Of a stretch of 64,000 nucleotides of DNA, positions 1-64,000 are shown one piece after another (the first letter of the stretch is position 1; the number at the start of each line of letters is the position of its first letter). The position numbers and the translations under genes are program-made. Source of the stretch: Candidatus Methylomirabilis sp. Lineage in GTDB: Bacteria > Methylomirabilota > Methylomirabilia > Methylomirabilales > Methylomirabilaceae. The notes below the pieces were generated by a model that saw nothing but the letters and a program-made list of their open reading frames with translations, had not been told where the DNA came from and did no database searches. The stretch covers positions 1-64,000 of the forward strand of contig NZ_JAQUOY010000003.1 of NCBI RefSeq assembly GCF_028716865.1, read 5' to 3'.

Positions 1-126
1 TTTCGGGGGCTGCGCCGGTGGTATGGCTGACCAGGGGCCCCGCCGGCGCGGGCGCCCCGATATCGCGCCCGCGCGACGGTGGGGACGGCAGGGCGGATGT
101 GTTACCCATGTTTGACAGGACTACAA

Positions 127-155
127 ATCCTCTGGCCTCGTGTAGGCCAGAGGAT
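127..155. other. 12-bp perfect inverted repeat with 5-nt loop
   Basis: The arms ATCCTCTGGCCT (127-138) and AGGCCAGAGGAT (144-155) are exact reverse complements. The hairpin lies downstream of the leftward aconitase/small-peptide unit and could end that transcript, but neither side has a convincing T-run. The rest of 1-212 shows only a very GC-rich palindromic stretch near 30-70 and no supportable gene. Confidence 0.45.
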
Positions 156-212
156 ACGAAGACGGGATTTCTGATGAGACCTGAGACCCGCGCCGCGGGC
201 TGTCTAGTGCTT

Positions 213-302
213 TCAGCCTGACCCTCGTTTGCGGAAGACGATCAGGTATGCGAGAATTCCAACGAGCACAATTCCGCCTAGCTGCCACAGCAGATTTTGC
301 AT
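213..302 (-). CDS. 29-aa single-span membrane peptide
   Basis: This gene is below usual ORF cut-offs. An AGGAGG site (reverse complement of about 308-313) lies six bases before an ATG at 302-300. The 29-residue product starts MQNLLWQLGG, has one hydrophobic span of roughly residues 4-23 and ends in a basic tail (FRKRGSG), so by the positive-inside rule the C-terminus should be cytoplasmic. It begins 9 nt after the aconitase stop on the same strand, so it is probably co-transcribed. It looks like the small accessory subunits of membrane complexes (CydX-, KdpF- or CcoQ-sized), but the sequence does not identify a partner. The strong ribosome site and clean hydrophobic pattern support it as real; the function is unknown. 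Confidence 0.6.
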   Translation of the reverse strand: MQNLLWQLGGIVLVGILAYLIVFRKRGSG

Positions 303-311
303 GCTCACCTC

Positions 312-2240
312 CTAGGCCGTAGCCTTGATAGTGTAGTTCAGCATCCCACCGGCCAGGACGATATCTACCTCCCGAGCGGTAAGATCATGCCTGACCACGA
401 ACTCCGTCTCTTTGGTGACATTGCTTACGACAACCTGCTGTCCCCCTCGGATCTGCTCGGCTACGCGCTCAATTCGCAGGTGATCCCCCTGGTCGATACC
501 ATCATAATCCCGCTCATTCGCAAAGATCAACGGCAGGATCCCAAAGTTGATCAGGTTGGCGCGGTGGATGCGGGCGAACGAGGTGACGATGGCCCCTTTC
601 AGGCCCAAGTACATCGGCGCCAGTGCCGCGTGTTCTCTGCTCGAGCCCTGGCCATAGTTGCTGCCCCCGACCACGAAGCCGCCGCCCTTCTCCTTTGCGC
701 GCCTGGCGAACTCCGGATCGACCCGGCTGAAGGCATACTCCGAGATGGCCGGGATATTGCTGCGGAGCGGCAGGATCTTGGAGCCCGCCGGGAGGATATG
801 GTCGGTGGTGATGTTGTCGCCCATCTTCAGGAGGAGTTCGCCCTCGATGGTGGAGGGGAGCTCGCCTCGGATCGGGACCGGCTTGATGTTGGGACCGCGC
901 GTCACCTCGACCTGTTCCGGATGCGGCGATGGCGGGACGATCAGGTTGTCGTCAAGGACGAACCGCTCCGGCGGGAGAACCGACACCGGTTGGCTGACGC
1001 GCCTAGGGTGGACGATTTCGCCGGCCAGAGCAGAGGCCGCGCAGACCTCCGGGCTCGCCAGGTAGACCTTGTCGTTGGGCGCGCCGCTCCGTCCCTCGAA
1101 GTTGCGATTGAAGCTTCGGAGTGAGGCAGTGCCGCTGGCAGGGGCCTGACCCATGCCGATGCACGGGCCGCAGGCCGCCTCTAGAATCCGCCCCCCGGAC
1201 GCGATCAGGTCGGTGAGCGCCCCGTTGGCGGCGATCATGGTGTAGACCTGCTTAGAACCTGGTGTGACCGTGAAGCTGATGTTTGGGTGAACCGTCTTCC
1301 CTTTCAGCATCATCGCGACCGTCATCAGATCTCGGAAAGATGAGTTGGTGCAGCTTCCGACGCAGACCTGCGAGATCTTGGTCCCCTCAACCTCAGAGAC
1401 CGGGCAGACGTTGTCCGGGCTCGATGGCCGGGCCACCATCGGCTCGAGTCGGTCCAGATCGATCTCGATCACCTCGTCGTAGGTGGCATTGGGATCGGGC
1501 GCCAGGGGGACCCAACTGCCTTCCCGTCCCTGCGCCGCGAGATAACGATGGGTCTGCTCATCGCTGGGGAAGATGGAGGTGGTCGCGCCAAGCTCAGCGC
1601 CCATGTTCGTGATCGTAGCCCGCTCCGGTACGGTGAGGCACGTCACCCCGTCGCCCCCATACTCCAGGATCTTCCCCACGCCACCTTTCACGGTGAGTCG
1701 CCGCAAGACCTCCAGGATAATGTCCTTGGCCGCCCCCCAAGGGCCCAGCCGGCCGTTGAGTCGGACCAGTAGGACCTTTGGCATGGGGAGATAGAACGGC
1801 CCGCCCCCCATGGCTACGGCGACATCCAGGCCGCCCGCTCCGATGGCGATCATCCCGACGCCACCGCAGGTCGGAGTGTGGCTATCGGAGCCGAGCAGGA
1901 TCTGGCCCGGCGTGCTGAACCGCTCCAGGTGGACCTGATGGCAGATGCCATTCCCTGGACGCGAGAAGTAGATGCCGTACTTGGCCGCGATGCTCTGCAG
2001 GAACCGATGGTCGTCGGCGTTCTCGAAACCGGTCTGCAGCATGTTGTGGTCCACGTAGCTGACGGATAGCTTTGTTCTGACACGCGGGATGCCCATCGCC
2101 TCGAACTGCAAATAGGCCATCGTCCCGGTGGCGTCCTGGGTCAGCGTCTGATCGATCCGGATCGCGACCTCTTTGCCAGGGATCAGCCCTCCAGCGACTC
2201 GGTGAGCCTCAAAAATCTTCTGCACCAAGTTCATGCCCAT
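312..2240 (-). CDS. acn: Aconitate hydratase, Aquifex-type
   Basis: A 642-residue aconitase, interconverting citrate and isocitrate in the cytoplasmic TCA cycle. Family marks: LLGSDSHTPTCGG near residue 117, the [4Fe-4S] ligand cysteines in GSCTNSSFRD and ACGPCIGMGQAP, and a C-terminal swivel domain with the GSNYGQGSSREHAA motif. At about 640 residues it matches the short putative aconitases of the Aquifex type rather than the roughly 890-residue AcnA. An AGGG about 7 nt upstream supports the chosen ATG; a second ATG two codons in (MNLVQ) is possible. A tiny membrane-peptide gene follows 9 nt after the stop. The cluster has no leucine-biosynthesis genes, so homoaconitase or isopropylmalate isomerase is less likely. 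Confidence 0.93.
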   Translation of the reverse strand: MGMNLVQKIFEAHRVAGGLIPGKEVAIRIDQTLTQDATGTMAYLQFEAMGIPRVRTKLSVSYVDHNMLQTGFENADDHRFLQSIAAKYGIYFSRPGNGICHQVHLERFSTPGQILLGSDSHTPTCGGVGMIAIGAGGLDVAVAMGGGPFYLPMPKVLLVRLNGRLGPWGAAKDIILEVLRRLTVKGGVGKILEYGGDGVTCLTVPERATITNMGAELGATTSIFPSDEQTHRYLAAQGREGSWVPLAPDPNATYDEVIEIDLDRLEPMVARPSSPDNVCPVSEVEGTKISQVCVGSCTNSSFRDLMTVAMMLKGKTVHPNISFTVTPGSKQVYTMIAANGALTDLIASGGRILEAACGPCIGMGQAPASGTASLRSFNRNFEGRSGAPNDKVYLASPEVCAASALAGEIVHPRRVSQPVSVLPPERFVLDDNLIVPPSPHPEQVEVTRGPNIKPVPIRGELPSTIEGELLLKMGDNITTDHILPAGSKILPLRSNIPAISEYAFSRVDPEFARRAKEKGGGFVVGGSNYGQGSSREHAALAPMYLGLKGAIVTSFARIHRANLINFGILPLIFANERDYDGIDQGDHLRIERVAEQIRGGQQVVVSNVTKETEFVVRHDLTAREVDIVLAGGMLNYTIKATA

Positions 2241-2407
2241 CGCTTTACCCTATCGGTCAGTGGCATAGTCCTATTCAAGAGATATGATCTTGTAGCAGCC
2301 GATACAACCAACCGTGCACACATTTCATATTCATCGTAATTGCAACCGCACACAGCGTCAACGAAAAAGGGGCGGCAATGGTATCGGTAGCGCCTTGCAG
2401 AGGAGAA

Positions 2408-2490
2408 TGATCGCAACACTGGGCGAAGGGCAGGGCCTTGAGGCAATGCACCACTTGAGCTTTCGTCCAACGCAAACCGTATAGCGTAAA
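2408..2490 (-). pseudogene. Decayed DksA/TraR zinc-finger fragment (copy 1)
   Basis: Reading leftward, one frame gives LKALPFAQCC and the neighbouring frame gives VCVGRKLKWC. Together they match the zinc-finger end of the intact DksA-like gene at 5246-5626 (CAGCGEEIP then RLQALPFAQRCAAC). The frame must shift between the halves and cysteines are missing, so no working finger can be made. At the DNA level, 'gcaacNNtgggcgaaggg' aligns directly with the intact copy. The surrounding gap (2241-2714) has several low-quality overlapping ORFs on both strands and nothing else I can support. Confidence 0.5.
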
Positions 2491-2714
2491 AGGGAATGTG
2501 GGTGCGCCCGTCGCCCACACCCCCCTCGACGGCCCAAGCAAGCCTCGAAAAATCCGTGAGTTGGCGCTTGGACCATAGAGCCTCTCTGATCTGGCATGGC
2601 GATTGCTTCTTCCTCAGGTAGACGGATCTCAAGTAGCACGATCGAGATCAGATCACCGAGAGCCGCCATAGTGCGGTATGATCTGTGCTCTATCACTCAA
2701 AGGAGGCGGGTCAG

Positions 2715-3017
2715 ATGAAAAGGTTCGCGAAGCAGTTCGTTCCCGCGCTGATCGCCGTTCTACTCTTGAGCGGCCTACTCCTCGTTCCAGCCGAGCCCGT
2801 GCTGGCAAAGACGCATTTCTTCTTCGGGCTGAACATCGGGATTCCCATGGTGCCGCACGCGGTGTATCCCTATCCCGCTCCGTCGCGCGTCTATTACCCA
2901 CCGGCCTACCGGGCCTATCCGCCATGCGCACAGGTCTGGACCCCGGGGTACTATGACCCCTACGGAAACTGGGTCTTCGGCTACTACCGGTATGCTTGTC
3001 CCCCATACGGCTACTGA
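2715..3017 (+). CDS. Small exported Tyr/Pro-rich protein
   Basis: A 100-residue protein starting at the ATG after AGGAGGCGGGTCAG, giving MKRFAKQFVP. Basic residues, then a hydrophobic core (about 9-25) and a likely signal-peptidase site after PVLA make it a Sec-exported protein. The mature part is rich in Tyr, Pro and Gly (YPYPAPSRVYYPPAY) and ends in CPPYGY, with two cysteines. This composition is seen in small periplasmic or surface proteins of unknown role. A longer reading from an upstream ATG at 2685 would bury the ribosome site and spoil the signal peptide, so I reject it. It precedes a second small exported protein in the same direction. Confidence 0.75.
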   Translation: MKRFAKQFVPALIAVLLLSGLLLVPAEPVLAKTHFFFGLNIGIPMVPHAVYPYPAPSRVYYPPAYRAYPPCAQVWTPGYYDPYGNWVFGYYRYACPPYGY

Positions 3018-3084
3018 CTACGCGGTTTAGACTTGACGGCTACTGGTTGGCATGGCGCTCAACAACCCTAAGGAGGTCACATCG

Positions 3085-3315
3085 ATGGACAAGAAAAAAG
3101 CTGTTGCGGTAGCACTGGCGGCTGCCTTCAGTCTCTCCCTCCCGCTCTTCACCATCGCGGATGCGCAAGCCCAGGCCCCCACGCCAAAGGCGAAAGTGCG
3201 CCAGGCCCCGGCGAAGAGCAAACAGGCTATTGCAGCAAAAAAGGGCCACAAAGGAACCGCCAAGAAGCAGGTAAAAAGAGCGCCGCACAGGAAGACAGCG
3301 AGAGGAAAATCCTGA
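3085..3315 (+). CDS. Small exported Lys-rich basic protein
   Basis: A 76-residue product with an AAGGAGG site 8 nt before the ATG. It has a clear signal peptide (MDKKKAVAVALAAAFSLSLP, cleavage likely after ADAQA) and a mature part made almost wholly of Lys, Ala, Arg, Gln and Pro (KKGHKGTAKKQVKRAPHRK). It resembles low-complexity, histone-H1-like tails but is predicted to be exported, so binding of a polyanion at the envelope is conceivable; that is inference. The ATG at 3052 is upstream of the ribosome site and is not used here. Confidence 0.7.
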   Translation: MDKKKAVAVALAAAFSLSLPLFTIADAQAQAPTPKAKVRQAPAKSKQAIAAKKGHKGTAKKQVKRAPHRKTARGKS

Positions 3316-3369
3316 CAGACGACGATTCCTGTTGCCGCCGCCCCTCGTAGTCCTCCTACTGTGGAGCGT

Positions 3370-3445
3370 AATACCGGGCGAAGGGCAACGTTTTCAGGTG
3401 TGAGACTGGATCTCCTCGCCCTGCACCGAGGCGCGGTATGATCTG
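3370..3445 (-). pseudogene. Decayed DksA/TraR zinc-finger fragment (copy 2)
   Basis: Read leftward, one frame gives YRASVQGEEIQSHT followed by a stop, and the next gives HLKTLPFARYYAP. Joined, they parallel YGRCAGCGEEIP and RLQALPFAQRCAAC of the intact gene at 5246-5626. The plus-strand bases 'gggcgaagggcaacg' and 'ggatctcctcgccc' align without gaps to that gene over about 60 nt. A stop, a frameshift and lost cysteines show it is dead. The rest of the 3316-3522 gap shows no gene. Confidence 0.55.
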
Positions 3446-3522
3446 ATGTAGTGCAGGGTCCGGTCTCTGGACCGTGATGGGGATGGGATGCCGCGCGAAG
3501 GGCCCTGCCGCCAAGGAGAGCA

Positions 3523-4740
3523 ATGGGGTCCATGCAGGCGGGTGGCGATCGATCAGGCGAGCACAGGTGGATCATCCACATTGACATGGATGCCTTCTAC
3601 GCTTCGGTCGAGCAGCGCGATCACCCAGTCTATCGCGGGCGTCCCGTGATCGTGGGGGCCGATCCCAAAAGCGGAAAAGGCCGCGGGGTCGTGTCCGCCG
3701 CCTCGTATGAAGCCCGCGTGTTCGGCATCCACTCGGCCATGCCGATCAGCCAGGCCTACCGGCGGTGTCCGGAGGGAGTCTTCCTTCCCGTTCGGATGTC
3801 GCGCTATCGGGCCGTCTCCGTACAGATCTTCCAGATCTTTGCCCGCTACACCGACCTCGTGGAGCCACTCAGCCTGGATGAGGCCTTCTTGGATGTGACC
3901 GGAAGTCTCCGGCTCTTCGGTCCTGCAGAGATCATCGGACGGCGGATCCAGGCGGAAATCCGGGCCGGGACGGGGCTTGGGGCCTCCGTCGGTATCGCCG
4001 CCAACAAGTTCGTCGCCAAGGTCGCCTCCGACCTACGGAAACCGAACGGCTTCGTGATCGTTCCGCCCGGACAGGAGGCTGGCTTTCTCCAGGGCCTGCC
4101 GATCGAACGGCTTTGGGGCGTTGGGCCGAAGACCGCAGGACGTCTGCGCCGGATGGGGTGTATGACCATCGGCGAGGTGGCGGCTCGATCCCAGATGGAG
4201 CTGGCGGCCACCTTCGGGCAGCTTGGCGCGCACCTGTGGGAGTTGGCCCAAGGAATCGATACGCGAGAGGTGATCCCGGAGGAGTCCGCCCAGTCGGTGG
4301 GAGCCGAAACCACATTTGCTGAGGATACGGCTGATCCCGTCCGGATCCGTCAGACGCTGTTGGCCTTATCGGAGCGGGTGGCTCGACGACTGCGTGTGGA
4401 TGCTCTCCAGGCCGGTGTCCTTACTCTGAAACTGCGGGATGAGACCTTCCGCACCCAGACCAGGTCGGTCTCGCTCTCAGAGCCGACCGATCAATCGCAG
4501 GACCTCTATTGGACGGCGATGATGCTGTTGGAGCGGCTTCCCTCCTCGGGCCGCAAGGTGCGGCTCCTGGGGGTGACGGCCTCAAAGCTGTCTGATCGCG
4601 CGGGATCAGGACAGCAGCTCTCGTTGGAGCTCGATCCTGCCGGCGCCAAGCAGCGCCGGTTGACGGAGGCCGTGGATCGTATCCAGGCGCGATTTGGGAA
4701 GAAGGCGATCCGTCCAGCCAGCCTGCTTTCCTCTTCGTGA
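3523..4740 (+). CDS. dinB: DNA polymerase IV (Y-family)
   Basis: A 405-residue translesion polymerase that copies damaged DNA without proofreading. The palm motif IHIDMDAFYASVEQRD (about residues 18-33) carries the first metal-binding acidic residues and PLSLDEAFLDVTG (about 116-128) the second set. A helix-hairpin-helix thumb follows (GLPIERLWGVGPKTAGRL) and then the little-finger domain to the end. Length fits bacterial DinB. An AAGGAGA element just before the ATG supports the start; a second ATG three codons on is possible. The C-terminus (ASLLSSS) shows no obvious QLxLF-type clamp-binding motif, although QQLSLELD near residue 365 could serve. No LexA box was recognised upstream. Confidence 0.95.
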   Translation: MGSMQAGGDRSGEHRWIIHIDMDAFYASVEQRDHPVYRGRPVIVGADPKSGKGRGVVSAASYEARVFGIHSAMPISQAYRRCPEGVFLPVRMSRYRAVSVQIFQIFARYTDLVEPLSLDEAFLDVTGSLRLFGPAEIIGRRIQAEIRAGTGLGASVGIAANKFVAKVASDLRKPNGFVIVPPGQEAGFLQGLPIERLWGVGPKTAGRLRRMGCMTIGEVAARSQMELAATFGQLGAHLWELAQGIDTREVIPEESAQSVGAETTFAEDTADPVRIRQTLLALSERVARRLRVDALQAGVLTLKLRDETFRTQTRSVSLSEPTDQSQDLYWTAMMLLERLPSSGRKVRLLGVTASKLSDRAGSGQQLSLELDPAGAKQRRLTEAVDRIQARFGKKAIRPASLLSSS

Positions 4741-4761
4741 CCGTAGGTTCTTGTATAGACT

Positions 4762-5229
4762 TTAGTCATGGCCCTTGTCGTCCGTTCTCAGGGAGCCGTC
4801 ATTCGAGTCGTCAGATTCGCCATAGCCGAAGGCTTCCTTGGTGGTGTGGCGACGCGGGGAGGCGATGTTTAAGTAGCTCCGCATGGTGTCCTCCATGATA
4901 CTGGTGCGGAGGTTGTCGTTGCGACTGAACAGACACTCACCACGCAAGACGTAGAGGCGAAAGGAAATCGGCGCCGTATTAAGGGTGCGGACATCGACTG
5001 GGAGTTTGATCTTGCCGCTCAGATGGGCCGACAGATTCGCGGCCATGGCGTTGTTGAAGTGGCTGCTGGAGAGGTAGACGCCGATATCTACGTTGTGGAA
5101 TACTTCAGATTTGAGAAATGAGCCGTAAACGTAGGCGAAAAGTACGTCGGGGTAATGTAGTAACTCGGCGGCGATCTGTTCCCGAATAGCGCAACGTTCA
5201 GTAGGGCTCAGTCGATGGGCCCGTTTCAT
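4762..5229 (-). CDS. Nucleotidyltransferase-fold (MNT-like) protein with altered DxD
   Basis: A 155-residue protein taken from the ATG giving MKRAHRLSPTER; the longer frame overlaps the upstream gene. The N-terminus is helical, followed by the polymerase-beta-like signature VYGSFLKSEVFHNVDIGVYL. In catalytic members the motif is GS-x(8-10)-D-x-D; here the second acidic residue is Gly (DIG), so catalysis may be lost or altered. The acidic C-terminus (ESDDSNDGSLRTDDKGHD) is probably disordered. It begins 16 nt after the DksA-like gene in the recD2-dksA run. There is no HEPN partner beside it, unlike the MNT-HEPN pair at 21.8 kb. I call the fold with fair confidence and give no substrate. Confidence 0.65.
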   Translation of the reverse strand: MKRAHRLSPTERCAIREQIAAELLHYPDVLFAYVYGSFLKSEVFHNVDIGVYLSSSHFNNAMAANLSAHLSGKIKLPVDVRTLNTAPISFRLYVLRGECLFSRNDNLRTSIMEDTMRSYLNIASPRRHTTKEAFGYGESDDSNDGSLRTDDKGHD

Positions 5230-5245
5230 CAGACTTGTCCCCGCT

Positions 5246-5626
5246 TCATCGCTTTTCTGCTTCCCACTCTTCCTGGCAGGCAGCGCAACGTTGGGCGAAG
5301 GGTAATGCCTGCAGGCGGGCGAGGGGGATCTCCTCGCCGCATCCGGCACAGCGGCCGTAGGTCCCGGCCTTGGTACGCTGGATGGCCGCGTCGATCTGCT
5401 GAAGCTGTTGTTGTTGCTGCGCCACCATGGCTAGGCTGATGTTGCCCTCAGGGGCCGCCGCCCAGCCGTGAGAACCTGGCGCGTCCCGCATTTGGGACTC
5501 CTCCTGCCGCTCACGGAGCGCTTGGCGGATCCGCGCAGCGAGCCGCTCACGTCGTTCGGTCAGTAACGCCAGGAGTTGTGAACTTCTACCCTCCGAGTCG
5601 GTCTCTGTCTGATTGTGCTCGTTCAT
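5246..5626 (-). CDS. DksA/TraR-family C4 zinc-finger protein
   Basis: A 126-residue protein, taken from MNEHNQTETDSEG, 8 nt after the recD2 stop with AGGG ahead of it. It has a long helical region (QLLALLTERRERLAARIRQA and onward to about residue 90), then the C-terminal finger CAGCGEEIP and CAACQ with two CxxC pairs. Family members enter the RNA polymerase secondary channel and tune initiation, alone or with ppGpp. The coiled-coil tip lacks a recognisable DxxDxA motif, so it may be an RNAP-binding relative rather than true DksA. Two decayed copies of its finger lie at 2.4 and 3.4 kb. Confidence 0.85.
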   Translation of the reverse strand: MNEHNQTETDSEGRSSQLLALLTERRERLAARIRQALRERQEESQMRDAPGSHGWAAAPEGNISLAMVAQQQQQLQQIDAAIQRTKAGTYGRCAGCGEEIPLARLQALPFAQRCAACQEEWEAEKR

Positions 5627-5634
5627 CGGTAACC

Positions 5635-7872
5635 CTATTCGGAAAGCGCCAGCGAAAGGATTGGCTGCTGGCATTCCTTGAGCAGTCGACCGGCGAGTCC
5701 GGTATAACGCTGCTGGATCTTCTGGTTTTTTACGGCGATGGCGATCGCCTTCTTGGTGCCAACCAGGACGACCAGGCGCCTGCCTCGCGTGATGGCGGTG
5801 TAGAGGAGGTTTCGCTGAAGCATGACATAGTGCGCCGTGTGAACCGGGATGATGACCACCGGATACTCGCTGCCCTGGCTCTTGTGGATCGTGACGGCGT
5901 AGGCGAGCACCAGCTCATCCAGCTCATTGAAGTCGTATGTGACCTGGCGGTCGTCAAACCGGACGGTGACCTCGCGGTCCTCCAGATCGAGCGTGACGAT
6001 CCGGCCGATGTCGCCGTTGTAGACGTCCTTGTCGTAGTTATTCCTGATCTGCATCACGCGGTCCCCACGCCGATAGAGGCGACCGGCGCGAAGCAGTTCC
6101 GGCCCTGACGGGTTCAGGAGCGCCTGCAGCGCCTGGTTCAGTTGCATGGCGCCGATCGGTCCTTTCTGCATCGGGCTCAGGATCTGCAACTCCTCCATCG
6201 GGTCCACGCGATGCCGTGTCGGCAGACCGCGTGCGGCCAGCTCCAGGATCGCCGCCTGGACCTCCAGGGCGTCTTGTTTGGCAAGCAGGTAACAGTCGCC
6301 TTGCTCCTGCGCCTCCCAATCAGTGCAGAACGGCATCTCCCCCCGATTGATCCGGTGGGCATTGACCACAATCTGGCTCTCCTTGGCCTGCCGGAAGATC
6401 TCGGACAGTCGGATGACCTGGACAAGGCCAGACGCGATGATGTCGCGCAGTACGGCGCCCGGCCCGACCGATGGGAGTTGGTCCACATCGCCCACCAGAA
6501 TCAGCCCGGCAGCCGGAGGGATGGCCTTCAGGAGGGAGTTCATCAGTACCACGTCGATCATCGAGGCCTCGTCTACGATCACCAGATCGGCCTCCAGCGG
6601 TCTGTGCTGGTCCCGCTTGAATCGGCCATCCTTTGGGCTGAACTCCAGGAGGCGATGGATGGTCTTGGCCTCCCGCCCCGTGGCCTCACTCATCCGCTTC
6701 GCCGCCCGCCCAGTGGGAGAGCAGAGGAGCATTCGGCGATGCTTCTTGTCCAGGATCTGCAGGATGCACCGTAGGATGGTCGTCTTACCGGTGCCGGGAC
6801 CTCCGGTGATGACCAGCAGCTTCTGCAGGAGAGCCTGACGAATTGCCTCTTGCTGCTGCGCTGCCAGGCTCAGCCTGTTCATCTGCTCTACCCAGAGGAT
6901 GGCACGTTCGATGTCGATGTCCGGCGGGAGTTCGCCGCCTTCAGCCAGGGCCTGCAGGCGCCGAGCGACCCCTTCTTCCGCGGCATACAGCGAGGCGAGA
7001 TAGACCGCCACCTCTTGCGGCTCTGGCGCACCTGTCTGCGTGCGGTCACGCACAGGCAGGCAGATGATCTGCTCCTCGTGTCGAAGCCGCTCAACCGCCT
7101 GGGTGACCAGATCCTTGTCCACCTCCAGAATACCGGCGCTTGCTTTCGTCAGGTCGCCGAGCGGGTAGTACACATGGCCTTCACTAGCCAGCTCGTTCAG
7201 GACATGGATCACGCCGGCCTCTACCCGGAGGGGCGAATGCAACTCGATCCCGATCGCCTGGGCGATCCGGTCGGCGGTCTTGAATCCGATTCCGTAAATG
7301 TCCTTAGCCAGCCGGTAGGGGTTTTCCTGGACAACAGCGATGGAGGATTTTCCGTAGGTCTTGAAGATCTTGGCGGCATAGGCGGAGGAGACGCCATGGC
7401 CCTGCAGGAAGATCATCACCTCCCGGATCTCTTTCTGCTCTTCCCAGGCGGTCCGGATTCGCTGAAGCCGGACCTCGCCGATCCCATCCACGGTGAGCAG
7501 GCGGGAGGGCTCCTCCTCGATGATGCGCAGGGTGTCGATGTCGAAGGCCTCCACCAGCCTTTTGGCGAAGATCGGACCGATCCCTTTGATGAGGCCTGAG
7601 CCCAGATACTTCTCGATGCCGGTGAGTGTTGCGGGGGTGATGGTCTCGAACGCCTCGACCTTGAACTGTTCGCCGTATCGGTTGTGCTGGACCCACTCGC
7701 CGGTCAGCTTGAGGGTTTCGCCCGGCGTGACGGTCGGCAGGTTCCCCACAATGGTGGCCAGGTCTCGCCGTCCGGAGACCTGGAGCCTGGCCACCACATA
7801 GTGGTTCTCTTCATTGACATAGGTGATCCGCTCCAGCGTCCCCTGGAGCGTGTCGTATGATCGCGCAGGCAT
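5635..7872 (-). CDS. recD2: RecD2-type ATP-dependent 5'-3' DNA helicase
   Basis: A 745-residue superfamily-1B helicase. The N-terminal OB-like part (about 8-80) is followed by helix-hairpin-helix repeats (GIEKYLGSGLIKGIGP, TVDGIGEVRLQRI). The Walker A motif is GGPGTGKTT (357-365), Walker B is IVDEASMID, and late motifs include YAVTIHKSQGSEYP and LLYTAITRGRR. The long N-terminal extension separates RecD2 from the RecD of RecBCD, and no recB or recC is nearby, so a stand-alone role in repair or replication is expected. It heads a leftward run with the DksA-like and nucleotidyltransferase genes. Confidence 0.94.
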   Translation of the reverse strand: MPARSYDTLQGTLERITYVNEENHYVVARLQVSGRRDLATIVGNLPTVTPGETLKLTGEWVQHNRYGEQFKVEAFETITPATLTGIEKYLGSGLIKGIGPIFAKRLVEAFDIDTLRIIEEEPSRLLTVDGIGEVRLQRIRTAWEEQKEIREVMIFLQGHGVSSAYAAKIFKTYGKSSIAVVQENPYRLAKDIYGIGFKTADRIAQAIGIELHSPLRVEAGVIHVLNELASEGHVYYPLGDLTKASAGILEVDKDLVTQAVERLRHEEQIICLPVRDRTQTGAPEPQEVAVYLASLYAAEEGVARRLQALAEGGELPPDIDIERAILWVEQMNRLSLAAQQQEAIRQALLQKLLVITGGPGTGKTTILRCILQILDKKHRRMLLCSPTGRAAKRMSEATGREAKTIHRLLEFSPKDGRFKRDQHRPLEADLVIVDEASMIDVVLMNSLLKAIPPAAGLILVGDVDQLPSVGPGAVLRDIIASGLVQVIRLSEIFRQAKESQIVVNAHRINRGEMPFCTDWEAQEQGDCYLLAKQDALEVQAAILELAARGLPTRHRVDPMEELQILSPMQKGPIGAMQLNQALQALLNPSGPELLRAGRLYRRGDRVMQIRNNYDKDVYNGDIGRIVTLDLEDREVTVRFDDRQVTYDFNELDELVLAYAVTIHKSQGSEYPVVIIPVHTAHYVMLQRNLLYTAITRGRRLVVLVGTKKAIAIAVKNQKIQQRYTGLAGRLLKECQQPILSLALSE

Positions 7873-7897
7873 CTGGGCGCCACTCCGACCTGAGAGT

Positions 7898-8101
7898 TTA
7901 GCCTGTCGCCTCCTCGTACCAGGCCATCTGAATCGCCTCCAACTTAGACTCCGAGGCGCCGTTAGGGTCGTCGTCGAAATCCGCGAGTTCAGTGACCCAC
8001 TTCTGCAGGGTGGTGAACGGGACCTCCAGGGGATCCTGCTCAGGATGCGACTGGATCAGGGCCGTCGCGATCTCGTACGTGTCGTCCCAAAACAGGCTCA
8101 T
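7898..8101 (-). CDS. iscX: Fe-S assembly protein IscX
   Basis: A 67-residue acidic protein with the IscX/YfhJ pattern: FWDDTYEIATALIQSHP at the start, LQKWVTELADFDDDP in the middle and LEAIQMAWYEE at the end. IscX binds the cysteine desulfurase IscS and iron and modulates Fe-S cluster assembly. GGACGAAGGACA precedes the ATG. It lies 16 nt after the superoxide dismutase stop on the same strand and away from any isc operon, which suggests joint expression with oxidative-stress defence. NfuA, another cluster protein, lies 3 kb away. Confidence 0.92.
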   Translation of the reverse strand: MSLFWDDTYEIATALIQSHPEQDPLEVPFTTLQKWVTELADFDDDPNGASESKLEAIQMAWYEEATG

Positions 8102-8117
8102 TGTCCTTCGTCCACCT

Positions 8118-8720
8118 CTATAAGGTTACTTTCGGTGCGTTGGCGAACCGTGCCGTCACAGCCGACCAGTCAATGGCTCGAAAGAAGGTCTCGATGTAAT
8201 CGGCTCGCTTCAGCCCGTAGTCGATCATAAACGCATGTTCGAAGACATCCATAATCATCAGGGGAATGCCCCCGGCCAGGTGCCCCGCGTCGTGCTCATT
8301 GATCCAGACATTACACGTTCGATTGGCGATCGGGTCAAGGCACAAGACCACCCAACCGATCCCCCTGATGGCGCCTGAGGCTTTAAAATCCTTTTGCCAA
8401 TTGTCGTATGAACCCCAATCGGCTGCAAGCTTTTGAGCGAATCCTGAGGCCGGATCAAGTCCCTTCCCACCTTTCACCATATTCCCAAAATAGTACTCAT
8501 GCAAGCGCATTCCATTGAATTCCCAGCCAAATCGCCGCTTCAGCTCTGCGTACTCCGCAACGGCTATCTTGCCCTCTTTGAGCATTTGACCCAGCGCGTC
8601 GGCCAGCTTATTGGTATTGGTCACATACCCCTGATAGAGCGTAAAATGATTCTTCAAGATCTGATCACTCAATCCGTCAATCCCCAGCAACTGCTCATAA
8701 TTCCTTGCCTCATAAGCCAT
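8118..8720 (-). CDS. sodB: Fe/Mn superoxide dismutase, divergent
   Basis: A 200-residue cytoplasmic superoxide dismutase. The four metal ligands appear as His in LKNHFTLYQGYV, His in RLHEYYFGNM, and Asp and His in DVFEHAFMIDYG. The usual outer-sphere features are changed: the KHH gateway is LY, and DVWEHAY is DVFEHAF. It therefore belongs to a divergent branch whose metal preference cannot be read from sequence. GAGGAGGAG lies 7 nt before the ATG. It is co-directional with iscX, 16 nt apart. The upstream gap (8721-8902) shows no gene and is taken as the promoter region. Confidence 0.9.
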   Translation of the reverse strand: MAYEARNYEQLLGIDGLSDQILKNHFTLYQGYVTNTNKLADALGQMLKEGKIAVAEYAELKRRFGWEFNGMRLHEYYFGNMVKGGKGLDPASGFAQKLAADWGSYDNWQKDFKASGAIRGIGWVVLCLDPIANRTCNVWINEHDAGHLAGGIPLMIMDVFEHAFMIDYGLKRADYIETFFRAIDWSAVTARFANAPKVTL

Positions 8721-8902
8721 CGGCTACTCCTCCTCTGACGAACTGATAAGGGTTGACCTGAAATCCAGTGCCTTTGCGGATTCCCGCTTCAAGTGTGCGG
8801 GGACAAGCTTTGCGAAAATGACGTTCGTTGTTGCGACTGACGACCTACGCACAGAAGGGAGCATAGACACGCAGGGTGGGAATGTCAAGATTCAAGGATG
8901 AG

Positions 8903-10783
8903 TCAGTCCCGCCTAGTCGACGAGCGGACGATGGAAGGCGCAGGCGAAGTGTCGCCTGTGGAGCCGTCTCCGTATTGACGGATGCAGGCCAGAAAGCGCT
9001 GGCCGAGATCCTGGAGCTTGCGCAGGCCGACCCCCTTGATCTGCAGGAAGGCTTCCTCGGTGGTGGGTCGCTCTCGCGCCATCTCACGCAGGCTGGCGTC
9101 ACTGAAGATGAGATAGGGTGGGATACCTCGCTCTTCGGCCATGGTCCGACGGAGGGCGCGGAGCGTCTCGAACAGATCCTCATCACCCGTTCGGCCAAGG
9201 CCCGGCGGCACGGCCTGACGCGCAGGTCGGGACGGCGTCTCGCGCGCGGGGCGGGCGACCGTGCGGAGAAGCGGCGCTGCATCTTCTCCCCGGAGGGCCC
9301 GATGGCCCCGTGCGGTGACGTCGAGCGTCGGGTACTCTCCCTCGCCGCGCGCCAGATACTCCTGTCCCTCGAGCTGCTCAATCCAGTTCCGCACCGTCGC
9401 CTTCGGGTACTGTCGCAGGACGCCGTAGGTGTCCAGCCGGTTGTGGCGCATCCTTGCGATCCGGGCCGTTTCGGCCCCACGCAGGACGTCCGCCACGTAG
9501 TCGGCGCCGAACCGTTCCCCCATCTCTGTGACGCAGGCGAGGATCTGTCGCGCCAGCGCCGCCGAGCCGTCCTCGACGGCCACCTCGCCGAGGCAGATGT
9601 CGCAAGCTCCGCACGTGTCCGCGCGGTATGCCTGGCCGAAGTAGTTCACGAGAAAGCGGTGTCGACAGGCGCCGCCCTGGCAGTAGTCATACATCTCCCC
9701 GAGCTTCGGCAGGGCGCCAGGCGACGGCAGCCCCTCCGCCATCAAGATGGACCGCCACAGACCGAAGTCGCCGCCGGAGTAGAGCAGCAGGCACTCCGAC
9801 GGCAGGCCGTCGCGCCCGGCCCGGCCCGCCTCCTGCTGGTAGTGCTCGATGGACTTGGGCATTCCGGCGTGGATGACGTAGCGCACGTCGGACCGGTCAA
9901 TGCCCATCCCGAACGCTACCGTGGCCACTATGACATCCGCCCGTTCTGTGATGAAGTTATCCTGAGCGCGCCGTCGTTCGGCATCGGCCAACCCGGCGTG
10001 ATATGCCACTGCCCGGTATCCCCGCCGTCGCAGCGCGTCGGCGAGCTGATCTACCTCCGCCCGGCGGATGCAGTAGATGATCCCGGCTGTTCCCCGGTGC
10101 CGCTCCAACGCTTCTGTGACCTGCCGCAATCGATCCGTGCGCCGGCGCACCCGGTAGATCAGGTTCGGACGGTCGAAGCTCCCGACCAGGATCTCGGGCT
10201 CCCGCAGCGCCAACTCCGTGGCGATGTCCGCCCGAACACGCGGCGTGGCCGTGGCCGTAAAGGCATGGATGGCCACGTCCGGAAAGGCCTCCCGCACTAC
10301 TCTGAGTTGCCGATACTCCGGCCGGAAGTCGTGCCCCCATTGGCTGATGCAGTGCGCTTCGTCGATCGCGAAGAACGCCACCCCGGCTTGCCTCAGCAAC
10401 CTCAAGCAGGGCGGAAGCGTCAGCCGCTCAGGGGCCACGTACAGGAGGTGGTACCGCCCGCGGGCCACATTGGCCTCCACCAACCGTCGCTCGTCGGTCG
10501 TCAGGCTGCTGTTCAGGAAGGCGGCCGGCACCCCCGCGGTGGTGAGCCCGTCCACCTGGTCCTTCATGAGGGCGATGAGGGGCGACACCACCACGGCCAG
10601 CTTCCCCATCGCCGCCGCCGGCGCCTGATAGCAGAGCGACTTCCCACCCCCCGTCGGGAGGATGACGATGGAGTCTCGCCCCGCCAATACCGCCCCTATG
10701 GCCTCTTCCTGCAATGGGAGGAGCGTGTCGTAGCCCCACACGCGCTTTACGGTTCGCCTGATGTTCTCCACGCGTACCCCCAC
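8903..10783 (-). CDS. recQ: RecQ-family ATP-dependent DNA helicase
   Basis: A 626-residue 3'-5' helicase. Motif I is LPTGGGKS (41-48), motif II is IDEAHCISQWGHDFR, motif VI is QEAGRAGRDG, and the zinc-binding block includes CRHRF and CGACDIC. A winged helix and a C-terminal HRDC-like domain (LRALRRTMAEERGIPPY onward) complete the classical RecQ plan. The first possible start is GTG, but AAGGA touches it directly; the GTG at 10771 sits 11 nt after AAGGAG and may be the true start, giving 622 residues. It is divergent from nfuA across a 280-bp gap. Confidence 0.94.
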   Translation of the reverse strand: MGVRVENIRRTVKRVWGYDTLLPLQEEAIGAVLAGRDSIVILPTGGGKSLCYQAPAAAMGKLAVVVSPLIALMKDQVDGLTTAGVPAAFLNSSLTTDERRLVEANVARGRYHLLYVAPERLTLPPCLRLLRQAGVAFFAIDEAHCISQWGHDFRPEYRQLRVVREAFPDVAIHAFTATATPRVRADIATELALREPEILVGSFDRPNLIYRVRRRTDRLRQVTEALERHRGTAGIIYCIRRAEVDQLADALRRRGYRAVAYHAGLADAERRRAQDNFITERADVIVATVAFGMGIDRSDVRYVIHAGMPKSIEHYQQEAGRAGRDGLPSECLLLYSGGDFGLWRSILMAEGLPSPGALPKLGEMYDYCQGGACRHRFLVNYFGQAYRADTCGACDICLGEVAVEDGSAALARQILACVTEMGERFGADYVADVLRGAETARIARMRHNRLDTYGVLRQYPKATVRNWIEQLEGQEYLARGEGEYPTLDVTARGHRALRGEDAAPLLRTVARPARETPSRPARQAVPPGLGRTGDEDLFETLRALRRTMAEERGIPPYLIFSDASLREMARERPTTEEAFLQIKGVGLRKLQDLGQRFLACIRQYGDGSTGDTSPAPSIVRSSTRRD

Positions 10784-11063
10784 TCCTTGCCTTCGACCGG
10801 GAACCCGCGCCCAGGCAACTACCCGAGGCGTTCGGGATACTTATTCAACAAGCGGCAAAACTCCTTATTATAAGTCAGATGGTTATACCAAAATCCTTTT
10901 TAGAATGACAGGCCAATGAACGGGTTGCGCTGTCAATCCATTCTTGAGGGGCGCTTCAGGTTGACGGGAGGGGACCTTTATGTCTACCATAAGAGTGGTC
11001 CAACTGTGCCATGGGCCAGAGACGGAAATCAACATAGGCGTAAAGCCTCAGAGGAAGGAATAT

Positions 11064-11687
11064 ATGCTCACGATCACTGAATCGGCAAAAAAGAAGATCC
11101 TCGAGCTTATGGAGGCCGAGGGGCAGCCAGGCGTGGGGGTGCGTGTCGTGGTGACAGGGGGAGGCCCTGGGAGCTTTCACTATGGGCTTGGGTTCATGGC
11201 CGAGAAGGACAAAGGGGCCGACGATACTGTGATCGACGCTGACGGATTCAAGGTCTATGTCGATGCCGAGAGCGCGCCCAAGCTTCAGGGCGCCACGGTG
11301 GACTTCATCGAGGGGGTCTACGAAAGCGGCTTCAAGATCGACAACCCGAACTCCGGGTGGAAAGACCCTATAGCGGCGGCCGTCCAGCGGGTAATAGATA
11401 TCCGAATCAATCCGGGCGTGGCGGCTCACGGCGGATCCGTGACGCTCCTCGACGTCAAGGATGGTATCGCCTACATCACCTTTGGGGGTGGGTGCCACGG
11501 CTGCGGGATGGCCGACATGACATTGAAGCAGGGGGTCGCTGTAGCGATCCAGGAGGCGGTTCCCGAGATCCGCCAGGTCCTCGACACAACCGACCATGCG
11601 GGTGGCACCAACCCATACTACAAGGGGTCTCAGCGAGGGGCTCCCCCCTGGTCTGACGAGCAGGTAGACCCGTTCACTCAGTACTAA
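11064..11687 (+). CDS. nfuA: Fe-S cluster carrier NfuA
   Basis: A 207-residue protein from the ATG preceded by GAGGAAGGAATAT; the frame extends upstream but lacks a ribosome site there. The N-terminal half is an A-type (IscA/ErpA-like) domain that lacks the conserved cysteines, as in E. coli NfuA. The C-terminal half (about 110-180) is a NifU-C domain with the cluster-binding CHGC motif. It would carry [4Fe-4S] clusters to apo-proteins such as aconitase. The tail of about 25 residues rich in Pro, Gly and Tyr is extra. The 10784-11063 gap contains an AT-rich patch (ttattataag) but no clear gene. Confidence 0.92.
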   Translation: MLTITESAKKKILELMEAEGQPGVGVRVVVTGGGPGSFHYGLGFMAEKDKGADDTVIDADGFKVYVDAESAPKLQGATVDFIEGVYESGFKIDNPNSGWKDPIAAAVQRVIDIRINPGVAAHGGSVTLLDVKDGIAYITFGGGCHGCGMADMTLKQGVAVAIQEAVPEIRQVLDTTDHAGGTNPYYKGSQRGAPPWSDEQVDPFTQY

Positions 11688-11693
11688 CCGAGC

Positions 11694-12404
11694 TTACCTG
11701 ATATCTGGTGAAGCGGCGATCTTGTCGGCCAGCACTGTTTTAATGTCGTTCATCATGACCTGTGGCACCAGGGAGCCTGTGCTGTAGATGTTGCGAACAT
11801 TCCCCGCCTGATCCACCAGGAATACCTTAAGGACGTGACGGTATCGGCCGGTAAAGTGCCCGCGCTCGTCGTAGACCTTCGCCCGATCCTGCCCATAACT
11901 CTTCAGCGTCGTCCTGAGAACTTGCTCCGAGGGGGCCGTCAGCAGATGCCAGAGCGATGACTCCGCCCCAAAGACGCGAGCGTACTTGGCGAGCTGAGCA
12001 GGCGTATCGCGTTCAGCATCCAGGCTGATGGATAGCAACACCGCCTGATCTTGAAGACCCTCCTGCAGGAGTTTCGCCTGGAGTTCTCGGAGCGCCATGC
12101 CGGCCAGTGGACAGCCAAGCCGGTCGGAGCAGGCCGTGTAGATGAAGCTGACGACCGCCACCTTGCCATGCATGAGGGACGCAGTGTTGACGCGGCGGCC
12201 GGCGGTATCGATCAGGACGACTGGCGAGACGCGCGTGATGACCGGAAGGTCATAGGTTCCGGCAACGGGCGGGGTAAACCTGGGCGAGAATACGCCCTGA
12301 ATGTATGTTTCCTCAAATCCCACGCTCTCGTGGGCATTGGCCCATGCGAAATCTGCTAGAAGGGTAACCGCCGCCAACGCTGCACCGATCAGGACAGCAC
12401 CCAT
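11694..12404 (-). CDS. SCO1/SenC-like copper chaperone
   Basis: A 236-residue exported thioredoxin-fold protein with a signal peptide (hydrophobic run to about ADFAWA). The copper/redox motif is TACSDRLGCP: a CX5C spacing instead of the usual SCO CX3C. A downstream His in GRYRHVLKVFLVD fits the third copper ligand. It begins two bases after the stop of the methanethiol-oxidase gene, so the two are translationally coupled. SCO/SenC genes are known next to mtoX, whose product is a copper enzyme, so delivery of copper to that enzyme is the likely job. It converges with nfuA. Confidence 0.85.
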   Translation of the reverse strand: MGAVLIGAALAAVTLLADFAWANAHESVGFEETYIQGVFSPRFTPPVAGTYDLPVITRVSPVVLIDTAGRRVNTASLMHGKVAVVSFIYTACSDRLGCPLAGMALRELQAKLLQEGLQDQAVLLSISLDAERDTPAQLAKYARVFGAESSLWHLLTAPSEQVLRTTLKSYGQDRAKVYDERGHFTGRYRHVLKVFLVDQAGNVRNIYSTGSLVPQVMMNDIKTVLADKIAASPDIR

Positions 12405-12406
12405 GC

Positions 12407-13654
12407 CTACTCCGGTCCGCGCAGCCCCTTGCTTCCAAAGTTCATCAGGTGAGCCCGGCCCACCGCGTTGAAGTCGGTGGTGAATGCGGGCGTGAGCTTC
12501 CCATCGCGCCAGGCATAGGCCTTGAGCCAGTAGTCTCCCGGCTTATCCCATTTTGAGAGGAGCGAGTTGGTGACGTAGAGGCGCGTGCCATCCCATGATT
12601 CGGATACCATATTCGCCATTTCGCCCAGCTTCACCTGCTCGATCAGCTTGGCTTCGAAGGGATTGGAGATGTCGTACACGCGAAGCGTACCGGCCATAAA
12701 TGAGGTGACGTAGATCTTGCTGTCATCTGGGGCGATGCTGATATCGACGGGAAGGTTCTCGCCGAGATCGGCGATCGCCTTGGTCGCCCAGGTTCCGTCC
12801 TCTTGCTGGTAGATGAGGACAAGTTGGTGAGCGAGGGCCGTTGCTGTAAAGGCGTAATAATGGTTCGGCATCAGCGCCCAGCGCAACTCCAGCGGCGCGC
12901 CGGGGACTTGCAAGATCTGCAGCGGCTTGCGGGCGTGGAAGTCCCAGACCACCACCGAATCGCCGAAAGTTTTCATCGCCTCCGCATCCTTGACCAGCTC
13001 ACCGAGGGGCCGCATGTAGTTCTTCTTGCCGGTGAAGGAGGAGGTGAGCATGCGATTCAGGTTCACATTGACCCGCACGTCATAGCCATAGGGCGCCTCC
13101 TTCGGCATCCAGATCGTCCGGATGAAGCGTCCCTCGTTGGAGTATTCCGCCAGCCCCGTCCTGCCTGAGCTATCGTTCGCGTTCGAGAGGGCCGTGATGA
13201 GCATCCGCCCCGGCAGGGCATAGAACGTGTGGGGACCGACGAGGCCGCCCGTGTCCTTCACGAAGCTCTTGATTGTCTTGACTAACTTGGGCTTGGCCGG
13301 GTTCGATGCCACATCGAAGATGAAGATATAGCTATCGTCCAGACCTCCGGCCCACAGATACCGCCGGTCGTCAGTGAACCCGGCATGGTGAGCCTCATGT
13401 TGCCCCGGCACGGGGGCCCGGTGGATGATCTGCCCGTAGGTCTTGGACTTGGGGTTCGCGTCAACAGTCACCAGGCTGTCGTTTCCGTCGGCCACTCCCT
13501 TGATCCCCAGCGTCCAGACATAGATATAGTCCTCCTGCCCGGTCACCTTAGGGAGGAAGGGCGACTGGCAGGTCTCATCGGCTAGAGCATGGCCACTCAT
13601 CAGCATAATGGCCACAAGCCACAGCATTCCTATCAGGCGATATAGCGTTTTCAT
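12407..13654 (-). CDS. mtoX: SBP56-type methanethiol oxidase, periplasmic
   Basis: A 415-residue protein from the ATG giving MKTLYRLIGM, with a signal peptide cleaved near GHALA. The mature chain follows the selenium-binding-protein (SBP56) beta-propeller family, with His-rich GQHEAHHAGF, GGLDDSYIFIFD, GPHTFYALPG and GENLPVDISIAPDD. Bacterial exported SBP56 proteins are methanethiol oxidases, converting methanethiol to formaldehyde, H2S and H2O2. The coupled SCO gene strengthens this. In a methylotroph the formaldehyde would feed the H4MPT pathway encoded at 42 kb. Start at 13720 is rejected because it would hide the signal peptide. The 13655-13900 gap holds its promoter region and that of the rightward permease. 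Confidence 0.85.
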   Translation of the reverse strand: MKTLYRLIGMLWLVAIMLMSGHALADETCQSPFLPKVTGQEDYIYVWTLGIKGVADGNDSLVTVDANPKSKTYGQIIHRAPVPGQHEAHHAGFTDDRRYLWAGGLDDSYIFIFDVASNPAKPKLVKTIKSFVKDTGGLVGPHTFYALPGRMLITALSNANDSSGRTGLAEYSNEGRFIRTIWMPKEAPYGYDVRVNVNLNRMLTSSFTGKKNYMRPLGELVKDAEAMKTFGDSVVVWDFHARKPLQILQVPGAPLELRWALMPNHYYAFTATALAHQLVLIYQQEDGTWATKAIADLGENLPVDISIAPDDSKIYVTSFMAGTLRVYDISNPFEAKLIEQVKLGEMANMVSESWDGTRLYVTNSLLSKWDKPGDYWLKAYAWRDGKLTPAFTTDFNAVGRAHLMNFGSKGLRGPE

Positions 13655-13834
13655 GCTCGTGCCCCTCTTTTGGCTTTTTGGATTGTCGCAACCCAAGCGT
13701 ATTCTTTCATACCCCCCCAACTCGGGTCAAGCCACGCTCCCACCAACGCTACCGTAGGCAACCTCACTAATCATCATTTTTACAACTCCTTGATGCTTCG
13801 AGTGTCAATCTTAACGGCCTTTTGATTTGACCTG

Positions 13835-13868
13835 ACCCTCTCTCAGCTCTAGGTTGATGATAGAGGGT
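13835..13868 (+). other. Leader hairpin before the permease gene
   Basis: ACCCTCT (13835-13841) and AGAGGGT (13862-13868) form a 7-bp stem with a 20-nt loop, 32 nt before the start of the KimA-like gene. I could not match the leader to a c-di-AMP (ydaO) riboswitch. Its role is uncertain. Confidence 0.3.
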
Positions 13869-13900
13869 AGGAATCCGAGGAAGAGTAGGCGGAGGGACGA

Positions 13901-15853
13901 ATGCGAAATCCTTGGCCCATAACGAAGGAAGAGACTGAATCCAACGTATTCGAGCGTGTCGCAGAGTACCGACCGCCCTTCTCGTGGCGCACGCGGCTCT
14001 TTGGCCGCCCGCTTTCCAGTGCGGACGCGCCTCACCAGACCATCGGCAAGACGATCGGTCTGGCCGTGTTCGCCTCCGACGCGCTGTCATCGACGGCCTA
14101 TGCCACTGAGGAGATTCTACTTGTGCTGGCCGCGGTGGGTGCAGCCGCCTTCGTCTACGCCTTTCCGATCGCAATCGCGATTGTGGCGTTACTGACGATC
14201 CTCACCCTCTCGTATGAGCAGACCATCCACGCCTATCCGGGCGGCGGGGGCGCGTATATCGTCGCGCGGGACAATCTGGGCGAGCTTCCTGCCCAGACGG
14301 CGGGCGCGGCGCTCCTGACCGATTACATCCTCACGGTATCCGTCTCTGTCGCGTCGGGTGTGGCCCAGCTTACCTCTGCCTACCCGTCCCTCTTCCCCTA
14401 TCGGGTCATCCTGTCCGTCGTGCTGGTCCTGCTCATCATGGTGATCAACCTGCGGGGCGTCAAGGAATCCGGCGTGACCTTCTCTATCCCCACCTACTTC
14501 TTCCTCGGGATGATGTTCTTGACCGTCGGGATCGGCTTCTACCGCTACATGACGGGAAGCCTTGGCGCAGTCGTCAATCCGCCGCCCCTGCGAGCCCCTG
14601 AGATGGCCTCGGTGTCACTCTTCTTGATCCTTCATGCCTTCTCGAATGGCACGACCGCTGTGACAGGGACGGAGGCCATCTCAAACGGCATCACCGCATT
14701 TAAGGAGCCCAAGAGCCACAACGCAGGTATCACGCTGATCTGGATGTCGGCGATTCTGGGCACGCTGTTCCTGGGCATCACCTACCTTGCGGTCAAAATG
14801 GGTACCATCCCATCAGAGGCAGAGACCGTGATCTCGCAACTGGCCCGCACAGTATTCCAGGGGCAGGGGCCGCTCTACCTGGCTGCCATCTCAGCCACTA
14901 CCCTCATCCTTGTTATGGCCGCCAATACCGCATTTGCGGACTTCCCTCGACTCAGCGCTCTGCATGCCGGCGATGGGTTCCTGCCCCGCCAGCTCACCTA
15001 CCGGGGAAGCCGTCTCGTCTACTCGCGGGGTATCATCGCCCTCGCGCTGATTGCCTCGGCACTGATCGTACTCTTCCAGGCGAGTGTCACCGCCCTGATC
15101 CCCCTCTATGCGATCGGGGTGTTTCTCTCATTCACGCTCTCGCAGGCCGGCATGGCGTGTCGGTGGTGGAAGGCCGGTCACCTCGCCCCCGGCGTGGAAG
15201 TTCAGGAGCCGGGCTCGGTACTTCGGCATGAACCGCGCTGGGCGCTGAAGATGGGGATCAACGGGTTCGGCTCGATCTGTGCGGCCATCGTGATGGTGGT
15301 CTTTGCCGCCACGAAGTTTCGCGACGGGGCGTGGATCGTCGTCCTTCTTGTGCCTGCGATGGTCGTGGTCTTCTTCGCCATCCACCACCATTACCGGGAT
15401 CTGGCTGCCCACCTGTCGTTGGAGGATTTCGGCCCGCCCCAGCGCATGTCGCGGCATCGGGTAATCATGCCCATCAGCGGTGTCCATCGTGGGACCGTTG
15501 CCGCGCTCCGCTACGCCCGATCGCTCTCCGACGACATTACGGTGGTCTACGTCTCCATGGATCCGGCTGAAGCCGAGCGGGTGCGCAATAAGTGGGAATG
15601 GTGGGGCGAGGGGGTCCGCCTCATCGTCCTGCATTCCCCCTACCGGCTGTTCCTCGAACCTCTGGTTGGCTACATCGAGGAGATTGCGGCTCAGCGCCAA
15701 CCCAATGAGACTATTACCATTGTCGTGCCGCAGTTCGTACCCCGCCGCAGGTGGCATAACCTCATGCATACTCAAGCAGCCATGTGGTTGCGGATGGCCT
15801 TACTCTTTAAACGCGGGGTTGTGGTGACCAACGTCCCCTACCAACTCGAGTAA
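13901..15853 (+). CDS. kimA: KimA-like APC-family potassium importer
   Basis: A 650-residue inner-membrane transporter. The N-terminus has FASDALSSTAYATEEILL and SYEQTIHAYPGGGGAYIVA, which fit the KimA (YdaO) branch of APC permeases, high-affinity K+/H+ symporters. About twelve membrane spans run to near residue 490, then a soluble universal-stress-protein-like domain begins with RHRVIMPISGVHRGTVAALR, as in KimA where c-di-AMP can bind. GGAGGGACGA precedes the ATG. The next two genes encode a KdpD/KdpE-type system, which supports a potassium role. A generic amino-acid permease is the alternative. Confidence 0.8.
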   Translation: MRNPWPITKEETESNVFERVAEYRPPFSWRTRLFGRPLSSADAPHQTIGKTIGLAVFASDALSSTAYATEEILLVLAAVGAAAFVYAFPIAIAIVALLTILTLSYEQTIHAYPGGGGAYIVARDNLGELPAQTAGAALLTDYILTVSVSVASGVAQLTSAYPSLFPYRVILSVVLVLLIMVINLRGVKESGVTFSIPTYFFLGMMFLTVGIGFYRYMTGSLGAVVNPPPLRAPEMASVSLFLILHAFSNGTTAVTGTEAISNGITAFKEPKSHNAGITLIWMSAILGTLFLGITYLAVKMGTIPSEAETVISQLARTVFQGQGPLYLAAISATTLILVMAANTAFADFPRLSALHAGDGFLPRQLTYRGSRLVYSRGIIALALIASALIVLFQASVTALIPLYAIGVFLSFTLSQAGMACRWWKAGHLAPGVEVQEPGSVLRHEPRWALKMGINGFGSICAAIVMVVFAATKFRDGAWIVVLLVPAMVVVFFAIHHHYRDLAAHLSLEDFGPPQRMSRHRVIMPISGVHRGTVAALRYARSLSDDITVVYVSMDPAEAERVRNKWEWWGEGVRLIVLHSPYRLFLEPLVGYIEEIAAQRQPNETITIVVPQFVPRRRWHNLMHTQAAMWLRMALLFKRGVVVTNVPYQLE

Positions 15854-15961
15854 TCATGACGAGTCATACTTCAGCCTCCGGCGAAGCGTGTGCTATGCTT
15901 GGTTAGTTAGGCAGTTCCGAATAGCCGTACCATCGTGTAAGGCACATGTGACCACGACATC

Positions 15962-17524
15962 ATGCAACAAGAGGGGCTGTCGATCTCGTCCGTCACCGTA
16001 GCAGCTCGTCCGCACAACCCGGATTGGGCTGCCTACGGCCGGGCCACGGCCGTCGTCGCGCTCTGCACGGCGGTGGCGTGGCTGATGTTCCCGTATTTCG
16101 AAGCCTCTAATCTGATCATGGTGTATCTGCTCGGGGTAACCGGTGTCGCCGCCCGCTCCGGCCCCGGCCCCTCGGCCCTCGCGTCGGTCCTGAGCGTGGC
16201 GGCCTTCGATTTTTTCTTCGTGCCCCCCTATCTTACCTTTGTGGTGGCCGATGCCCAATACCTCGTCACCTTCGGTGTCATGTTGGTGGTCGCGCTTGTC
16301 ATCAGCGGCCTGACCGTGCGTATCCGCGCCCAGGCAGAGACCGCGCGGCAGCGCGAGCGGCGGACGGCCGCGCTGTACGCGCTGAGCCGGGAACTGGCGA
16401 GCACACGAGGAGTCGAACACGTGCTGCGGGCCGCCACACGACACATCGCTGAGGTTTTCGGCGGCCATATCGCAATTCTGCTCCCCGACCCGAGCGGCCA
16501 CCTCAGCCTTCAGATCGGTCTTCCTGCCCAGTTCGGGATGACCCCCTCGGAGCTTGGGGTGGCCCAGTGGGTGTACGAACATGGGCAGATGGCCGGATGT
16601 GGAACGGCCACCCTCCCCGGGGCAAAGGCCCTGTACCTCCCGCTGATTGCGTCGCATGGGACCCTTGGCGTGCTGGGGCTTCAGCCGGCGGTTCCGCACT
16701 CGCTTGAAGCCCCTGAGCAACTCCATCAGCTTGAGACGTTTGCCAACCAGACCGCCTTGGCGCTCGAGCGCACGCAGCTCGCCGAGGCCGCGCAAGAAGC
16801 ACAGATACGCGCAGAGACGGAGCGGCTGCGCAGCTCGCTCCTGAGTTCGGTGTCCCACGATCTCAGGACGCCCCTTGCCACCATCACCGGCGCCGCGAGC
16901 AGCCTGCTGGAGAGTGAGGAAAAGTTCGACGCGCCGACGCAGCGAGAACTGCTCGAATCGCTGTCCGAGGAGGCCGACCGCCTCAATCGCCTGGTGAACA
17001 ACCTGCTCGAGATGACGCGGCTTGAGTCTGGAACCCTGCAGGTCCGAAAAGAGTGGTACCCGCTGGAGGAGGTCGTCGGCGCCGCGCTGGGCCGCCTGGC
17101 GAAGCTCTTGCGCGACCGCCCCGTGACCACTTCGTTGCCGGCTGATCTGCCCCTCGTCCCGATCGACGACGTCCTGCTCGAGCAGGTGCTGATCAATCTG
17201 CTGGACAACGCGGTCAAGCATACCCCTGACGGAAGCCCTCTGGAGATCACGGCGTGGGCGCACGATGCAACGGTCACCGTGGAGGTCGCTGATCGGGGGC
17301 CAGGCCTGCCGTCCGGCGACGAGAAGCGGGTCTTCGACAAGTTCTATCGCGGGTCCGGCTCCACCTCGCGTGGCGCCGGTCTTGGGCTGGCGATCTGCCG
17401 GGGGATTGTGGAGGCGCATGGCGGTCGCATCTGGGCTGAGAACCGACCGGAGGGCGGTGTGGCGTTCTGCTTTACTATCCCTCTGACCGGCACACCCCCG
17501 GAACTGGAGGGGATCGATGCCTGA
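15962..17524 (+). CDS. KdpD-type sensor histidine kinase lacking the N-terminal KdpD domain
   Basis: A 520-residue kinase. It opens with the KdpD-type four-helix membrane region (DUF4118, about 22-115, with AFDFFFVPPYLTF), then a GAF-like domain (about 130-265), a HisKA box SSVSHDLRTPLATI, and HATPase motifs DNAVKHTPDG, DRGPGLP and GAGLGLAICRGI. The family's cytoplasmic KdpD ATP-binding and USP domains (about 350 residues) are absent. It overlaps the KdpE-like gene by 8 nt and follows kimA by 108 nt. The likely job is control of potassium uptake, but through KimA, since kdpFABC is not in view. Confidence 0.88.
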   Translation: MQQEGLSISSVTVAARPHNPDWAAYGRATAVVALCTAVAWLMFPYFEASNLIMVYLLGVTGVAARSGPGPSALASVLSVAAFDFFFVPPYLTFVVADAQYLVTFGVMLVVALVISGLTVRIRAQAETARQRERRTAALYALSRELASTRGVEHVLRAATRHIAEVFGGHIAILLPDPSGHLSLQIGLPAQFGMTPSELGVAQWVYEHGQMAGCGTATLPGAKALYLPLIASHGTLGVLGLQPAVPHSLEAPEQLHQLETFANQTALALERTQLAEAAQEAQIRAETERLRSSLLSSVSHDLRTPLATITGAASSLLESEEKFDAPTQRELLESLSEEADRLNRLVNNLLEMTRLESGTLQVRKEWYPLEEVVGAALGRLAKLLRDRPVTTSLPADLPLVPIDDVLLEQVLINLLDNAVKHTPDGSPLEITAWAHDATVTVEVADRGPGLPSGDEKRVFDKFYRGSGSTSRGAGLGLAICRGIVEAHGGRIWAENRPEGGVAFCFTIPLTGTPPELEGIDA

Positions 17525-18269
17525 TATTCCGGACAGTCTGGCGGCGGCGGCCCAGGAGGAGAGACCGGATACTCCGACGTGTGGCCCGGCCGTCGTACTC
17601 ATTGAGGACGAACGGCCGATACGACGCTTTCTCCGCGCTACATTGATGAGTCAGGGGTACCGCCTGTTTGAGGCGGCCACGGGTGAAGAGGGCTTGGCGG
17701 AGGCGGCTGCGCGCCCACCCGACGTCGTCATCCTCGACCTCGGTCTGCCCGACATCGACGGTCTCGAGGTCATCCGTCGGCTTCGCGAGTGGACCGCCGT
17801 GCCGATTATCGTGCTGTCGGCGCGGGGGCAAGAACGCGACAAGATCGCTGCGCTGGATGCGGGTGCGGACGACTATGTAAGCAAGCCGTTTGGTGTGGGC
17901 GAGTTGCTCGCTCGCATGCGGGTGGTCTTACGACACGCAGCGCGTAGCTCCACAGAGACTGCCGAGTCAACGTTCTGCGTGGGCGATCTGCATGTGGATC
18001 TGGCGGTGAGAAGGGTTACGGTCGAGGGGAGGGAGGTCCACCTGACCCCAATCGAGTACAGGTTGCTGACGACGCTCATTCGCTATGCGGGAAAGGTGGT
18101 AACCCAGCAGCAGTTGTTGAAGGAGGTCTGGGGCCCCCAGTCCACCGAGCAGGCCCACTACCTCCGGGTCTACGTCGCCCAGCTCAGACGGAAGCTCGAA
18201 GCCGACCCGGCGCGTCCACGCTATCTGCTGACCGAACCCGGCGTAGGCTACCGCTTGGCATCGGAATAG
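17517..18269 (+). CDS. kdpE: KdpE-type OmpR-family response regulator
   Basis: A 250-residue regulator: receiver domain (about 25-140) with phospho-acceptor Asp in VILDLGLPDIDG, Thr/Ser-type switch in IIVLSARGQ and Lys in DDYVSKPF; then a winged-helix DNA-binding domain (about 155-248) with LTPIEYRLLTTL and YLRVYVAQLRRKLE, closely matching KdpE. The first 22 residues are an extra tail. It overlaps the kinase gene by 8 nt. Predicted to bind a promoter for potassium uptake; no KdpE site was identified upstream of kimA. Confidence 0.9.
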   Translation: MPDIPDSLAAAAQEERPDTPTCGPAVVLIEDERPIRRFLRATLMSQGYRLFEAATGEEGLAEAAARPPDVVILDLGLPDIDGLEVIRRLREWTAVPIIVLSARGQERDKIAALDAGADDYVSKPFGVGELLARMRVVLRHAARSSTETAESTFCVGDLHVDLAVRRVTVEGREVHLTPIEYRLLTTLIRYAGKVVTQQQLLKEVWGPQSTEQAHYLRVYVAQLRRKLEADPARPRYLLTEPGVGYRLASE

Positions 18270-18279
18270 CCGCAGGAGG

Positions 18280-19278
18280 CTAGTCCCGTTCGCTGCCCAG
18301 GCCACCCAGGGCTAACGTGGCGAAGGTCTCGGCGAGTCCCGCTGTCAATCGGGTCAGCTCCGGATAGGCCAGCTTCTCGGGAGTGTCTTGGCTCGTATGG
18401 TAGTACGGGTAGCGGTAAAAGGCGGTGTCGGTGACCATGAAGGCAGGGTAGCCTTGCCGCCAGAACGACCAGTGATCGCTCCAGGCGACCCCCGGGATAA
18501 AGAAAAAGGTCGCCACGTGCTCGAGCGGAAAGTCGGAGGTTTGGCGGAAGGCCTCTGCCGCGCGGCGCATAAGGGCGCGCGAGCGAAAGTTGGAAACGAA
18601 GCTGATAAAGTTGGCTCGGTTCGGATAGAAGAAGCGGAACAGGGGTGGGTAGCGTTGGCTGCCAGTCTTGTCACAGTAGCAGCCGATCGTTTCCAGCGAG
18701 ACCATCAAGCGAATGACATCGCCGCGAGCACGGGCGGCCTTGGCATAGACGACGCTCCCCTGCCGCCGTGTAAAGAAGAATGGCGGCTCCTCATTGACGA
18801 AGGCCACGAAGCGAACCGTCAGCGCCGGCGTGATGTCGGTGAACAGTCGGGACAGCTCCAACAAGGCGGCGACACCGCTGGCATTGTCATTGGCACCCGG
18901 GCTCCCCATCACCGAATCGTAGTGGGCGCCGATGAGCAGGATCTCACCCGGTCGAGCGCTCCCAGGCCGCGAGACCTCCAGGTTGGCCCACTGCGTGCCG
19001 GAGAGATCGTACCAGTGCGGGATGACCTGGTAGCCCTGGCAGTGCCACTCGGCCTCGATGTAGTCGGCGGCGGCCCGCAGCGCCTCCGGTCGGGACACGT
19101 TGCGCTCGCCGATCTCGCCGGCGAGACGTTCGACGTGGGCTCGAAGGCGCTGAGAGGAGACGTCTCCTGTGATGCATGCGGTTTTGACGGCTGGTTTTAG
19201 CGTGTGCGGCATGGTATCATCCAGCGATGTCAGATCGCGCTGGTCTCGATCCTGATCGATATAGGCTGATCGTGACAT
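18280..19278 (-). CDS. M28-family zinc aminopeptidase-like protein
   Basis: A 332-residue peptidase-fold protein. The two-zinc site is visible: His in GAHYDSV, bridging Asp in GANDNASG, catalytic Glu-Glu in FVNEEPPFF, a Glu or Asp-type ligand in SLETIG and the final His in YHTSQDTPEKL. No signal peptide is evident with the first ATG; a second ATG (MPHTLKPAV, 19212) has no better ribosome site. Substrate is unknown; M28 includes aminopeptidases and glutaminyl-cyclase relatives. It converges on the kdpE-like gene, 10 nt apart. Confidence 0.85.
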   Translation of the reverse strand: MSRSAYIDQDRDQRDLTSLDDTMPHTLKPAVKTACITGDVSSQRLRAHVERLAGEIGERNVSRPEALRAAADYIEAEWHCQGYQVIPHWYDLSGTQWANLEVSRPGSARPGEILLIGAHYDSVMGSPGANDNASGVAALLELSRLFTDITPALTVRFVAFVNEEPPFFFTRRQGSVVYAKAARARGDVIRLMVSLETIGCYCDKTGSQRYPPLFRFFYPNRANFISFVSNFRSRALMRRAAEAFRQTSDFPLEHVATFFFIPGVAWSDHWSFWRQGYPAFMVTDTAFYRYPYYHTSQDTPEKLAYPELTRLTAGLAETFATLALGGLGSERD

Positions 19279-19352
19279 TTCCCATTCTCGGATAATTTTA
19301 CACTAGAGGGTGGGTATTCTGATTGAAAACCTTTCACAGAAAGGGGGAGAGC

Positions 19353-19679
19353 ATGAGGTACGTGACTGCGCTGGGTTTGGCTTTGCTGCTTCTTGCACAC
19401 AGCACGGCGAGCTGGGCTGCGTCAGGGACGCAAGAAAGTACGCTGTCGCAAATCGGGACAGGGGTGGGAAGCGGGCTAGGGACAGTGGTCTATTTTCCGT
19501 TTAAGGCGGTCTTCTGCCTGGGCGGGGGAATCGCAAGCGGCTTTACATTGATCTTTGCCGGCCGCGACAACGCTGACAAGGTAGCCGGTGCTGCCTGCCG
19601 TGGGACTTGGGCCATCACACCCGATATCATCAATGGGAAGGAACCGGTAAAGTTTGTGGGTGATCCCTCTGCGCGATAG
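19353..19679 (+). CDS. Small exported protein with Gly-rich membrane segment
   Basis: A 108-residue product from the ATG after AAGGGGGAGAGC. Signal peptide MRYVTALGLALLLLAHSTAS (cut near SWA) is followed by a glycine-rich hydrophobic stretch (GSGLGTVVYFPFKAVFCLGG, then GIASGFTLIFAGR) and a conserved-looking end (GTWAITPDIINGKEPVKFVG). It looks like a small envelope protein; I know of no function. It is monocistronic, facing away from the M28 peptidase. Confidence 0.75.
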   Translation: MRYVTALGLALLLLAHSTASWAASGTQESTLSQIGTGVGSGLGTVVYFPFKAVFCLGGGIASGFTLIFAGRDNADKVAGAACRGTWAITPDIINGKEPVKFVGDPSAR

Positions 19680-19711
19680 TCGAGAGCGCGCCAACCTCTT
19701 GAATTTTCCCC

Positions 19712-19740
19712 TTGGAGCAACGCGGCAATCGTGTTATAGT
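19712..19740 (+). promoter_or_regulatory. Sigma-70-like promoter for the RNA-helicase gene
   Basis: TTGGAG (19712-19717) and TATAGT (19735-19740) are separated by 17 nt. Transcription from here gives a leader of about 190 nt before the rhlE-type gene. Confidence 0.55.
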
Positions 19741-19766
19741 GACTTGAAATTGCAGTTGCAAGATCG

Positions 19767-19790
19767 ATCGAGGCCGTGACGCGGCTCGAT
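19767..19790 (+). other. Stem-loop in the RNA-helicase leader
   Basis: ATCGAG-G-CCG, loop TGACG, CGG-CTCGAT: a 9-bp stem with one bulged G near the 5' end of the predicted transcript. Long structured leaders are common in DEAD-box helicase mRNAs, where they can allow autoregulation or cold response; that is inference here. Confidence 0.4.
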
Positions 19791-19938
19791 CCAGTGTCGA
19801 GCTGGGACCTTCAGAGCCTGCACGGCGACTTCTCCGGTGATCCCGCCGTTAGCCCCACTCAATCCGACCGGACAAACAACGCGGGTGTGCTGTGCCCATC
19901 AATGGACAGGCGCGCCCAAAAGCAGCATTAGGAGGATT

Positions 19939-21378
19939 ATGTCGTTTTCGTCATTCTCACTCAACGCGAACCTGTTGAAAGCCGTCCAGAACATGGGGTT
20001 TGATCGCCCCACACCGATCCAGCGCCTCGCCGTTCCGCCCCTTCTGGAGGGCCGGGACGTCATGGCCAGCGCCGTGACAGGGAGCGGCAAGACCGCGGCG
20101 TTCCTGCTGCCTATCCTCCATCGCCTTATGGAGAAGCCCAGGGGAACCACGAGGGCGCTGATCCTGGCGCCTACCCGTGAGCTGGCGGCGCAGATTTCGG
20201 AGCACCTCCACGATCTTGCAGCGCACACGCCCCTGAAGGGGGCCGCGGTCTACGGGGGCGTCTCCATGGGGCCCCAGGAAGCGGCGTTTCGCCGAGGCGT
20301 GGACGTCCTGATCGCTACCCCAGGCCGGCTCCTCGACCACTGCCAGTACCCGTATGCGCGCCTCGCCGGCATTGAGCACCTCGTGCTCGATGAGGCGGAC
20401 CGCATGCTCGATATGGGCTTTCTGCCCGACATCCGCCGCATCCTCCACCACGTCCCCAAGCAACGGCAGACGCTGCTGTTTTCGGCGACCTTGCCGGCGC
20501 CGATCGTGGAACTTGCCAAGGACATGCTGCAGAATCCAGTCTCTCTGAATATCGAGCGGAAATCTGCGCCGGCGGCGGGGATCACCCATGTGGCCTACCC
20601 TGTCCCGCATGAGCTGAAGTCCGTTCTCTTCCTGGAACTGGTAAAGAACAGCGCGTCCAAGCACGTACTGGCCTTTACCCGAACCAAGCACCGGGCCAAC
20701 CGGCTTGCCGACTTCCTCGAAAAGCACGGCGTCACCTGCGAAAGGATCCATGGGAACCGCAGCCAGGCGCAGAGGACCGACGCCCTGGCCAGCTTCAAGA
20801 GGGGACGGTGTCGCGTCCTCGTCGCGACAGACATCGCCGCTCGCGGTATCGACGTGGAAGCATTAGGCCTCGTCGTGAATTTCGACGTTCCGCAGCTCCC
20901 AGAGGATTATATCCACCGGGTCGGGCGCACGGGACGGGTGGATGCCACGGGTGATGCCTACACCCTTGTCTCGCCGAACGAAGAGGACAACCTTCGTATG
21001 ATCGAGCGCGCCATCGGCACACGCCTGCCGCGTCAGAAGGTTCAGGGGTTCAATTACGCACATGCTCCCGCGGAGCGCTTTGAGGTTCCCCTCGTCGAAC
21101 GCATCGCCGCCATCCGCGCCCGAAAAGCGGAGGAGCGGGTCCGAGCGAAGGCGAATGCTGCGCGCCGGGCCACGCCAGGGATCACGGTGGGTCCCGCCGG
21201 AAACGGGACAGCGGGGCAGAACCCCAGGAGCAATCGCTCAGCCAGCCCAAGCCGCTGGGCCGGAAAGCCGGTCACAGGGAAGTCCTTCAGCAGGCCAGTG
21301 AGTGGACGCGCGAACGGGCAGGCCGGCTGGCGAAGCAATGGCTCCGCCACAGAGCCACGGAGCGCTCGTAGGGCGTAG
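19939..21378 (+). CDS. rhlE: RhlE-type DEAD-box RNA helicase
   Basis: A 479-residue RNA helicase from the ATG preceded by TTAGGAGGATT; the frame continues upstream without a ribosome site. The Q motif is FDRPTPIQRLAVP, motif I is AVTGSGKTAA, motif II is VLDEADRMLDMGF, motif III is SAT, and motif VI is HRVGRTGR. After the core (to about residue 370) comes a basic, Arg/Ser/Gly-rich tail, typical of RhlE proteins in ribosome assembly and RNA decay. A hairpin terminator follows. Confidence 0.94.
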   Translation: MSFSSFSLNANLLKAVQNMGFDRPTPIQRLAVPPLLEGRDVMASAVTGSGKTAAFLLPILHRLMEKPRGTTRALILAPTRELAAQISEHLHDLAAHTPLKGAAVYGGVSMGPQEAAFRRGVDVLIATPGRLLDHCQYPYARLAGIEHLVLDEADRMLDMGFLPDIRRILHHVPKQRQTLLFSATLPAPIVELAKDMLQNPVSLNIERKSAPAAGITHVAYPVPHELKSVLFLELVKNSASKHVLAFTRTKHRANRLADFLEKHGVTCERIHGNRSQAQRTDALASFKRGRCRVLVATDIAARGIDVEALGLVVNFDVPQLPEDYIHRVGRTGRVDATGDAYTLVSPNEEDNLRMIERAIGTRLPRQKVQGFNYAHAPAERFEVPLVERIAAIRARKAEERVRAKANAARRATPGITVGPAGNGTAGQNPRSNRSASPSRWAGKPVTGKSFSRPVSGRANGQAGWRSNGSATEPRSARRA

Positions 21379-21402
21379 CACACATCTATGCGGGCCGGAA
21401 TG

Positions 21403-21428
21403 GGCTTGGTGGCTGGCGCCACCAAGCC
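21403..21428 (+). terminator. Hairpin terminator after rhlE
   Basis: GGCTTGGTGGC (21403-21413), 4-nt loop, GCCACCAAGCC (21418-21428): an 11-bp perfect stem 24 nt after the helicase stop. The following AGTTTCCTTCC is only moderately T-rich, so it may be a weak intrinsic terminator. From here to 21635 I see no gene. Confidence 0.6.
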
Positions 21429-21635
21429 AGTTTCCTTCCGCTCCTCGCTCCAGGCAACGTAATTCCCCCCTCAGCCCCACCCACACCCGACTGTCTCAGG
21501 TTGAGCGCTGTAAACCACTTCGTCTCTCGCTTGCACCCTTGATGAGCCAGCCCTCCCAAGATACTCAGTCACCACAAGAAGGTGTTGGGTTCTGTCCTCA
21601 TTCATCTCACTGCCTCCGGGTCCCCGGAGACTCGT

Positions 21636-21663
21636 TTGACAGGGTGAGCTGATTTCATATACT
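21636..21663 (+). promoter_or_regulatory. Promoter of the MNT-HEPN unit
   Basis: TTGACA (21636-21641), 16-nt spacer, TATACT (21658-21663). Transcription would start near 21670, just before the small ORF that precedes the nucleotidyltransferase gene. Confidence 0.65.
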
Positions 21664-21686
21664 CTCGTAGCACCTCGTGGTCAGGA

Positions 21687-21833
21687 ATGGACACTCTTCA
21701 CAAGTGCGAGGCAGGATCGGACATGACTTCTGAAGAAGGCTGGGTCGGTATCGAGGAGCTGGCCGCCAACTGGCGAGCGCGAATTGACCAGCGGCTCACC
21801 GCCGATGAGGGCACGCTTTTTAGCCGGAGGTAA
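21687..21833 (+). CDS. Small ORF ahead of the MNT-HEPN pair
   Basis: A 48-residue ORF (or 36 residues from the ATG at 21723, which has AGGA 8 nt upstream). It begins about 17 nt after a predicted transcription start and ends 9 nt before the MNT gene, so it is the first cistron. The product (EEGWVGIEELAANWRARIDQ) is acidic and helical. I do not recognise it; it could be a small regulator of the pair or a leader peptide. Confidence 0.4.
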   Translation: MDTLHKCEAGSDMTSEEGWVGIEELAANWRARIDQRLTADEGTLFSRR

Positions 21834-21842
21834 GAGTTAGAG

Positions 21843-22190
21843 ATGGTAAAAGCGCCAACAATCTATCCCTGGAAGGTGACGCCCGAAAAAGTCGAGGCGG
21901 CTATCCGAAAAATCGTAGAAGTCGCTCGGCCCGTGAAGCTCATTCTGTTCGGCTCCTATGTACGGGGTGAGACGAACATCAACAGCGACGTGGACATCCT
22001 CGTGATCGTTCCGGACACTGTCGCCAATCCAAGGGAAGAGAGCATCCGACTCCAAAGCGAACTGCGAGACATCCTCATGCCTATGGACATCCTGGTCGTG
22101 CCCGAATCTCAGTGGGAAGCGTTCAAGGAGATCCCGGGGCTGATTTATCGAGAAGCCTGGACCACGGGGAGGGTAATGTATGAATCCTGA
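21843..22190 (+). CDS. mntA: MntA-type minimal nucleotidyltransferase antitoxin
   Basis: A 115-residue polymerase-beta-fold protein with the active-site motif LFGSYVRGETNINSDVDILV (GS-x10-DxD, complete) and a third acidic strand at LMPMDILV. MntA proteins add AMP to the partner HEPN toxin and silence it. It overlaps the HEPN gene by 11 nt, the usual arrangement. Compare the orphan relative at 4.8 kb, where the DxD motif is broken. Confidence 0.9.
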   Translation: MVKAPTIYPWKVTPEKVEAAIRKIVEVARPVKLILFGSYVRGETNINSDVDILVIVPDTVANPREESIRLQSELRDILMPMDILVVPESQWEAFKEIPGLIYREAWTTGRVMYES

Positions 22191-22605
22191 GGGTCTCAAG
22201 CGAGTTCCCGGTTCACCGGAGGAATGGCTGGAGTATGCCGAAAGCGATTTGAGGCTCGCCCAGATGGCCAGTCAAGATTCTGGTATTCGCCGGGAGCAAG
22301 TATGCTTTCATACCCAGCAGGCAGCAGAGAAATCGATCAAGGCTGTGCTCTTACTCCACAGGATTAATTTTCCTCTGACACACAACATCGAACAACTCCT
22401 CTCGCTGGCTGAGAGCAGTGGTGTTGTATTGGCAGATGAAGTGCGAAATGCAGGACTGTTGACTCCGTACGCCGTGGAGACCAGGTATCCTGGGCCCTGG
22501 ATCGAGATCGGCGACTCCGAAGTGCAAGAGGCCCTGCGGGCAGCGGAACGGACAGTTGCGTGGGCGCGGATCACCATTGCGCAGTTCGGGAAGAGGGGAA
22601 CATGA
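22180..22605 (+). CDS. hepT: HepT-type HEPN toxin (RNase)
   Basis: A 141-residue all-alpha HEPN-domain protein. WLEYAESDLRLAQMA starts the domain, FHTQQAAEKSIKAVLLLH is the conserved second helix, and RINFPLTH supplies the Rx4-6H catalytic motif (Arg and His separated by six). HEPN toxins cleave RNA. It is silenced by MntA; in some pairs modification targets a Tyr near the motif, and Tyr residues are seen here at ...LTPYAVETRYPG. The stop overlaps the next, broken, gene by 4 nt. Confidence 0.88.
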   Translation: MNPEGLKRVPGSPEEWLEYAESDLRLAQMASQDSGIRREQVCFHTQQAAEKSIKAVLLLHRINFPLTHNIEQLLSLAESSGVVLADEVRNAGLLTPYAVETRYPGPWIEIGDSEVQEALRAAERTVAWARITIAQFGKRGT

Positions 22606-22940
22606 CGATACAAGCGCTTCGTCCCTGGACCGACCTCGTGAAACTGCACCCCGATGTCGAAGGGGGCGCGCTCATGGAGGCGGTCCTCGCGTCCCTCGCC
22701 GGGAAAGCGGGCTACAACCGCGTGCTCAAGCCTCGCACCCCGTTCGGCAGAGGCAGGTCCCATACCCTGGCGTCGCTTGGGCTCGCCCCGCGCGTCTGTT
22801 TTCGGCGGACGGCGGACCGCCCGGCTGGCGTGACCATTGCTTCGCTCACGCACTTCCCCTACATTTTGCCTCAGCCCCGTCCCTCCCACCAAAGTAGTCA
22901 GGGCTCCCCGCTCTTTGCCTCGCCTTCGGCACCCGCTTAA
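22602..22940 (+). pseudogene. Truncated DUF499-type ATPase start
   Basis: The ATG overlaps the HEPN stop (ATGA). The first 26 or so codons (LRPWTDLVKLHPDVEGGALM) look like the N-terminus of large DUF499 AAA ATPases of defence loci, but the similarity ends abruptly near 22690. The remaining frame (GKAGYNRVLKPRTPFGRGRS on) is Pro/Ser/Arg-rich and unlike a folded protein. I read it as the stump of a gene lost by deletion when the downstream cassette came in. The start similarity is from memory of the family and needs a search. Confidence 0.4.
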
Positions 22941-23009
22941 CTGCCGTCCTCCACAGAGGGACCCCCTTTCCCCTTGTGCAACACACAGCTTACTAAGCTC
23001 CCCCTATCC

Positions 23010-23038
23010 TTGTCACCGTTGACTAAAGCGAGTATACT
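23010..23038 (+). promoter_or_regulatory. Promoter of the helicase-methyltransferase-RT cassette, near-leaderless
   Basis: TTGTCA (23010-23015), 17-nt spacer, TATACT (23033-23038). The -10 box ends 9 nt before the ATG at 23048, so transcription would begin within a few bases of the start codon. The short TCCGTTTCA between them has no Shine-Dalgarno. Confidence 0.55.
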
Positions 23039-23047
23039 TCCGTTTCA

Positions 23048-26000
23048 ATGCCTAGAATATTCGACAATATCGAGCAATCGCTCCTGCCGGCGCTGCAACA
23101 GACCATTGAGGTAGCCGATCGCGCCGACTTCTGCGTGGGGTACTTTAACCTTCGCGGATGGAAGCAGCTCGACTCGTACATTGAGCAATGGTCCGGGGGA
23201 GAAGGCCATTGCTGCCGCCTTCTGGTGGGGATGCACCGTCCGCCACAAGATACCTTACGCGAAGCGATGAGCATCGTGAAGCGCGACGGGGCGATCGATA
23301 ACCAGACGGCCTTGCGTCTCAAGAAAACCCTTGCTCAAGAATTTCGCGAACAGTTAGCCCTGGGTATTCCAACCAACGAGGATGAAGCCGGTCTGCGACG
23401 CCTGGCCGCTCAGATCAAAGCGAAGAAAGTCGTTGTGAAGCTCTTCCTCAAGCACCCACTCCATGCCAAGCTCTATTTGTTGTTCCGGCCTGATCCCATC
23501 AATCCGACTGTCGGATACCTCGGCAGCAGCAACCTGACCTTCGCGGGGCTCTCTCAGCAAGGCGAATTGAACGTGGACGTGCTCGACCATGATGCCTGCA
23601 ACAAGTTGGCCGCGTGGTTCGAGGACCGTTGGAACGATCACTGGTGCTTGGACATCTCGGATGAGCTGGCACGCATCATCGAAGAAAGCTGGGCGCGCGA
23701 GACACCAATCCCTCCCTATCAGATCTACGTCAAGATGGCCTATCACTTGTCGCAGGAGGCCCGCGCTGGGCTCTCCGAGTTTCGCATCCCCCGAGATTTT
23801 GGTCAGAAGTTGTTCGAGTTTCAGACAGCGGCGGTAAAGATCGCCGCGCATCACCTGAACAAGCGTGGGGGTGTACTGATCGGGGACGTGGTGGGTCTTG
23901 GCAAAACACTGATGGCAACTGCCCTGGCGCGTATCTTCGAGGACGATCAATACCTGGAGACGCTGATCATCTGCCCGAAAAACCTGGTTCCAATGTGGGA
24001 GGACTACCGTGCCCAGTATCGCTTGCGGGCGAAAGTGCTCTCAATCAGCCGGGCCACGCGCGAGTTGCCTCACCTTCGGCGATACCGTCTCTTGCTGATT
24101 GATGAGAGCCATAACCTACGCAACCGCGAAGGCAAACGTTACCGCGCGATCCAGGAGTACATCCAGGAGAACGAAAGCAAATGCATCCTGCTGTCCGCCA
24201 CGCCATACAATAAGACCTATCTTGACCTCTCCAGCCAACTACGCCTGTTCGTGCAGGAAGACAAAGACTTGGGAATTCGCCCCGAGCGGAAGCTTCGCGA
24301 GGTCGGCGAAACCGAGTTCATCCGCAAGCACCAGTGCCCGGTACGCTCCCTGGCGGCCTTCGAGAAGAGCGAGCATGCCGATGACTGGCGGGAGCTGATG
24401 CGCCTGTATATGGTGCGCCGCACGCGCAGCTTCATTCAGGACAATTACGCGCACACTGACCCCGCCAACGGGCGCAAGTACCTAACCTTTGAAGACGGCA
24501 GCCGGTCGTACTTTCCCAAGCGCCTGCCGAAGACCGTCACGTTCAGGATTGACGAAACGAACCTCGCCGATCAGTACGCCCGGCTCTATGCCGACAACGT
24601 GGTGGAGGCCATCAATGCGCTCAACCTTCCCCGGTATGGTCTGGGGAACTATGTGTCTGCCTCGCCGCATCGGCCGCCGACGCAGGCCGAAGCGAAGTTA
24701 CTGCAAGACCTCTCCCGCGCGGGCAAGCGCCTCATGGGGTTCTGCCGGACGAACTTGTTCAAGCGACTGGAAAGCAGCGGTCAGGCCTTCTTGCAATCCA
24801 TCGAGCGACATATCCTGCGCAATTTCGTGTACCTGCATGCCATCGAAACCGGTCAGCCCGTGCCCATCGGTACGCAGGACTCGGAGATGCTCGATACACG
24901 ATTCTCCGATGAAGACAGCGAAGGTGGCCTGTTTGACGACGATGAGAACGGCGAGGGGCTTCTGTCGCCAGAGGCCGCTTCGCTACGGACCGAGGCGGGG
25001 TTCAAGAGCCGTGCAAAAGAGATTTACGCCGAGTACGCCGCGCAATACAGGCGGCGTTTCAAATGGCTGTCGCCAGGTCTTTTCGTCAAGACACTGGAAA
25101 ACGATTTACGCGGTGATGCGGAGGCCCTGCTCAAGCTCTTACAGGCGTGCGGTGAGTGGAACGCGGGCAAAGACGCTAAGCTCGACGCCCTGCTCACTCT
25201 TCTGACCAGGAAGCACCCGAACGAGAAGGTCATTGTCTTTACCCAGTTCGCCGACACCGTCCGCTATCTGGCTGGCCAATTAGAGGCGCGTGGCATCGCG
25301 AAACTCTCCGGAGTGACCGGCGACTCGCCGGACCCGACCGCGCTGGCATGGTGTTTCAGCCCGGATAGTAATAATAAGCTGACCCATATCAAGCCGGGTG
25401 AGGAACTTCGAATCCTGGTGGCGACAGATGTCCTCAGTGAGGGGCAAAACCTGCAAGATTGCGCCGTCGTCGTCAACTACGACCTGCCGTGGGCGATCAT
25501 CCGGCTTGTGCAGCGCGCGGGGCGCGTAGACCGCATCGGGCAGAAGGCCGAGAACATTCTGTGTTACTCGTTTCTCCCGGCCGACGGCGTGGAGCGCATT
25601 ATCCGGCTTCGCGCGCGCGTCCGCCGGCGCTTGCGGGAAAACGCCGAGGTTGTCGGTACGGATGAGGCGTTTTTTGAAGATGACCGCAACGACCAGACGG
25701 TGCTGGACCTCTACAACGAGAAATCCGGTATTCTCGATGGCGACGCCGAAACAGAGGTGGATCTGGCGTCCTACGCCTACCAAATCTGGAAGAACGCCGT
25801 CACTGCCGACTCAAGCCTGCAAAAAATCATTCCGGAACTGCCGCCTGTTGTTTACTCCACGCGGGCGCACCAGCCGAATGAGACACAACCCGAAGGCGTG
25901 CTCGTCTATCTACGGACCGCCGAAGGGAATGACGCGCTGGCCTGGATTGACAAGCAGGGGGGCGGTGTCACCGAATCGCAGTTTGCGATCCTCCAAGCGG

Positions 26001-26422
26001 CGGCTTGCGCGCCAGACACAACGGCGCTGCCGCGTCAGAATAACCACCACGAACTGGTCCAGACAGGCGTCGAGCTGATCGTGAAAGAGGAAAAGTCCGT
26101 CGGCGGCCAGTTGGGCCGGCCGTCGGGCGCGCGCTTCCGCACGTACGATCGGCTCAAGCATTACGCCGAGCAGGTCAAGGGCACGCTGTTTGAGTCGCAG
26201 GAACTCCATAAGGCCATCGATGACATCTACCGCTACCCCCTGCGTCAATCCGCCGTGGATACACTCAACCGCCAACTGCGCAGCGGCATTTCCGATGAAG
26301 CCCTCGCCCAATTGGTCATCGCCTTGCGCGACGAAGGACGCCTGTGCCAGATTCACGAGGAAGAGCAGGCGCAGGATCCGCGCATCATCTGTTCGATGGG
26401 TCTGACGGTTCCCCCAAACTGA
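23048..26422 (+). CDS. PLD-nuclease / SNF2-type helicase fusion
   Basis: A 1124-residue two-part protein. Residues 1-220 form a phospholipase-D-like domain with HAK (139-141) and GSSNLTFAGL (159-168), the HxK...N pattern of PLD-type nucleases; the Asp of a full HKD motif is not seen. From about 250 there is an SF2/SNF2 motor: Walker A DVVGLGKT (280-287), motif II DESH (352-355), motif III LLSATPYN, and motif VI VQRAGRVDRIGQ. Such fusions act as translocases or nucleases in restriction-like defence. A methyltransferase gene starts 9 nt after the stop, so the pair should form one restriction-modification-like unit. Start fits a leaderless mRNA. Confidence 0.88.
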   Translation: MPRIFDNIEQSLLPALQQTIEVADRADFCVGYFNLRGWKQLDSYIEQWSGGEGHCCRLLVGMHRPPQDTLREAMSIVKRDGAIDNQTALRLKKTLAQEFREQLALGIPTNEDEAGLRRLAAQIKAKKVVVKLFLKHPLHAKLYLLFRPDPINPTVGYLGSSNLTFAGLSQQGELNVDVLDHDACNKLAAWFEDRWNDHWCLDISDELARIIEESWARETPIPPYQIYVKMAYHLSQEARAGLSEFRIPRDFGQKLFEFQTAAVKIAAHHLNKRGGVLIGDVVGLGKTLMATALARIFEDDQYLETLIICPKNLVPMWEDYRAQYRLRAKVLSISRATRELPHLRRYRLLLIDESHNLRNREGKRYRAIQEYIQENESKCILLSATPYNKTYLDLSSQLRLFVQEDKDLGIRPERKLREVGETEFIRKHQCPVRSLAAFEKSEHADDWRELMRLYMVRRTRSFIQDNYAHTDPANGRKYLTFEDGSRSYFPKRLPKTVTFRIDETNLADQYARLYADNVVEAINALNLPRYGLGNYVSASPHRPPTQAEAKLLQDLSRAGKRLMGFCRTNLFKRLESSGQAFLQSIERHILRNFVYLHAIETGQPVPIGTQDSEMLDTRFSDEDSEGGLFDDDENGEGLLSPEAASLRTEAGFKSRAKEIYAEYAAQYRRRFKWLSPGLFVKTLENDLRGDAEALLKLLQACGEWNAGKDAKLDALLTLLTRKHPNEKVIVFTQFADTVRYLAGQLEARGIAKLSGVTGDSPDPTALAWCFSPDSNNKLTHIKPGEELRILVATDVLSEGQNLQDCAVVVNYDLPWAIIRLVQRAGRVDRIGQKAENILCYSFLPADGVERIIRLRARVRRRLRENAEVVGTDEAFFEDDRNDQTVLDLYNEKSGILDGDAETEVDLASYAYQIWKNAVTADSSLQKIIPELPPVVYSTRAHQPNETQPEGVLVYLRTAEGNDALAWIDKQGGGVTESQFAILQAAACAPDTTALPRQNNHHELVQTGVELIVKEEKSVGGQLGRPSGARFRTYDRLKHYAEQVKGTLFESQELHKAIDDIYRYPLRQSAVDTLNRQLRSGISDEALAQLVIALRDEGRLCQIHEEEQAQDPRIICSMGLTVPPN

Positions 26423-26431
26423 GCGCTGAGC

Positions 26432-29400
26432 ATGCCGCTCGACGTCACGCGTACTCGCCAGTATCTGAGCCGCTTCGATTTCAAGACGCTGTTCCTCGAA
26501 GAGTTGGGCTGGGACTCGCACACCGCCTCGGTTGATGCGGTCAGTGACGGCCAGACCTTTGCGCTGACCGCCATCGCTCAGAAGCGCGGCATGGTGGCCT
26601 TCATCTGCTCACCGAACGGGCCGTCCGGCATCCCCGAATATCCCACGCGGCGCAAGATCGAACGGCAGGTCGCAAAATCCGTCCAGGAACATCTCATCAT
26701 CTACACCGACCCTGCTCAGACCACGCAAATCTGGCAGTGGGTCAAACGCGAGGTCGGCAAGCCGACCGCCTGCCGGGAGCATACCTACCACCGCGCGCAG
26801 CCAGGCGATGCGCTCATTCAGAAGCTGCAAGTGATCGCGTTCAGCCTGGACGAAGAGGAGCGTCTGAGTCTGGTGGACGTCACCAGCCGGACGCGAACCG
26901 CGTTCGATGTCGAGCGCGTCACTAAACGCTTCTATGACGTCTTCCAGAAAGAGCACGCGGCCTTCCTGAAGTTCCTGAAGGGCATTCCCGACGAGGAACT
27001 CCAACGCTGGTACGTCTCCGTCATGCTCAACCGCTTGATGTTCGTCTACTTCATCCAGAAGAAGCACTTCCTGGATGGCAATCCGGACTATCTGCGTAGC
27101 AAGCTGGCGGAAAGCCTGGCACGGGGGAAAGACCGCTTTTATCGGGAGTTCTTGTGCCCGCTCTTCTTCGAGGGCTTCGCGAAGAAAGACTCTGAACGAT
27201 CGACAGCGACGAACCGGCTCCTAGGCAAGGTGCCGTACCTCAACGGCGGCCTGTTCCTGCGCCACCAGATCGAGGAGCAGCACGGCAAGGACATCCAGAT
27301 CGCCGATGCCGCCTTCGAGAAATTGTTCAGCTTCTTCGAGCAATACCACTGGCACCTGGACGAACGGCCTCTTCGTCGGGACGACGAAATCAATCCCGAT
27401 GTGCTGGGCTACATCTTTGAGAAGTACATCAACCAGAAGCAGATGGGTGCGTACTACACGAAGGAGGACATCACCGGCTACATCAGCCAGAACACCGTCG
27501 TCCCGTTTCTGTTCGATACCGCCAGACAGAAGTGCAAGATCGCCTTCGAAGGAGAGTCGTCCATCTGGCGGCTGTTGCAGGCTGATCCCGATCGCTACTT
27601 CTATGGGGCGGTGAAAAAGGGTGCCGAGTTACCATTACCTCCGGACATCGCGGCGGGGTTGAGCGATGTATTAAAGCGCACCGGGTGGAACAGGCCCGCG
27701 TCTGCCGGTTACGCCCTGCCCACGGAAATCTGGCGTGAGGTTGTGGCAAGGCGCACGCGGTACGAGGACGTCAAGGGCAAACTGGCCAACGGGGAGATCC
27801 GCGACATCAACGACCTCATCACCTACAACCTGGACATCCGACAGTTTGCGCAGGACGTGATCGAAAACTGTGAAGGCCCGGAACTACTCAGGGCCTTCTA
27901 TCACGCGATCGAGAAGGTCACGGTGCTGGATCCCACCTGCGGGTCAGGGGCCTTCCTCTTTGCGGCGCTCAATATCCTCGAACCCCTCTATGAGGCATGC
28001 TTGGATCGGATGGAGGTCTTTTTGGATGAATTGGAGCGATCCGGCGTGAAGCACCGGCCCGAGAAGTTCAGCGACTTCCGCAAACTCCTCGATCGCGTCG
28101 CGTCTCACCCGAACCCCCGCTACTTCATCCTGAAGTCCATCATTGTCAACAATCTCTATGGTGTGGACATCATGGAAGAGGCGGTGGAGATCTGCAAGCT
28201 CCGCCTGTTCCTCAAGCTCGTTGCGCAGATCGAGCGGGTCGAGCACATCGAGCCGCTGCCCGACATCGACTTCAACATCCGTGCAGGCAACACGCTCGTG
28301 GGCTACGCCAATCTGGAAGAGATCAAGAAGTCCATGGAGGGGGATTGGGTCAAGCTGCAGTCGTTGCCGGCCATTGAAGAGAACGCCGAGATCGCCGATC
28401 GGGCCTTCCAGCAGTTTCACGAGATGCAGACCGAACACGGTATGGAGGCCAAAGACTTCGCCGACGCCAAGTTGGAACTCTGGAGACGGCTGAAGGTGCT
28501 GGAGGATGAACTCAACCGCTACCTTGCCCAGGAATACGGCGTCCCTCCTCCCTCGGAGGGAGAGGGTCGGGGTGAGGGGAAAAGGAAGTCCCCTGCATAC
28601 GAGAAGTGGCTTGCTTCTCATAAGCCGTTCCACTGGTTCATCGAGTTCTACCGAATCATGAAAAGCGGCGGATTCGACGTGGTCATCGGCAACCCGCCAT
28701 ATGTGGAGTACCGATTGGTTAAGGACATATACAAGTTATCATCGGATCAATATAAATCAGAAAACGCAGGTAACTTGTATGCGTTCTGTATGGAAAGATC
28801 ATGTGTATTACTTGGCAAAACCGGTTGGTTTGGGATGATTGTGCCCGCAGCCGTTCTTGGTCTGGATGAGACGCTCTGTCTTCGTGACGTGCTTCTTAGA
28901 AAGTTCCCTATGAATTTTTGCAGCACATACGCTATCAGGCCTTCTAAATTGTTCGACGGAGTTGACCAGAGACTCTGTATTTATCTCGGCATGGACGGAA
29001 AAGAATGTGCTCCTATCGTCTGGACAACCAAGTATCGTCATTGGAATTCAGAAGAACGCCCTGCGCTCTTTGCAAGGCTTGAATATGTAAGAACGCTCAC
29101 TCATCACCGACTCAAGAGGATACCGCAGGTAGGAAGTCATGAGGCGGTCAGCATATTGGCCAAGCTAGAAGCCAGGAGCGAAAAAGTTGTCCTGAGCTAT
29201 TATTCCAATGGTCCTTCTGGGTACGATATGCACTATCACCGTAGCCCCAGATACTGGATCAGGGCAATGGACTTTGAGCAGTATTTCAAGAGTCCGACTA
29301 GAACCCGTTCTATTCATCACTTCCGTGACCTGCATTTTAAGGATAAGCGCGAAGCAAGGGTTGTCGGTGCTGCCTTGAATAGCTCGCTGTTCTTCTACTG

Positions 29401-29725
29401 GTTTGTGTCGGTGGGCAACGGACGGAACATCACGGGCACTGATGTCGAGCAATTCCCATTGGGTAATTTGAGCGAGGACATCGTCAACGAACTTCCCAGG
29501 CTATTCGACAAGCTCATGAAGGACTATAAGGTGCATTCCTTCATCAGAGTACGGCAAGACTGTGAATTTCAGGAGTTTCGCCCAAGCATGTCCAAACCAA
29601 TCATCGATGAGATCGACCGCGCGCTGGCGAAGCACTACGGCTTCACGGATGAGGAGCTGGACTTCATCATCAACTACGACATCAAGTACCGCATGGGTGG
29701 GAGCGACAATGACGGTGATGAATGA
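26432..29725 (+). CDS. Eco57I-type adenine DNA methyltransferase (type IIG-like)
   Basis: A 1097-residue class-I SAM-dependent N6-adenine methyltransferase. An N-terminal domain (about 1-130, with a degenerate endonuclease-like look) and a helical linker precede motif I LDPTCGSGAFLF (499-510) and the catalytic NPPY (754-757). The target-recognition region follows to about residue 1040. The bases coding for about 765-1040 are visibly AT-richer than the flanks, as expected of swapped recognition domains. A mini-repeat encodes PPSEGEGRGEGK near 704-717. Its partner is the upstream helicase; the reverse transcriptase follows 25 nt later. Confidence 0.88.
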   Translation: MPLDVTRTRQYLSRFDFKTLFLEELGWDSHTASVDAVSDGQTFALTAIAQKRGMVAFICSPNGPSGIPEYPTRRKIERQVAKSVQEHLIIYTDPAQTTQIWQWVKREVGKPTACREHTYHRAQPGDALIQKLQVIAFSLDEEERLSLVDVTSRTRTAFDVERVTKRFYDVFQKEHAAFLKFLKGIPDEELQRWYVSVMLNRLMFVYFIQKKHFLDGNPDYLRSKLAESLARGKDRFYREFLCPLFFEGFAKKDSERSTATNRLLGKVPYLNGGLFLRHQIEEQHGKDIQIADAAFEKLFSFFEQYHWHLDERPLRRDDEINPDVLGYIFEKYINQKQMGAYYTKEDITGYISQNTVVPFLFDTARQKCKIAFEGESSIWRLLQADPDRYFYGAVKKGAELPLPPDIAAGLSDVLKRTGWNRPASAGYALPTEIWREVVARRTRYEDVKGKLANGEIRDINDLITYNLDIRQFAQDVIENCEGPELLRAFYHAIEKVTVLDPTCGSGAFLFAALNILEPLYEACLDRMEVFLDELERSGVKHRPEKFSDFRKLLDRVASHPNPRYFILKSIIVNNLYGVDIMEEAVEICKLRLFLKLVAQIERVEHIEPLPDIDFNIRAGNTLVGYANLEEIKKSMEGDWVKLQSLPAIEENAEIADRAFQQFHEMQTEHGMEAKDFADAKLELWRRLKVLEDELNRYLAQEYGVPPPSEGEGRGEGKRKSPAYEKWLASHKPFHWFIEFYRIMKSGGFDVVIGNPPYVEYRLVKDIYKLSSDQYKSENAGNLYAFCMERSCVLLGKTGWFGMIVPAAVLGLDETLCLRDVLLRKFPMNFCSTYAIRPSKLFDGVDQRLCIYLGMDGKECAPIVWTTKYRHWNSEERPALFARLEYVRTLTHHRLKRIPQVGSHEAVSILAKLEARSEKVVLSYYSNGPSGYDMHYHRSPRYWIRAMDFEQYFKSPTRTRSIHHFRDLHFKDKREARVVGAALNSSLFFYWFVSVGNGRNITGTDVEQFPLGNLSEDIVNELPRLFDKLMKDYKVHSFIRVRQDCEFQEFRPSMSKPIIDEIDRALAKHYGFTDEELDFIINYDIKYRMGGSDNDGDE
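28544..28583 (+). repeat. Palindromic mini-repeat inserted in frame in the methyltransferase
   Basis: CCTCCCTCGGAGGGAGAGGG followed by TCGGGGTGAGGGG. The first part is an inverted repeat (CCTCCCTC/GAGGGAGAGG-like). This string is familiar from many bacterial genomes as a dispersed repeat. Here it adds about 12 Gly/Glu/Arg/Ser codons between motif I and NPPY, without breaking the frame. Confidence 0.6.
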
Positions 29726-29750
29726 GTTCACAGACCCGGAATGATGACCT

Positions 29751-31802
29751 ATGCCCATGCTTGATGACCTACATGCGGACGACAACCTTCACCGCGCATG
29801 GGGTTGGCTTCGCCGCAATTCTGACGCCTCGTACAAGCACTACTTCCGCGACCTCTACGCAATCTACGCGATCGCGGATATCCGATTATTGAGGCGACTA
29901 CAGGACCGTCTGCGGCGCGGCATCTACGAGCCGACCCGGGCCTGTAAGCTTTTCTTCCCCAAGCCATCCGGTATCCTCCGTCCGTATTCGCTCCTGACCA
30001 TCGAAGACCAAATCGTCTATCAGGCGGCCATCAATCTCGTCGCTGAGCGGCTTTTCCAAAAGGTCAAGCACCGCTACAACAAGGAAGTGTTCGGCCACCT
30101 CTATGCTGGCAAGACGAGCTCGTGGTTCTATCGAAAATGGAGTGACGGCTACAAGGCGTTTAATGATGCTGCCCGGGTGGCCTTCGTCGACGGCTTTCGA
30201 TTCGCGGCCAGTTTCGACTTTACGGCTTGTTACGACAGCTTGGATCATGGCGTCCTGCGGCACATGCTTCACAAAATTGGCTGCGACAAGGACTTCGCCG
30301 AGGTGTTAACGAAATGGCTCAGCGTCTGGACCGCTACGGACCACGGGATCTACCATAATCACGGCATCCCGCAGGGACCGCTCAGCTCCGGATTGCTATC
30401 TGAGGTGGTTCTTCGCCACTTTGACGACCGCCGCAAGTTCGAGGGCAAGGTCCGCTACTTCCGCTACGTGGATGACATTCGCTTGTTCGCAAAGTCCGAG
30501 GGCGACCTCCGGCGGTTGCTGGTACGGCTAGATATCCTGAGCAAGGACATCGGGCTCTTTCCACAGTCCAACAAGATCAGCATTCACGAGGTCAAGGACA
30601 TTGAGGCCGAGGTCAAGTCCATCAGCAACCCGACGGAAAGCTCGATTCGCAGCAGAATCGTCAACCAGGATCGCCTGCGCAAGCGGCTAGTCAGCCTGAC
30701 GCCGCACTTTCGCGTGAAGGATTCGACTCGGTTCAAGTATCTGCTGGCTCATGCGCAGCCCAATGCGAAGCTCACCGCCCGTCTTTGGCGAATATTCGAG
30801 AATCAACCCGAGTTTTACGTGCAGTTCGCTCGCTATCTGGAGCGCTACCGCCGACTGCCACGCCGCACGGCTCAACGTCTCCTAAAGGAAATCGAACGGC
30901 AGGAGCTGTATCCGGCCATACGTGCCGCTCTGCTCGCTGCTGCCGATGGTCGCCTCGCGGACCAACATGCGCGATCCTTGGCAACACTTGTCAAAAGTAC
31001 AATTTGGAAGCCTAGAGACATGCCGGCTGATCTGTTCGCGGCTGCGGGACGGATGCTCCTCACCGGTGGGCGGCTGACGCTCGCCCAATTGCGGTACGCA
31101 TGCCAGCGAGAGAAACCTTGGTGGGGACGCGCGCAGATCGTGCTTGCTTTGAACCCGACGAATGTCACTCATGAGGCGCTGGCGGGAATTCTCAATGACG
31201 CCTTGCGTGACAAACATAGCGACGTGGCGCTCGCCGCGGCTTTTGGCGCAGCGATGAACGGCGTCGTCCTGAAGTCGCCCCGGAAAACGATCGAGCCAAC
31301 GGCAGCAGAGGTGCTGAAGGAACTGGGCGTAATTGCTCGTACGCCGCCGCCTCCGTGTGGAATCGATTCGAGCCTGCGGAGAATGCTCGGAACGGTTCCA
31401 GCCATCAAGTGGAAGACCGTCTTCGGCGGGAACTATCGACATGTGGAGAAGCATATCGTTCATGCGCGAGCACTCGCCGACACGAACGTCAGCGCGTGGG
31501 TGAACGCCATGGACGTATTCAACGACTGGTTGCTGGTCGCACTCTACGCGCACGACGGATCGCTCGGCAGCTATACGTCGGGACAAATCGGATCAATCTT
31601 ACATAGCAAACGACTGAAGAAAACGTACCCCGCGCTTCACGCGCTGGTTGTAGGTATACACAAAAAACGGCTGGAAAGTCTCTTATCGCACGCCAAGACC
31701 AAGAGCAGCGGCAGGCCCACAAGGCCCATCAAGTGGGGGTATCTCAAGACCGGGAAAGCGCTACTTCGAAAGGCTCTTGAGGAGCAGGCGAAAAAGTGGT
31801 GA
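29751..31802 (+). CDS. Reverse transcriptase of the unknown-group/Abi type with helical C-terminus
   Basis: A 683-residue RNA-directed DNA polymerase. Fingers: FPKPSGILRPYSLLTIEDQI (69-88). Palm: first catalytic Asp in ASFDFTACYDSLDH (153-166), GIPQGPLSSG (205-214), and the catalytic YVDD (239-242). There is no maturase X/HNH region or retron-style motif, and no msr/msd or intron ends are visible. From about 310 the chain is alpha-helical with HEAT-like repeats to about 540, then a separate end, the plan of AbiA/AbiK- and UG-class defence RTs. It lies 25 nt after the methyltransferase stop, suggesting a single transcript. I cannot place it in a numbered DRT class by eye. Confidence 0.85.
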   Translation: MPMLDDLHADDNLHRAWGWLRRNSDASYKHYFRDLYAIYAIADIRLLRRLQDRLRRGIYEPTRACKLFFPKPSGILRPYSLLTIEDQIVYQAAINLVAERLFQKVKHRYNKEVFGHLYAGKTSSWFYRKWSDGYKAFNDAARVAFVDGFRFAASFDFTACYDSLDHGVLRHMLHKIGCDKDFAEVLTKWLSVWTATDHGIYHNHGIPQGPLSSGLLSEVVLRHFDDRRKFEGKVRYFRYVDDIRLFAKSEGDLRRLLVRLDILSKDIGLFPQSNKISIHEVKDIEAEVKSISNPTESSIRSRIVNQDRLRKRLVSLTPHFRVKDSTRFKYLLAHAQPNAKLTARLWRIFENQPEFYVQFARYLERYRRLPRRTAQRLLKEIERQELYPAIRAALLAAADGRLADQHARSLATLVKSTIWKPRDMPADLFAAAGRMLLTGGRLTLAQLRYACQREKPWWGRAQIVLALNPTNVTHEALAGILNDALRDKHSDVALAAAFGAAMNGVVLKSPRKTIEPTAAEVLKELGVIARTPPPPCGIDSSLRRMLGTVPAIKWKTVFGGNYRHVEKHIVHARALADTNVSAWVNAMDVFNDWLLVALYAHDGSLGSYTSGQIGSILHSKRLKKTYPALHALVVGIHKKRLESLLSHAKTKSSGRPTRPIKWGYLKTGKALLRKALEEQAKKW

Positions 31803-31848
31803 CGACGGTCGGACCAGTAGGGGGCAAGCGGGGCAAGGGGGCTCAATG

Positions 31849-32005
31849 GGAATTGTATAAACCTCCCGCTGAAGGATGAATGTCCCCCATGTCTATACAA
31901 ATCCTGATGCCGTGCATGCTCGCAACTTGAAGAAGAATGGGGAGTTATGATTCATATAGATCGGAGTCAATCCGAATTGGTTACAGAATATGGTTATACA
32001 ATTCC
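31849..32005. repeat. Three copies of TATACAA[T/A]TCC upstream of higBA
   Basis: GGAATTGTATA (31849-31859, inverted), TATACAAATCC (31894-31904) and TATACAATTCC (31995-32005). The outer two extend to GGAATTGTATAAACC and GGTTATACAATTCC, near-perfect inverted repeats 157 bp end to end. They may be operator sites or the ends of a small insertion. No gene is seen between 31803 and 32080. Confidence 0.5.
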
Positions 32006-32028
32006 TGCATCATGGCTCCTATCATGGA

Positions 32029-32057
32029 GGTAAATTGTATTTACCCAATAGGTAAAT
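32029..32057 (+). promoter_or_regulatory. Three-half-site operator GGTAAAT before higBA
   Basis: GGTAAAT (32029-32035), ATTTACC (32039-32045) and GGTAAAT (32051-32057) are exact half-sites in alternating orientation, with 3- and 5-nt gaps. A TATATT -10 (32057-32062) with TTGTAT 16 nt upstream (32035-32040) overlaps the array, so binding would block transcription. The natural ligand is the XRE-domain antitoxin encoded by the second gene. Confidence 0.7.
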
Positions 32058-32080
32058 ATATTTATTGACATGGAAACAGA

Positions 32081-32416
32081 ATGGAGATAACCTTTAGCTC
32101 TAGGAAATTGCAAAAAGTCTGCAACTCAGAAAAAGAGATGCGGGCCAGGTTCGGTAAGCCATTGGCCGAAAGGCTCCAGCAGCGGTTGGCCGAACTCAAG
32201 GCAGCGGACACGCTTGAAGATATCCGGCGATTGCCCTCAGCTCGCTGCCACGAATTATCACAGAACCGAAAAGGGCAACTTGCTGTCGATGTGGTGCATC
32301 CCAAACGACTCATCTTCGAGCCGGACCACAATCCGGTGCCTCACAAAACGGATGGTGGTCTTGATTGGTCTCATGTCACGAAAATTCGAGTGATCGAAAT
32401 CATTGACTACCATTGA
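32081..32416 (+). CDS. higB: HigB/RelE-family toxin
   Basis: A 111-residue RelE-fold protein: EITFSSRKLQKVCNSEKEM at the start, LEDIRRLPSARCHELSQNRK in the middle and HVTKIRVIEIIDYH at the end, the usual HigB pattern of a ribosome-dependent mRNA endonuclease. It is slightly longer than typical RelE. It overlaps the antitoxin gene by 14 nt (toxin first, as in higBA). Transcription is expected to be repressed from the GGTAAAT operator. Confidence 0.82.
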   Translation: MEITFSSRKLQKVCNSEKEMRARFGKPLAERLQQRLAELKAADTLEDIRRLPSARCHELSQNRKGQLAVDVVHPKRLIFEPDHNPVPHKTDGGLDWSHVTKIRVIEIIDYH

Positions 32417-33515
32417 AGAACTCATGACCAGAAAATCTACAGCAAAACGATACGTTTTTGAGCCAGAGTACGCTGTACCTCCGGGCCGAACGTTACAGGA
32501 GACCATTGATGCTCTGGGGATGGGGCAACGGGATCTGGCCACACGGGCTGGACTCTCGGCCAAACATATCAATCAGATTATCCGAGGAGTCGCCACCATT
32601 TCTCATGAAACGGCGATTCGGCTGGAACAGGTTACCGGTGTGTCGGCGCGGATGTGGAACAACCTTGAGGTCAACTACCGAGAACAATTAGCCAAGTTGG
32701 AAGAAAAAAAGCGTCTTGAACATGACTTGGCTTGGTTAAAGAAGATTCCCACTGGCGAATTGATCAAGCGCGGGAAGATTGAAAAACAGACAGACCGGGT
32801 GCTTATGCTGAAAGCGGTATTAGGCTTTTTCGGGGTTGCCGATGTGGAGGCGTGGAACAAAATTTGGTTGAGCCCTACCGTTGCCTACCGCAAGTCGGCG
32901 GTATTTCAGGGAAAACCCGAGGCCATGGCAACATGGTTGCGATTAGGGGAACTGGCGGCAAGAGCGGTCCCGTGTGCCCCGTTCGACAAGTCAAGATTCC
33001 GCTCCGTTCTTCACGAGATACGAGCCATCACGCTAGAAAAACCGGAGGTTTCTGTACCCAAAATGAAGGGGCTCTGCGCAGACGCTGGAGTTGCCATGGT
33101 GTTGGTCCCGGAGATTAGGAACGCCCCCGTAAGCGGGGCGACACGATGGCTGACTCCAGAAAAGGCCATGCTCCAACTGAGCCTTCGTTATAAGACCAAT
33201 GACCAATTCTGGTTTACCTTCTTTCATGAGGCAGGGCACATACTGTGTGGTGGGAAAAAGGAGGTCTTCATTGACCTTAATCATGCGACAGGAAAAGGGG
33301 AAATGGAGGCCGATAGCTTTGCCGCGGATCATCTGATCCCACCTCGTAGTGCAAGCGAATTGAACGGGTTGAAGAGTACGTGGGCTATTGAAGCCTTCGC
33401 CGAGTCCATTGGTATTGCACCGGGCATCGTGGTAGGACGGCTCCAACATGAAGGGATGATTGGTCACGACCAGTTCAATGGGCTGAAGATGCGGTATCAG
33501 TGGGCGCAGCAATAG
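32403..33515 (+). CDS. HigA-type XRE antitoxin fused to an ImmA/IrrE peptidase domain
   Basis: A 370-residue protein. An XRE helix-turn-helix lies at about 32-85 (MGQRDLATRAGLSAKHINQI). The C-terminal half is an ImmA/IrrE-like metallopeptidase with the zinc motif HEAGH (275-279) and a downstream ADSFAADHLIP segment with the third ligand. Such two-domain antitoxins bind their operator and may be cleaved, or cleave a repressor, in response to DNA damage. An ATG at 32424 is an alternative start that would avoid most of the overlap with higB. Confidence 0.88.
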   Translation: MTTIEELMTRKSTAKRYVFEPEYAVPPGRTLQETIDALGMGQRDLATRAGLSAKHINQIIRGVATISHETAIRLEQVTGVSARMWNNLEVNYREQLAKLEEKKRLEHDLAWLKKIPTGELIKRGKIEKQTDRVLMLKAVLGFFGVADVEAWNKIWLSPTVAYRKSAVFQGKPEAMATWLRLGELAARAVPCAPFDKSRFRSVLHEIRAITLEKPEVSVPKMKGLCADAGVAMVLVPEIRNAPVSGATRWLTPEKAMLQLSLRYKTNDQFWFTFFHEAGHILCGGKKEVFIDLNHATGKGEMEADSFAADHLIPPRSASELNGLKSTWAIEAFAESIGIAPGIVVGRLQHEGMIGHDQFNGLKMRYQWAQQ

Positions 33516-33545
33516 TGTCTTAGTGGACAAGGCCACAGGGGGCTA

Positions 33546-34181
33546 TTGACCTTGCTTGCCACTTCTTGGATTCATCCGGACGATTCTGCCTACCCTCCCG
33601 TTCTTCCCAGCCTTCTTGGCAACGATGCACCATCTCGCGTCACCGTGCTGGGTGATCTCAACATTCTGAATCAGAAATCGCTGGCGCTATTCTGCTCGGT
33701 GAAATGCCCCGGCAATCTCATCTTGCAAACCTACGACCTTGCGCAGCGCTTGCGGCAATCCGGCGTTACCGTGATCGGCGGGTTTCATTCACCGATGGAG
33801 CGCGAGTGCCTGACGATCCTACTGCGCGGCACGCAGCCGGTCATTGCGTGTCCGGCCCGAAGCCTTTCCGGCATGCGAATCCCGGCCGTGTACAAGCAGC
33901 CGCTCGAACAAGGCAGGATGCTGCTCCTGTCGCCCTTTGCCGATACAGTACGCCGTGCGACTGTAGAAACGGCCATGCTCCGGAACCGCGTTGTTGCCGC
34001 AGTCGCCGGCGCGATCTTCGTGGCCCATGCGGAACTCCAGAGCAAAACCGAGCAGTTCTGCCGCGAGGTGCTTGCATGGCGGAAGCCGCTCTATACATTG
34101 GCCGACAACGCGAACGGCCACCTGCTCACGATGGGCGCTCAACCGTTACGTCTTAATGATCTGTCTCTGTTGCTCAGATGA
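33546..34181 (+). CDS. Short stand-alone DprA/SLOG-fold protein
   Basis: A 211-residue protein starting at TTG, 3 nt after CAGGGGG. It follows the DprA/Smf Rossmann fold: YPPVLPSLLGNDAPSRVTVLGDL, then VTVIGGFHSPMERECLTILL and a late ALDNANGHLL-like segment (TLADNANGHLLTMG). It lacks the SAM and DML1 domains of full DprA (about 360 residues). The usual GSR nucleotide motif is not conserved. Small SLOG proteins in defence islands can bind nucleotides or DNA, and this one follows a HigBA unit by 30 nt. A competence role is unlikely from context. Confidence 0.7.
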   Translation: MTLLATSWIHPDDSAYPPVLPSLLGNDAPSRVTVLGDLNILNQKSLALFCSVKCPGNLILQTYDLAQRLRQSGVTVIGGFHSPMERECLTILLRGTQPVIACPARSLSGMRIPAVYKQPLEQGRMLLLSPFADTVRRATVETAMLRNRVVAAVAGAIFVAHAELQSKTEQFCREVLAWRKPLYTLADNANGHLLTMGAQPLRLNDLSLLLR

Positions 34182-34292
34182 AATGCATCGGGAGTCTTTT
34201 CAGGCTGCTTCACAGGCGCCGTTGGCGTACTCGGAGCTCAACCGTTCGACAGGTTCATGGTTTCCGCCTACCTGCGCACGCCATAAAAATAC

Positions 34293-34320
34293 TTGACACT
34301 GGGTCTTGGGTAATTAGTAT
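34293..34320 (+). promoter_or_regulatory. Promoter of the phd-relE pair
   Basis: TTGACA (34293-34298) and TAGTAT (34315-34320), spaced by 16 nt, in an AT-rich stretch. The leader to the ATG at 34433 is about 105 nt. The 34236-34262 segment carries a CAACCGTTCGACAGGTTCATGGTT sequence related to the dispersed repeat at 42 kb. Confidence 0.55.
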
Positions 34321-34432
34321 ATATGGTGCAAAATGTACGAATCGGTCAAATTGATATATTTAACTTTAGCAGAATGGCAGACCTACTTATGTAGCGTTAG
34401 CTTAACAGTAAAAGGGGAGGAGTGTTGTAGCC

Positions 34433-34735
34433 ATGAGGACGGTAAGCGCGACAGAAGCGAAGAGTAAGTTGTCCGATTTATTGTCAAGCACCGAATATAA
34501 CCAGGAACGAATCATCATTGAGCGCAGCGGCCGGCCGGCCGCTGTCCTCATTAGTGTGGGGGACCTTGCGTTCCTTGAGGAGGTGGAGGATCGCCTTGCA
34601 TCCTATGAAATTGAAAAAGCGCTCAAGAAGACCAAGCGCTCCCGCCCCATTGAGCAGGTGATTGTTGATTATGAGAAGAAGCATAAGATCCAGCTCATAG
34701 ATTTGAAGGGTGCGGGTGATGGGCCGGACAAGTAA
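34433..34735 (+). CDS. Phd/YefM-family antitoxin
   Basis: A 100-residue antitoxin. The N-terminal Phd fold is clear (VSATEAKSKLSDLLSSTEYN then IIIERSGRPAAVLISVGDL), binding DNA as a dimer; the charged C-terminus (about 60-100, KALKKTKRSRPIEQVIVDYE) would wrap around the toxin. It overlaps the toxin start by 17 nt and sits behind its own promoter. GGGGAGG lies 13 nt before the ATG, slightly long but usable. Confidence 0.88.
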   Translation: MRTVSATEAKSKLSDLLSSTEYNQERIIIERSGRPAAVLISVGDLAFLEEVEDRLASYEIEKALKKTKRSRPIEQVIVDYEKKHKIQLIDLKGAGDGPDK

Positions 34736-35048
34736 TTACTACGATATGAATCTCCATGAAGAGGCCGAAAAGCACGTTATACGGTACCCGCCAAAGCAGT
34801 TCAAGCAAGTTATCACAAAGGTTTTTAGCCTGAGAAAAAATCCACGGCCTCAAGATGCCAAGGAACTCAAAGGCTATCCAGGTGCCTTTCGGGTGGATCA
34901 AGGTGAATACCGAGTCATTTATCTCGTAGACGATGATCAGCGCCTGATCACGGTGATGAAAATCGGCAAGCGGAACGACGAAGAAGTGTACCGCCATCTT
35001 GAGAGCCTCAAGCAAGCCTTCCTCGCAGGTACCTTGAAGCGGCGATAG
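34719..35048 (+). CDS. RelE/ParE-superfamily toxin
   Basis: A 109-residue toxin from the ATG within the antitoxin gene, with GAAGGG 9 nt ahead (a GTG at 34710 is the alternative). YPPKQFKQVITKVFSLRKNP, ELKGYPGAFRVDQGEYRVIY and VMKIGKRNDEEVYRH match the RelE fold, with the basic and aromatic residues used for mRNA cleavage at the ribosome. It pairs with the Phd-type antitoxin, the common yefM/relE mix. Confidence 0.87.
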   Translation: MGRTSNYYDMNLHEEAEKHVIRYPPKQFKQVITKVFSLRKNPRPQDAKELKGYPGAFRVDQGEYRVIYLVDDDQRLITVMKIGKRNDEEVYRHLESLKQAFLAGTLKRR

Positions 35049-35067
35049 GCCGCCTGATTCTTCCCTT

Positions 35068-35634
35068 ATGGATATCGTGTCACACGGGCTGTGGGGTGGG
35101 ATCGCCTTCGGACGGGCAAACCGACGGAGTTTCGGTCTGGCGTTTGGGTTTGGTATTCTCCCGGATCTGGTGCCGTTCGGCCCCTTTCACGTCGGTGTTC
35201 TTCTCGGGCTTGCTCAGCGGCCGCATTTTGGTCACGAACCCCCTGATCCGTCCCTCTTCCCGGCTTATGTCCATCGCGCGTACAGTGTCACGCACAGTCT
35301 GGTCGTCTTCCTTTTAGCGTTCGCGCTCTTGTGGGTGGTATTCCGGATGCCGATCTGGGAGTCTTTTGCCTGGGGGTTCCATATTCTCCTGGATATCTTC
35401 ACGCATTCCACCCGATTTTTTCCCACACCGTTTCTCTGGCCGATTTCGGATTTCAAGGTCAACGGCTGGCATTGGGGCCGGTCTGAGATCTTCATCCCCA
35501 ACGTGGTTTTGCTTGTACTGCTCTATGTCTGGTTCTTGTATCGCCGGCGGAGGGTAGGGGATTCGAACGAGCCGACTGGATCGGGACAGGCAGCGCGACG
35601 GTGCCAAACAAGGGAGAATCAGGGGATATCATGA
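35068..35634 (+). CDS. YdjM-like membrane metal-binding protein with att-derived tail
   Basis: A 188-residue integral membrane protein of the YdjM/PF04307-like group: DIVSHGLWGGIAFG at the start, HRAYSVTHSLVVFLLAF with metal-binding His, and HILLDIFTHSTRFF with the conserved Asp/His. Four or so membrane spans end at YVWFLYRRRR. The last 28 residues (VGDSNEPTGSGQ on) are translated from a copy of the tRNA-Ala 3' end, so the original C-terminus was probably replaced. It starts 19 nt after the relE stop. Substrate unknown. Confidence 0.75.
   Translation: MDIVSHGLWGGIAFGRANRRSFGLAFGFGILPDLVPFGPFHVGVLLGLAQRPHFGHEPPDPSLFPAYVHRAYSVTHSLVVFLLAFALLWVVFRMPIWESFAWGFHILLDIFTHSTRFFPTPFLWPISDFKVNGWHWGRSEIFIPNVVLLVLLYVWFLYRRRRVGDSNEPTGSGQAARRCQTRENQGIS
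35549..35568 (+). repeat. Partial copy of tRNA-Ala 3' end (att-like)
   Basis: The 20 bases here are identical, in the same orientation, to 35651-35670, the T-arm and acceptor stem of the intact tRNA-Ala gene. A duplicated tRNA 3' end is the usual trace of a tyrosine-recombinase integration. No integrase gene is visible in the window. Confidence 0.65.
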
Positions 35635-35646
35635 ACCACTGGAAGT

Positions 35647-35722
35647 TGGTGGAGGGTAGGGGATTCGAACCCCTGGCCTCGGCGTTGCGAACGCCGCGCT
35701 CTCCCAACTGAGCTAACCCCCC
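35647..35722 (-). tRNA. tRNA-Ala (anticodon CGC)
   Basis: The complementary strand folds as a full cloverleaf: acceptor GGGGGGT/ACCCTCC, D stem GCTC/GAGC, anticodon stem CGGCG/CGCCG with loop TTCGCAA, T arm AGGGG-TTCGAAT-CCCCT. Anticodon CGC reads GCG (Ala). The CCA end is encoded. Its 3' end is duplicated at 35549-35568. Confidence 0.95.
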
Positions 35723-35871
35723 ATTAAGAGCAGCGTTCAGCGATCAGCTTTCAGCGTGTGTGGGGCTTCCTTGGTGAACGACTGATCGCTAGGACTGAAG
35801 GCGTCAATAAATTAGCGGAAAGCGACCGGTTTGTCCAGTGACCTTTTTGGGCAGGACGTGAAGTCAGTTGG

Positions 35872-36459
35872 TTACCTCGCCTGGCCTGCTACCCGCATCA
35901 GATCCTCGGTCGTGTAAATCGCCTCTAACTCATACCCGTTTTTCTGCAACTCCTCGCGGCCGCCCTCCTGCCGGTCTACAAGTGCCAGCACCTTGACGAT
36001 CTGAAAGCCGGCATGCAACGCGCCGTCGATCGCCTTGAGGGTCGAGGCGCCTGTCGTGACGACATCTTCAATGATCACAACCCTCGTGCCTAGCCGCTCG
36101 AACCCCTCGACCCATTTTTGAGCTCCATGTCCTTTCGGCTCCTTTCGGACACTGAAGGCCTGGATCGGCGTTCCTTGAAGCGCGCTGTGATAGGCGATGG
36201 CGTAGGCAATCGGATCGGCGCCGAGGGTGAGTCCTCCGACGGCGGCGATCTGCTCCCCATCGCTTTGTTTCATAGCTTTGATCCGCTCGAAGAAGAGCCG
36301 GCCGAGGAGCGGCATCGCCTCTGACATGAACGTCGTCTGCTTGCAGTTGATGTAGTAACGGCTCTTCCGGCCGGAGGCCAGGGTGAAGACAGGCTCGGCG
36401 CTGTATTGGAAGGAGTGCTGAACCAGCAATCTCAGGAGTTGGTCTCTTGAGGTATCCAC
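35872..36459 (-). CDS. pyrE: Orotate phosphoribosyltransferase
   Basis: A 195-residue enzyme that joins orotate to PRPP to make OMP in pyrimidine synthesis. The PRPP-binding motif is VVIIEDVVTTGASTLKAI and the catalytic loop is VRKEPKGHGAQKWVEG, both complete. Length is typical of bacterial PyrE. It is a lone leftward gene with no other pyr genes beside it; the 35723-35871 gap holds short GCTGATCGCT-like words but no gene. Confidence 0.95.
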   Translation of the reverse strand: MDTSRDQLLRLLVQHSFQYSAEPVFTLASGRKSRYYINCKQTTFMSEAMPLLGRLFFERIKAMKQSDGEQIAAVGGLTLGADPIAYAIAYHSALQGTPIQAFSVRKEPKGHGAQKWVEGFERLGTRVVIIEDVVTTGASTLKAIDGALHAGFQIVKVLALVDRQEGGREELQKNGYELEAIYTTEDLMRVAGQAR

Positions 36460-36492
36460 GGGGGTGAGAATACACGAGGAGGATGAAGTTGT

Positions 36493-36963
36493 CTAGATCG
36501 TACAGCGAGGGTGAGCCTGCTTTTCCAGGTATTGCTGATGGTATTCCTCCGCCCGGTAAAAGGTCGAGGCTGGTGTGATCTCGGTCACGATCGGCTGGTG
36601 GTGCTTTCCGCTGAGTTCCAGTGTCCGTTTGGACGCGAGCGCGACAGCCTGCTGGTCGGCATCGTGAAAGAAGATCACGGACCGGTACTGCGCGCCGTGG
36701 TCCGGCCCCTGACGATTCAGGGTGGTTGGATCATGGATCGACCAGAAGAGAACGAGGAGTTCGTTGTAGGAAACCTGCGAAGGGTCATACTCTATCTCGA
36801 CAACCTCCGCATGGCCGGTCGTACCGGAGCAGACATCATGGTAGGTCGGGTTCTCGAAGGCGCCGCCCATGTAGCCGACGGCCGTCGAGACGACACCCGA
36901 CACTCGACAGAATTCGGCTTCGACACCCCAGAAGCAGCCCGCCCCAAACGTAGCCTTTTTCAT
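36493..36963 (-). CDS. msrA: Peptide methionine-S-sulfoxide reductase
   Basis: A 156-residue enzyme starting [13 protein letters not shown], with the catalytic Cys in GCFWG and the conserved [12 protein letters not shown] and [11 protein letters not shown] segments. It repairs S-methionine sulfoxide in proteins using thioredoxin. The C-terminus (HPRCTI) carries one Cys that could resolve the sulfenic acid. A longer frame to 37092 runs into the upstream gene and is rejected. It begins 13 nt after the DUF427 gene. Confidence 0.94.
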
Positions 36964-36976
36964 CGGTTCGTGAGGA

Positions 36977-37258
36977 TTACTCAATGACTTGGACGCCTTT
37001 CCAGAAGGCGACGCGGCCGGCAATCTGCTTCGCGGCTGCCTTTGGCGAAGGGTAGTACCAGGCCGCATCGGGATTGACCGCATCGCCGACAATGAGGTCG
37101 TAGTAGCTGGCTTCGCCTTTCCAGTGACAGGTTGTATGGGTGGTACTCTCGCGGAGATAGTCGGGTCTGATCGAGGACAGGGGAAAGTAGTAGTTGCCCT
37201 CGACGATCACGGTGTTGTCGCTCTCGGCAATGATCGCTCCGTTCCAGATGGCCTTCAT
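36977..37258 (-). CDS. DUF427-family small protein
   Basis: A 93-residue protein of the DUF427 family: [47 protein letters not shown] and [22 protein letters not shown]. The family forms a compact beta barrel of unknown biochemical role. It is the first gene of a pair with msrA, which hints at an oxidative-stress link. Confidence 0.88.
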
Positions 37259-37317
37259 GCTCCTGACTCCCTGGCCGTCCCTTCGACATCGATCGGGACA
37301 GGTGCTCGCATCGTGGG

Positions 37318-38124
37318 CTACTTTTTCAGGTCGGACAAGAAAATCTTCAGGATGTCGATAGGGAGCGGAAAGACGATGGTGGAGTTTTTCTCTGTGGCGA
37401 TCTCGGTGAGCGTCTGCAAGTAGCGAAGCTGGATGGTGACAGGCTCGGTCGCCATGATCCTGCCCGCCTGCGCCAGCTTTTCGGAGGCGATCAGCTCACC
37501 CTCGGCGTGGATGATCTTCGCCCGCTTCTCCCGCTCGGCCTCCGCCTGCTTGGCCATGGCTCGCTGCATCTCGTGCGGGAGGTCCACGAGCTTGATCTCT
37601 ACCACGGTCACCTTGATCCCCCATGGATCGGTGTGCTGGTCAATAATCTGTTGAAGCCGCTGATTGAGCCGCTCTCTCTCGGCCAGCAGTTCGTCCAGCT
37701 CGGACTGTCCCAGGACGCTCCGCAGGGTCGTCTGCGCGATCTGCGAGGTGGCGAAGAGGTAATTCTCGACCTGGACGATGGCTCGCTGCGGGTCGATCAC
37801 CCGGAAGTAGATCACCGCGTTCACCTTGACCGACACGTTGTCCTTGGTAATGACGTCCTGGGAGGGGACGTCCATGGCCACCGTCCGCAGGCTGACCTTC
37901 GTCATCCGATCGATCATGGGGATCAGAAGAATCAGACCTGGCCCATTGCCGGTGCCGCCCACATTCACGATCGCCTTCGCGAGGCGGCCCAGACGGAAGA
38001 TCACGGCCCGTTCGTATTCAGGGAGTATACGGACCGAGCTGGCAAGGACGAAAAGTGCCAGGATGAGGAGAGAGAGTATCGGGATCAAGCCGAAAGCAGT
38101 CGAGAGAATCTCCACGGGATTCAT
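37318..38124 (-). CDS. SPFH-domain slipin (stomatin-like)
   Basis: A 268-residue membrane protein: one N-terminal span (about 10-32), SPFH domain starting [37 protein letters not shown] and the helical [20 protein letters not shown] stretch that forms oligomers. The start overlaps the nfeD stop by 4 nt (ATGA). Slipin/NfeD pairs build membrane microdomains and quality-control assemblies. Confidence 0.92.
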
Positions 38125-39479
38125 GCCTGCCCTCCCTGTCGCTGTTGCGTTGATATCGCATCGGCTTCAACGGCTACCACCTCGTTCTCTTTGCTGACGA
38201 ATAGCATGAGCCCCTGTACCGCCAGGACTCTGACCTTGTCGCCGGGCTCAGCCCCATCCTCGCAGTGAGCCGACCAGAGCTCGCCTCCCACCAGGACGCT
38301 TCCCTCCGGTTTGAGCGACGTCCTGACCGTGCCGATCTGCCCGATGAGGCCCTCTGCGCCGGTAGTAGTCTTTTGGCGTTGGGCCCGCAGCGCCATGGTG
38401 ACGACAAAACCGAAGAATGCTGCCGTGGCCGCGGTGGTCAACAGGATAGCGCTGAGCGAGATCCGCATGAACGGCTCGGGACTTTTAATCAGCATCATGG
38501 AGCCGAGGATCATGGCCGCAATACCGCCCACGGCAAGTATCCCATGGGAGACCACCTTCACCTCAGCGATGAACAGGATGATCGCCAACAGGATGAGGAG
38601 CAGCCCGGCGTAGCTGATGGGCAGGGTCTGAAAGGCGTAAAAGGCCAGAATCAGGCAGATACCTCCGAGCACTCCCGGCAGGATGGCGCCGGGGGTCGAG
38701 AGTTCGAAGTAGAGCCCGGCCAGGCCCAACATTAACAACATGTAGGCAATGTTCGGATCGGAGATCACCTTCAGGACCTTGTCCCGGAGACCCATCTCGA
38801 GCCGCGTGACCTCGATCCCTTTGGTGTGGAGCGTAACCTTGCCGCGGGCCGTCGTGACCTCCCGGCCATCCACCGCCACAAGCAGGTCATCCAGCTTGTC
38901 CGCCACGAGGTCGATGATCTTCAGCTTGAGCGCCTCTTTCTCTGTCGCCGAGACACTCTTGCGCACGGCATCCTCGGCCCACTGGACGTTCCGGCCGCGC
39001 TGCTCGGCGATGGTCCGGATATAGGCGGCGGCATCGTTGGTGACCTTCTTGCTCATCTCTTTGTCCATCTCGCCCCCCATATTGACCGGGTGGGCGGCGC
39101 CGATATTGGTTCCCGGCGCCATGGCGGCCACGTGGGCGGCCAGGGTGATGAAGACGCCGGCGGATGCGGCGCGTGCGCCGCTGGGCGAGACATAGACCAC
39201 GATCGGGCGCTCCGCCGCCAACATCTCCTTGATGATGGAGCGCATCGAAAGATCAAGGCCGCCCGGGGTGTCCAGCTCAATGACCAACGCCTGGGCCACC
39301 TCGCGGTCGGCCTGCTTGATCGCGCGAATAATGTAGTCGGCCGTACTGGGCGCGATGACCCCTTCCAGTTTGATCGCCAGCACGGGCCGGACAGCAGGCT
39401 CCGACCTGGAATAGGTGACGACAGGCCACGTCAGCGCGATACCTATCAGTCCAAACCAGACAACGAGCCGTTTAATCAT
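38121..39479 (-). CDS. nfeD: NfeD-type membrane ClpP-class serine protease
   Basis: A 452-residue protein with an N-terminal hydrophobic segment, a ClpP/crotonase-fold protease domain ([20 protein letters not shown] with the Ser nucleophile, and [12 protein letters not shown] for the Lys), four or so membrane spans (about 235-370), and a C-terminal OB-fold NfeD domain ([20 protein letters not shown]). This is the long 1510-N type that cleaves the C-terminus of its slipin partner. It is coupled to the slipin gene. Confidence 0.92.
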
Positions 39480-39484
39480 TCGCG

Positions 39485-40285
39485 TCAGGAGCGACCACGG
39501 CTCTTAGCTTGCTGCCACAGCCGCTCCATCTCCTCCAGGCCGACCTCACTGAGACAGCGACCATCCTGCCGGAGTGCTTCCTCGATATATCGGAACCTAG
39601 TGGTGAATCGTGTAGTGCTTTTGCGAAGCGCCTCCTCTGCGCTCAGGTTTAAGAACCTGGCAAGGTTGACCAGGCTGAACAGGACGTCTCCCAATTCCGC
39701 TTCAACTTCCTCCGGCGCCGCAGATCCGATGGCCTCCTTGAGTTCGCCAAGCTCCTCTTCGACCTTTGCCATCACCCCCGAGATCTCAGGCCAATCAAAT
39801 CCGACCCTTGCGGCCTTGTCCTGCAGCCGCTGGGCACGGAGGAGGCCGGGCAGCTCTCTGGGGACGCCGTCCAGGGCCGATACGGGGATGGCGGCCGCAG
39901 TATTGCGTTCCTTGCGCTTCAGTTCCTCCCATTGCTCCAGGACCTCACGAGCCGTAGACGCCGTGGCGTCGCCAAAGACATGGGGGTGGCGGCGCACCAT
40001 CTTGTCGGCTGTCGCCGCCAGGACCTGCCCTATGGTAAACTCACGCCGCTCGGCCGCGAGCTGGGCGTGAAACACCACCTGCAAGAGCAGGTCGCCAAGC
40101 TCCTCCATGATCTGCTTAGGGTCCCCCTCGTCGATTGCCTCTACTACTTCGTAAGCCTCCTCGATCAGGAACGGCTTCAGGGTCTCCCGCGTCTGCTCCC
40201 GATCCCATGGGCATCCGTTATCCGCCCGGAGCCGCTCCATGATTTGCACTAACGCCTCAAGCTGCTCTCCGCTTGCTTCCGCCAT
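39485..40285 (-). CDS. mazG: Nucleoside triphosphate pyrophosphohydrolase MazG
   Basis: A 266-residue two-domain MazG. AGGAGG with 4-nt spacing fixes the ATG giving MAEASGEQLEALVQ; the frame goes on to 40357. The first MazG repeat has NGCPWDREQTRETLKPFLIE and EELGDLLLQVVFHAQ (ExxE...ExxD helices), the second VEEELGELKEAI and EAELGDVLFSLVN. It hydrolyses (d)NTPs to NMP and PPi, lowering ppGpp-related stress effects and cleaning damaged nucleotides. It lies 5 nt ahead of nfeD, so it is in the same operon. Confidence 0.94.
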   Translation of the reverse strand: MAEASGEQLEALVQIMERLRADNGCPWDREQTRETLKPFLIEEAYEVVEAIDEGDPKQIMEELGDLLLQVVFHAQLAAERREFTIGQVLAATADKMVRRHPHVFGDATASTAREVLEQWEELKRKERNTAAAIPVSALDGVPRELPGLLRAQRLQDKAARVGFDWPEISGVMAKVEEELGELKEAIGSAAPEEVEAELGDVLFSLVNLARFLNLSAEEALRKSTTRFTTRFRYIEEALRQDGRCLSEVGLEEMERLWQQAKSRGRS

Positions 40286-40462
40286 TCGGCCTCCTCGAAG
40301 TTGTAAGATCGCTGTTTTTTCTACAATAAGTATAGTCTCCGCCGGCGTTCCGGGCAAAGTGAATCTCCCCCGGGTAGTCGGGTATCACGACAAATGCTTT
40401 GACAAGGGGGGAGACGAACAGCTACCTTACGATTTCACCGACTACCCCACGAGGCGACGACA

Positions 40463-41200
40463 ATGGACCCTTTCTATATCGGCCTGGCCTTTGGTAGTGC
40501 CGCTGCTGCCGCAAATGTGGTGGGCGGGCTCCTGGTTACGATCAAACGGCGATGGGATGAGGCGCTGCTCAAGTACTTCATTGCCCTTGGGGCCGGCTTC
40601 ATGCTGGGGGCCGCCTTCCTCGGCATGATTCCGGAGAGCATGCGTCTCACAGACCACGCCCCCCTGCTCATTCTGGCCGGGTATCTCCTGATCCATTTTG
40701 CTGAACACATCCTGGCCTCGCATTTTCACTTCGGTGAGGAGACCCACGTGGAGGCCGTCTTGGCGCCCTCGATAAGCCTCTTCGCCCTCGCGGGCCTGTT
40801 GATACACACCTTCTTCGATGGGGTATCGATCGCGTCGGGATTCCATGTCAGCGTGGGATTAGGATTCTTAATCTTTGTCGCCGTTGCTCTTCATAAGATT
40901 CCCGAGGGGTTCACGGTCGGTTCGATCATGCTGGCTGCGGGCAGGTCTCGCGGGATGGCGATGGCCTCGTCGATTGCGCTGGGTCTCTCGACTATGGTTG
41001 GCGTCGTCTTTGCGTCTTACCTCAAGGGGTTGCTGGGATATCGGTTGGCCATATCAGCAGGTGTCATGATCTATGTGGCGGCGTCTGACCTGATGCCTGA
41101 GGTGAACCGGGAGAAGGGGATCCTCATGGCGCTCATGGTGTTTGTCGGCGTTCTGCTGTTCTACCTGACCGAGCGGCTGCTCTCGAGTTTCGGCTTCTGA
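40463..41200 (+). CDS. ZIP-family metal transporter
   Basis: A 245-residue inner-membrane protein with eight predicted spans. The metal path residues are in HTFFDGVSIASGF and ALHKIPEGFTVGS (conserved HxxxEG). A His-bearing loop (HFAEHILASHFHFGEETHVE) lies between spans 3 and 4. It most likely moves Zn2+, Fe2+ or Mn2+ inward, or acts as a GufA-type transporter. It stands alone; the metal cannot be told from sequence. Confidence 0.9.
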   Translation: MDPFYIGLAFGSAAAAANVVGGLLVTIKRRWDEALLKYFIALGAGFMLGAAFLGMIPESMRLTDHAPLLILAGYLLIHFAEHILASHFHFGEETHVEAVLAPSISLFALAGLLIHTFFDGVSIASGFHVSVGLGFLIFVAVALHKIPEGFTVGSIMLAAGRSRGMAMASSIALGLSTMVGVVFASYLKGLLGYRLAISAGVMIYVAASDLMPEVNREKGILMALMVFVGVLLFYLTERLLSSFGF

Positions 41201-41288
41201 GGCCGGGCGGGCCGATTGTGCTTGCATCCGGCGGTCGGGTTTGCTATAGAAAAGGGACGTGGCGACCGACCACGGACCAGGAGGCGGT

Positions 41289-42008
41289 GTGGGGAAGAAA
41301 GGGCTGATTGCGATTGTGCTTATAAGCCTTTTCCTGCTGACGGCAGGGCCGGTGCGGGGGGAGGTCTATTATCAGATCGGCGAGAACGGGATCGCCCACT
41401 TTACCAATGCGCCCACGACACCGCAGTACAGGCTGCTCCAACCTGGGGTATTGTCTTCCACTGTCAAGCTTACGGCTGCGAACATGCCGGAGCTGATCGA
41501 CGCCTTCGCCGCCGAGTACGAGCTTGACCCTGCCCTGGTTCGGGCCGTGATTCAGGTGGAGTCGAACTTTAATCGCAAGGCCGTCTCACCCAAGGGGGCG
41601 CAGGGGTTGATGCAACTCATGCCGGCCACTATCTGGCGTCTTTCAGTAGGTGACGCCTACGATCCTCACGAAAATATCGGAGCCGGCGTTCGGTATCTCC
41701 GCCAGCTTCTCAATCAGTTTCAGGGCGATCTGACGCTGGCGTTAGCGGCCTACAATGCCGGCGAGAATGCGGTCCTTCGGTACAAGGGAGTACCTCCCTA
41801 CCAGGAGACTCGTGATTACGTGGCCAAGGTTATGAGCCTGTACCGGCGCGGGCAACGGGAGCGTTCTGCAAACGGCATGACCAAGGCGGTCGCACAGGTT
41901 GCCGCCGCACAGCCGCCGCCCCCTGCGCCGCCCCCGTCCATCTACAAGGCGGAGGCGTCTGATACTATCCTGTACTCCAATATCCCGCCGATCGTCCATT
42001 CCCCGTAG
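41289..42008 (+). CDS. Exported lytic transglycosylase (SLT domain)
   Basis: A 239-residue murein lyase. GTG at 41289, with AGGAGG 4 nt upstream, gives a proper signal peptide (GKKGLIAIVLISLFLLTAGP); an in-frame GTG at 41259 is possible. A short DUF4124-like region (YYQIGENGIAHFTNAP) precedes the SLT domain (about 65-175) with catalytic Glu in AVIQVESNFN, GAQGLMQLMPAT and LALAAYNAG. The tail is Pro-rich. It cleaves peptidoglycan in the periplasm. Confidence 0.92.
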   Translation: MGKKGLIAIVLISLFLLTAGPVRGEVYYQIGENGIAHFTNAPTTPQYRLLQPGVLSSTVKLTAANMPELIDAFAAEYELDPALVRAVIQVESNFNRKAVSPKGAQGLMQLMPATIWRLSVGDAYDPHENIGAGVRYLRQLLNQFQGDLTLALAAYNAGENAVLRYKGVPPYQETRDYVAKVMSLYRRGQRERSANGMTKAVAQVAAAQPPPPAPPPSIYKAEASDTILYSNIPPIVHSP

Positions 42009-42036
42009 TGCCGTGTTTCACGCATGCCCTTACAAT

Positions 42037-42139
42037 CCGTTCGTGGTGAGCCCTTCGACTGGGTTCAGGACAGGCTTGTCGAACCCATGAACGGAACCCA
42101 TTGAAATACTTCACTCTTCGACAGGCTCAGGGCGAACGG
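42037..42139. repeat. Inverted dispersed repeat ending CCGTTC...GAACGG
   Basis: CCGTTCGTGGTGAGCCCTTC at one end and GGCTCAGGGCGAACGG at the other are inverted versions of the widespread 'gagcctgtcgaa' intergenic repeat; a middle GACAGGCTTGTCGAACC piece is a third copy. A related fragment lies at 34236-34262. The rest of 42009-42298 shows no gene. Confidence 0.6.
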
Positions 42140-42298
42140 AATGTGGAAAGAAGCGTTGGATATACTACACTAGGGGCCTGACGCGCCGTCGTCACCCACT
42201 GGTGTCATTGTAGACTTCTACTCTGGTATCGTTTGACCGTTGTTCTCGCCCTTGTTTCAATATTTGAGCTGAGACGTTAAACAGCAGAGGGAAAAAGC

Positions 42299-42327
42299 TT
42301 GACACGATGCTTTGCGCAAATTAGATT
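42299..42327 (+). promoter_or_regulatory. Promoter of the fae operon
   Basis: TTGACA (42299-42304), 17-nt spacer, TAGATT (42322-42327). A start near 42334 leaves a 72-nt leader before fae. This is the best sigma-70-type promoter in the window and sits before the C1 operon. Confidence 0.7.
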
Positions 42328-42405
42328 ATGGGCTTTGTGGCTAAGCAACGATAGGTCGTTTTGAGCGGCAACCGTAACTGAAAATGGTGGAAAGGAGAAG
42401 GAGGA

Positions 42406-42906
42406 ATGTCGATGCGTGACATCATGGTTGGTGAGTCATTGGCGGGTGACGGTAATGAGGTAGCGCACATTGATCTGATGATCGGTCCCAAGAACGGTCC
42501 GGTCGGCACCGTCTTCGCACAGCGTCTTGCTCAGCAGAGTGCGGGCCACAGCGCCCTTCTGGCGGTCGTAGCGCCGAATTTGCTGGCGAAGCCTGCGACG
42601 GTTATGTTCAACAAGGTGACAATCAAGGGAGCGAAGCAGGCGGTTCAGATGTTCGGCCCAGCCCAGGCGGCCGTGGCGAAGGCCGTAGTCGATAGCGTCG
42701 CAGAGGGCGTGATCCCCGCGAAGGATGCTGAAGATCTCGCGGTTGTTGTCGGCGTCTTCATCCACTGGGAGGCCAATGACAATAAGAAGATCTTCGACTA
42801 CAACTATCAGGCGACTAAGGAGTCGATCGCGCGGGCATTGGCCGAGCAGCCCTCGATGAGCGAGATCTTGGCGCAGAAGGATAAGGTCAAGCATCCATTC
42901 GCCTAG
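42406..42906 (+). CDS. fae: Formaldehyde-activating enzyme
   Basis: A 166-residue enzyme that speeds condensation of formaldehyde with H4MPT to methylene-H4MPT. The catalytic His lies in [17 protein letters not shown]; the ends of the fold ([20 protein letters not shown]) are conserved. GGAGAAGGAGGA precedes the ATG. It is the first gene of the C1 operon, separated from mtdB by a terminator-like hairpin, so it can be made in excess of the rest, as expected of a formaldehyde trap. Confidence 0.96.
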
Positions 42907-42952
42907 TCGGATCGATACGAGGTAAGATTACAGAGTAGGATCACCTATATCG

Positions 42953-43026
42953 AAGGGGGCTGCCGGGCGAGCGTTGAGGGTCTGATCGACCCCTTGCCCG
43001 TCGGCCCCTTTGATTTGTTTTGTTGA
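42953..43026 (+). terminator. Leaky terminator/attenuator between fae and mtdB
   Basis: AAGGGGGC (42953-42960) pairs with GGCCCCTTT (43003-43011); inside, GGGC pairs with GCCC and GAGGGTC with GACCCC. The right arm runs into TTTGATTTGTTTTGTTG. This is an intrinsic-terminator shape in the middle of an operon, so it probably lets only part of the transcripts pass into mtdB. Confidence 0.65.
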
Positions 43027-43036
43027 GTGAGGACCT

Positions 43037-43924
43037 ATGGCGACCGAGCGAAAGCATCTGCTCTATTTTTTGACGACGGAAACCCAACCGAGTCCGTTTG
43101 ACATCAACATGGCGTATGATGCAGGTTTCCACGCCGTGATTCCATATGGTGGTGTGAATGAGGAGTCTGCAGTCCTGCTGGTGCAGGATATTATCTTTTC
43201 TCGAGGACCGAAAGGCGCCAAGTTCAGTGCGCTCTTCATCGGGGGTAACGACATAGACTCGGCCGAGCGGGTCCGTCAAGCCGCCGCAAAGAGTATGTTT
43301 CCCCCTTTCCAGGTGTCGATGATGATCGATCCCAAGGGGTCCTATACCACGGCCGTCGCGCTGGTCGCCAAGGCGGAGAAGGCGCTGGGCGGATTGCGCG
43401 GCAAACAGGTAGCTATCCCTGGCGGAACAGGCCCGGTGGGTATTGTGGCAGCGACCCTCTGCGTGAAGCTGGGAGCCGAAGTCATTATCGGCTCCAGGCA
43501 ACTGAGCGGTGTAGAGCGTCTGGCTCAGCGGCTCTCAGCGCAGACGGGAGGCTCCGTCAAGGGCGCCGCAATGGCGACGGACGAGGACAAGATCTCGCAC
43601 CTGCGTAGCGCTGATGTGATCCTGACGACCGGCAAGGCGGGCATCCAGATGATTTCCGAGGCGGTCCTGAACGCGCTCCCGTCGGGGAAGCTCGTGGCCG
43701 ACGTCAATGCTGTTCCTCCGACCGGCATCCATAACTTGGCGCCGAATGACGATCTCAAAGAGGTTGTGCCTGGTATCAGGGGCATCGGGGCGCTGGCGGT
43801 TGGGGTTCTGAAATATGATGTCGAGATCGAGATGCTCGAAACGATCCGGACCTCGGAAAAGTTTGTCGTGCTTGACGAGAATCAGGCGTTGGAGATTGCC
43901 CAGAGGCGTCTTTCCGTTCGATAG
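43037..43924 (+). CDS. mtdB: NAD(P)-dependent methylene-H4MPT dehydrogenase
   Basis: A 295-residue enzyme oxidising methylene-H4MPT to methenyl-H4MPT. N-terminal HLLYFLTTETQPSPFDIN and MAYDAGFHAVIPYGGV bind the pterin; the Rossmann motif is VAIPGGTGPVGIVAA (about 135-149); ADVNAVPPTGI is also conserved in MtdA/MtdB. Cofactor choice between NAD and NADP cannot be judged here. It begins 26 nt after the T-rich end of the hairpin. Confidence 0.95.
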   Translation: MATERKHLLYFLTTETQPSPFDINMAYDAGFHAVIPYGGVNEESAVLLVQDIIFSRGPKGAKFSALFIGGNDIDSAERVRQAAAKSMFPPFQVSMMIDPKGSYTTAVALVAKAEKALGGLRGKQVAIPGGTGPVGIVAATLCVKLGAEVIIGSRQLSGVERLAQRLSAQTGGSVKGAAMATDEDKISHLRSADVILTTGKAGIQMISEAVLNALPSGKLVADVNAVPPTGIHNLAPNDDLKEVVPGIRGIGALAVGVLKYDVEIEMLETIRTSEKFVVLDENQALEIAQRRLSVR

Positions 43925-43937
43925 GAGTGAGGATCAG

Positions 43938-44276
43938 GTGGCTGAGACACAGTTTATATTGATCACCGGCCGATCGACCAAGCAGGGAAGTTCAGCCCAT
44001 CTCGGTAAGGACGCCCAGGAGTACCGAGACGAGGTCTCGACCTTGCAGATGAACCTCAAGGATATCGAAGCGATAGGATTACAGGATGGGGTTCAAGCGC
44101 GGGTCACATCGAACTACGGTTCGATCGTGGTCAAATTGAAAAAAACCGATATCCCGCAGGGAATCGTCTTTATTCCTTATGGAGAATTGAGTAACGCCCT
44201 GATCGGTCCGGACACCCAGGCTACAGGGATGCCGGATTCAAAGGGGATCACGGTGGAGGTTGGACGCCATGAGTGA
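43938..44276 (+). CDS. fwdD: FwdD-like molybdopterin-dinucleotide-binding subunit
   Basis: A 112-residue protein from GTG (AGGAGTGAGGATCAG ahead). It has the small beta-barrel of FwdD/FmdD and of the C-terminal domain of molybdopterin oxidoreductases: ETQFILITGRSTKQGS, LQMNLKDIEAIGLQDG and IVFIPYGELSNALIGPDTQA. In archaea this subunit, with FwdB, holds the tungsten or molybdenum pterin. The fhc operons of classic methylotrophs usually lack it. It overlaps fhcB by 8 nt, so the two should be made together. Confidence 0.85.
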   Translation: MAETQFILITGRSTKQGSSAHLGKDAQEYRDEVSTLQMNLKDIEAIGLQDGVQARVTSNYGSIVVKLKKTDIPQGIVFIPYGELSNALIGPDTQATGMPDSKGITVEVGRHE

Positions 44277-45624
44277 GAGCGTTGCCGTGAAAGAACCGGC
44301 TGCGAAAGAACCGTATGTGATGACGGGCGTCGTCTGCCCCTTCTGCGGCGTGACGTGTGACGATCTGGAGGTCAAGGTCGAGGACGGAAAGATCACGGAG
44401 GTCAAAAACGCCTGTGTCCTGGGTAAAGCCACCTTTCTCCATCATCTGGAGGGGTTGTCGACCCCGAGGATTCATGGAAAACCGGCGACCGTTGATGAGT
44501 GCATCGATGCGGCGGCAGAGATTCTCGCGAAGGCCAAATACCCCCTCATCTATGGACTCGACTCGACCGAGCTGGGCGCGCAGCGGGCGTCGATCGAACT
44601 GGCCGATCTGATCGGCGCGAATATCGACCACACCTCATCGGTCTGCCACGCGCCGAGCTATCAGGCGGTGATGACCGTCGGCATCCCGACCTGCACGTCG
44701 GGAGAGACGAAGAACCGGGCCGATCTGGTGATCTTCTGGGGATGTAATCCGGCCGAGGCGCATCCACGGCATGCCACCCGGTACTCGGTGACCGTGAAGG
44801 GGATGTTCATCCCCAAGGGGAAGAAGGACCGAACGGTCATTCAGGTTGATGTCAGGCCGACGCCGACCACACGAATTGCCGACGCCTTCATCCAGATGAA
44901 ACCGAACTCCGACTACGAGGTTATCTCTGCCCTTAGGGCTCTTGTGAAGGGCCACGAACTGGACCAGACTGAGGTTGGAGGCATAGCAGTTGATGAATTG
45001 AAAGCCTTGGTAGAAAAGATGAAGAGCTGTAAGTTCGGGATCGTCTACTGGGGTATGGGCCTAACCCAGACCAGGGGTAAATATATGAATCTCGTCGCGC
45101 TGCTTAAACTCGCTCAAGATCTTAACGAGTTTACAAAATTTTCGTGCGCAGCGATGCGGGGTCATGGCAATGTGGTGGGAATGGCTCAGGTGCTGACATG
45201 GCAAACCGGTTTTCCCTTCCACGTCAACATGAGTCGCGGCTATCCTCGATTCAACCCAGGGGAATTTTCTGTCGTCGATATGTTGGCCCGTAAAGAGATC
45301 GATGCCGCATTGGTGATTGCCGGCGACGCTATCGGAAATTTTCCAGGGAGCATGGCGGAGCATCTGAAATCGATTCCGCTGATTGCCATCGATCCCAAGG
45401 AGAGCGATACGACCAGAGTAGCTGACATCGTGATTCCGTCAGCGCAGGGCGCCATTGCCTCCGGAGGAATGGCGTACAGGATGGACCATATCCCCCTGAT
45501 GTTCAAAAAGGTGGTTGAGTCACCCTACCCATCGGATCGGGAGATCCTCGACCGTATCATCGCGAAGATCAAGGCGATGAAGAGTCGCGGCAATGGCGCT
45601 CCCGCCCCGGCCGGTAGAGGCTGA
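44269..45624 (+). CDS. fhcB: Formylmethanofuran dehydrogenase/formyltransferase-hydrolase subunit B
   Basis: A 451-residue FwdB/FhcB-type subunit. GGAGG lies 9 nt before the ATG. The N-terminus has CPFCGVTCDD with a later Cys in VKNACVLGKA, the arrangement of a [4Fe-4S] site; SSVCHAPSYQ carries the Cys that in archaeal FwdB binds the metal; NPAEAHPRHATRY and GTAYRM-like AYRMDHIP follow. These residues suggest a real molybdopterin/tungstopterin enzyme. It would act on formylmethanofuran to give CO2 and electrons. In methylotrophs studied biochemically, FhcB is reported not to work as a metal enzyme, so this copy is of interest. Confidence 0.92.
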   Translation: MSESVAVKEPAAKEPYVMTGVVCPFCGVTCDDLEVKVEDGKITEVKNACVLGKATFLHHLEGLSTPRIHGKPATVDECIDAAAEILAKAKYPLIYGLDSTELGAQRASIELADLIGANIDHTSSVCHAPSYQAVMTVGIPTCTSGETKNRADLVIFWGCNPAEAHPRHATRYSVTVKGMFIPKGKKDRTVIQVDVRPTPTTRIADAFIQMKPNSDYEVISALRALVKGHELDQTEVGGIAVDELKALVEKMKSCKFGIVYWGMGLTQTRGKYMNLVALLKLAQDLNEFTKFSCAAMRGHGNVVGMAQVLTWQTGFPFHVNMSRGYPRFNPGEFSVVDMLARKEIDAALVIAGDAIGNFPGSMAEHLKSIPLIAIDPKESDTTRVADIVIPSAQGAIASGGMAYRMDHIPLMFKKVVESPYPSDREILDRIIAKIKAMKSRGNGAPAPAGRG

Positions 45625-45635
45625 GGATAATCGAC

Positions 45636-47282
45636 ATGGGACGCTCATTACGAATTGTCGGCGGTGAGGTCTACGACCCGGCCAACGGGATCGATGGGAC
45701 TATTAAAGAGATCTGTGTTGAGGATGGAAAGATCGTAGAGTCCTGTACCGGGCCCGCTGAGGTCATTGACGCCAGCAATCTGGTCATTATGCCTGGTGGT
45801 GTCGATATTCATACCCACATCGGCAGTCCTGCGGTCAACGCGGCTCGCGGGTTCAGACCTGAGGATCACCAGCGGATGCATTTCCACTCAAAGCCTGCTG
45901 CCGGTATCAGGTCAGGCGTAGGCTCTACGGTCCCCTCCACCTTTGCGACCGGCTACCTGTATGCTCAGATGGGCTATACTACGGTGATGGAAGGCGCAAA
46001 CGCGCCCATCGGCGTTCGGCATACCCATGAGGAGCTGATCGATATCCCGATCGTGGATAAGGGGCTGTATATCGAATTGGGGAGTAACGAGTTTATCCTG
46101 AAGTTCATCAAGGCCGGCGAGATGGAGAAGGTCAAGCGATATGTCGCCTGGCTTCTCAAGTCGTTGAAGGCATATGGCGTGAAGCTGGTCAACCCCGGCG
46201 GTGTAGAGGCATGGAAGTACGGGAAGGATGTGAAAAACCTGGACGATAAGGTCCACTACTTCGATGTCACGCCGCGCCAGATCCTGAAGGCGCTCGCCTG
46301 GGCCAACGAAAGCCTCGGGTTGCCCCACTCGATCCACCTGCACGCCAATAGCCTGGGCACACCCAACAACTACCTGACGACCTTGGACACGATGCGGACG
46401 CTCGAGGGCTCAAGGCTCCATGTGGCGCACGCTCAGTTTCACAGTTACGGCGGAGAGAACTGGGGCGGTTTCTGCTCAAAGGCGGCCGAGATTGCGGAGT
46501 ACATCAACACTCATCCCAATATCACGACGGACATCGGCCAGATTGTCTTCGGCGACGCCACCACCATCACGGCGGACGGCCCGTGGCAGTACCGGCTGTA
46601 CAAGCTCAGCAAGAATAAATGGTACAACCAGGACGTCGAGATCGAGACGGGGTGCGGTATCGTCCCGTACACCTATCGAGAAAATAACTATGTGAACGCC
46701 CTGCAATGGGCTATCGGACTGGAGCTCTTCCTCCTGATTCGTGATCCGTGGCGGGTATTCCTCTCTACCGACCATCCCAACGGCGGTCCCTTCTACCTCT
46801 ATCCATGGATCATCAAGCTGCTCATGGACAAACCGTTCCGGGATGAGATGCTGAAGCGTGTTCATAAGCGTGTGATGCCCGAGACCATCCTGTCGTCCCT
46901 TGACCGTGAGTATACCTTGAATGAGATCGCCATCATCTCCAGGGCCGGTCCAGCGAGAGCATTGGGGCTCACGCATAAGGGTCACCTGGGGGTTGGAGCG
47001 GATGCCGACATTACGATCTATTCCAAAGATAGCGATAAGGAACAGATGTTCGAGCATCCCGTCTATGTCATCAAGGACGGCGAGACGGTCCTTCGAGATG
47101 GTGAGATCGTACACAGTCCCGCTGGGAAGACTCTGTTTGTCATCCCGCCTGACGTCGGCGAGATGGACCCAACCTTTAAGACCGAATTCGAAAACTACTA
47201 CACGATTCGGTATCAGAATTTCCCAATCGATATCGAGGACATCCCGAATCGAGAGGCGATCCCGGTGGGAGCGCCTCGATGA
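45636..47282 (+). CDS. fhcA: Formyltransferase/hydrolase subunit A (FwdA-type amidohydrolase)
   Basis: A 548-residue zinc amidohydrolase. The metal ligands are in GVDIHTHIGSPA, HLHANSLG, HAQFHSYG and the catalytic Asp in LSTDHPNGG; the bridging Lys is likely in KLVNPGG. It hydrolyses formyl-methanofuran (here probably methylofuran) to formate. Length matches FhcA/FwdA. It is 11 nt after fhcB. Confidence 0.95.
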   Translation: MGRSLRIVGGEVYDPANGIDGTIKEICVEDGKIVESCTGPAEVIDASNLVIMPGGVDIHTHIGSPAVNAARGFRPEDHQRMHFHSKPAAGIRSGVGSTVPSTFATGYLYAQMGYTTVMEGANAPIGVRHTHEELIDIPIVDKGLYIELGSNEFILKFIKAGEMEKVKRYVAWLLKSLKAYGVKLVNPGGVEAWKYGKDVKNLDDKVHYFDVTPRQILKALAWANESLGLPHSIHLHANSLGTPNNYLTTLDTMRTLEGSRLHVAHAQFHSYGGENWGGFCSKAAEIAEYINTHPNITTDIGQIVFGDATTITADGPWQYRLYKLSKNKWYNQDVEIETGCGIVPYTYRENNYVNALQWAIGLELFLLIRDPWRVFLSTDHPNGGPFYLYPWIIKLLMDKPFRDEMLKRVHKRVMPETILSSLDREYTLNEIAIISRAGPARALGLTHKGHLGVGADADITIYSKDSDKEQMFEHPVYVIKDGETVLRDGEIVHSPAGKTLFVIPPDVGEMDPTFKTEFENYYTIRYQNFPIDIEDIPNREAIPVGAPR

Positions 47283-47309
47283 CATTGTTATTGATCTGAC
47301 GGAGACGCG

Positions 47310-48224
47310 ATGGAGATCAACGGCGTTTACATCGATGAGACGTACGCAGAGGCATTCGGTGCCTATGCCGGCCGGGTGCTGATTACCGCGTGCAGCAAGG
47401 CGTGGGCCCAGGAGGCGGCACGAAGCATGACGGGCTTCGGGACCTCGGTGATCGGCTGTGGTTGCGAGGTTGCCATTGAGGGGATCGAGCCGGCGGACAC
47501 GCCGGACGACCGGCCTGGCGTGAGTGTGTTGCTGTTTGCCATGTCAAAAAAGGCGGTTCAGGAGCAGCTCATCAACCGGATCGGCCAGTGCGTGATGACC
47601 GCTCCCTCCTCGGCCTGCTACAACGCCCTGGAGGCGGAAGATCGCCTGTCGATAGGGGGCAAGCTCAAGTTCTTTGGCGACGGATTTCAGATCAGTAAGC
47701 GGTTTGACCCACGGATAACCGGAAATGGGAGCAGTCCGCGACGCTTCTGGCGGATTCCTGTGATGGACGGCGAGTTCATCGTTGAAGACCGTTTCGGGGT
47801 GAAAAAGGGAGTAGCCGGAGGCAACTTCTTACTGCTGGGGCGCGAACTGCCTGGGACCCTGCAGGCTGCGGAGCGGGCGATCGAGGCGATGCGAAAGGTG
47901 CCGGGTGTCATCATGCCGTTTCCTGGTGGCGTTGTGAGATCCGGCAGCAAAGTCGGTTCGCGCTACAAGTTCCTGAATGCCTCAAGCAACACAGCCTTCT
48001 GTCCATCACTACGGCGAGCGGTCAAGAGCGAACTGCCGGAAGGGGTTGGGGCGGTCCTTGAGATCGTCATCGATGGCCTGATGCCGGAGGCGGTTGGAGA
48101 GGCCATGCGGGTCGGCATTCGAGCCGCGTGCGGTCCGGGTATCGTGAAGATCTCCGCCGGAAACTACGGTGGAAAGTTGGGAAAACATCACTTTCACCTC
48201 CATCAGCTATTGGCTGAGGGCTGA
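47310..48224 (+). CDS. fhcD: Formylmethanofuran-H4MPT formyltransferase
   Basis: A 304-residue Ftr/FhcD enzyme that moves the formyl group from H4MPT to methanofuran in oxidative direction. EINGVYIDETYAEAF begins the chain; GFGTSVIGCGCEVAIEG, PDDRPGVSVLLFAMSKK and AAERAIEAMRKVPGVIMPFP are family blocks. Length is right. It lies 27 nt after fhcA and before fhcC. Confidence 0.95.
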   Translation: MEINGVYIDETYAEAFGAYAGRVLITACSKAWAQEAARSMTGFGTSVIGCGCEVAIEGIEPADTPDDRPGVSVLLFAMSKKAVQEQLINRIGQCVMTAPSSACYNALEAEDRLSIGGKLKFFGDGFQISKRFDPRITGNGSSPRRFWRIPVMDGEFIVEDRFGVKKGVAGGNFLLLGRELPGTLQAAERAIEAMRKVPGVIMPFPGGVVRSGSKVGSRYKFLNASSNTAFCPSLRRAVKSELPEGVGAVLEIVIDGLMPEAVGEAMRVGIRAACGPGIVKISAGNYGGKLGKHHFHLHQLLAEG

Positions 48225-48257
48225 TCGCTGACGGCTCACTTGTGAAAAGAGGGTAGC

Positions 48258-49067
48258 ATGTCACCAGTCGTGCTTCGTATGAAAGAGGCCCCAAAGAATA
48301 TTCCGCTTGAAGCCGAGGTGATTTCCCCAGATCTGTTCGTGCAGCATAGCCAGGCAGAGATTGCGGCTATGCCCGTTGCATTGGGGAACGAGACCTACCG
48401 GCTTGGCGACTTCTTCGAGGTGGAGGGGGAGCGGTCGGATGAGATCGTGGTAGAGGGCTGCGCGGGGCGGGTCAAGTGGATAGGCTCAGGGATGACGCGC
48501 GGTCGGGTGATCGTTCACGGCGATGTCGGGATGCACGCCGGATCGTATATGCGAGGCGGCGAGATCCGCGTCGAGGGAAATGCCGACGACTTTCTCGGTG
48601 TCGAAATGGAAGGCGGACTGATCCGGGTCAAGGGCAATGCACGGCATCGGGTTGGGGCTGCCTATCGGGGGAGCAAGTACGGTATGCAGGGCGGGACGAT
48701 TCTGGTCGACGGAAACGTCGGGCACGAAGTGGGCGCCTATATGCGGAGAGGTCTTATCGTCATTAAGGGAAACGCCGAGGATTTCTTGGGGGCCATGATG
48801 ATGACCGGAACGATCTGCCTCTTCGGCCAGGCAGGCATCAGAACAGGAGGCGGCATGCAGAAGGGAACCATTGTCTGTATGCGTCCCATCGATCTCCTGC
48901 CGACCTTCGCGTACGACTGCACCTATGCGCCGGTCTTTCTCCAAATTTTGTTTAAGGAACTGAAGCAACTGGGGGTGGAGTGCCCCGCTCAGGCGAATGG
49001 CCTCGTTCGGCGCTATCACGGGGACCTGGCCGATGTCGGCAAGGGCGAAATCCTGATCGCCGCATAA
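48258..49067 (+). CDS. fhcC: Formyltransferase/hydrolase subunit C
   Basis: A 269-residue FwdC/FhcC protein made of a parallel beta-helix with repeated G-x-x-G motifs (GDVGMHAGSYMRGGEIRVEG, GNARHRVGAAYRGSKYGM, GNVGHEVGAYMRRGLIVIKG). It supports FhcA and FhcB and is related to glutamate synthase C-terminal domains. The start has AGAGGGTAGC ahead. It follows fhcD by 33 nt containing a short GCTGATCGCTGACGGCTC word. Confidence 0.94.
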   Translation: MSPVVLRMKEAPKNIPLEAEVISPDLFVQHSQAEIAAMPVALGNETYRLGDFFEVEGERSDEIVVEGCAGRVKWIGSGMTRGRVIVHGDVGMHAGSYMRGGEIRVEGNADDFLGVEMEGGLIRVKGNARHRVGAAYRGSKYGMQGGTILVDGNVGHEVGAYMRRGLIVIKGNAEDFLGAMMMTGTICLFGQAGIRTGGGMQKGTIVCMRPIDLLPTFAYDCTYAPVFLQILFKELKQLGVECPAQANGLVRRYHGDLADVGKGEILIAA

Positions 49068-49080
49068 GGAGGACGCTGCC

Positions 49081-50028
49081 TTGCTTAGTCTGAATCACCG
49101 GGCCGGCGAGATACTTGATCGGATGGCGGAGCAGGTTGAGGCGCTTGGAATCTCAGTCTCGACGCTCACGAATGGCTCCAGACTTGTCGATTTCGGGGTG
49201 AAGGCGCCAGGGGGCCTGCTCGCGGGAAAAGGTCTGGCGGAGATCTGCCTCGGTGGACTCGGGGAGGTATCGTTCCTCCCGCTTGACTACGGCGACTTCT
49301 CGCTGACCGGCGTCAGTGTGGCGATCGATGGCCCGGTATTGCCTTGCCTCGGTTCGCAGTACGCCGGCTGGAAGATTCATCGTGGGAAGTTCTTTGCGAT
49401 GGGTTCCGGTCCGGCCAGAGCGTTGGCCAGGACCGAGGAGCTGTTCGAGACGATTCGCATTCAGGATACGGCCGACTCGGCGGTCCTCGTTCTGGAGAGC
49501 GGCCGCCTGCCCAACGAGGAGGTGGCCGATTACGTCGCGGAGAAGTGTGGCGTCAAGTCGGACCGAGTCTCCCTGGCGGTTGCTTCAACTCGCAGTGTGG
49601 CCGGGGCGGTGCAGATTGCCGCGCGCTCTGTCGAGACCGCCATGCACAAGCTCCTGGAGTTGGACTTCGATGTGACCAAGGCGCTCAGCGGCTTCGGCGT
49701 CTGTCCTATTGCGACGCCTGCAGCAGACGATCTGACCGCGATCGGACGGACCAACGATTGTGTCCTGTACGGCTGCGAGGTCTTCTTGACGATCTCGGCT
49801 ACCGATGCCGAGATCGAGGCTATGATTGATAAAATCCCTTCCTGTTCGTCGCGAGACTACGGACAGTTGTTCGGTGACCTCTTCAAGCGGTATGATGGGG
49901 ATTTCTACAAAATCGACCCGTTCCTCTTCAGCCCGGCCAAGATTACCATCACCAACGCCGCCAGTGGCCGCACCTATCGGGCCGGGCGCTTCAATGCCGA
50001 ACTGCTTCAGGCTTCTCTCATTTCTTAA
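49081..50028 (+). CDS. mch: Methenyl-H4MPT cyclohydrolase
   Basis: A 315-residue enzyme that hydrolyses methenyl-H4MPT to formyl-H4MPT. It starts at TTG, 8 nt after AAGGAGG. LSLNHRAGEILDRM, LCGKGLAEICLGGLG-like (AGKGLAEICLGGLG), CLGSQYAGWKIHRGKFFAMG and GSGPARAL are conserved. It completes the route from formaldehyde to formyl-H4MPT and closes the C1 operon, 13 nt after fhcC. Confidence 0.95.
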   Translation: MLSLNHRAGEILDRMAEQVEALGISVSTLTNGSRLVDFGVKAPGGLLAGKGLAEICLGGLGEVSFLPLDYGDFSLTGVSVAIDGPVLPCLGSQYAGWKIHRGKFFAMGSGPARALARTEELFETIRIQDTADSAVLVLESGRLPNEEVADYVAEKCGVKSDRVSLAVASTRSVAGAVQIAARSVETAMHKLLELDFDVTKALSGFGVCPIATPAADDLTAIGRTNDCVLYGCEVFLTISATDAEIEAMIDKIPSCSSRDYGQLFGDLFKRYDGDFYKIDPFLFSPAKITITNAASGRTYRAGRFNAELLQASLIS

Positions 50029-50070
50029 GTCTCCCACTTCCCTCCATCTCGTTGATTCTGAGCCCTGTCC

Positions 50071-50949
50071 ATGAAGATCGGAATCCTGGCCGACAGAAAC
50101 GGGTGGCACGTCGAGGTCCTCGCCAAGGCGCTGACGCGACGCGGCTGTCGGGCCGACTTTCTCCCGATTACACGGCTGGTGGCGCGTGTCCCCGGCGGTC
50201 CGCTTGTCACGGTCATTGGCCAACCCCTCGACTCGTACGATGCGTTGCTGATCAGAACGATTCCGGAAGGGTCGCTGGAGCAGATTATCTTCAGGATGAA
50301 TGCGCTGCACCGGCTGGAAGCGGCTGGGGTCAGAATCGTGAATCGGCCGAGCCCGCTGGAACGAACCGTCGATAAGTATTATACGTCCAGTCTGCTCGCG
50401 TCACGCGGCCTGCCGACCCCACGGACGGTGGTGGCTGAGGGATTCGACGAGGCGATGGAGGCGTTCCGCGAACTTGGTGACGTGGTGGTGAAGCCGCTCT
50501 TCGGCGCTGGAGGGAGAGGGATGGTGCGGATCAGTGACGCCGATGTCGCCTATCGAGTCCTTCGCGCCCTCGTGCTGACTCGGAGCATCTTCTACGTCCA
50601 GGAGTTTGTTCCACATGGCGATTACGACCTCAGAGGTCTGGTGGTAGGGGATCGAGTGGTTGCGGCCATGCGTCGCCGGTCGGATGGGTGGCGGCACAAC
50701 GTCTCTCAGGGCGCGCAGCCGGAGCCGATCGTCATGGATGAGGAAGCGACGAGGCTCTGTCTCGAGGCCAGTCGGCTGCTTGAGACCGATTATGCCGGGA
50801 TCGATCTGTTGAAGACTGATAAGGGGTACACAGTGGTCGAGGTCAACAGTATCCCGGGCTGGTCCGGCCTCCAGCGAACAACGGAGATCGATCTCGCACA
50901 AGAGATCGCAGACCATCTGCTGAGTTTGCTGGAACGCCGACCGGCATAG
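50071..50949 (+). CDS. RimK-like ATP-grasp ligase of H4MPT biosynthesis
   Basis: A 292-residue ATP-grasp ligase. ATP-binding features are VVVKPLFGAGGRGMVRI (about 138-154), VQEFVPHGDYDLRGLVVG, and the metal-binding VVEVNSIPGWSGLQ. RimK-like genes of this kind sit in the H4MPT clusters of methylotrophs and are thought to add glutamate to the cofactor, as MptN does in archaea. It lies 42 nt after mch on the same strand. Substrate is inferred from context. Confidence 0.87.
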   Translation: MKIGILADRNGWHVEVLAKALTRRGCRADFLPITRLVARVPGGPLVTVIGQPLDSYDALLIRTIPEGSLEQIIFRMNALHRLEAAGVRIVNRPSPLERTVDKYYTSSLLASRGLPTPRTVVAEGFDEAMEAFRELGDVVVKPLFGAGGRGMVRISDADVAYRVLRALVLTRSIFYVQEFVPHGDYDLRGLVVGDRVVAAMRRRSDGWRHNVSQGAQPEPIVMDEEATRLCLEASRLLETDYAGIDLLKTDKGYTVVEVNSIPGWSGLQRTTEIDLAQEIADHLLSLLERRPA

Positions 50950-50958
50950 GGGTACGCA

Positions 50959-51870
50959 GTGAATCCCCTATCCCCTATCCCCTATCCCCTAAACCCTGAT
51001 AAGGTATCCCTTGTTGCTCAGTTCGCCTGTCTCCTGGAGGTGAGCGCCGACAAGCCTGGAAACGTCACTCCGTTTGCCGACTTCGCCGATACTCGCTACA
51101 CCGACTTTCTGGCCAGTTCCATCATCCTGGGGCTGACGTTGCGGAAGGCCGCAACGGTCGCCACCGGCTCGCTGGTCCTCAACGCGGTTCGAGAAACCAA
51201 ACGGCTGGTCGGCCGGAACACCAACCTTGGGATCGCGCTCCTGTTCGCTCCACTGACAAAAGCGGCCGTGCGTAGAGGGCACCGCCCGCTTCGGTCACGC
51301 CTTCGCAGCATACTGACTTCCCTGACGCCGATCGACGGCCAAAGGGTCTACGAGGCGATTCGCCTCGCGGCCCCAGGCGGGCTTGGGGACGCGGACCAGT
51401 TCGATGTCAGCGCGACGCATGGCAGGGTTCCGCTCCTTGAAGTGATGCGCGCCGCGGCCGATCGCGATTCGATTGCGCGCGAGTATGTCACCGACTTCGA
51501 GATCACCTTTACCATTGGTGCTCCGGCGCTTGAGCGCTATCTCCAGGAGTCGGACGATCAGGAGCCAGCAGTCATTCAGACCTATCTGACACTTCTCTCT
51601 CGCGTGCCGGATTCCCTCATTGCGCGCAAATGCGGGACACGCGAGGCCGGCAGAATCTCACGGGAAGCGGGAAAGATTCTGGCTGTCGGTGGAGCGTTCA
51701 CGCAGGAGGGGCGACGGAAGCTTCAGCAGTGGGACCGAGCCCTGCGGCGAGATGGCAACCGTCTCAATCCGGGAACAACCGCGGATCTGACCGCCTCGGC
51801 TCTCTTTGTTGTGATGCTGGAAAAGGGGATCGAGTTCGTACTGGGATCGGGAGCTGCGCAGGCTCCTTAG
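50959..51870 (+). CDS. CitG/MdcB-like triphosphoribosyl-dephospho-CoA synthase family protein
   Basis: A 303-residue all-alpha protein of the CitG family: LEVSADKPGNVTPFADF, TNLGIALLFAPL and AAPGGLGDADQFDV keep the nucleotide-binding residues. Related genes are a constant part of H4MPT clusters (function there unproven), so a kinase- or transferase-like step on a pterin or ribose intermediate is more likely than citrate-lyase maturation. GTG start with AGGGG 9 nt ahead. The first 11 codons are made from a CCCCTAT tandem repeat. Confidence 0.8.
   Translation: MNPLSPIPYPLNPDKVSLVAQFACLLEVSADKPGNVTPFADFADTRYTDFLASSIILGLTLRKAATVATGSLVLNAVRETKRLVGRNTNLGIALLFAPLTKAAVRRGHRPLRSRLRSILTSLTPIDGQRVYEAIRLAAPGGLGDADQFDVSATHGRVPLLEVMRAAADRDSIAREYVTDFEITFTIGAPALERYLQESDDQEPAVIQTYLTLLSRVPDSLIARKCGTREAGRISREAGKILAVGGAFTQEGRRKLQQWDRALRRDGNRLNPGTTADLTASALFVVMLEKGIEFVLGSGAAQAP
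50964..50990 (+). repeat. CCCCTAT tandem repeat at a gene start
   Basis: Three and a half head-to-tail copies of a 7-mer (CCCCTAT) followed by AAACCC. It encodes the Pro/Leu/Ser/Ile stretch PLSPIPYPL right after the GTG start of the CitG-like gene. Length variation by one unit (7 nt) would shift the frame. Confidence 0.7.
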
Positions 51871-51908
51871 TGTAATGCCGCCGGGACAAAGATCAGGGCA
51901 GGAACCTG

Positions 51909-52862
51909 CTAGGCAGGTCTGAGGCGTCCCCGGCTAAGGGCCTGGAGCCCGAAGAAGTCAATCAGGTGGTTGGCAACAGCTTTTCTCTGCTTATCCACCG
52001 TGATCACATGGTAGCAGTCATCGAGCAAGATCAGGAGCTTCTGTATCGAGGCAATACCATTGTACACCAGCTCACCATTACGAGGACCGGTCATGTCGTC
52101 CTCACGGGCCTGGAGGATCGCGGTGGGCGCCGTCACTTCACTCAAACGACCACGGACCCGCGTGATGAGCCGGTCGATATTGTTCAAGGTCTTCAACGGA
52201 AAGATCGGATACCCCGTCGAGGCTGCCTGGGTGGGACCGATCACCGAATCAGCAGCGTGGTTCGTCCATCGAGTCCACGCATTCCTGATCCATCCGCGCA
52301 GGAGCCCGACGGAACAATACGCCGATCGCATGTGGGCCTGAAGCCGTTCATCCTTGATTCCAAAGGGTGGACCGTCCGCGTGGAAGAGGAGATAGCGCAA
52401 GGGGGGCACCTTCATGACAAAGGGCAAGACCGCTCTGATCCGAGGTATATTCCATCCATCGTAAATAAAGGTGGGCGACAGGATTCCAAGCCCATCAACA
52501 TTCACGGTCAGTGAGGATTCCAAGGCTAGGAGCGCTCCCGCGCTGAGACCGGCCACATAGAGGCGGTCGTACCGTTCGCGCGCGAAGGCCAGTTGCGCCT
52601 GTACGTGCGTGATCCAGTCCTTCTCGGACGTTCTCAGCAGATCCCTGATCCGCGCACAGTGGCCCGGGAGGGTCGTGGTGTAGACGTCGCATCCATGACG
52701 CGCCAACCGCCGTCCAAGATAGCTCATCTCAACCGGAGTCCCTGTGACGCCGTGAATCAGATACACCAAAGACTGTGAGTCGGTTTGATAGGCAATATCG
52801 GTCGGTTGGCGGCCGACCATCTCATCAAGAGGTCCGGACCGCGTAAGCAAATGTTGCTTCAT
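51909..52862 (-). CDS. Alpha/beta hydrolase (carboxylesterase-like)
   Basis: A 317-residue serine hydrolase, from the ATG that overlaps the aminotransferase stop (ATGA). Oxyanion segment YLIHGVTGTPVEM, nucleophile in GLSAGALL, Asp in LQAREDDMTGP and His in DDCYHVITVD make the catalytic triad, as in Est30-like monoacylglycerol/carboxyl esterases. It is the last gene of a three-gene leftward unit with an aminotransferase and a HAD phosphatase; the substrate is unknown. Confidence 0.85.
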   Translation of the reverse strand: MKQHLLTRSGPLDEMVGRQPTDIAYQTDSQSLVYLIHGVTGTPVEMSYLGRRLARHGCDVYTTTLPGHCARIRDLLRTSEKDWITHVQAQLAFARERYDRLYVAGLSAGALLALESSLTVNVDGLGILSPTFIYDGWNIPRIRAVLPFVMKVPPLRYLLFHADGPPFGIKDERLQAHMRSAYCSVGLLRGWIRNAWTRWTNHAADSVIGPTQAASTGYPIFPLKTLNNIDRLITRVRGRLSEVTAPTAILQAREDDMTGPRNGELVYNGIASIQKLLILLDDCYHVITVDKQRKAVANHLIDFFGLQALSRGRLRPA

Positions 52863-54253
52863 AACTCTCCCGCGCAGTGAGTGAACAGCCAGTCCAGCAG
52901 TTCGATGGCCAGATCGATCTCGCCCTTGGTGATATCCAGGCACGGTGCAAGGGTGAAGACGTTCTTATAATATCCCCCGACGTCCAGCACTAACCCCATT
53001 GGGCCACGAGATGTTGGAATTCCTCCGGCCAGACCCGACTCGAAGATCCGGTCTGTGAGGGCCTTGTTGGGGGTAAACCCATCGGCCTGTGTGACCTCGA
53101 TACGAAGAGCCAAGCCTAAGCCGGCGACGTCTCCGATAACGGCATGTCGTTTCTTAAGGTCTTCGAGCTGCTGCAGAAAATAGGCTCCCGACTCGGCCAC
53201 CGTCCGTTCATAATCCTGCTGCTCGATCCATTGCAGTGTCGCCAAGGCTGCCGCCGTACCCAGTGTATTGGACGAGAAGGTGGAATGCGTCGACCCCGGC
53301 GGGAAGGCCTGGGGAGAGATGAGGCGCTCCTCGGCCCATAGCCCGGAGATGGGATTCAGACCATTGGTCAATGCCTTCCCAAAGACGACGATGTTCGGCT
53401 TGACGCCGAAGTGCTCGATTCCCCAAAACTTCCCAGTCCTGAAAAATCCCATCTGGATTTCGTCATCCACCAGGAGAATCTTCCGCTCATCCAGGATGGT
53501 CTTAAGCCGCCGGAAATAATCCGGAGGCGGTACGACATAGCCTCCGGTGCCCTGCACCGGCTCCACATAGAATGCGATAAACTCAGGCTCTTCAGCCTTC
53601 GCATCCCAGAATGAGTTGAACTCCGTCTCGAACAGCCGCTCAACCTGATCGGTGCAGTAATAGTTGCAGCTCTCCAGCTTCATACCGTACGGACACCGGA
53701 AGCAGTACGGGAACGGCACGAAATGCGCTCGGTTGGAGAAATGGCCGAAGCGGCGGCGGTATCGATAGCTGGAGGTGATCTCGGAGGTTCCGAGAGTCCG
53801 ACCGTGGTATCCGCCCATAAAGGCCATAAAAAGGGACTTGCCGGTCGCATTGCGCACGAGTTTCATCGAGTCCTCGATGGCCTGGGAGCCCCCTACATTG
53901 AACTGTATGCGCCCTCCCATTCCGAATGCTCGGTGGCATTCGGTCGCCAATCTTTCGGCAACCAGGACCTTTTCTTCATGAAGATACTGGCAAGCTAATT
54001 GAGGCAATTGCTCGAGCTGCGCTGTCACCGCCCCCACGATCTGCTTGTTGCGATAGCCGAAGTTGACCGCCGAGTACCACATCTGGAGGTCGAGGTATGG
54101 CTTGTCGTCGCGGTCGTAGAGGAAGCTGCCTTCACACCCTTGAAAGAACTTCGGCACGGGCGAGTAGTGCACCGTATCGCCATGCGAGCAGTACTGCGCT
54201 TCCTTTTCGCGGAGCACCTCTTCGCTGAGTCGAATATCATTCACGCGATTCAT
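52859..54253 (-). CDS. Class-III PLP-dependent aminotransferase
   Basis: A 464-residue omega-type aminotransferase. GGSQAIEDSMKLVRNATGK binds the cofactor phosphate; LLVDDEIQMGFFRTGKFWG carries the Asp for the pyridine nitrogen, and the PLP Lys is in VVFGKALTNGLN. The N-terminus (CSHGDTVHYSPVPKFFQG) is unlike GABA or ornithine enzymes I know. A Cys-bearing loop (CFRCPYGMKLESCNYYC) is unusual and could bind a metal. It overlaps both neighbours by 4 nt, so the three act in one pathway. Confidence 0.88.
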   Translation of the reverse strand: MNRVNDIRLSEEVLREKEAQYCSHGDTVHYSPVPKFFQGCEGSFLYDRDDKPYLDLQMWYSAVNFGYRNKQIVGAVTAQLEQLPQLACQYLHEEKVLVAERLATECHRAFGMGGRIQFNVGGSQAIEDSMKLVRNATGKSLFMAFMGGYHGRTLGTSEITSSYRYRRRFGHFSNRAHFVPFPYCFRCPYGMKLESCNYYCTDQVERLFETEFNSFWDAKAEEPEFIAFYVEPVQGTGGYVVPPPDYFRRLKTILDERKILLVDDEIQMGFFRTGKFWGIEHFGVKPNIVVFGKALTNGLNPISGLWAEERLISPQAFPPGSTHSTFSSNTLGTAAALATLQWIEQQDYERTVAESGAYFLQQLEDLKKRHAVIGDVAGLGLALRIEVTQADGFTPNKALTDRIFESGLAGGIPTSRGPMGLVLDVGGYYKNVFTLAPCLDITKGEIDLAIELLDWLFTHCAGEL

Positions 54254-54999
54254 GCGAAACAGCCCACCTTTCGAAAGAGACGTTCAGTGACGTCGGTAAG
54301 TGTCTCGAACGGTTCATAGGCGACTCCCTGGAGGTCGCACCACTCCCGTAGCCCTGCCTTCGCGTAGACCTTTTGTGCCATGGTCGAGATGCAACGGTCG
54401 GATCGTCCGTCTCCGATATAGGTTGTCTCCCTGAGCGAGAGACCAAAAAGGTTGGCGACGGCGCACTTACACGTCCCGGCCCCAACCATGCAGTCGAGTG
54501 ATGCATACGGGAAACCGAGCGAGGGGGGCCCGTTCCCATCCCAGACCAGCCGATTGGAGACGACTGGGATGGAGGACAGACCGTGCCGATGCAGGACCGC
54601 CTCGATAAACTGATCGATACCGTCGCTGACGATCACCAGCGGGATACCATGTTGTGCGCACCGTTGCTGGAGCGTTACGATGCCCTCGTCGATGGGGATA
54701 TCGGCCGCAAACTGCATCAGCGTTGCCCGATCTGCTCGAATCAACTCTACCTGGCGGGCCAGACACTCTCGGCTGGTGATCTCACCCCGCTCCCATCGAC
54801 GCTCCCAGTCACGGAATGCCGGCAGGGCAAAGGTTTCGAGGATGGCGTCCGTCACATCCGTTTTGGTGATGGTCCCGTCGAAATCGCAGAGGACTTGAAA
54901 AGCCGGCAGCTCGCTCGGTATACGCAGTGTATGGACACTCGCTGCCGACTTCTCGAGTTGAGGATGACAGATTGCTGAAAGAACGACCTGATTCACCAT
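54250..54999 (-). CDS. MtnX-like HAD phosphatase
   Basis: A 249-residue HAD-superfamily phosphatase: nucleophile motif LCDFDGTITKTDVTD (about 36-50), VIVSDGIDQF (motif II), and TYIGDGRSDRC (motif IV). It resembles MtnX and SerB-type enzymes. No other methionine-salvage gene is adjacent, so a phosphatase step on an amino-pathway intermediate, before or after the class-III aminotransferase, is more likely. It is the first gene of the unit; no clear promoter could be fixed in 55000-55249, which has no gene. Confidence 0.82.
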   Translation of the reverse strand: MVNQVVLSAICHPQLEKSAASVHTLRIPSELPAFQVLCDFDGTITKTDVTDAILETFALPAFRDWERRWERGEITSRECLARQVELIRADRATLMQFAADIPIDEGIVTLQQRCAQHGIPLVIVSDGIDQFIEAVLHRHGLSSIPVVSNRLVWDGNGPPSLGFPYASLDCMVGAGTCKCAVANLFGLSLRETTYIGDGRSDRCISTMAQKVYAKAGLREWCDLQGVAYEPFETLTDVTERLFRKVGCFA

Positions 55000-55249
55000 A
55001 GGATGATAGCATAATCAGCAAGAAATATACCAGTATAAATTCTACACTCCGACCTGCCGCCTTCCTTCAAAAAACAGCGTGTTGCCAAGGTGTTAGCACC
55101 AACCCGACGTAGATCGATTATAAATGCCCAGCGACACGTACGCCCCGTTGGTCTGGCAGTCGAGACGGGTTAGTCCTATAAAACAAGTAGTTTCGATACA
55201 TTGTGGCGTTCTTGCGAGTGAGGCGAATTGGTAGATCGATTTGGCGACG

Positions 55250-56617
55250 TTACTCCTCAGCGAGGTCGAGTCCAAAGCGCTCGGCCATCCGATAGAGCGT
55301 TCGTCGATCGATTCCGAGAAGCTTGGCTGCTTCAGTTTTGTTGCCATGCGTCTCATCAAGGACCCTGATAAGGTACCGCTTTTCCAGCTCTTGCAGGGTG
55401 ACGAGGTCTGAGAATTCCGGTGCAGGCGCAGCAGGGACCGATTTGCGAAGAGTGACGGGGAGGTCGTCCGGCAGGATGATCTCGTGGCTGGTCACAACCA
55501 CTGCCGATTCGATGGTATGTGCGAGTTCCCGGACGTTTCCTGGCCAATTCGCCTGCTGGAGCACCAGCATCGCCTCCGGCGAAATCCCCATCACACGTTT
55601 CTGATTGGCGGCCGCGCACGTATGCATGAAGTGATAGGCCAGCATCGGGATGTCTTCCCGGCGTTCCCGAAGTGGCGGCAAGGTAATGGTGACCACATTG
55701 AGACGGTAGTAGAGGTCCTCGCGGAACTGCTCCTTCTTGACCATGGACCACAGGTCACGATGGGTGGAGGTAAGCACACGAACATCCACAGGGATCGACT
55801 GGTTGCCACCGACCCGACGGATTTCTTGTTCCTGCAGGACCCGTAACAGCTTTGCTTGCAAGGCCGGGCTCATGTCCCCCACCTCGTCCAGGAGAATCGT
55901 CCCGCCGTCGGCCTCCTCAAAGAACCCCCGTTTCGTGGTCAATGCGCCGGTAAAGGCGCCCTTTTCGTGGCCAAACAACTCGCTTTCCAGCAGACTCTCG
56001 GTGAGGGCTGCGCAGTTCACCGCCACGAAGGGCGCATCCACCCTGGGGCCGTTATAATGAATCGCTCGCGCAATCAGTTCCTTGCCTGTACCGCTCTCGC
56101 CCTGCAGCAGAACGGTGCTGCGTCCGCTTGCCACCCTGGCTACCAGCTTGTAGACATCGATCATCGCCTGGCTGCTTCCGATGATATTGGAAAATTGATA
56201 CCGGTCGAGAAACTCCTGGCGATAACGCATGTTCTCGTTCAGTAACCGGCGCTGATCGAGGGCTCGGCGAATGGTGAGCAGGACCTCGTCTTTCTTGAAC
56301 GGCTTGCTGACATAATCATAGGCCCCGCTTTTGATCGCCTTGATAGCTGACTCTATGGTGCCGAAGGCGGTGAGGAGGATGATTGGGGTGTCCGGACTGA
56401 ACTCCCGAAATCTCTTGAGCACGGCCATCCCGTCCATGTTCGCCATCTGAATGTCGGTCAACACCAGATCCACGGGGAGTCGTTGGCCCTTTTCTACCGC
56501 CTCAGCCCCCCCGCCGGCCGTCTCCACCGTGTAGCCGGCTTTGATTAAGACCTCGGCCAACACTGCACAGGCTGTGGCATCGTCATCCACCACGAGGATT
56601 CGAGACGGCTTAGGCAT
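55250..56617 (-). CDS. NtrC-family sigma-54-dependent response regulator
   Basis: A 455-residue activator. Receiver: VDDDATACAVLAEVL and DLVLTDIQMANMDG with phospho-Asp, then SKPFKKDEV. AAA+ core: GESGTGKELIARAIHY (Walker A), GAFTGA (sigma-54 contact), EADGGTILLDEVGDM (Walker B). C-terminal Fis-type helix-turn-helix: HGNKTEAAKLLGIDRRTLYR. It overlaps its kinase by 8 nt. Target promoters are unknown; no TGGCAC-N5-TTGC site was found in the nearby gap. Confidence 0.94.
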   Translation of the reverse strand: MPKPSRILVVDDDATACAVLAEVLIKAGYTVETAGGGAEAVEKGQRLPVDLVLTDIQMANMDGMAVLKRFREFSPDTPIILLTAFGTIESAIKAIKSGAYDYVSKPFKKDEVLLTIRRALDQRRLLNENMRYRQEFLDRYQFSNIIGSSQAMIDVYKLVARVASGRSTVLLQGESGTGKELIARAIHYNGPRVDAPFVAVNCAALTESLLESELFGHEKGAFTGALTTKRGFFEEADGGTILLDEVGDMSPALQAKLLRVLQEQEIRRVGGNQSIPVDVRVLTSTHRDLWSMVKKEQFREDLYYRLNVVTITLPPLRERREDIPMLAYHFMHTCAAANQKRVMGISPEAMLVLQQANWPGNVRELAHTIESAVVVTSHEIILPDDLPVTLRKSVPAAPAPEFSDLVTLQELEKRYLIRVLDETHGNKTEAAKLLGIDRRTLYRMAERFGLDLAEE

Positions 56618-57779
56618 AGTTCTCCCCGCGCGTGTAGATCGGCAAGGTAATCTCCGCGGTCGTTCCTAATCCGGGCTGGCTCTCCACGGTAAGGGTCCCG
56701 CCATGAGCCGTGATGATATCCCTGGAGATCGCCAGCCCCAGACCGCTTCCCTGGCTGATCTCCTTGGTTGTGAAGAACGGCTCGAAGATGAACCGTTGGT
56801 GTTCCTCGGCGATGCCTTGGCCGTTATCCTGGACCGTGATTACCGCGAGACCATCTGGACTTCTCCCATCCGGTAGCAGGAAGGCCTTGTCGACCTCGAT
56901 CTTGAAGTCGCGCCGGGCGGTCCGAAGTATCAACCTCCCCCCCGGCGACATGGCTTCGATGGCGTTGACGACGAGGTTCAGCAGCACCTGTTCGAGTTGG
57001 GTCTTATCGCACAACACCGAAGGTAAGCCCGCCGGGAACTCGGTCTCTACCCGTATCCCCTTTGCTGCGAGCATCGGGTGAGTGAGTTTCATTACCTCTT
57101 GAATAACCCCATCCAGCAGTACAGGGGCCAAGGTCGGCTGGGGATTACGCATGGACGCCAGGAGATCCTGAATGAGCAGCACCACACGGTCGACTTGCGA
57201 TTGGATGATGCCGATACGACTCTTCATCTCTGCTGTTGTTCCGGGTTCATCTTCCAGTATCTGAAGATGCATAGAGACTGAATGGAGCGGCGTGCCGACT
57301 TCATGCGCGACCGAGGCCACTAACTTCCCCATCGCCGCCATTTGCTCAACTCGCTTCAACCGTTGCTCGGTTGCGAAGAGCCGGCGGTACGCTGCCGTGA
57401 GATCATCGTTCTGTCGCGACAGATCTTCTGTCGCCTGCTGCAGCTTGGATTGCAGAGCCTCACGTGCCAGGCTAAAATAGCCGGCAGCGGCCAGGACGAC
57501 TGAGGTGATGGACCGGTTAATCAACGCTTCCCAGGTGAATTGCTCGATGGGACCCAACATCCCGACGTAGGTTAAGACGATGCTCATTCCGATGGTGACA
57601 ATGGCGATCCGTTTTGAATGGAAAGCGGCTGCCAGGAGGATAGGTAAGACATAGCCGTACGAAATGAAGATATTGCCTGGGGTCCACCATTCCGTCAAAT
57701 AGATGGCAACCATGATCAGGCCAATAATCCAACGGGACCCCTGATCGGTCGCGTGTGTCACCTTCCGTTGTCGATCCAT
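56610..57779 (-). CDS. Membrane sensor histidine kinase, partner of the NtrC-type regulator
   Basis: A 389-residue kinase. Four or so membrane spans occupy about 17-105 with little periplasmic loop, so the signal is probably membrane or intracellular. After a coiled coil come HisKA MGKLVASVAHEVGTPLHSVS and HATPase motifs NLVVNAIEAM, DNGQGIAEEH and GSGLGLAISRDI. It is followed directly by its NtrC-type regulator. It lies between the aminotransferase unit and the cofactor genes, either of which it could control. Confidence 0.92.
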   Translation of the reverse strand: MDRQRKVTHATDQGSRWIIGLIMVAIYLTEWWTPGNIFISYGYVLPILLAAAFHSKRIAIVTIGMSIVLTYVGMLGPIEQFTWEALINRSITSVVLAAAGYFSLAREALQSKLQQATEDLSRQNDDLTAAYRRLFATEQRLKRVEQMAAMGKLVASVAHEVGTPLHSVSMHLQILEDEPGTTAEMKSRIGIIQSQVDRVVLLIQDLLASMRNPQPTLAPVLLDGVIQEVMKLTHPMLAAKGIRVETEFPAGLPSVLCDKTQLEQVLLNLVVNAIEAMSPGGRLILRTARRDFKIEVDKAFLLPDGRSPDGLAVITVQDNGQGIAEEHQRFIFEPFFTTKEISQGSGLGLAISRDIITAHGGTLTVESQPGLGTTAEITLPIYTRGENYA

Positions 57780-57874
57780 CAGGCTCCCAATGCCTTGAAG
57801 TGTATGTCGAGCGGTCGCCGCGCCGCCTGAAGGGTGGGTTCATGACGCCTGGACGAACTGTGGCTCATGACAAC

Positions 57875-58909
57875 TTAGTGAATCTCGGCCCCTCGATTGG
57901 AGGCCTTTGCTAAAAAGAGGATCGCCTCAACTGTCCCTTTCATGACCTGCATAAGACGATGCTTTATGTGATCGGCCTGATCCTGATCCGCAGCCAGCCC
58001 ATAGACCGCCGGTCCCCAGGAGCTTTGCCCTACCCCTAACGCTCCTGCCCGTGACATCGCTTTGACTAGCGCCGCCCCTTGTGTGGTGGCAAAGGTTCCG
58101 CCCTGGACGGGTCTGAACCAGTTTCCGACAATTCGCTGAATGCTCGTGAGCGACCCACCGAAGGCGACAGGGTCTTGCTCGAGGATGGCCGGGAGCATCT
58201 GCATGAGCAAGAGGCGACTGAGGCGTCCTGCAGCGCTGGCGGGGCGGCCGGCGAGTCTGTGGAATGCCTTGGTCTCTGCGGTTCCAGCGAGCCCACGGTC
58301 AGCATAAGGGATCGCCACTACGAAAGTCCAGTTCTCCGGAAAGGGGTAGCGAACGATTATGGGAGGGACAGGATCTAGGCGTCGGGTTTGGGATTTGGGA
58401 TTTGGGGTTTGGGATTCTGAACCCGGCACTTGACACGCGGAACTTGGAACAACTTTCGCCGTGACGTTCATCCGCCGTCCCGCGTCTACGATAAAACCGC
58501 CCTGCTCAAAGGCGGCAATTCCGATCCCTGAACGACGACCTCGACCCATGACGGCTGCCAGTTCTCGTATATTGGCATCGATGGAGAACAGGCGAGCCAG
58601 CGCGGACGCGACGCTCAGGGCCAATTGGGTTCCGGAGCCCAGGCCGGCATGGGCAGGGATCGTGGTTGTAACGGAGATGCGGACTCCCTGGTTCAGCCGG
58701 TAATAGCGGAGGAACCGGCGCGCGAGCGTAACGACTCGGCTCCGCTCTCGCCCTACGACTTCAAGGCGGTCCGCCGGCGTGGCTTCGAGGATGACTGCGG
58801 GCTCGTCGATCGCCAGCCCGATGCTTCCGAACATCCGACCCGATGAGCCGTCCGGGTCGATGAAACCGAAGTGAAGCCTGGCAGGGGCCTTGACCGTCAC
58901 CCTCATCAC
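57875..58909 (-). CDS. mptG: Beta-ribofuranosylaminobenzene 5'-phosphate synthase
   Basis: A 344-residue GHMP-kinase-fold enzyme that joins PRPP and p-aminobenzoate, the first committed step to the H4MPT side chain. KAPARLHFGFIDPDGSSGR, IPAHAGLGSGTQLALSVA and GRGRRSGIGIAAFEQGG are conserved. A run near residues 155-178 (VPGSESQTPNPKSQTRRL) comes from an inserted intergenic-type repeat, yet the frame is kept. The start overlaps the DUF447 stop by 4 nt. It is the last gene of a four-gene leftward cofactor unit. Confidence 0.92.
   Translation of the reverse strand: MMRVTVKAPARLHFGFIDPDGSSGRMFGSIGLAIDEPAVILEATPADRLEVVGRERSRVVTLARRFLRYYRLNQGVRISVTTTIPAHAGLGSGTQLALSVASALARLFSIDANIRELAAVMGRGRRSGIGIAAFEQGGFIVDAGRRMNVTAKVVPSSACQVPGSESQTPNPKSQTRRLDPVPPIIVRYPFPENWTFVVAIPYADRGLAGTAETKAFHRLAGRPASAAGRLSRLLLMQMLPAILEQDPVAFGGSLTSIQRIVGNWFRPVQGGTFATTQGAALVKAMSRAGALGVGQSSWGPAVYGLAADQDQADHIKHRLMQVMKGTVEAILFLAKASNRGAEIH
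58383..58450 (-). repeat. Dispersed-type repeat inserted in mptG
   Basis: GGGTTTGGGATTTGGGATTT on the plus strand is a (T3G3A)-like tandem run; CACTTGACACGCGGAACTTGGAAC follows. Such strings are usual between genes, not in them. Here it encodes about 22 Ser/Pro/Gln/Thr-rich residues in a surface-loop position of mptG. Confidence 0.6.
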
Positions 58910-59469
58910 TGCTGCCGCTCGACATAGTCTTGAAGATACCGCATCGCTTGCGTCTCTTGTTCTCCCCCGGTCTTCTGCACAATCTCAGCAAGGCGGCGAT
59001 ACTCTTGGAGGATAGCCTCTACTCCGAGAAGCCGGACTCGAGTGGCGAGGATCGCCGCCTCAATAATCGCGTTCTTTGCGCGGTTGAATCCGATGAATTC
59101 TCGCAGGACCCCTTTTTTAACGATCTTACAGCGGAAGGTCGCGCGCTCTGAAGCCGTGTCGGCGTGCATGACCGAACACTCATAATACGAGCAGGCGTCT
59201 GTCAAGACAAGGCCGGTAACCGTCTCGGCCGGAAAGGTAGGAAAATGAGGGTTGGAGATGGCGCTTTCGGCGAACAGGCGAATCGAGTCGGTCAGATTGA
59301 CGACAGCGGCTCCGGTGGTAACAAGATTCCGATAGGTGGCCGAATCGGTATAGGGGCGGATGAGGATCTCTCCTTCGCCGATCGTGACCCCCATCGGTGC
59401 GAAGTTCGCTTCCCCTGCCTCATCCAGTGTCGTGACGATACTCTCGATAATCATGGGCCGCTCGATCAA
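58906..59469 (-). CDS. DUF447-family protein of the H4MPT cluster
   Basis: A 187-residue protein of the DUF447 family (flavin-reductase-like split barrel): IESIVTTLDEAGEANFAPMG, LIRPYTDSATYRNLV and FNRAKNAIIEAAILATRVRL. In methylotrophs it always travels with H4MPT genes; its reaction is not established. It overlaps both neighbours by 4 nt (ATGA), so translation is coupled. Confidence 0.85.
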   Translation of the reverse strand: MIERPMIIESIVTTLDEAGEANFAPMGVTIGEGEILIRPYTDSATYRNLVTTGAAVVNLTDSIRLFAESAISNPHFPTFPAETVTGLVLTDACSYYECSVMHADTASERATFRCKIVKKGVLREFIGFNRAKNAIIEAAILATRVRLLGVEAILQEYRRLAEIVQKTGGEQETQAMRYLQDYVERQQ

Positions 59470-60809
59470 TCCCCAGGGAGGCCGTGCTCAAGATAGCCCC
59501 ATCTGAGGTCATCTTCCTGGATATATTTTTTCCCCAGCAGCATCGCAATTCTCGCCTTCATCAGCTCGCGGCCCAGGTAAAAGGCGTGGCCTGTCGGGTC
59601 CTGGCCCAGGTGCGCCTTGAGCTGGTCGAAGATCCGGCGGATGTCGGTCTCCTTGATGAAGAGATCGCGGTTGAACACGTAGATAGCCTCCCGGTCGGCA
59701 AAGATGCGGAAGTTTGGGTCCGTCACCATCCGCTGCATCTCTCTCAACTCTGCCTCTGATGGGCAATCGATCCGCCGGTCCTTGATCGTGAGCAGCCCGT
59801 CATCGATCTCTTTGGGCAGTACCCCACGCTGACGGGCGTAATGCATCAGCCGCCGGGCCACGTCCAGCTCGCGGACCGACCCCCTGGCCCATGAGGCCAC
59901 CTCGGTAGTGAGGACATAGCGGATCTGTAGCTCCGACATGACGCCTGTGAGGAGCGCATTGATCCCGGTACTGTCGGCATCGGTGAGTTCGGTGACGTTT
60001 CCCACCCCCATGAGAATCTCAGCCTGCGGGAATCGACGTCTCGCCTCGGTGTAGCGGGCAAGCGACTCGGCGAAACCAAAGCCGATCGGCGCGAGAATCG
60101 GATCGATGAGGTATCGTGTCACGCCCAGGCGCTCTACGGCTTCGATATTCGCTGCAAGGGAATCCAGCCTCTTGCCGAAATCGGGGATAATTACCGGAGT
60201 ACACTGAAGATCCGGGGCCAGATGCAGGTTCAGAGCGTTCAGGCTCAGGAGCAATTCGGCGCCGGCCTTATCGGCGGCAAGAATCTCCTGCGGATCAAAG
60301 CTGTCGATACTGACGCGGAACCCCTCGGATCGGAGCGCAGAGACGATCTCGCCAACATTGCCGGCCGGTTGCGCTGGAATGCAACCTACATCGATGACAT
60401 CCGCACCACAGGCCGCGTAGTAACGGGCCTTGCTGAGGAGTTCGCCGATCGGTAGGGTGGGGGCGTCGTTGATCTCGGCCAGGATGGTCAGATCGTGCTC
60501 GCCATACCCCTCCCGTTTCTTCTCCACACCGAAGTAGTAGGGGATATCACGCAGATCCTTCGGTCCCTTTTCGACCTTCACGCCCAACGCCTGCTCCAAC
60601 TCGTGAGGTTCCACGCGGCAGAGTCCGGGGATCATGACAAGATCAGCGTGGGGTGAGCGCAGCGCATGAAGAATAAACGGCTGGGTCATCAGGGCGGCCA
60701 CGCTGATCTTGAGGACGGCCACCTCGTGGTCGAAGTCGGCCTCCATGCCTGCCAGCGTCTCTTTCAGGGCGCGCTCTGCCAGCTTGCCGGTGATGAAGAG
60801 GATCTTCAT
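59466..60809 (-). CDS. Dihydropteroate-synthase-related protein of the H4MPT cluster
   Basis: A 447-residue protein. An N-terminal domain (1-110, KILFITGKLAERALKETLAG) precedes a DHPS-like TIM barrel (about 110-350) with ILAEINDAPTL, DVIDVGCIPA, VSIDSFDPQEILAADKAG and LIDPILAPIGFG. It should join a pterin pyrophosphate to the beta-RFA-P product in H4MPT synthesis, the step equivalent to DHPS in folate. It begins 20 nt after the SDR gene. Confidence 0.88.
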   Translation of the reverse strand: MKILFITGKLAERALKETLAGMEADFDHEVAVLKISVAALMTQPFILHALRSPHADLVMIPGLCRVEPHELEQALGVKVEKGPKDLRDIPYYFGVEKKREGYGEHDLTILAEINDAPTLPIGELLSKARYYAACGADVIDVGCIPAQPAGNVGEIVSALRSEGFRVSIDSFDPQEILAADKAGAELLLSLNALNLHLAPDLQCTPVIIPDFGKRLDSLAANIEAVERLGVTRYLIDPILAPIGFGFAESLARYTEARRRFPQAEILMGVGNVTELTDADSTGINALLTGVMSELQIRYVLTTEVASWARGSVRELDVARRLMHYARQRGVLPKEIDDGLLTIKDRRIDCPSEAELREMQRMVTDPNFRIFADREAIYVFNRDLFIKETDIRRIFDQLKAHLGQDPTGHAFYLGRELMKARIAMLLGKKYIQEDDLRWGYLEHGLPGD

Positions 60810-60829
60810 GCGCCCCCCGCACTGGCTCG

Positions 60830-61579
60830 TTACACCCAGAGGCCGCCGTGCACGTGGAGGACTGTCCCAGTCACGTATCGCGCCCTCTCGGATGCCAGGT
60901 AACTCACCGCCTCGGCGATATCATCGGGCGTGCCCAATCCCCCAAGAGGGATCATTCGGGTCCAGGCCGCTTTGTCCTCAGCCCGATACTGATCGTAGCT
61001 CTCGGTCTCGATGAAGCCGGGGTTCACGGCGTTGACCCTGATGCCCCAAGGCGCTTCGGATCGCGCCAACGACCTGGTCAGCATAATGACGCCGGACTTG
61101 GCGATGTAGTAGGCCGGCGCCTCAAAGACGCCGATCGGCGAATGCTCGACGTTGAGCGCCCCGATATTGATGATGCTGCCGCCCCGCCGCTCTCGCATGA
61201 CCCGCAGGGCCGCCCTGCTGCAATAGAAGACGCTACCCAGGTTACTGTCCAGCGTTCGACGCCACTCGTCGTCGGTGGTGTCATACAACGCCCGCACGAG
61301 AAAGGGACCGACATTGTTGACCAGAATATCAAGTGAGCCGAGTTGCTTGACCGCCGTTTCGATGAGATGGGATGCGCCGTCCGATGTGGAGACATCCGCT
61401 TTCACAGTCATCGCCTTCATAGGCAGGCTCTCGAACTCCCGGAGGGCCGATTGGGCTGCTTCATCGTCGCCATGATAGTTCAGGACGACGTCGCGACCAT
61501 CCTGGGCGAGGCGGTAGGCGATCGCCTTGCCGATCCCCTTGGTACCCCCTGTGATTATCGCAACCCGTCGTAATTCCAC
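60830..61579 (-). CDS. SDR-family oxidoreductase, possible dihydromethanopterin reductase
   Basis: A 249-residue short-chain dehydrogenase: TGGTKGIGKAIAYRLAQDG for NAD(P), NNVGP, and YYIAK for the catalytic Tyr and Lys. The usual Ser three residues after NIS is missing (IINIGALN). FolM and PTR1-type pteridine reductases also lack that Ser. It is the first gene of the unit with the DHPS-like, DUF447 and MptG genes. A dihydromethanopterin reductase role is therefore a good guess; a 3-oxoacyl-ACP reductase is the alternative. Confidence 0.85.
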   Translation of the reverse strand: MELRRVAIITGGTKGIGKAIAYRLAQDGRDVVLNYHGDDEAAQSALREFESLPMKAMTVKADVSTSDGASHLIETAVKQLGSLDILVNNVGPFLVRALYDTTDDEWRRTLDSNLGSVFYCSRAALRVMRERRGGSIINIGALNVEHSPIGVFEAPAYYIAKSGVIMLTRSLARSEAPWGIRVNAVNPGFIETESYDQYRAEDKAAWTRMIPLGGLGTPDDIAEAVSYLASERARYVTGTVLHVHGGLWV

Positions 61580-61643
61580 TCGCTCAAGCCCTCGATCATC
61601 AAAATCCTTCAGTCTTCAGCCTTCAGTCTTTCTTCTGCTCATC

Positions 61644-61689
61644 TTATGCTCGCACCACTGAAACTTCAAGCAAATCCGCCCTTGCACGT
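61644..61689 (+). repeat. 46-bp direct repeat, copy 1
   Basis: TTATGCTCGCACCACTGAAA to TTGCACGT. It matches 63770-63816 with five mismatches and one gap. It lies at the end of the FemAB-like gene, just past the gene's stop side. A CTTCAGTCTTCAGCCTTCAG run precedes it. Confidence 0.65.
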
Positions 61690-62858
61690 CATATCGAGTC
61701 ATCCCCATGAGCCTTCAGGAATGCCGCCAAATCTTCATCCAGCGTTTCCCATGTCACATCCCTGGTGACCTTTTCAAAGATGCCGTGCAGAAACGGTGAG
61801 ACGTGCTTGCAGTAGTTGGTTAAGGGGACCAGATCGTGCCCCACATCCAGCTTGGCGCGATAGCCGGTTTGCCCGCTTTGCAGTTCGGTCGCGCCGGTGC
61901 GGGACGCCCATTCGATGAACTGTTCCCAGAGCTGGAAATACAGAAACCGATTGCCGCCGTCCAGCGTGTAGTCGATGCCGAGGAATTTGTTGATCGTCCG
62001 TGGCCCAAGCTGAAAGCAGAGCATGAAGGCTGTCAGCGCGCGCGTGTCGGTCTCGCGCATCAGGATGAAATGGGCCTGCGGGCACCGGCGGATCTGCCGG
62101 AAGAACTCGACGTTGAACCGCTCGAATTTGGTCTTGCCTTTTTCGTAGGTCTGCCAGAACAGGCCCCAGATTTCATCCAGCGTCGCGTCATCGGGATGCT
62201 GCGCCACCGTCGTGTACAGCTTGCCCAGTTCCTTCCCGCGTCTGAGCTTCTTCTTCAGATTATGTCGTCGGGAGCCTTTGAGTGCTTTGAGATAGGGTTC
62301 AACACCGGGACCGGAGAGGCGTAATCGGGTACCGGGAAAACTGGCCAGCTTGAATAGCCCCAGTTCCGTTTTGATCGACTCCAGATCGGCCGCCTGAGGA
62401 TCGGGGAAGTCCTTCCAGACAACCATGCTGCACCGTTCGATCCTGGCCCGTTCGTCGGCGGCGCGCTGGATGACGGGGGCGACCTGTGTGAGCGAGAGCC
62501 CCGGTTTCAGGCCGACGGTTCCCTCATCGGCGCACACCGACCCAATGAACAGCGTGCGTTGATAACGGGCGGCGCGGATCAGCGTCCCAAGCAGTTTCAG
62601 GATGCGGGCAATCGCCGGCGGGGCGACCAGGTCGATCGGCACGTCCATGATGAAGACCGGGGCGATGCCTACCGGTTCGCCTGATCGCTCGATCTGCATA
62701 TAGGCGAATGTGAACTGGTCCTCGATCCGGCTGTTCTCCAGCGCCACATACCACCACTGGCCCTCCAGTGGAGGAGGGAAGCAGGTCTCCCACAGATCGC
62801 CGGCAATCTGTGTTGCGGACGCGAACCAGCGGACAGAGAATTCGGAGTGGCCGGGCAT
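61689..62858 (-). CDS. FemAB/GNAT-fold acyltransferase-like protein
   Basis: A 389-residue protein from the ATG overlapping the upstream stop (TGATG). It fits the BioF2/CelD GNAT group (FemAB-like): YLKALKGSRRHNLKKKLRRG (about 208-227) is the typical basic stretch, IDYTLDGGNRFLYFQLWEQF and QSGQTGYRAKLDVGHDLVPL are the C-terminal acceptor block. Such proteins move acyl or aminoacyl groups to envelope or polysaccharide targets. The frame is open further upstream but overlaps the transporter gene. Two half-transporters precede it. Confidence 0.75.
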   Translation of the reverse strand: MPGHSEFSVRWFASATQIAGDLWETCFPPPLEGQWWYVALENSRIEDQFTFAYMQIERSGEPVGIAPVFIMDVPIDLVAPPAIARILKLLGTLIRAARYQRTLFIGSVCADEGTVGLKPGLSLTQVAPVIQRAADERARIERCSMVVWKDFPDPQAADLESIKTELGLFKLASFPGTRLRLSGPGVEPYLKALKGSRRHNLKKKLRRGKELGKLYTTVAQHPDDATLDEIWGLFWQTYEKGKTKFERFNVEFFRQIRRCPQAHFILMRETDTRALTAFMLCFQLGPRTINKFLGIDYTLDGGNRFLYFQLWEQFIEWASRTGATELQSGQTGYRAKLDVGHDLVPLTNYCKHVSPFLHGIFEKVTRDVTWETLDEDLAAFLKAHGDDSI

Positions 62859-63223
62859 CAACTGAATCCGACCAGGCAGACGCCCGCCAGGATCAATACG
62901 ATCCCCGCCCATCGCCTCAGGTTGACGGTTTCCTTCAGGAAGCTGTGCGAGAGCAACGCGATGACGACCAGTTCGACGCTGGCCATCGGCTGGGCTACGC
63001 TGACCGGCAGCAGGGTGAGGGCGATCGTCCAGAATCCCCATTCGACGCTGAAGCAGCCGATCCCGGCCCCGATCCACTCAGACTTGGCAAATACCTTGCG
63101 AATTGTCGACAATCTGGCGCTGTCGCGGGCGTGGTTGGCGGCATGCTTGAAGCAAAGCTGTCCGACCGCCTCGCAGACGACAGCCGCGAGCACGAACAGG
63201 ACGCCGATCAGCCGGTTGCTCAT
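62858..63223 (-). CDS. Half-size DMT/EamA-like transporter, subunit 2
   Basis: A 121-residue four-span membrane protein: SNRLIGVLFVLAAVVCEAVG, SVEWGFWTIALTLLPVSVAQ and GIVLILAGVCLVGF. It fits small-multidrug-resistance or ArnE/ArnF-type half transporters. It overlaps the other half by 4 nt and the FemAB-like gene by 1 nt. The two halves probably pair as an unequal dimer. Confidence 0.78.
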   Translation of the reverse strand: MSNRLIGVLFVLAAVVCEAVGQLCFKHAANHARDSARLSTIRKVFAKSEWIGAGIGCFSVEWGFWTIALTLLPVSVAQPMASVELVVIALLSHSFLKETVNLRRWAGIVLILAGVCLVGFS

Positions 63224-63675
63224 GGCGAATCCTCCAACGAATCGGTCACCGGATGGACCATCGAGGGCGCGCCGGTGTGATGTGTGGTTCCGCTGATGAG
63301 CCACACGCCGATCAGGATCAGCGCAATACCGGCCATGCGCAGCGGGGTGACGCGATCGGCCAGGAAATAGGCCGATCCTGCCGCTGTCAGGACGTAGCTG
63401 CATGCCGTGATCGGCTGGGCAAAACTGAGATCGGCCTTGGACAGGACGATCATCCAGTTGACGAACTGCATCGCATACAGTCCAAGCATCGCATAGAACA
63501 AGGGATGGCTGAACATGCCCAGGAGCGTGGCCAGCGTGGCTTCGCTGGACGCGTCGGTGGCGGCCTTTGACCAGACAAGCTGCACAACAGTGTCGATGCA
63601 GACGGCAAAGGCCAGGCCCAGCCAGACGCCCAGAGGCGCCTTATGTCCGGTTGTAGGCGGAGGAGTCGGCGACAT
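63220..63675 (-). CDS. Half-size DMT/EamA-like transporter, subunit 1
   Basis: A 151-residue protein with a Pro-rich head and four spans (LGVWLGLAFAVCIDTVVQLV, FYAMLGLYAMQFVNWMIVLS, AQPITACSYVLTAAGSAYFL, MAGIALILIGVWLISG). The second-half signature AQPI is shared with its neighbour (AQPM). The His/Asp-rich tail (HHTGAPSMVHPVTD) is cytoplasmic or periplasmic depending on topology. It is the first gene of the module; substrate unknown, perhaps a lipid-linked sugar as for ArnE/F. Confidence 0.78.
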   Translation of the reverse strand: MSPTPPPTTGHKAPLGVWLGLAFAVCIDTVVQLVWSKAATDASSEATLATLLGMFSHPLFYAMLGLYAMQFVNWMIVLSKADLSFAQPITACSYVLTAAGSAYFLADRVTPLRMAGIALILIGVWLISGTTHHTGAPSMVHPVTDSLEDSP

Positions 63676-63769
63676 GAGCGTACACCCTCACTCGGAACAT
63701 ATGCGACGATTTCCGAAAAGCCAAGACGACCTCTCACTCAATCTCTTATGCTGCCAAAATATCCGTATG

Positions 63770-63816
63770 TTATGCCCGCACCAGCGAAACTTCAAGGCGA
63801 ATCCGTCCTTGCACGT
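63770..63816 (+). repeat. 47-bp direct repeat, copy 2
   Basis: TTATGCCCGCACCAGCGAAA to TTGCACGT, the partner of 61644-61689. It lies upstream of the three-gene module, so the module is bracketed. The 63676-63896 gap has no gene. Confidence 0.65.
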
Positions 63817-63896
63817 GCGGATAGTACCATGACCTGCGCCATCAGAATTACTTGACTAATTTTGGGTGGGATGTAGAATAAGTTACCCGACAGATT

Positions 63897-63972
63897 GGGC
63901 GGTTAGCTCAGTCGGGAGAGCGCCGCCTTCACACGGCGGAGGTCACTGGTTCGATCCCAGTACCGCCCACCA
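63897..63972 (+). tRNA. tRNA-Val (anticodon CAC)
   Basis: Full cloverleaf: acceptor GGGCGGT/ACCGCCC, D stem GCTC/GAGC, anticodon stem CCGCC/GGCGG with loop TTCACAC, T arm ACTGG-TTCGATC-CCAGT. Anticodon CAC reads GUG (Val). The CCA end is encoded. Confidence 0.96.
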
Positions 63973-63974
63973 TA

Positions 63975-64000
63975 ATCCCCCTGCCGCTGAGTAGGGGGAT
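63975..64000 (+). terminator. Hairpin after tRNA-Val
   Basis: ATCCCCCT (63975-63982) and AGGGGGAT (63993-64000) form an 8-bp perfect stem just after the tRNA. The window ends at the last stem base, so a T-run cannot be checked. Confidence 0.6.

Follow-up and report, generated by a model that had tools for sequence, protein, structure and literature searches.

A UG19 reverse transcriptase with a putative HEPN-like C-terminal domain as a possible exchangeable rider on DNA-targeting operons

The presence of a reverse transcriptase (RT) with a HEPN domain in a restriction-modification (R-M) operon is already known from AbiA, for which a survey of HEPN proteins published in 2013 described the AbiA C-terminal domain as fused to an RT and located "in operon with R-M system" (PMC3710099). 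HEPN genes situated beside R-M systems have been proposed to act as a second line of defence (PMC3710099). AbiA performs protein-primed, template-free DNA synthesis, and its HEPN domain showed no RNase activity and was required for polymerisation (PMC11077055). The Rx4-6H motif is typical of most active HEPN RNases, and the corresponding motif of Lactococcus AbiA reads RNSNPVSH (PMC11077055). Protein-primed, template-free DNA is also produced by DRT1, in which the resulting adducts restrain the effector domain (PMC13275509).

The locus described here is located in a Candidatus Methylomirabilis contig, of which a stretch of 64,000 nt (hereafter the window) was analysed, and consists of three co-directional genes on the forward strand whose predicted spacing of 9 and 25 nt is confirmed by the coordinates of their open reading frames. 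The first gene (23048-26422, + strand, 1124 aa) specifies a putative restriction subunit in which a PLD (HKD-type) nuclease is joined to an SNF2 helicase; the Pfam models PLDc_2, RE_NgoFVII, SNF2-rel_dom and Helicase_C all score over their cut-offs, the PADLOC model C3a139 "HKD+Snf2" is matched, and the motifs HAKLYLL, GLGKT, DESH and QRAGRVDRIGQ are legible. Assignment to DISARM was rejected, the helicase scoring 141 bits as compared to a DrmD cut-off of 610, and DrmA, DrmB and DrmC were not found among the annotated open reading frames around the locus. The second gene (26432-29725, + strand, 1097 aa) encodes a predicted Eco57I/type IIG-like adenine (N6) DNA methyltransferase, matching Pfam Eco57I (1.3e-26) and, end to end (residues 1-1090, 1070 bits), the PADLOC model REase_MTase_IIG, with legible DPTCGSGAF and NPPY motifs. 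The original prediction that these two genes form a restriction-type pair thus agrees with both the Pfam and the PADLOC matches, and, with intact Eco57I-type methyltransferase motifs next to a helicase-nuclease subunit, the two genes are classified as a type IIG-like R-M pair, the function of which is predicted from sequence. The suggestion that all three genes lie behind one promoter could not be upheld, being based on a 10/12 match to a sigma-70 site at 23010-23038, a type of site which occurs in the window at chance frequency (4 observed versus 3.9 expected from shuffles); a search for promoters and terminators at the locus returned nothing above chance.

The third gene (29751-31802, + strand, 683 aa) encodes an RT which had been described as unassigned, yet which matches the PADLOC model RT_UG19 over its full length (residues 4-683, 556 bits, E 2.7e-167), the second-best PADLOC model being UG21 at 161 bits. 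Comparison with the UG profiles therefore bears out the proposed membership of the UG/Abi class and supplies the missing family name, the window copy being 683 aa long as compared to the 562 positions of the UG19 model. The protein contains an RVT_1 domain (Pfam), the NCBIfam search returned no name for it, and the literature searched yielded no function for UG19. A retron assignment was rejected, the retron St85 model scoring 32 bits against a cut-off of 235 and Rfam giving no match. The family was recovered from two of the 95 genomes searched of the window's phylum (the window's own genome and a second one from its genus) and, in larger draws from other groups, from approximately 2% of species or fewer. 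Searches of plasmid and phage records with the RT retrieved nothing beyond group II RTs and further, distantly related RT domains.

The RT motifs FDF, GIPQGP and YVDD were found intact, as predicted, in both the sequence and the alignment. Motif A (FDF) occupies residues 155-157 (30213-30221, + strand), GIPQGP residues 205-210, and the catalytic YVDD residues 239-242 (30465-30476, + strand), the latter motif being invariant in 10 aligned UG19 RTs; D156, D241 and D242 are invariant in the UG19 RT alignment. An AlphaFold2 model of the full-length RT, built with eight sequences, comprises palm and fingers, a helical solenoid and a C-terminal helical domain, with a placement of the domains relative to each other that is unsure (pTM 0.43), and is in agreement with the long helical C-terminus that had been anticipated. 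The alpha-helical solenoid corresponds to residues ~306-524 (30666-31322, + strand) and was modelled as a run of helices with pLDDT values mostly between 74 and 93. The C-terminal domain (residues 530-683; 31338-31799, + strand) is again helical, and when modelled alone reached a pLDDT of 85 and a pTM of 0.81. It carries an Rx6H motif, RLESLLSH, at residues 640-647 (31668-31691, + strand), which is located at the end of a helix in the domain model, and whose R640 and H647 are two of only five columns that are invariant in 13 diverse C-terminal domains. The motif is present in all 15 complete long-form UG19 RTs, and was not found in two short-branch RTs (L028 and L030) or in the broken copy L027; in a distant UG19 branch it mostly takes the form RNxxPxSH (RNYLPMSH, RNLLPGSH, RNSIPGSH). 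Pfam and a PDB sequence profile search returned no HEPN match for this domain, and matches to 5aj1 in the latter search were rejected as being at chance level. Foldseek comparison of the domain with the PDB placed AbiA (TM-score 0.48) and sacsin HEPN (0.46-0.50) at the top of the list by TM-score, with E values above 1 that are not significant, the background for the AbiA value being a best TM-score of 0.37 among the matches listed in an otherwise negative comparison with viral structures. AbiA, AbiK and Abi-P2 are among the Foldseek matches of the RT model, a result driven by the RT domain. The C-terminal domain is judged likely to be HEPN-like.

The genomic surroundings of UG19 RTs were compared across 18 loci, a small and uneven sample obtained from differing searches, of which 17 are independent. 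In 8 of these 17, the window included, the RT immediately follows a DNA-targeting operon or is embedded in one, at distances ranging from -4 to 144 nt. Among the RTs found, the one most similar to that of the window (L002, 80% identity) is preceded by a SIR2 gene and an Argonaute gene (PADLOC Aga_SIR2, 418 bits, and pAgo_II, 699 bits). In other loci the preceding genes are those of a type I R-M system, complete or in part (L003, L010 and L034), or those for an Eco57I-type methyltransferase and an ATPase-like protein (L004); elsewhere the RT is placed last in a BrxC-PglZ-BrxD-BrxHI (BREX) row (L028) or lies between hsdS and hsdM (L031), the HsdR, HsdS and HsdM of L031 and the HsdR of L034 having been identified by eye. 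In the remaining 9 independent loci the RT stands alone or has other neighbours, as in a prophage family (L036/L037) where it is positioned between the endolysin and the integrase; with approximately half of the RTs lacking a restriction partner, coupling is evidently not required. On the tree, at least six changes between being located in a DNA-targeting operon and not being so were counted, and four sister pairs (L003/L029, L010/L032, L034/L035 and L031/L027) each combine a member from a type I operon with one from outside such an operon. Nucleotide similarity between the window and L002 extends from the start codon of the RT to approximately 25 nt before its stop codon and restarts in a DprA-like gene, and this confinement to the RT is the pattern of a swapped module. 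Considering that relatives of this RT are found behind quite different DNA-attacking systems or alone, the gene looks portable, in the manner of an AbiA-like second line of defence.

The reading that we favour, with somewhat better than even confidence, is that UG19 is an autonomous, Abi-kind anti-phage RT with a HEPN-like end, which behaves as an exchangeable rider on DNA-targeting operons. Its family, predicted architecture, partner swapping and recurrence without the helicase-methyltransferase pair are taken from the observations made here. The protein would combine palm and fingers, a helical solenoid replacing the thumb and the C-terminal HEPN-like domain, and its carrier in the window would be the PLD-SNF2 helicase and type IIG-like methyltransferase system, which recurs without the RT. 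By analogy with the biochemistry of AbiA and DRT1, the RT may synthesize protein-primed, template-free DNA on itself, while the HEPN-like domain may pair subunits, act as an RNase, or both; since the HEPN domain of AbiA showed no RNase activity and was needed for polymerisation, an effector role of the UG19 domain is not assured. Further removed from the data, the RT could serve as a second line when restriction fails or when a phage blocks it, as has been proposed for PrrC beside EcoprrI. The RT and the restriction enzyme would not need any contact, and a shared transcript may represent the whole of the coupling. Their link is most readily understood as a facultative co-expression of the RT with a first-line defence. 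The proposed RT-based backup of restriction stands to this extent: because UG19 RTs are repeatedly last or internal in DNA-targeting operons, backup is a fair hypothesis for an exchangeable add-on, and the part of the claim which made the RT a dedicated component falls. In a more far-reaching version, which we regard as rather unlikely, UG19 would be a second line of universal use: one protein uniting an RT and a HEPN-like domain, able to join operons of the type I R-M, type IIG, BREX and Argonaute kinds, detecting when these systems fail, and switched off by the DNA adducts which it makes itself; a DprA-like partner may, in some loci, read the RT-made DNA.

The alternative that survives best, albeit a doubtful one, is that UG19 is an independent defence gene which shares islands and operon 3' ends with restriction genes and has no functional coupling to them. 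This would account for the 9 of 17 independent loci without a restriction partner, for the partnerless prophage cargo form, and for the company of the MNT-HEPN, HigBA and Phd-ParE pairs in the window's island; it sits less well with the overlapping or nearly overlapping junctions (-4, 4, 6 and 10 nt) present in separate clades, which suggest recurrent selection for co-expression, and with the RT placed between hsdS and hsdM. It is very unlikely that UG19 is instead a class 2-type DRT copying a flanking noncoding RNA, as do DRT2, DRT9 and DRT10. The RT domain does belong to the UG superfamily and 278 nt are free downstream of the window RT, but the RT is flanked by only -4 and 2 nt in L004 and by 10 and 8 nt in L034 (these loci representing two clades), with 4 nt upstream of it in L003 and 7 nt downstream of it in L036/L037, and the window locus has no Rfam match. 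Conserved flanking space for such an RNA was not found across the UG19 loci, and the near absence of free sequence on either side of the RT in L004 and L034 makes a flanking template unlikely.

A dedicated three-component restriction system composed of helicase, methyltransferase and RT is highly improbable, despite the tight, co-directional arrangement of these genes in the window, as no second such triplet was found among the inspected relatives of the RT and of the helicase, the pair recurs without the RT, and the RT recurs without the pair. The nearest relatives of the RT all lack the helicase-methyltransferase pair and the triplet was not seen to recur in unrelated genomes, and the original view of the RT as third component of this R-M pair is by now largely refuted. 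No RT was located behind any inspected relative of the helicase, most of which have an adjoining methyltransferase. The pair occurs in the same row, and without an RT, on plasmids of Pelobacter, Synechocystis, Picosynechococcus, Anabaena and Rhodococcus; it is altered or broken in Paenarthrobacter and Microbacterium, while in Dolichospermum the gene next after the helicase is an unnamed one, and none of these copies has an RT. The two-gene systems of Synechocystis pSYSX and Pelobacter pPRO1 have the same genes in the same order as the window pair at 45-57% identity, and such plasmid systems are followed by DUF2513, by an ATPase and DUF4276 or by a hypothetical gene; behind none of those inspected does an RT occur. 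A genome of the same order as that of the window bears the pair (81% and 74% identical) at a contig end, and a UG19 RT was not found in this genome, which is 70% complete. On a viral contig (L048), a DprA-like gene (57%) comes straight after a helicase (76%) and a methyltransferase (59%), overlapping the latter by 4 nt.

In the window the corresponding short DprA/SLOG-like gene (33546-34181, + strand; Pfam DNA_processg_A) is separated from the RT by a HigB-like toxin gene (32081-32416, + strand) and a HigA/M78 antitoxin gene (32403-33515, + strand), which are missing at the equivalent position in both L002 and L048 and are probably a unit separate from the RT cassette. Besides HigBA, the island in the window contains MNT-HEPN and Phd-ParE pairs. 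The DprA-like gene adjoins the methyltransferase in L048 and the RT in L002 and L005, being a companion of both modules. Since it directly follows the pair in L048, the RT and HigBA look inserted in the window, and the simplest history is an insertion of both into a helicase-methyltransferase-DprA operon, with loss in L048 as a possible alternative. Finally, it is scarcely conceivable that the gene is a group II intron RT, whether domesticated or stray. This idea can draw on a weak similarity to TIGR04416 (84 bits) and, over the palm, to group II RT structures, but the TIGR04416 score is far under the cut-off of 300, the UG19 match spans the whole RT, the C-terminus is helical and has no maturase or endonuclease domains, and Rfam detects no intron RNA at the locus; the sub-cut-off scores and the lack of Rfam matches thus uphold the original exclusion of both retrons and group II intron proteins.

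As regards described systems, the exchangeable rider favoured here is closest in layout to AbiA, with which UG19 shares the order of its parts (RT, helical domain and C-terminal domain with Rx6H) and, in its distant branch, a motif (RNxxPxSH) that is comparable to RNSNPVSH of Lactococcus AbiA, whereas the C-terminal domain has no significant sequence or fold match to AbiA, and AbiA was not among the sequence matches of the RT profile. DRT1 (RT-nitrilase) is likewise a single-gene combination of RT and effector domain and was used as a model for UG19, yet its effector domain differs from the UG19 C-terminal domain. As far as the literature searched shows, the likely HEPN-like C-terminus of UG19, its association with operons of the BREX and Argonaute types and the exchange of its partners are new. 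A single RT family is thus common to operons for restriction, for BREX and for Argonaute defence, and since its partners have been swapped repeatedly, it can be tested whether a UG19 RT is protective alone, or only with its carrier present or disabled. PrrC, located beside the type Ic system EcoprrI, offers the parallel in genomic position, since there, as for UG19, a gene for a putative HEPN protein lies within a restriction operon or at its tail, and has been proposed as a second line; PrrC differs in possessing an ABC ATPase and in inactivating tRNA-Lys, while the partner domain in UG19 is an RT and the carriers vary. The idea embodied by PrrC, in which a restriction system is guarded by an enzyme that brings about suicide or shutdown, would be extended to reverse transcriptases if the reading favoured here is correct.

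At other loci, the UG/Abi-class reverse transcriptase (RT) designated UG19 is accompanied by different genes, being located directly downstream of an Argonaute and SIR2 pair at L002 (L002:2-3055), and being carried as cargo by a prophage family in which an endolysin gene is present on one side and an integrase gene on the other (L036:9569-13406 and L037:9487-13324). At L030:396-8166, a short UG19-type RT is followed by several genes, including a putative UvrD-like helicase recognised by eye. At L027 (oriented 8947-12373), the last part of the UG19 RT is severed by ≈1.3 kb of unrelated sequence, past which the Rx6H part is located.

A short DprA/SLOG-like (PsyrA-like) gene recurs next to UG19 RT genes and also next to the helicase-methyltransferase pair (window 33546-34181; L002:5229-5717; L005:3918-4532; viral contig L048:9784-10425), and no relatives of this gene were found in the plasmid collection.

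Beyond the window copy, a Phd/YefM-ParE pair (34433-35048) is followed by a tRNA-Ala gene (35647-35722), which may represent the edge of the defence island. The window cassette itself is flanked by toxin-antitoxin-like genes: on its upstream side, an MNT nucleotidyltransferase and HEPN protein pair (21843-22605), separated by 442 nt from the helicase gene, resembles type VII toxin-antitoxin systems, and the downstream side carries a HigB-like gene and a HigA with an M78 peptidase domain (32081-33515), the latter matching PADLOC PD-Lambda-2_B (81 bits).

What the first reader, a model, noticed from the sequence alone, without database searches (positions are those of the whole stretch)
43938..45624. 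FwdD-like subunit and metal-ligand cysteines in a bacterial fhc operon
FhcB keeps CPFCGVTC and SSVCH, the sites that bind the Fe-S cluster and metal in archaeal FwdB, and an fwdD-type gene is fused to it by overlap. Typical methylotroph complexes are purely hydrolytic and yield formate. This organism may oxidise formyl-methanofuran directly to CO2 with recovery of electrons, or have kept an ancestral form.
Basis: partly seen in the sequence, partly recalled or inferred. Interest (0 to 1): 0.7.

Follow-up and report, generated by a model that had tools for sequence, protein, structure and literature searches.

The report
Metal-type formylmethanofuran dehydrogenase in a bacterium
A methane-oxidising NC10 bacterium carries the genes of an archaeal-type, metal-dependent enzyme that should oxidise the last one-carbon intermediate straight to CO2 and capture its electrons, and elsewhere in its genome it holds a selenium-containing second version beside tungsten-uptake genes.

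Summary
Window 43938-45624 holds overlapping fwdD and fwdB genes in a fae-mtdB-fwdD-fwdB-fwdA-fhcD-fwdC-mch operon of a Methylomirabilis-like (NC10) genome. The "FhcB" is an FwdB: it matches archaeal FwdB at E 1e-105 to 1e-133 but Methylorubrum FhcB only at 1e-15. It keeps the metal-ligand Cys, His119, Arg288, His290 and 82 of 88 conserved FwdB columns. The CPFCGVTC motif is not diagnostic: 13 of 13 ligand-less FhcB examined keep it. The Cys/Sec ligand and fwdD are diagnostic (fwdD upstream of 79 of 79 ligand-bearing copies with room, 0 of 13 ligand-less).

The strongest evidence lies outside the window: a second fwdD-fwdB pair with TGA exactly at the ligand codon, an fdhF-like SECIS, purifying selection past the TGA, full Sec machinery, and tungstate/molybdate transporter neighbours. 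Each genome checked has only one fwdA, so both B/D modules probably share one core.

Best reading: a Mo/W-dependent formylmethanofuran dehydrogenase working oxidatively; electron acceptor unknown, activity not shown. fwdD in NC10, and the M. oxyfera cluster as a "formyl/formate oxidation system", are published. The selenium/tungsten twin was not found described in the papers searched.

The parts
42406..42906 (+). fae, formaldehyde-activating enzyme
   Evidence: Pfam Fae 238 bits
43037..43924 (+). mtdB-like methylene-H4MPT dehydrogenase
   Evidence: Pfam Mpt_N 104 bits
43938..44276 (+). fwdD, pterin-binding subunit
   Evidence: Molydop_binding 62 bits; FwdD chains of solved structures
44269..45624 (+). 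fwdB, Mo/W catalytic subunit (Cys form)
   Evidence: TIGR03129 547 bits; archaeal FwdB E down to 2e-133
44335..44415 (+). 4Fe-4S cysteines C23, C26, C30, C49
   Evidence: alignment with 5T5I and 8RJA
44644..44649 (+). metal-ligand Cys126 and His127 (Cys118-His119 of M. wolfei)
45636..47282 (+). fwdA, amidohydrolase subunit
   Evidence: TIGR03121 745 bits; archaeal FwdA 1e-159
47310..48224 (+). fhcD, formyltransferase
   Evidence: FTR and FTR_C; TIGR03119
48258..49067 (+). fwdC
   Evidence: TIGR03122 276 bits
49081..50028 (+). mch, methenyl-H4MPT cyclohydrolase
   Evidence: Pfam MCH 407 bits
50071..50949 (+). RimK-like ATP-grasp gene, likely coenzyme biosynthesis
50959..51870 (+). CitG-like gene of the H4MPT cluster
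57875..58909 (-). beta-RFAP synthase family gene (H4MPT biosynthesis)
   Evidence: TIGR00144 211 bits
59466..60809 (-). dihydropteroate synthase-like gene, likely H4MPT biosynthesis
   Evidence: TIGR00284 221 bits, below its cut-off

Best explanation
The operon encodes a bacterial formylmethanofuran dehydrogenase (FwdABCD plus the formyltransferase FhcD). FhcD moves the formyl group from formyl-H4MPT to the furan coenzyme; FwdA hydrolyses it to formate, which passes by an internal tunnel to a Mo/W-bis-PGD site held between FwdB and FwdD. There it is oxidised to CO2, and the electrons leave through the FwdB 4Fe-4S cluster to an unidentified carrier (probably a ferredoxin or an NAD-linked diaphorase). 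A second FwdD-FwdB pair with selenocysteine as metal ligand, encoded beside tungstate and molybdate uptake genes, probably docks on the same FwdA/C core as an alternative catalytic module. Shown: genes, residues, in-frame TGA, hairpin, selection, Sec machinery, single fwdA. Inferred: metal, activity, direction, tunnel, electron acceptor, module exchange.
For: Archaeal-type match and residue conservation of FwdB, FwdD and FwdA. fwdD precedes 79 of 79 ligand-bearing copies with room and 0 of 13 ligand-less ones. Sec paralogue: TGA at the ligand codon in six genomes, close alignment to the E. coli fdhF SECIS, hairpin z -2.25, dN/dS about 0.1 past the TGA, selA/selB/tRNA-Sec/selD present, tupA/modAB/tupBC-like/moaC neighbours and, in the relative G025, yedF. 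One fwdA per genome. fae and mtdB in the operon fit the oxidative direction. Damo_0456-60 of M. oxyfera is reported as its most highly transcribed formyl/formate system (PMC6094997).
Against: No biochemical data. No FwdF/FwdG-like or ferredoxin gene in or beside the operon. The NC10 Cys form has some unusual residues near the site (G120A, Q127M, L136S). The genome also has an NAD-type formate dehydrogenase, so hydrolysis plus a separate FDH would suffice for growth. No bacterial Fwd complex with metal was found characterised in the papers read.
Confidence: 0.85

Rival explanations
1. The complex is hydrolytic like Methylorubrum FhcABCD, with a vestigial or structural metal site; formate is released and oxidised by the separate NAD-type formate dehydrogenase.
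For: fhcD is inside the operon as in fhc operons; no electron-transfer subunit is encoded; NAD-type FDH genes exist in the genome; ligand-less FhcB can keep the Fe-S motif.
Against: Ligand, second-sphere residues and fwdD are all kept under purifying selection across the genus. A Sec paralogue with SECIS and tungstate-uptake neighbours has no use in a hydrolase.
Confidence: 0.08
2. It is a true formylmethanofuran dehydrogenase but runs in the CO2-reducing direction to supply formyl groups for biosynthesis.
For: The archaeal enzyme is reversible, and CO2-reducing and CO2-releasing forms have almost identical sites.
Against: The operon starts with fae and mtdB of formaldehyde oxidation; the species fix CO2 by the Calvin cycle (PMC6094997); no low-potential electron donor subunit is encoded.
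Confidence: 0.05
3. The Sec fwdB on the other contig is a pseudogene with a premature stop, so it says nothing about the window complex.
For: It is annotated as two ORFs by a mechanical ORF finder.
Against: Same TGA in six genomes, dN/dS about 0.1 downstream, SECIS hairpin, selA-D present.
Confidence: 0.02

Closest known systems
Archaeal formylmethanofuran dehydrogenase FwdABCDFG (Methanothermobacter wolfei, PDB 5T5I; ethanotroph, 8RJA)
   Same: FwdB ligand Cys, His119, Arg288, His290, 4Fe-4S cysteines, FwdD, archaeal-type FwdA and FwdC
   Different: No FwdF, FwdG or FwdI electron-transfer subunit is encoded in the operon; the formyltransferase gene lies inside the operon between fwdA and fwdC
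Methylorubrum extorquens formyltransferase/hydrolase complex FhcABCD (PDB 6S6Y)
   Same: A, D and C subunits and companion pathway genes of the bacterial H4MPT pathway
   Different: Its FhcB is a 361-residue chain matching the window protein only from residue 69, so without the N-terminal Fe-S region; no FwdD and no ligand Cys
Ca. Methylomirabilis oxyfera Damo_0456-60 formyl/formate oxidation system (PMC6094997)
   Same: Very probably the orthologous operon; 96% identical FwdB in the 2,752,854-base genome G025
   Different: Locus tags could not be checked here; the Sec twin is not mentioned in the passages read
Planctomycete P2 selenocysteine fmdB and Methanopyrus Cys/Sec isoenzymes (PMC4807772)
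   Same: Paired Cys and Sec forms of FwdB in one genome
   Different: In NC10 the Sec form travels only with fwdD, next to tungstate uptake genes, and must share the single FwdA

Membership tests
Formylmethanofuran dehydrogenase (Fwd/Fmd) | FwdB with Cys or Sec metal ligand followed by His | tested here: met
   SSVCH in the window copy, SSVUH in the paralogue
Formylmethanofuran dehydrogenase (Fwd/Fmd) | Further conserved FwdB residues (Arg288, His290 and other columns) | tested here: met
   82 of 88 columns at least 95% conserved are kept; ligand-less FhcB keep 47% on average
Formylmethanofuran dehydrogenase (Fwd/Fmd) | FwdD pterin-binding subunit | tested here: met
   43938-44276; Molydop_binding over cut-off and FwdD chains; it falls below the cut-off of the narrow NCBIfam exception model NF042908
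Formylmethanofuran dehydrogenase (Fwd/Fmd) | N-terminal 4Fe-4S site in FwdB | tested here: met
   C23, C26, C30, C49; not discriminating
Formylmethanofuran dehydrogenase (Fwd/Fmd) | FwdA amidohydrolase subunit and FwdC | tested here: met
   TIGR03121 and TIGR03122 over cut-off
Formylmethanofuran dehydrogenase (Fwd/Fmd) | FwdF/FwdG or another dedicated electron-transfer subunit (varies between archaea) | tested here: inconclusive
   No ORF with a CxxCxxCxxxC motif in the window or at the Sec locus; a related ferredoxin lies elsewhere in the genome. Archaeal complexes differ in this part, e.g. FwdI in place of FwdF
Formylmethanofuran dehydrogenase (Fwd/Fmd) | Bound Mo or W with bis-PGD, and dehydrogenase activity | not testable with these tools
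   needs purified protein
Hydrolytic Fhc complex | FhcB without metal ligand and no FwdD | tested here: not met
   ligand and FwdD both present
Bacterial selenoprotein (the paralogue on contig 13) | In-frame TGA with downstream SECIS hairpin and SelA/B/C/D in the genome | tested here: met

The most novel reading that the evidence does not exclude
NC10 methanotrophs run a bacterial formylmethanofuran dehydrogenase with two interchangeable catalytic modules, one Cys and one Sec/tungsten, that plug into one FwdA/C/FhcD core according to metal and selenium supply and recover low-potential electrons that hydrolytic methylotrophs give up at this step.
Probability: 0.55. Interest if true: 0.68.

Novelty: new member of a known kind. 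Interest (0 to 1): 0.5.

Why it matters
The characterised bacterial H4MPT pathway ends in hydrolysis to formate. Here the bacterial complex keeps the whole archaeal redox site and even a selenocysteine version, so the final step of methane oxidation in NC10 bacteria should yield CO2 and low-potential electrons directly, which changes their energy budget and trace-metal needs (Mo, W, Se). The residue-plus-fwdD rule found here sorts the two enzyme types from sequence alone and shows fwdD in many bacterial phyla, including Gammaproteobacteria and Planctomycetota, where a 2016 paper reported it absent.

Tried and rejected
The Fe-S motif as a diagnostic: rejected, because all 13 ligand-less FhcB examined keep it. 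Rfam for the SECIS: no hit, so a direct comparison with E. coli fdhF was made. Folding of a distant Sec fwdB (Desulfosporosinus L105) gave no significant hairpin with the stretch chosen. Synonymous-site conservation over the SECIS was only weakly low (35th of 277 windows) and is not used as proof. Search for an operon-linked electron carrier in the window and at the Sec locus: none found. The 2019 PNAS Fhc structure paper is not held, so Methylorubrum FhcB was read through PDB alignments only. AlphaFold was not run: close solved structures made residue mapping sufficient. Whether the 'two unclassified bacteria' with Sec fmdB in PMC4807772 include Methylomirabilis could not be checked.

Full report
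Organism. The window lies in a 2.54 Mb genome. The nearest named contigs are Candidatus Methylomirabilis / Methylomirabilota (94-95% identical FwdB). The same operon is in the single-contig genome G025 of 2,752,854 bases (96% identical FwdB), a size that fits Ca. Methylomirabilis oxyfera (own knowledge).

Observation. fae (42406), mtdB-like (43037), fwdD (43938, GTG), fwdB (44269), fwdA (45636), fhcD (47310), fwdC (48258), mch (49081), a RimK-like gene and a CitG-like gene follow one another on the plus strand. fwdD and fwdB overlap by 8 bases.

What the B subunit is. By phmmer against solved chains, window FwdB matches archaeal FwdB at E 2e-133 (8rja_B), 8e-125 (5t5i_B) and 3e-114 (9sfi_Q, whose ligand position is printed X), but Methylorubrum FhcB (6s6y_B) only at 1.5e-15 and only over residues 69-401. 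FwdA shows the same trend (about 1e-159 against 2e-106). [quoted passage not shown] extorquens (PMC11656701). NCBIfam TIGR03129 and TIGR03121 are well over cut-off.

Diagnostic residues. An alignment of FwdB/FhcB from 80 genome-contig loci and others was read at M. wolfei positions C9, C12, C16, C35, C118, H119, R288 and H290. Every catalytic-type copy, the window included, has all eight, with C or U at 118. All 13 ligand-less FhcB (12 second copies in Proteobacteria and one in Azoarcus) keep the four Fe-S cysteines but lose C118, H119, R288 and H290. fwdD was found just upstream of 79 of the 80 catalytic-type copies (the exception starts at a contig edge) and of none of the 13 ligand-less ones. 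Of 88 columns at least 95% conserved in catalytic FwdB outside NC10, the window keeps 82, the Sec paralogue 80, and the ligand-less FhcB 47% on average.

The selenocysteine twin. A domain search found a second fwdD-fwdB pair on contig 13. Its fwdB is open except for one TGA at exactly the ligand codon: IDHTSSV-TGA-HGPG. The same TGA occurs in six genus genomes. The bases after it, TGACACGGACCAGGTCTGCAGGGTCTGCAGACAATCGGTC, align with E. coli fdhF, TGACACGGCCCATCGGTTGCAGGTCTGCACCAATCGGTC, apart from short indels and a few bases; the stem folds with z -2.25. Downstream of the TGA dN/dS is about 0.1 (for example 0.038/0.38 between G000 and G025), so the gene is translated beyond it. The genome has tRNA-Sec (67 bits, cut-off 47), SelB, SelA 15 kb away on the same contig and SelD with its own in-frame TGA. 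In-frame TGA at the same ligand position was also found in FwdB of Nitrospinota, an Acidobacteria MAG and Desulfosporosinus lacus.

Neighbourhood of the twin. tupA (TupA model E 8e-65, below its strict cut-off) stands directly upstream; modA, modB, a modC-like ATPase, tupB/tupC-like genes and moaC follow. The association with tupA holds in G025 and G026. In G025 the pair is followed by a NuoF/FdhB-like gene, a Cys-type fdhA and yedF, a selenium-metabolism gene. Published Damo_1134-1138, described as a minor NAD(P)-dependent formate dehydrogenase (PMC6094997), may be this locus with the Sec fwdB counted as two fragments; that is an inference, as locus tags were not visible. Only one FwdA over cut-off exists in each of eight NC10 genomes, so the Sec pair must use the FwdA of the main operon or none.

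Evolution. In a maximum-likelihood tree the Sec and Cys forms of NC10 are sisters (100/99) and fall among FwdB, near the archaeal group, while the ligand-less FhcB form their own clade. Long branches make the deeper placement unsure.

Mechanism. In the archaeal enzyme FwdA hydrolyses formyl-MFR, formate diffuses through a tunnel to the metallopterin of B/D and is oxidised there; CO2-reducing and CO2-releasing complexes have nearly identical sites, so direction is set by the electron partner (PMC11493965). The same scheme is inferred here.

Electron acceptor. The operon has no ferredoxin-motif ORF. In 23 loci, nearly all gammaproteobacterial, a ferredoxin gene follows fwdC, which fits a redox complex; the window's genome has one related ferredoxin elsewhere, 46% identical. 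This is the largest gap in the mechanism.

Prior knowledge. fwdD in NC10 was noted by Chistoserdova (PMC5020050), who reported it absent from Planctomycetes and Proteobacteria; searches show it in both. Bacterial FwdB (149 representatives) is reported in PMC10100899. A Sec fmdB in a planctomycete, and the fmdDBAC order in M. oxyfera, are in PMC4807772. Damo_0456-60 is called the first and highest transcribed formyl/formate oxidation system. What was not found in the papers searched is the NC10 Sec/tungsten twin module, its link to metal uptake and the shared single core. The library holds only open papers, so this absence is weak evidence.

Verdict. Very probably a bacterial formylmethanofuran dehydrogenase. 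The class of gene is known; the evidence here makes the function directly testable and adds the selenium twin.

Noticed in passing
L005 about 2187 (G000 contig 13, 24.6-26.3 kb): Second fwdD-fwdB pair with in-frame TGA at the metal-ligand codon beside tungstate/molybdate transporter genes.
   Followed up: yes
window 19837-34181: Defence island, partly of lower GC: SNF2/PLD helicase (23048-26422), Type IIG restriction-methylase (26432-29725, 1070 bits), UG19-type reverse transcriptase (29751-31802, 556 bits), weaker hits at 32403-34181.
   Followed up: partly
L043, L044, L045 (genomes G008, G023, G010): A further FwdB-like protein in some NC10 relatives keeps most FwdB residues (75, 72 and 66 of 88) but has Phe-Tyr in place of the ligand Cys-His; no fwdD was found beside the copies in L132 (G008) and L134 (G023). 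Function unknown.
   Followed up: partly
L095, L097, L098, L108, L113, L121, L124, L125 and others: Proteobacteria carry a metal-type fwdD-B-A-fhcD-C set, a ferredoxin, and a ligand-less fhcB-fhcA set side by side, a natural pair for comparing the two enzyme types.
   Followed up: partly
L105, L127, L081, L093, L094: In-frame TGA at the FwdB ligand codon in Desulfosporosinus lacus, an Acidobacteria MAG and three Nitrospinota MAGs.
   Followed up: partly
L129 11.9-16.8 kb (G025): In the M. oxyfera-like genome an NAD-type formate dehydrogenase and yedF sit next to the Sec fwdDB pair; the published Damo_1134-1138 'formate dehydrogenase' may include the split Sec fwdB.
   Followed up: partly
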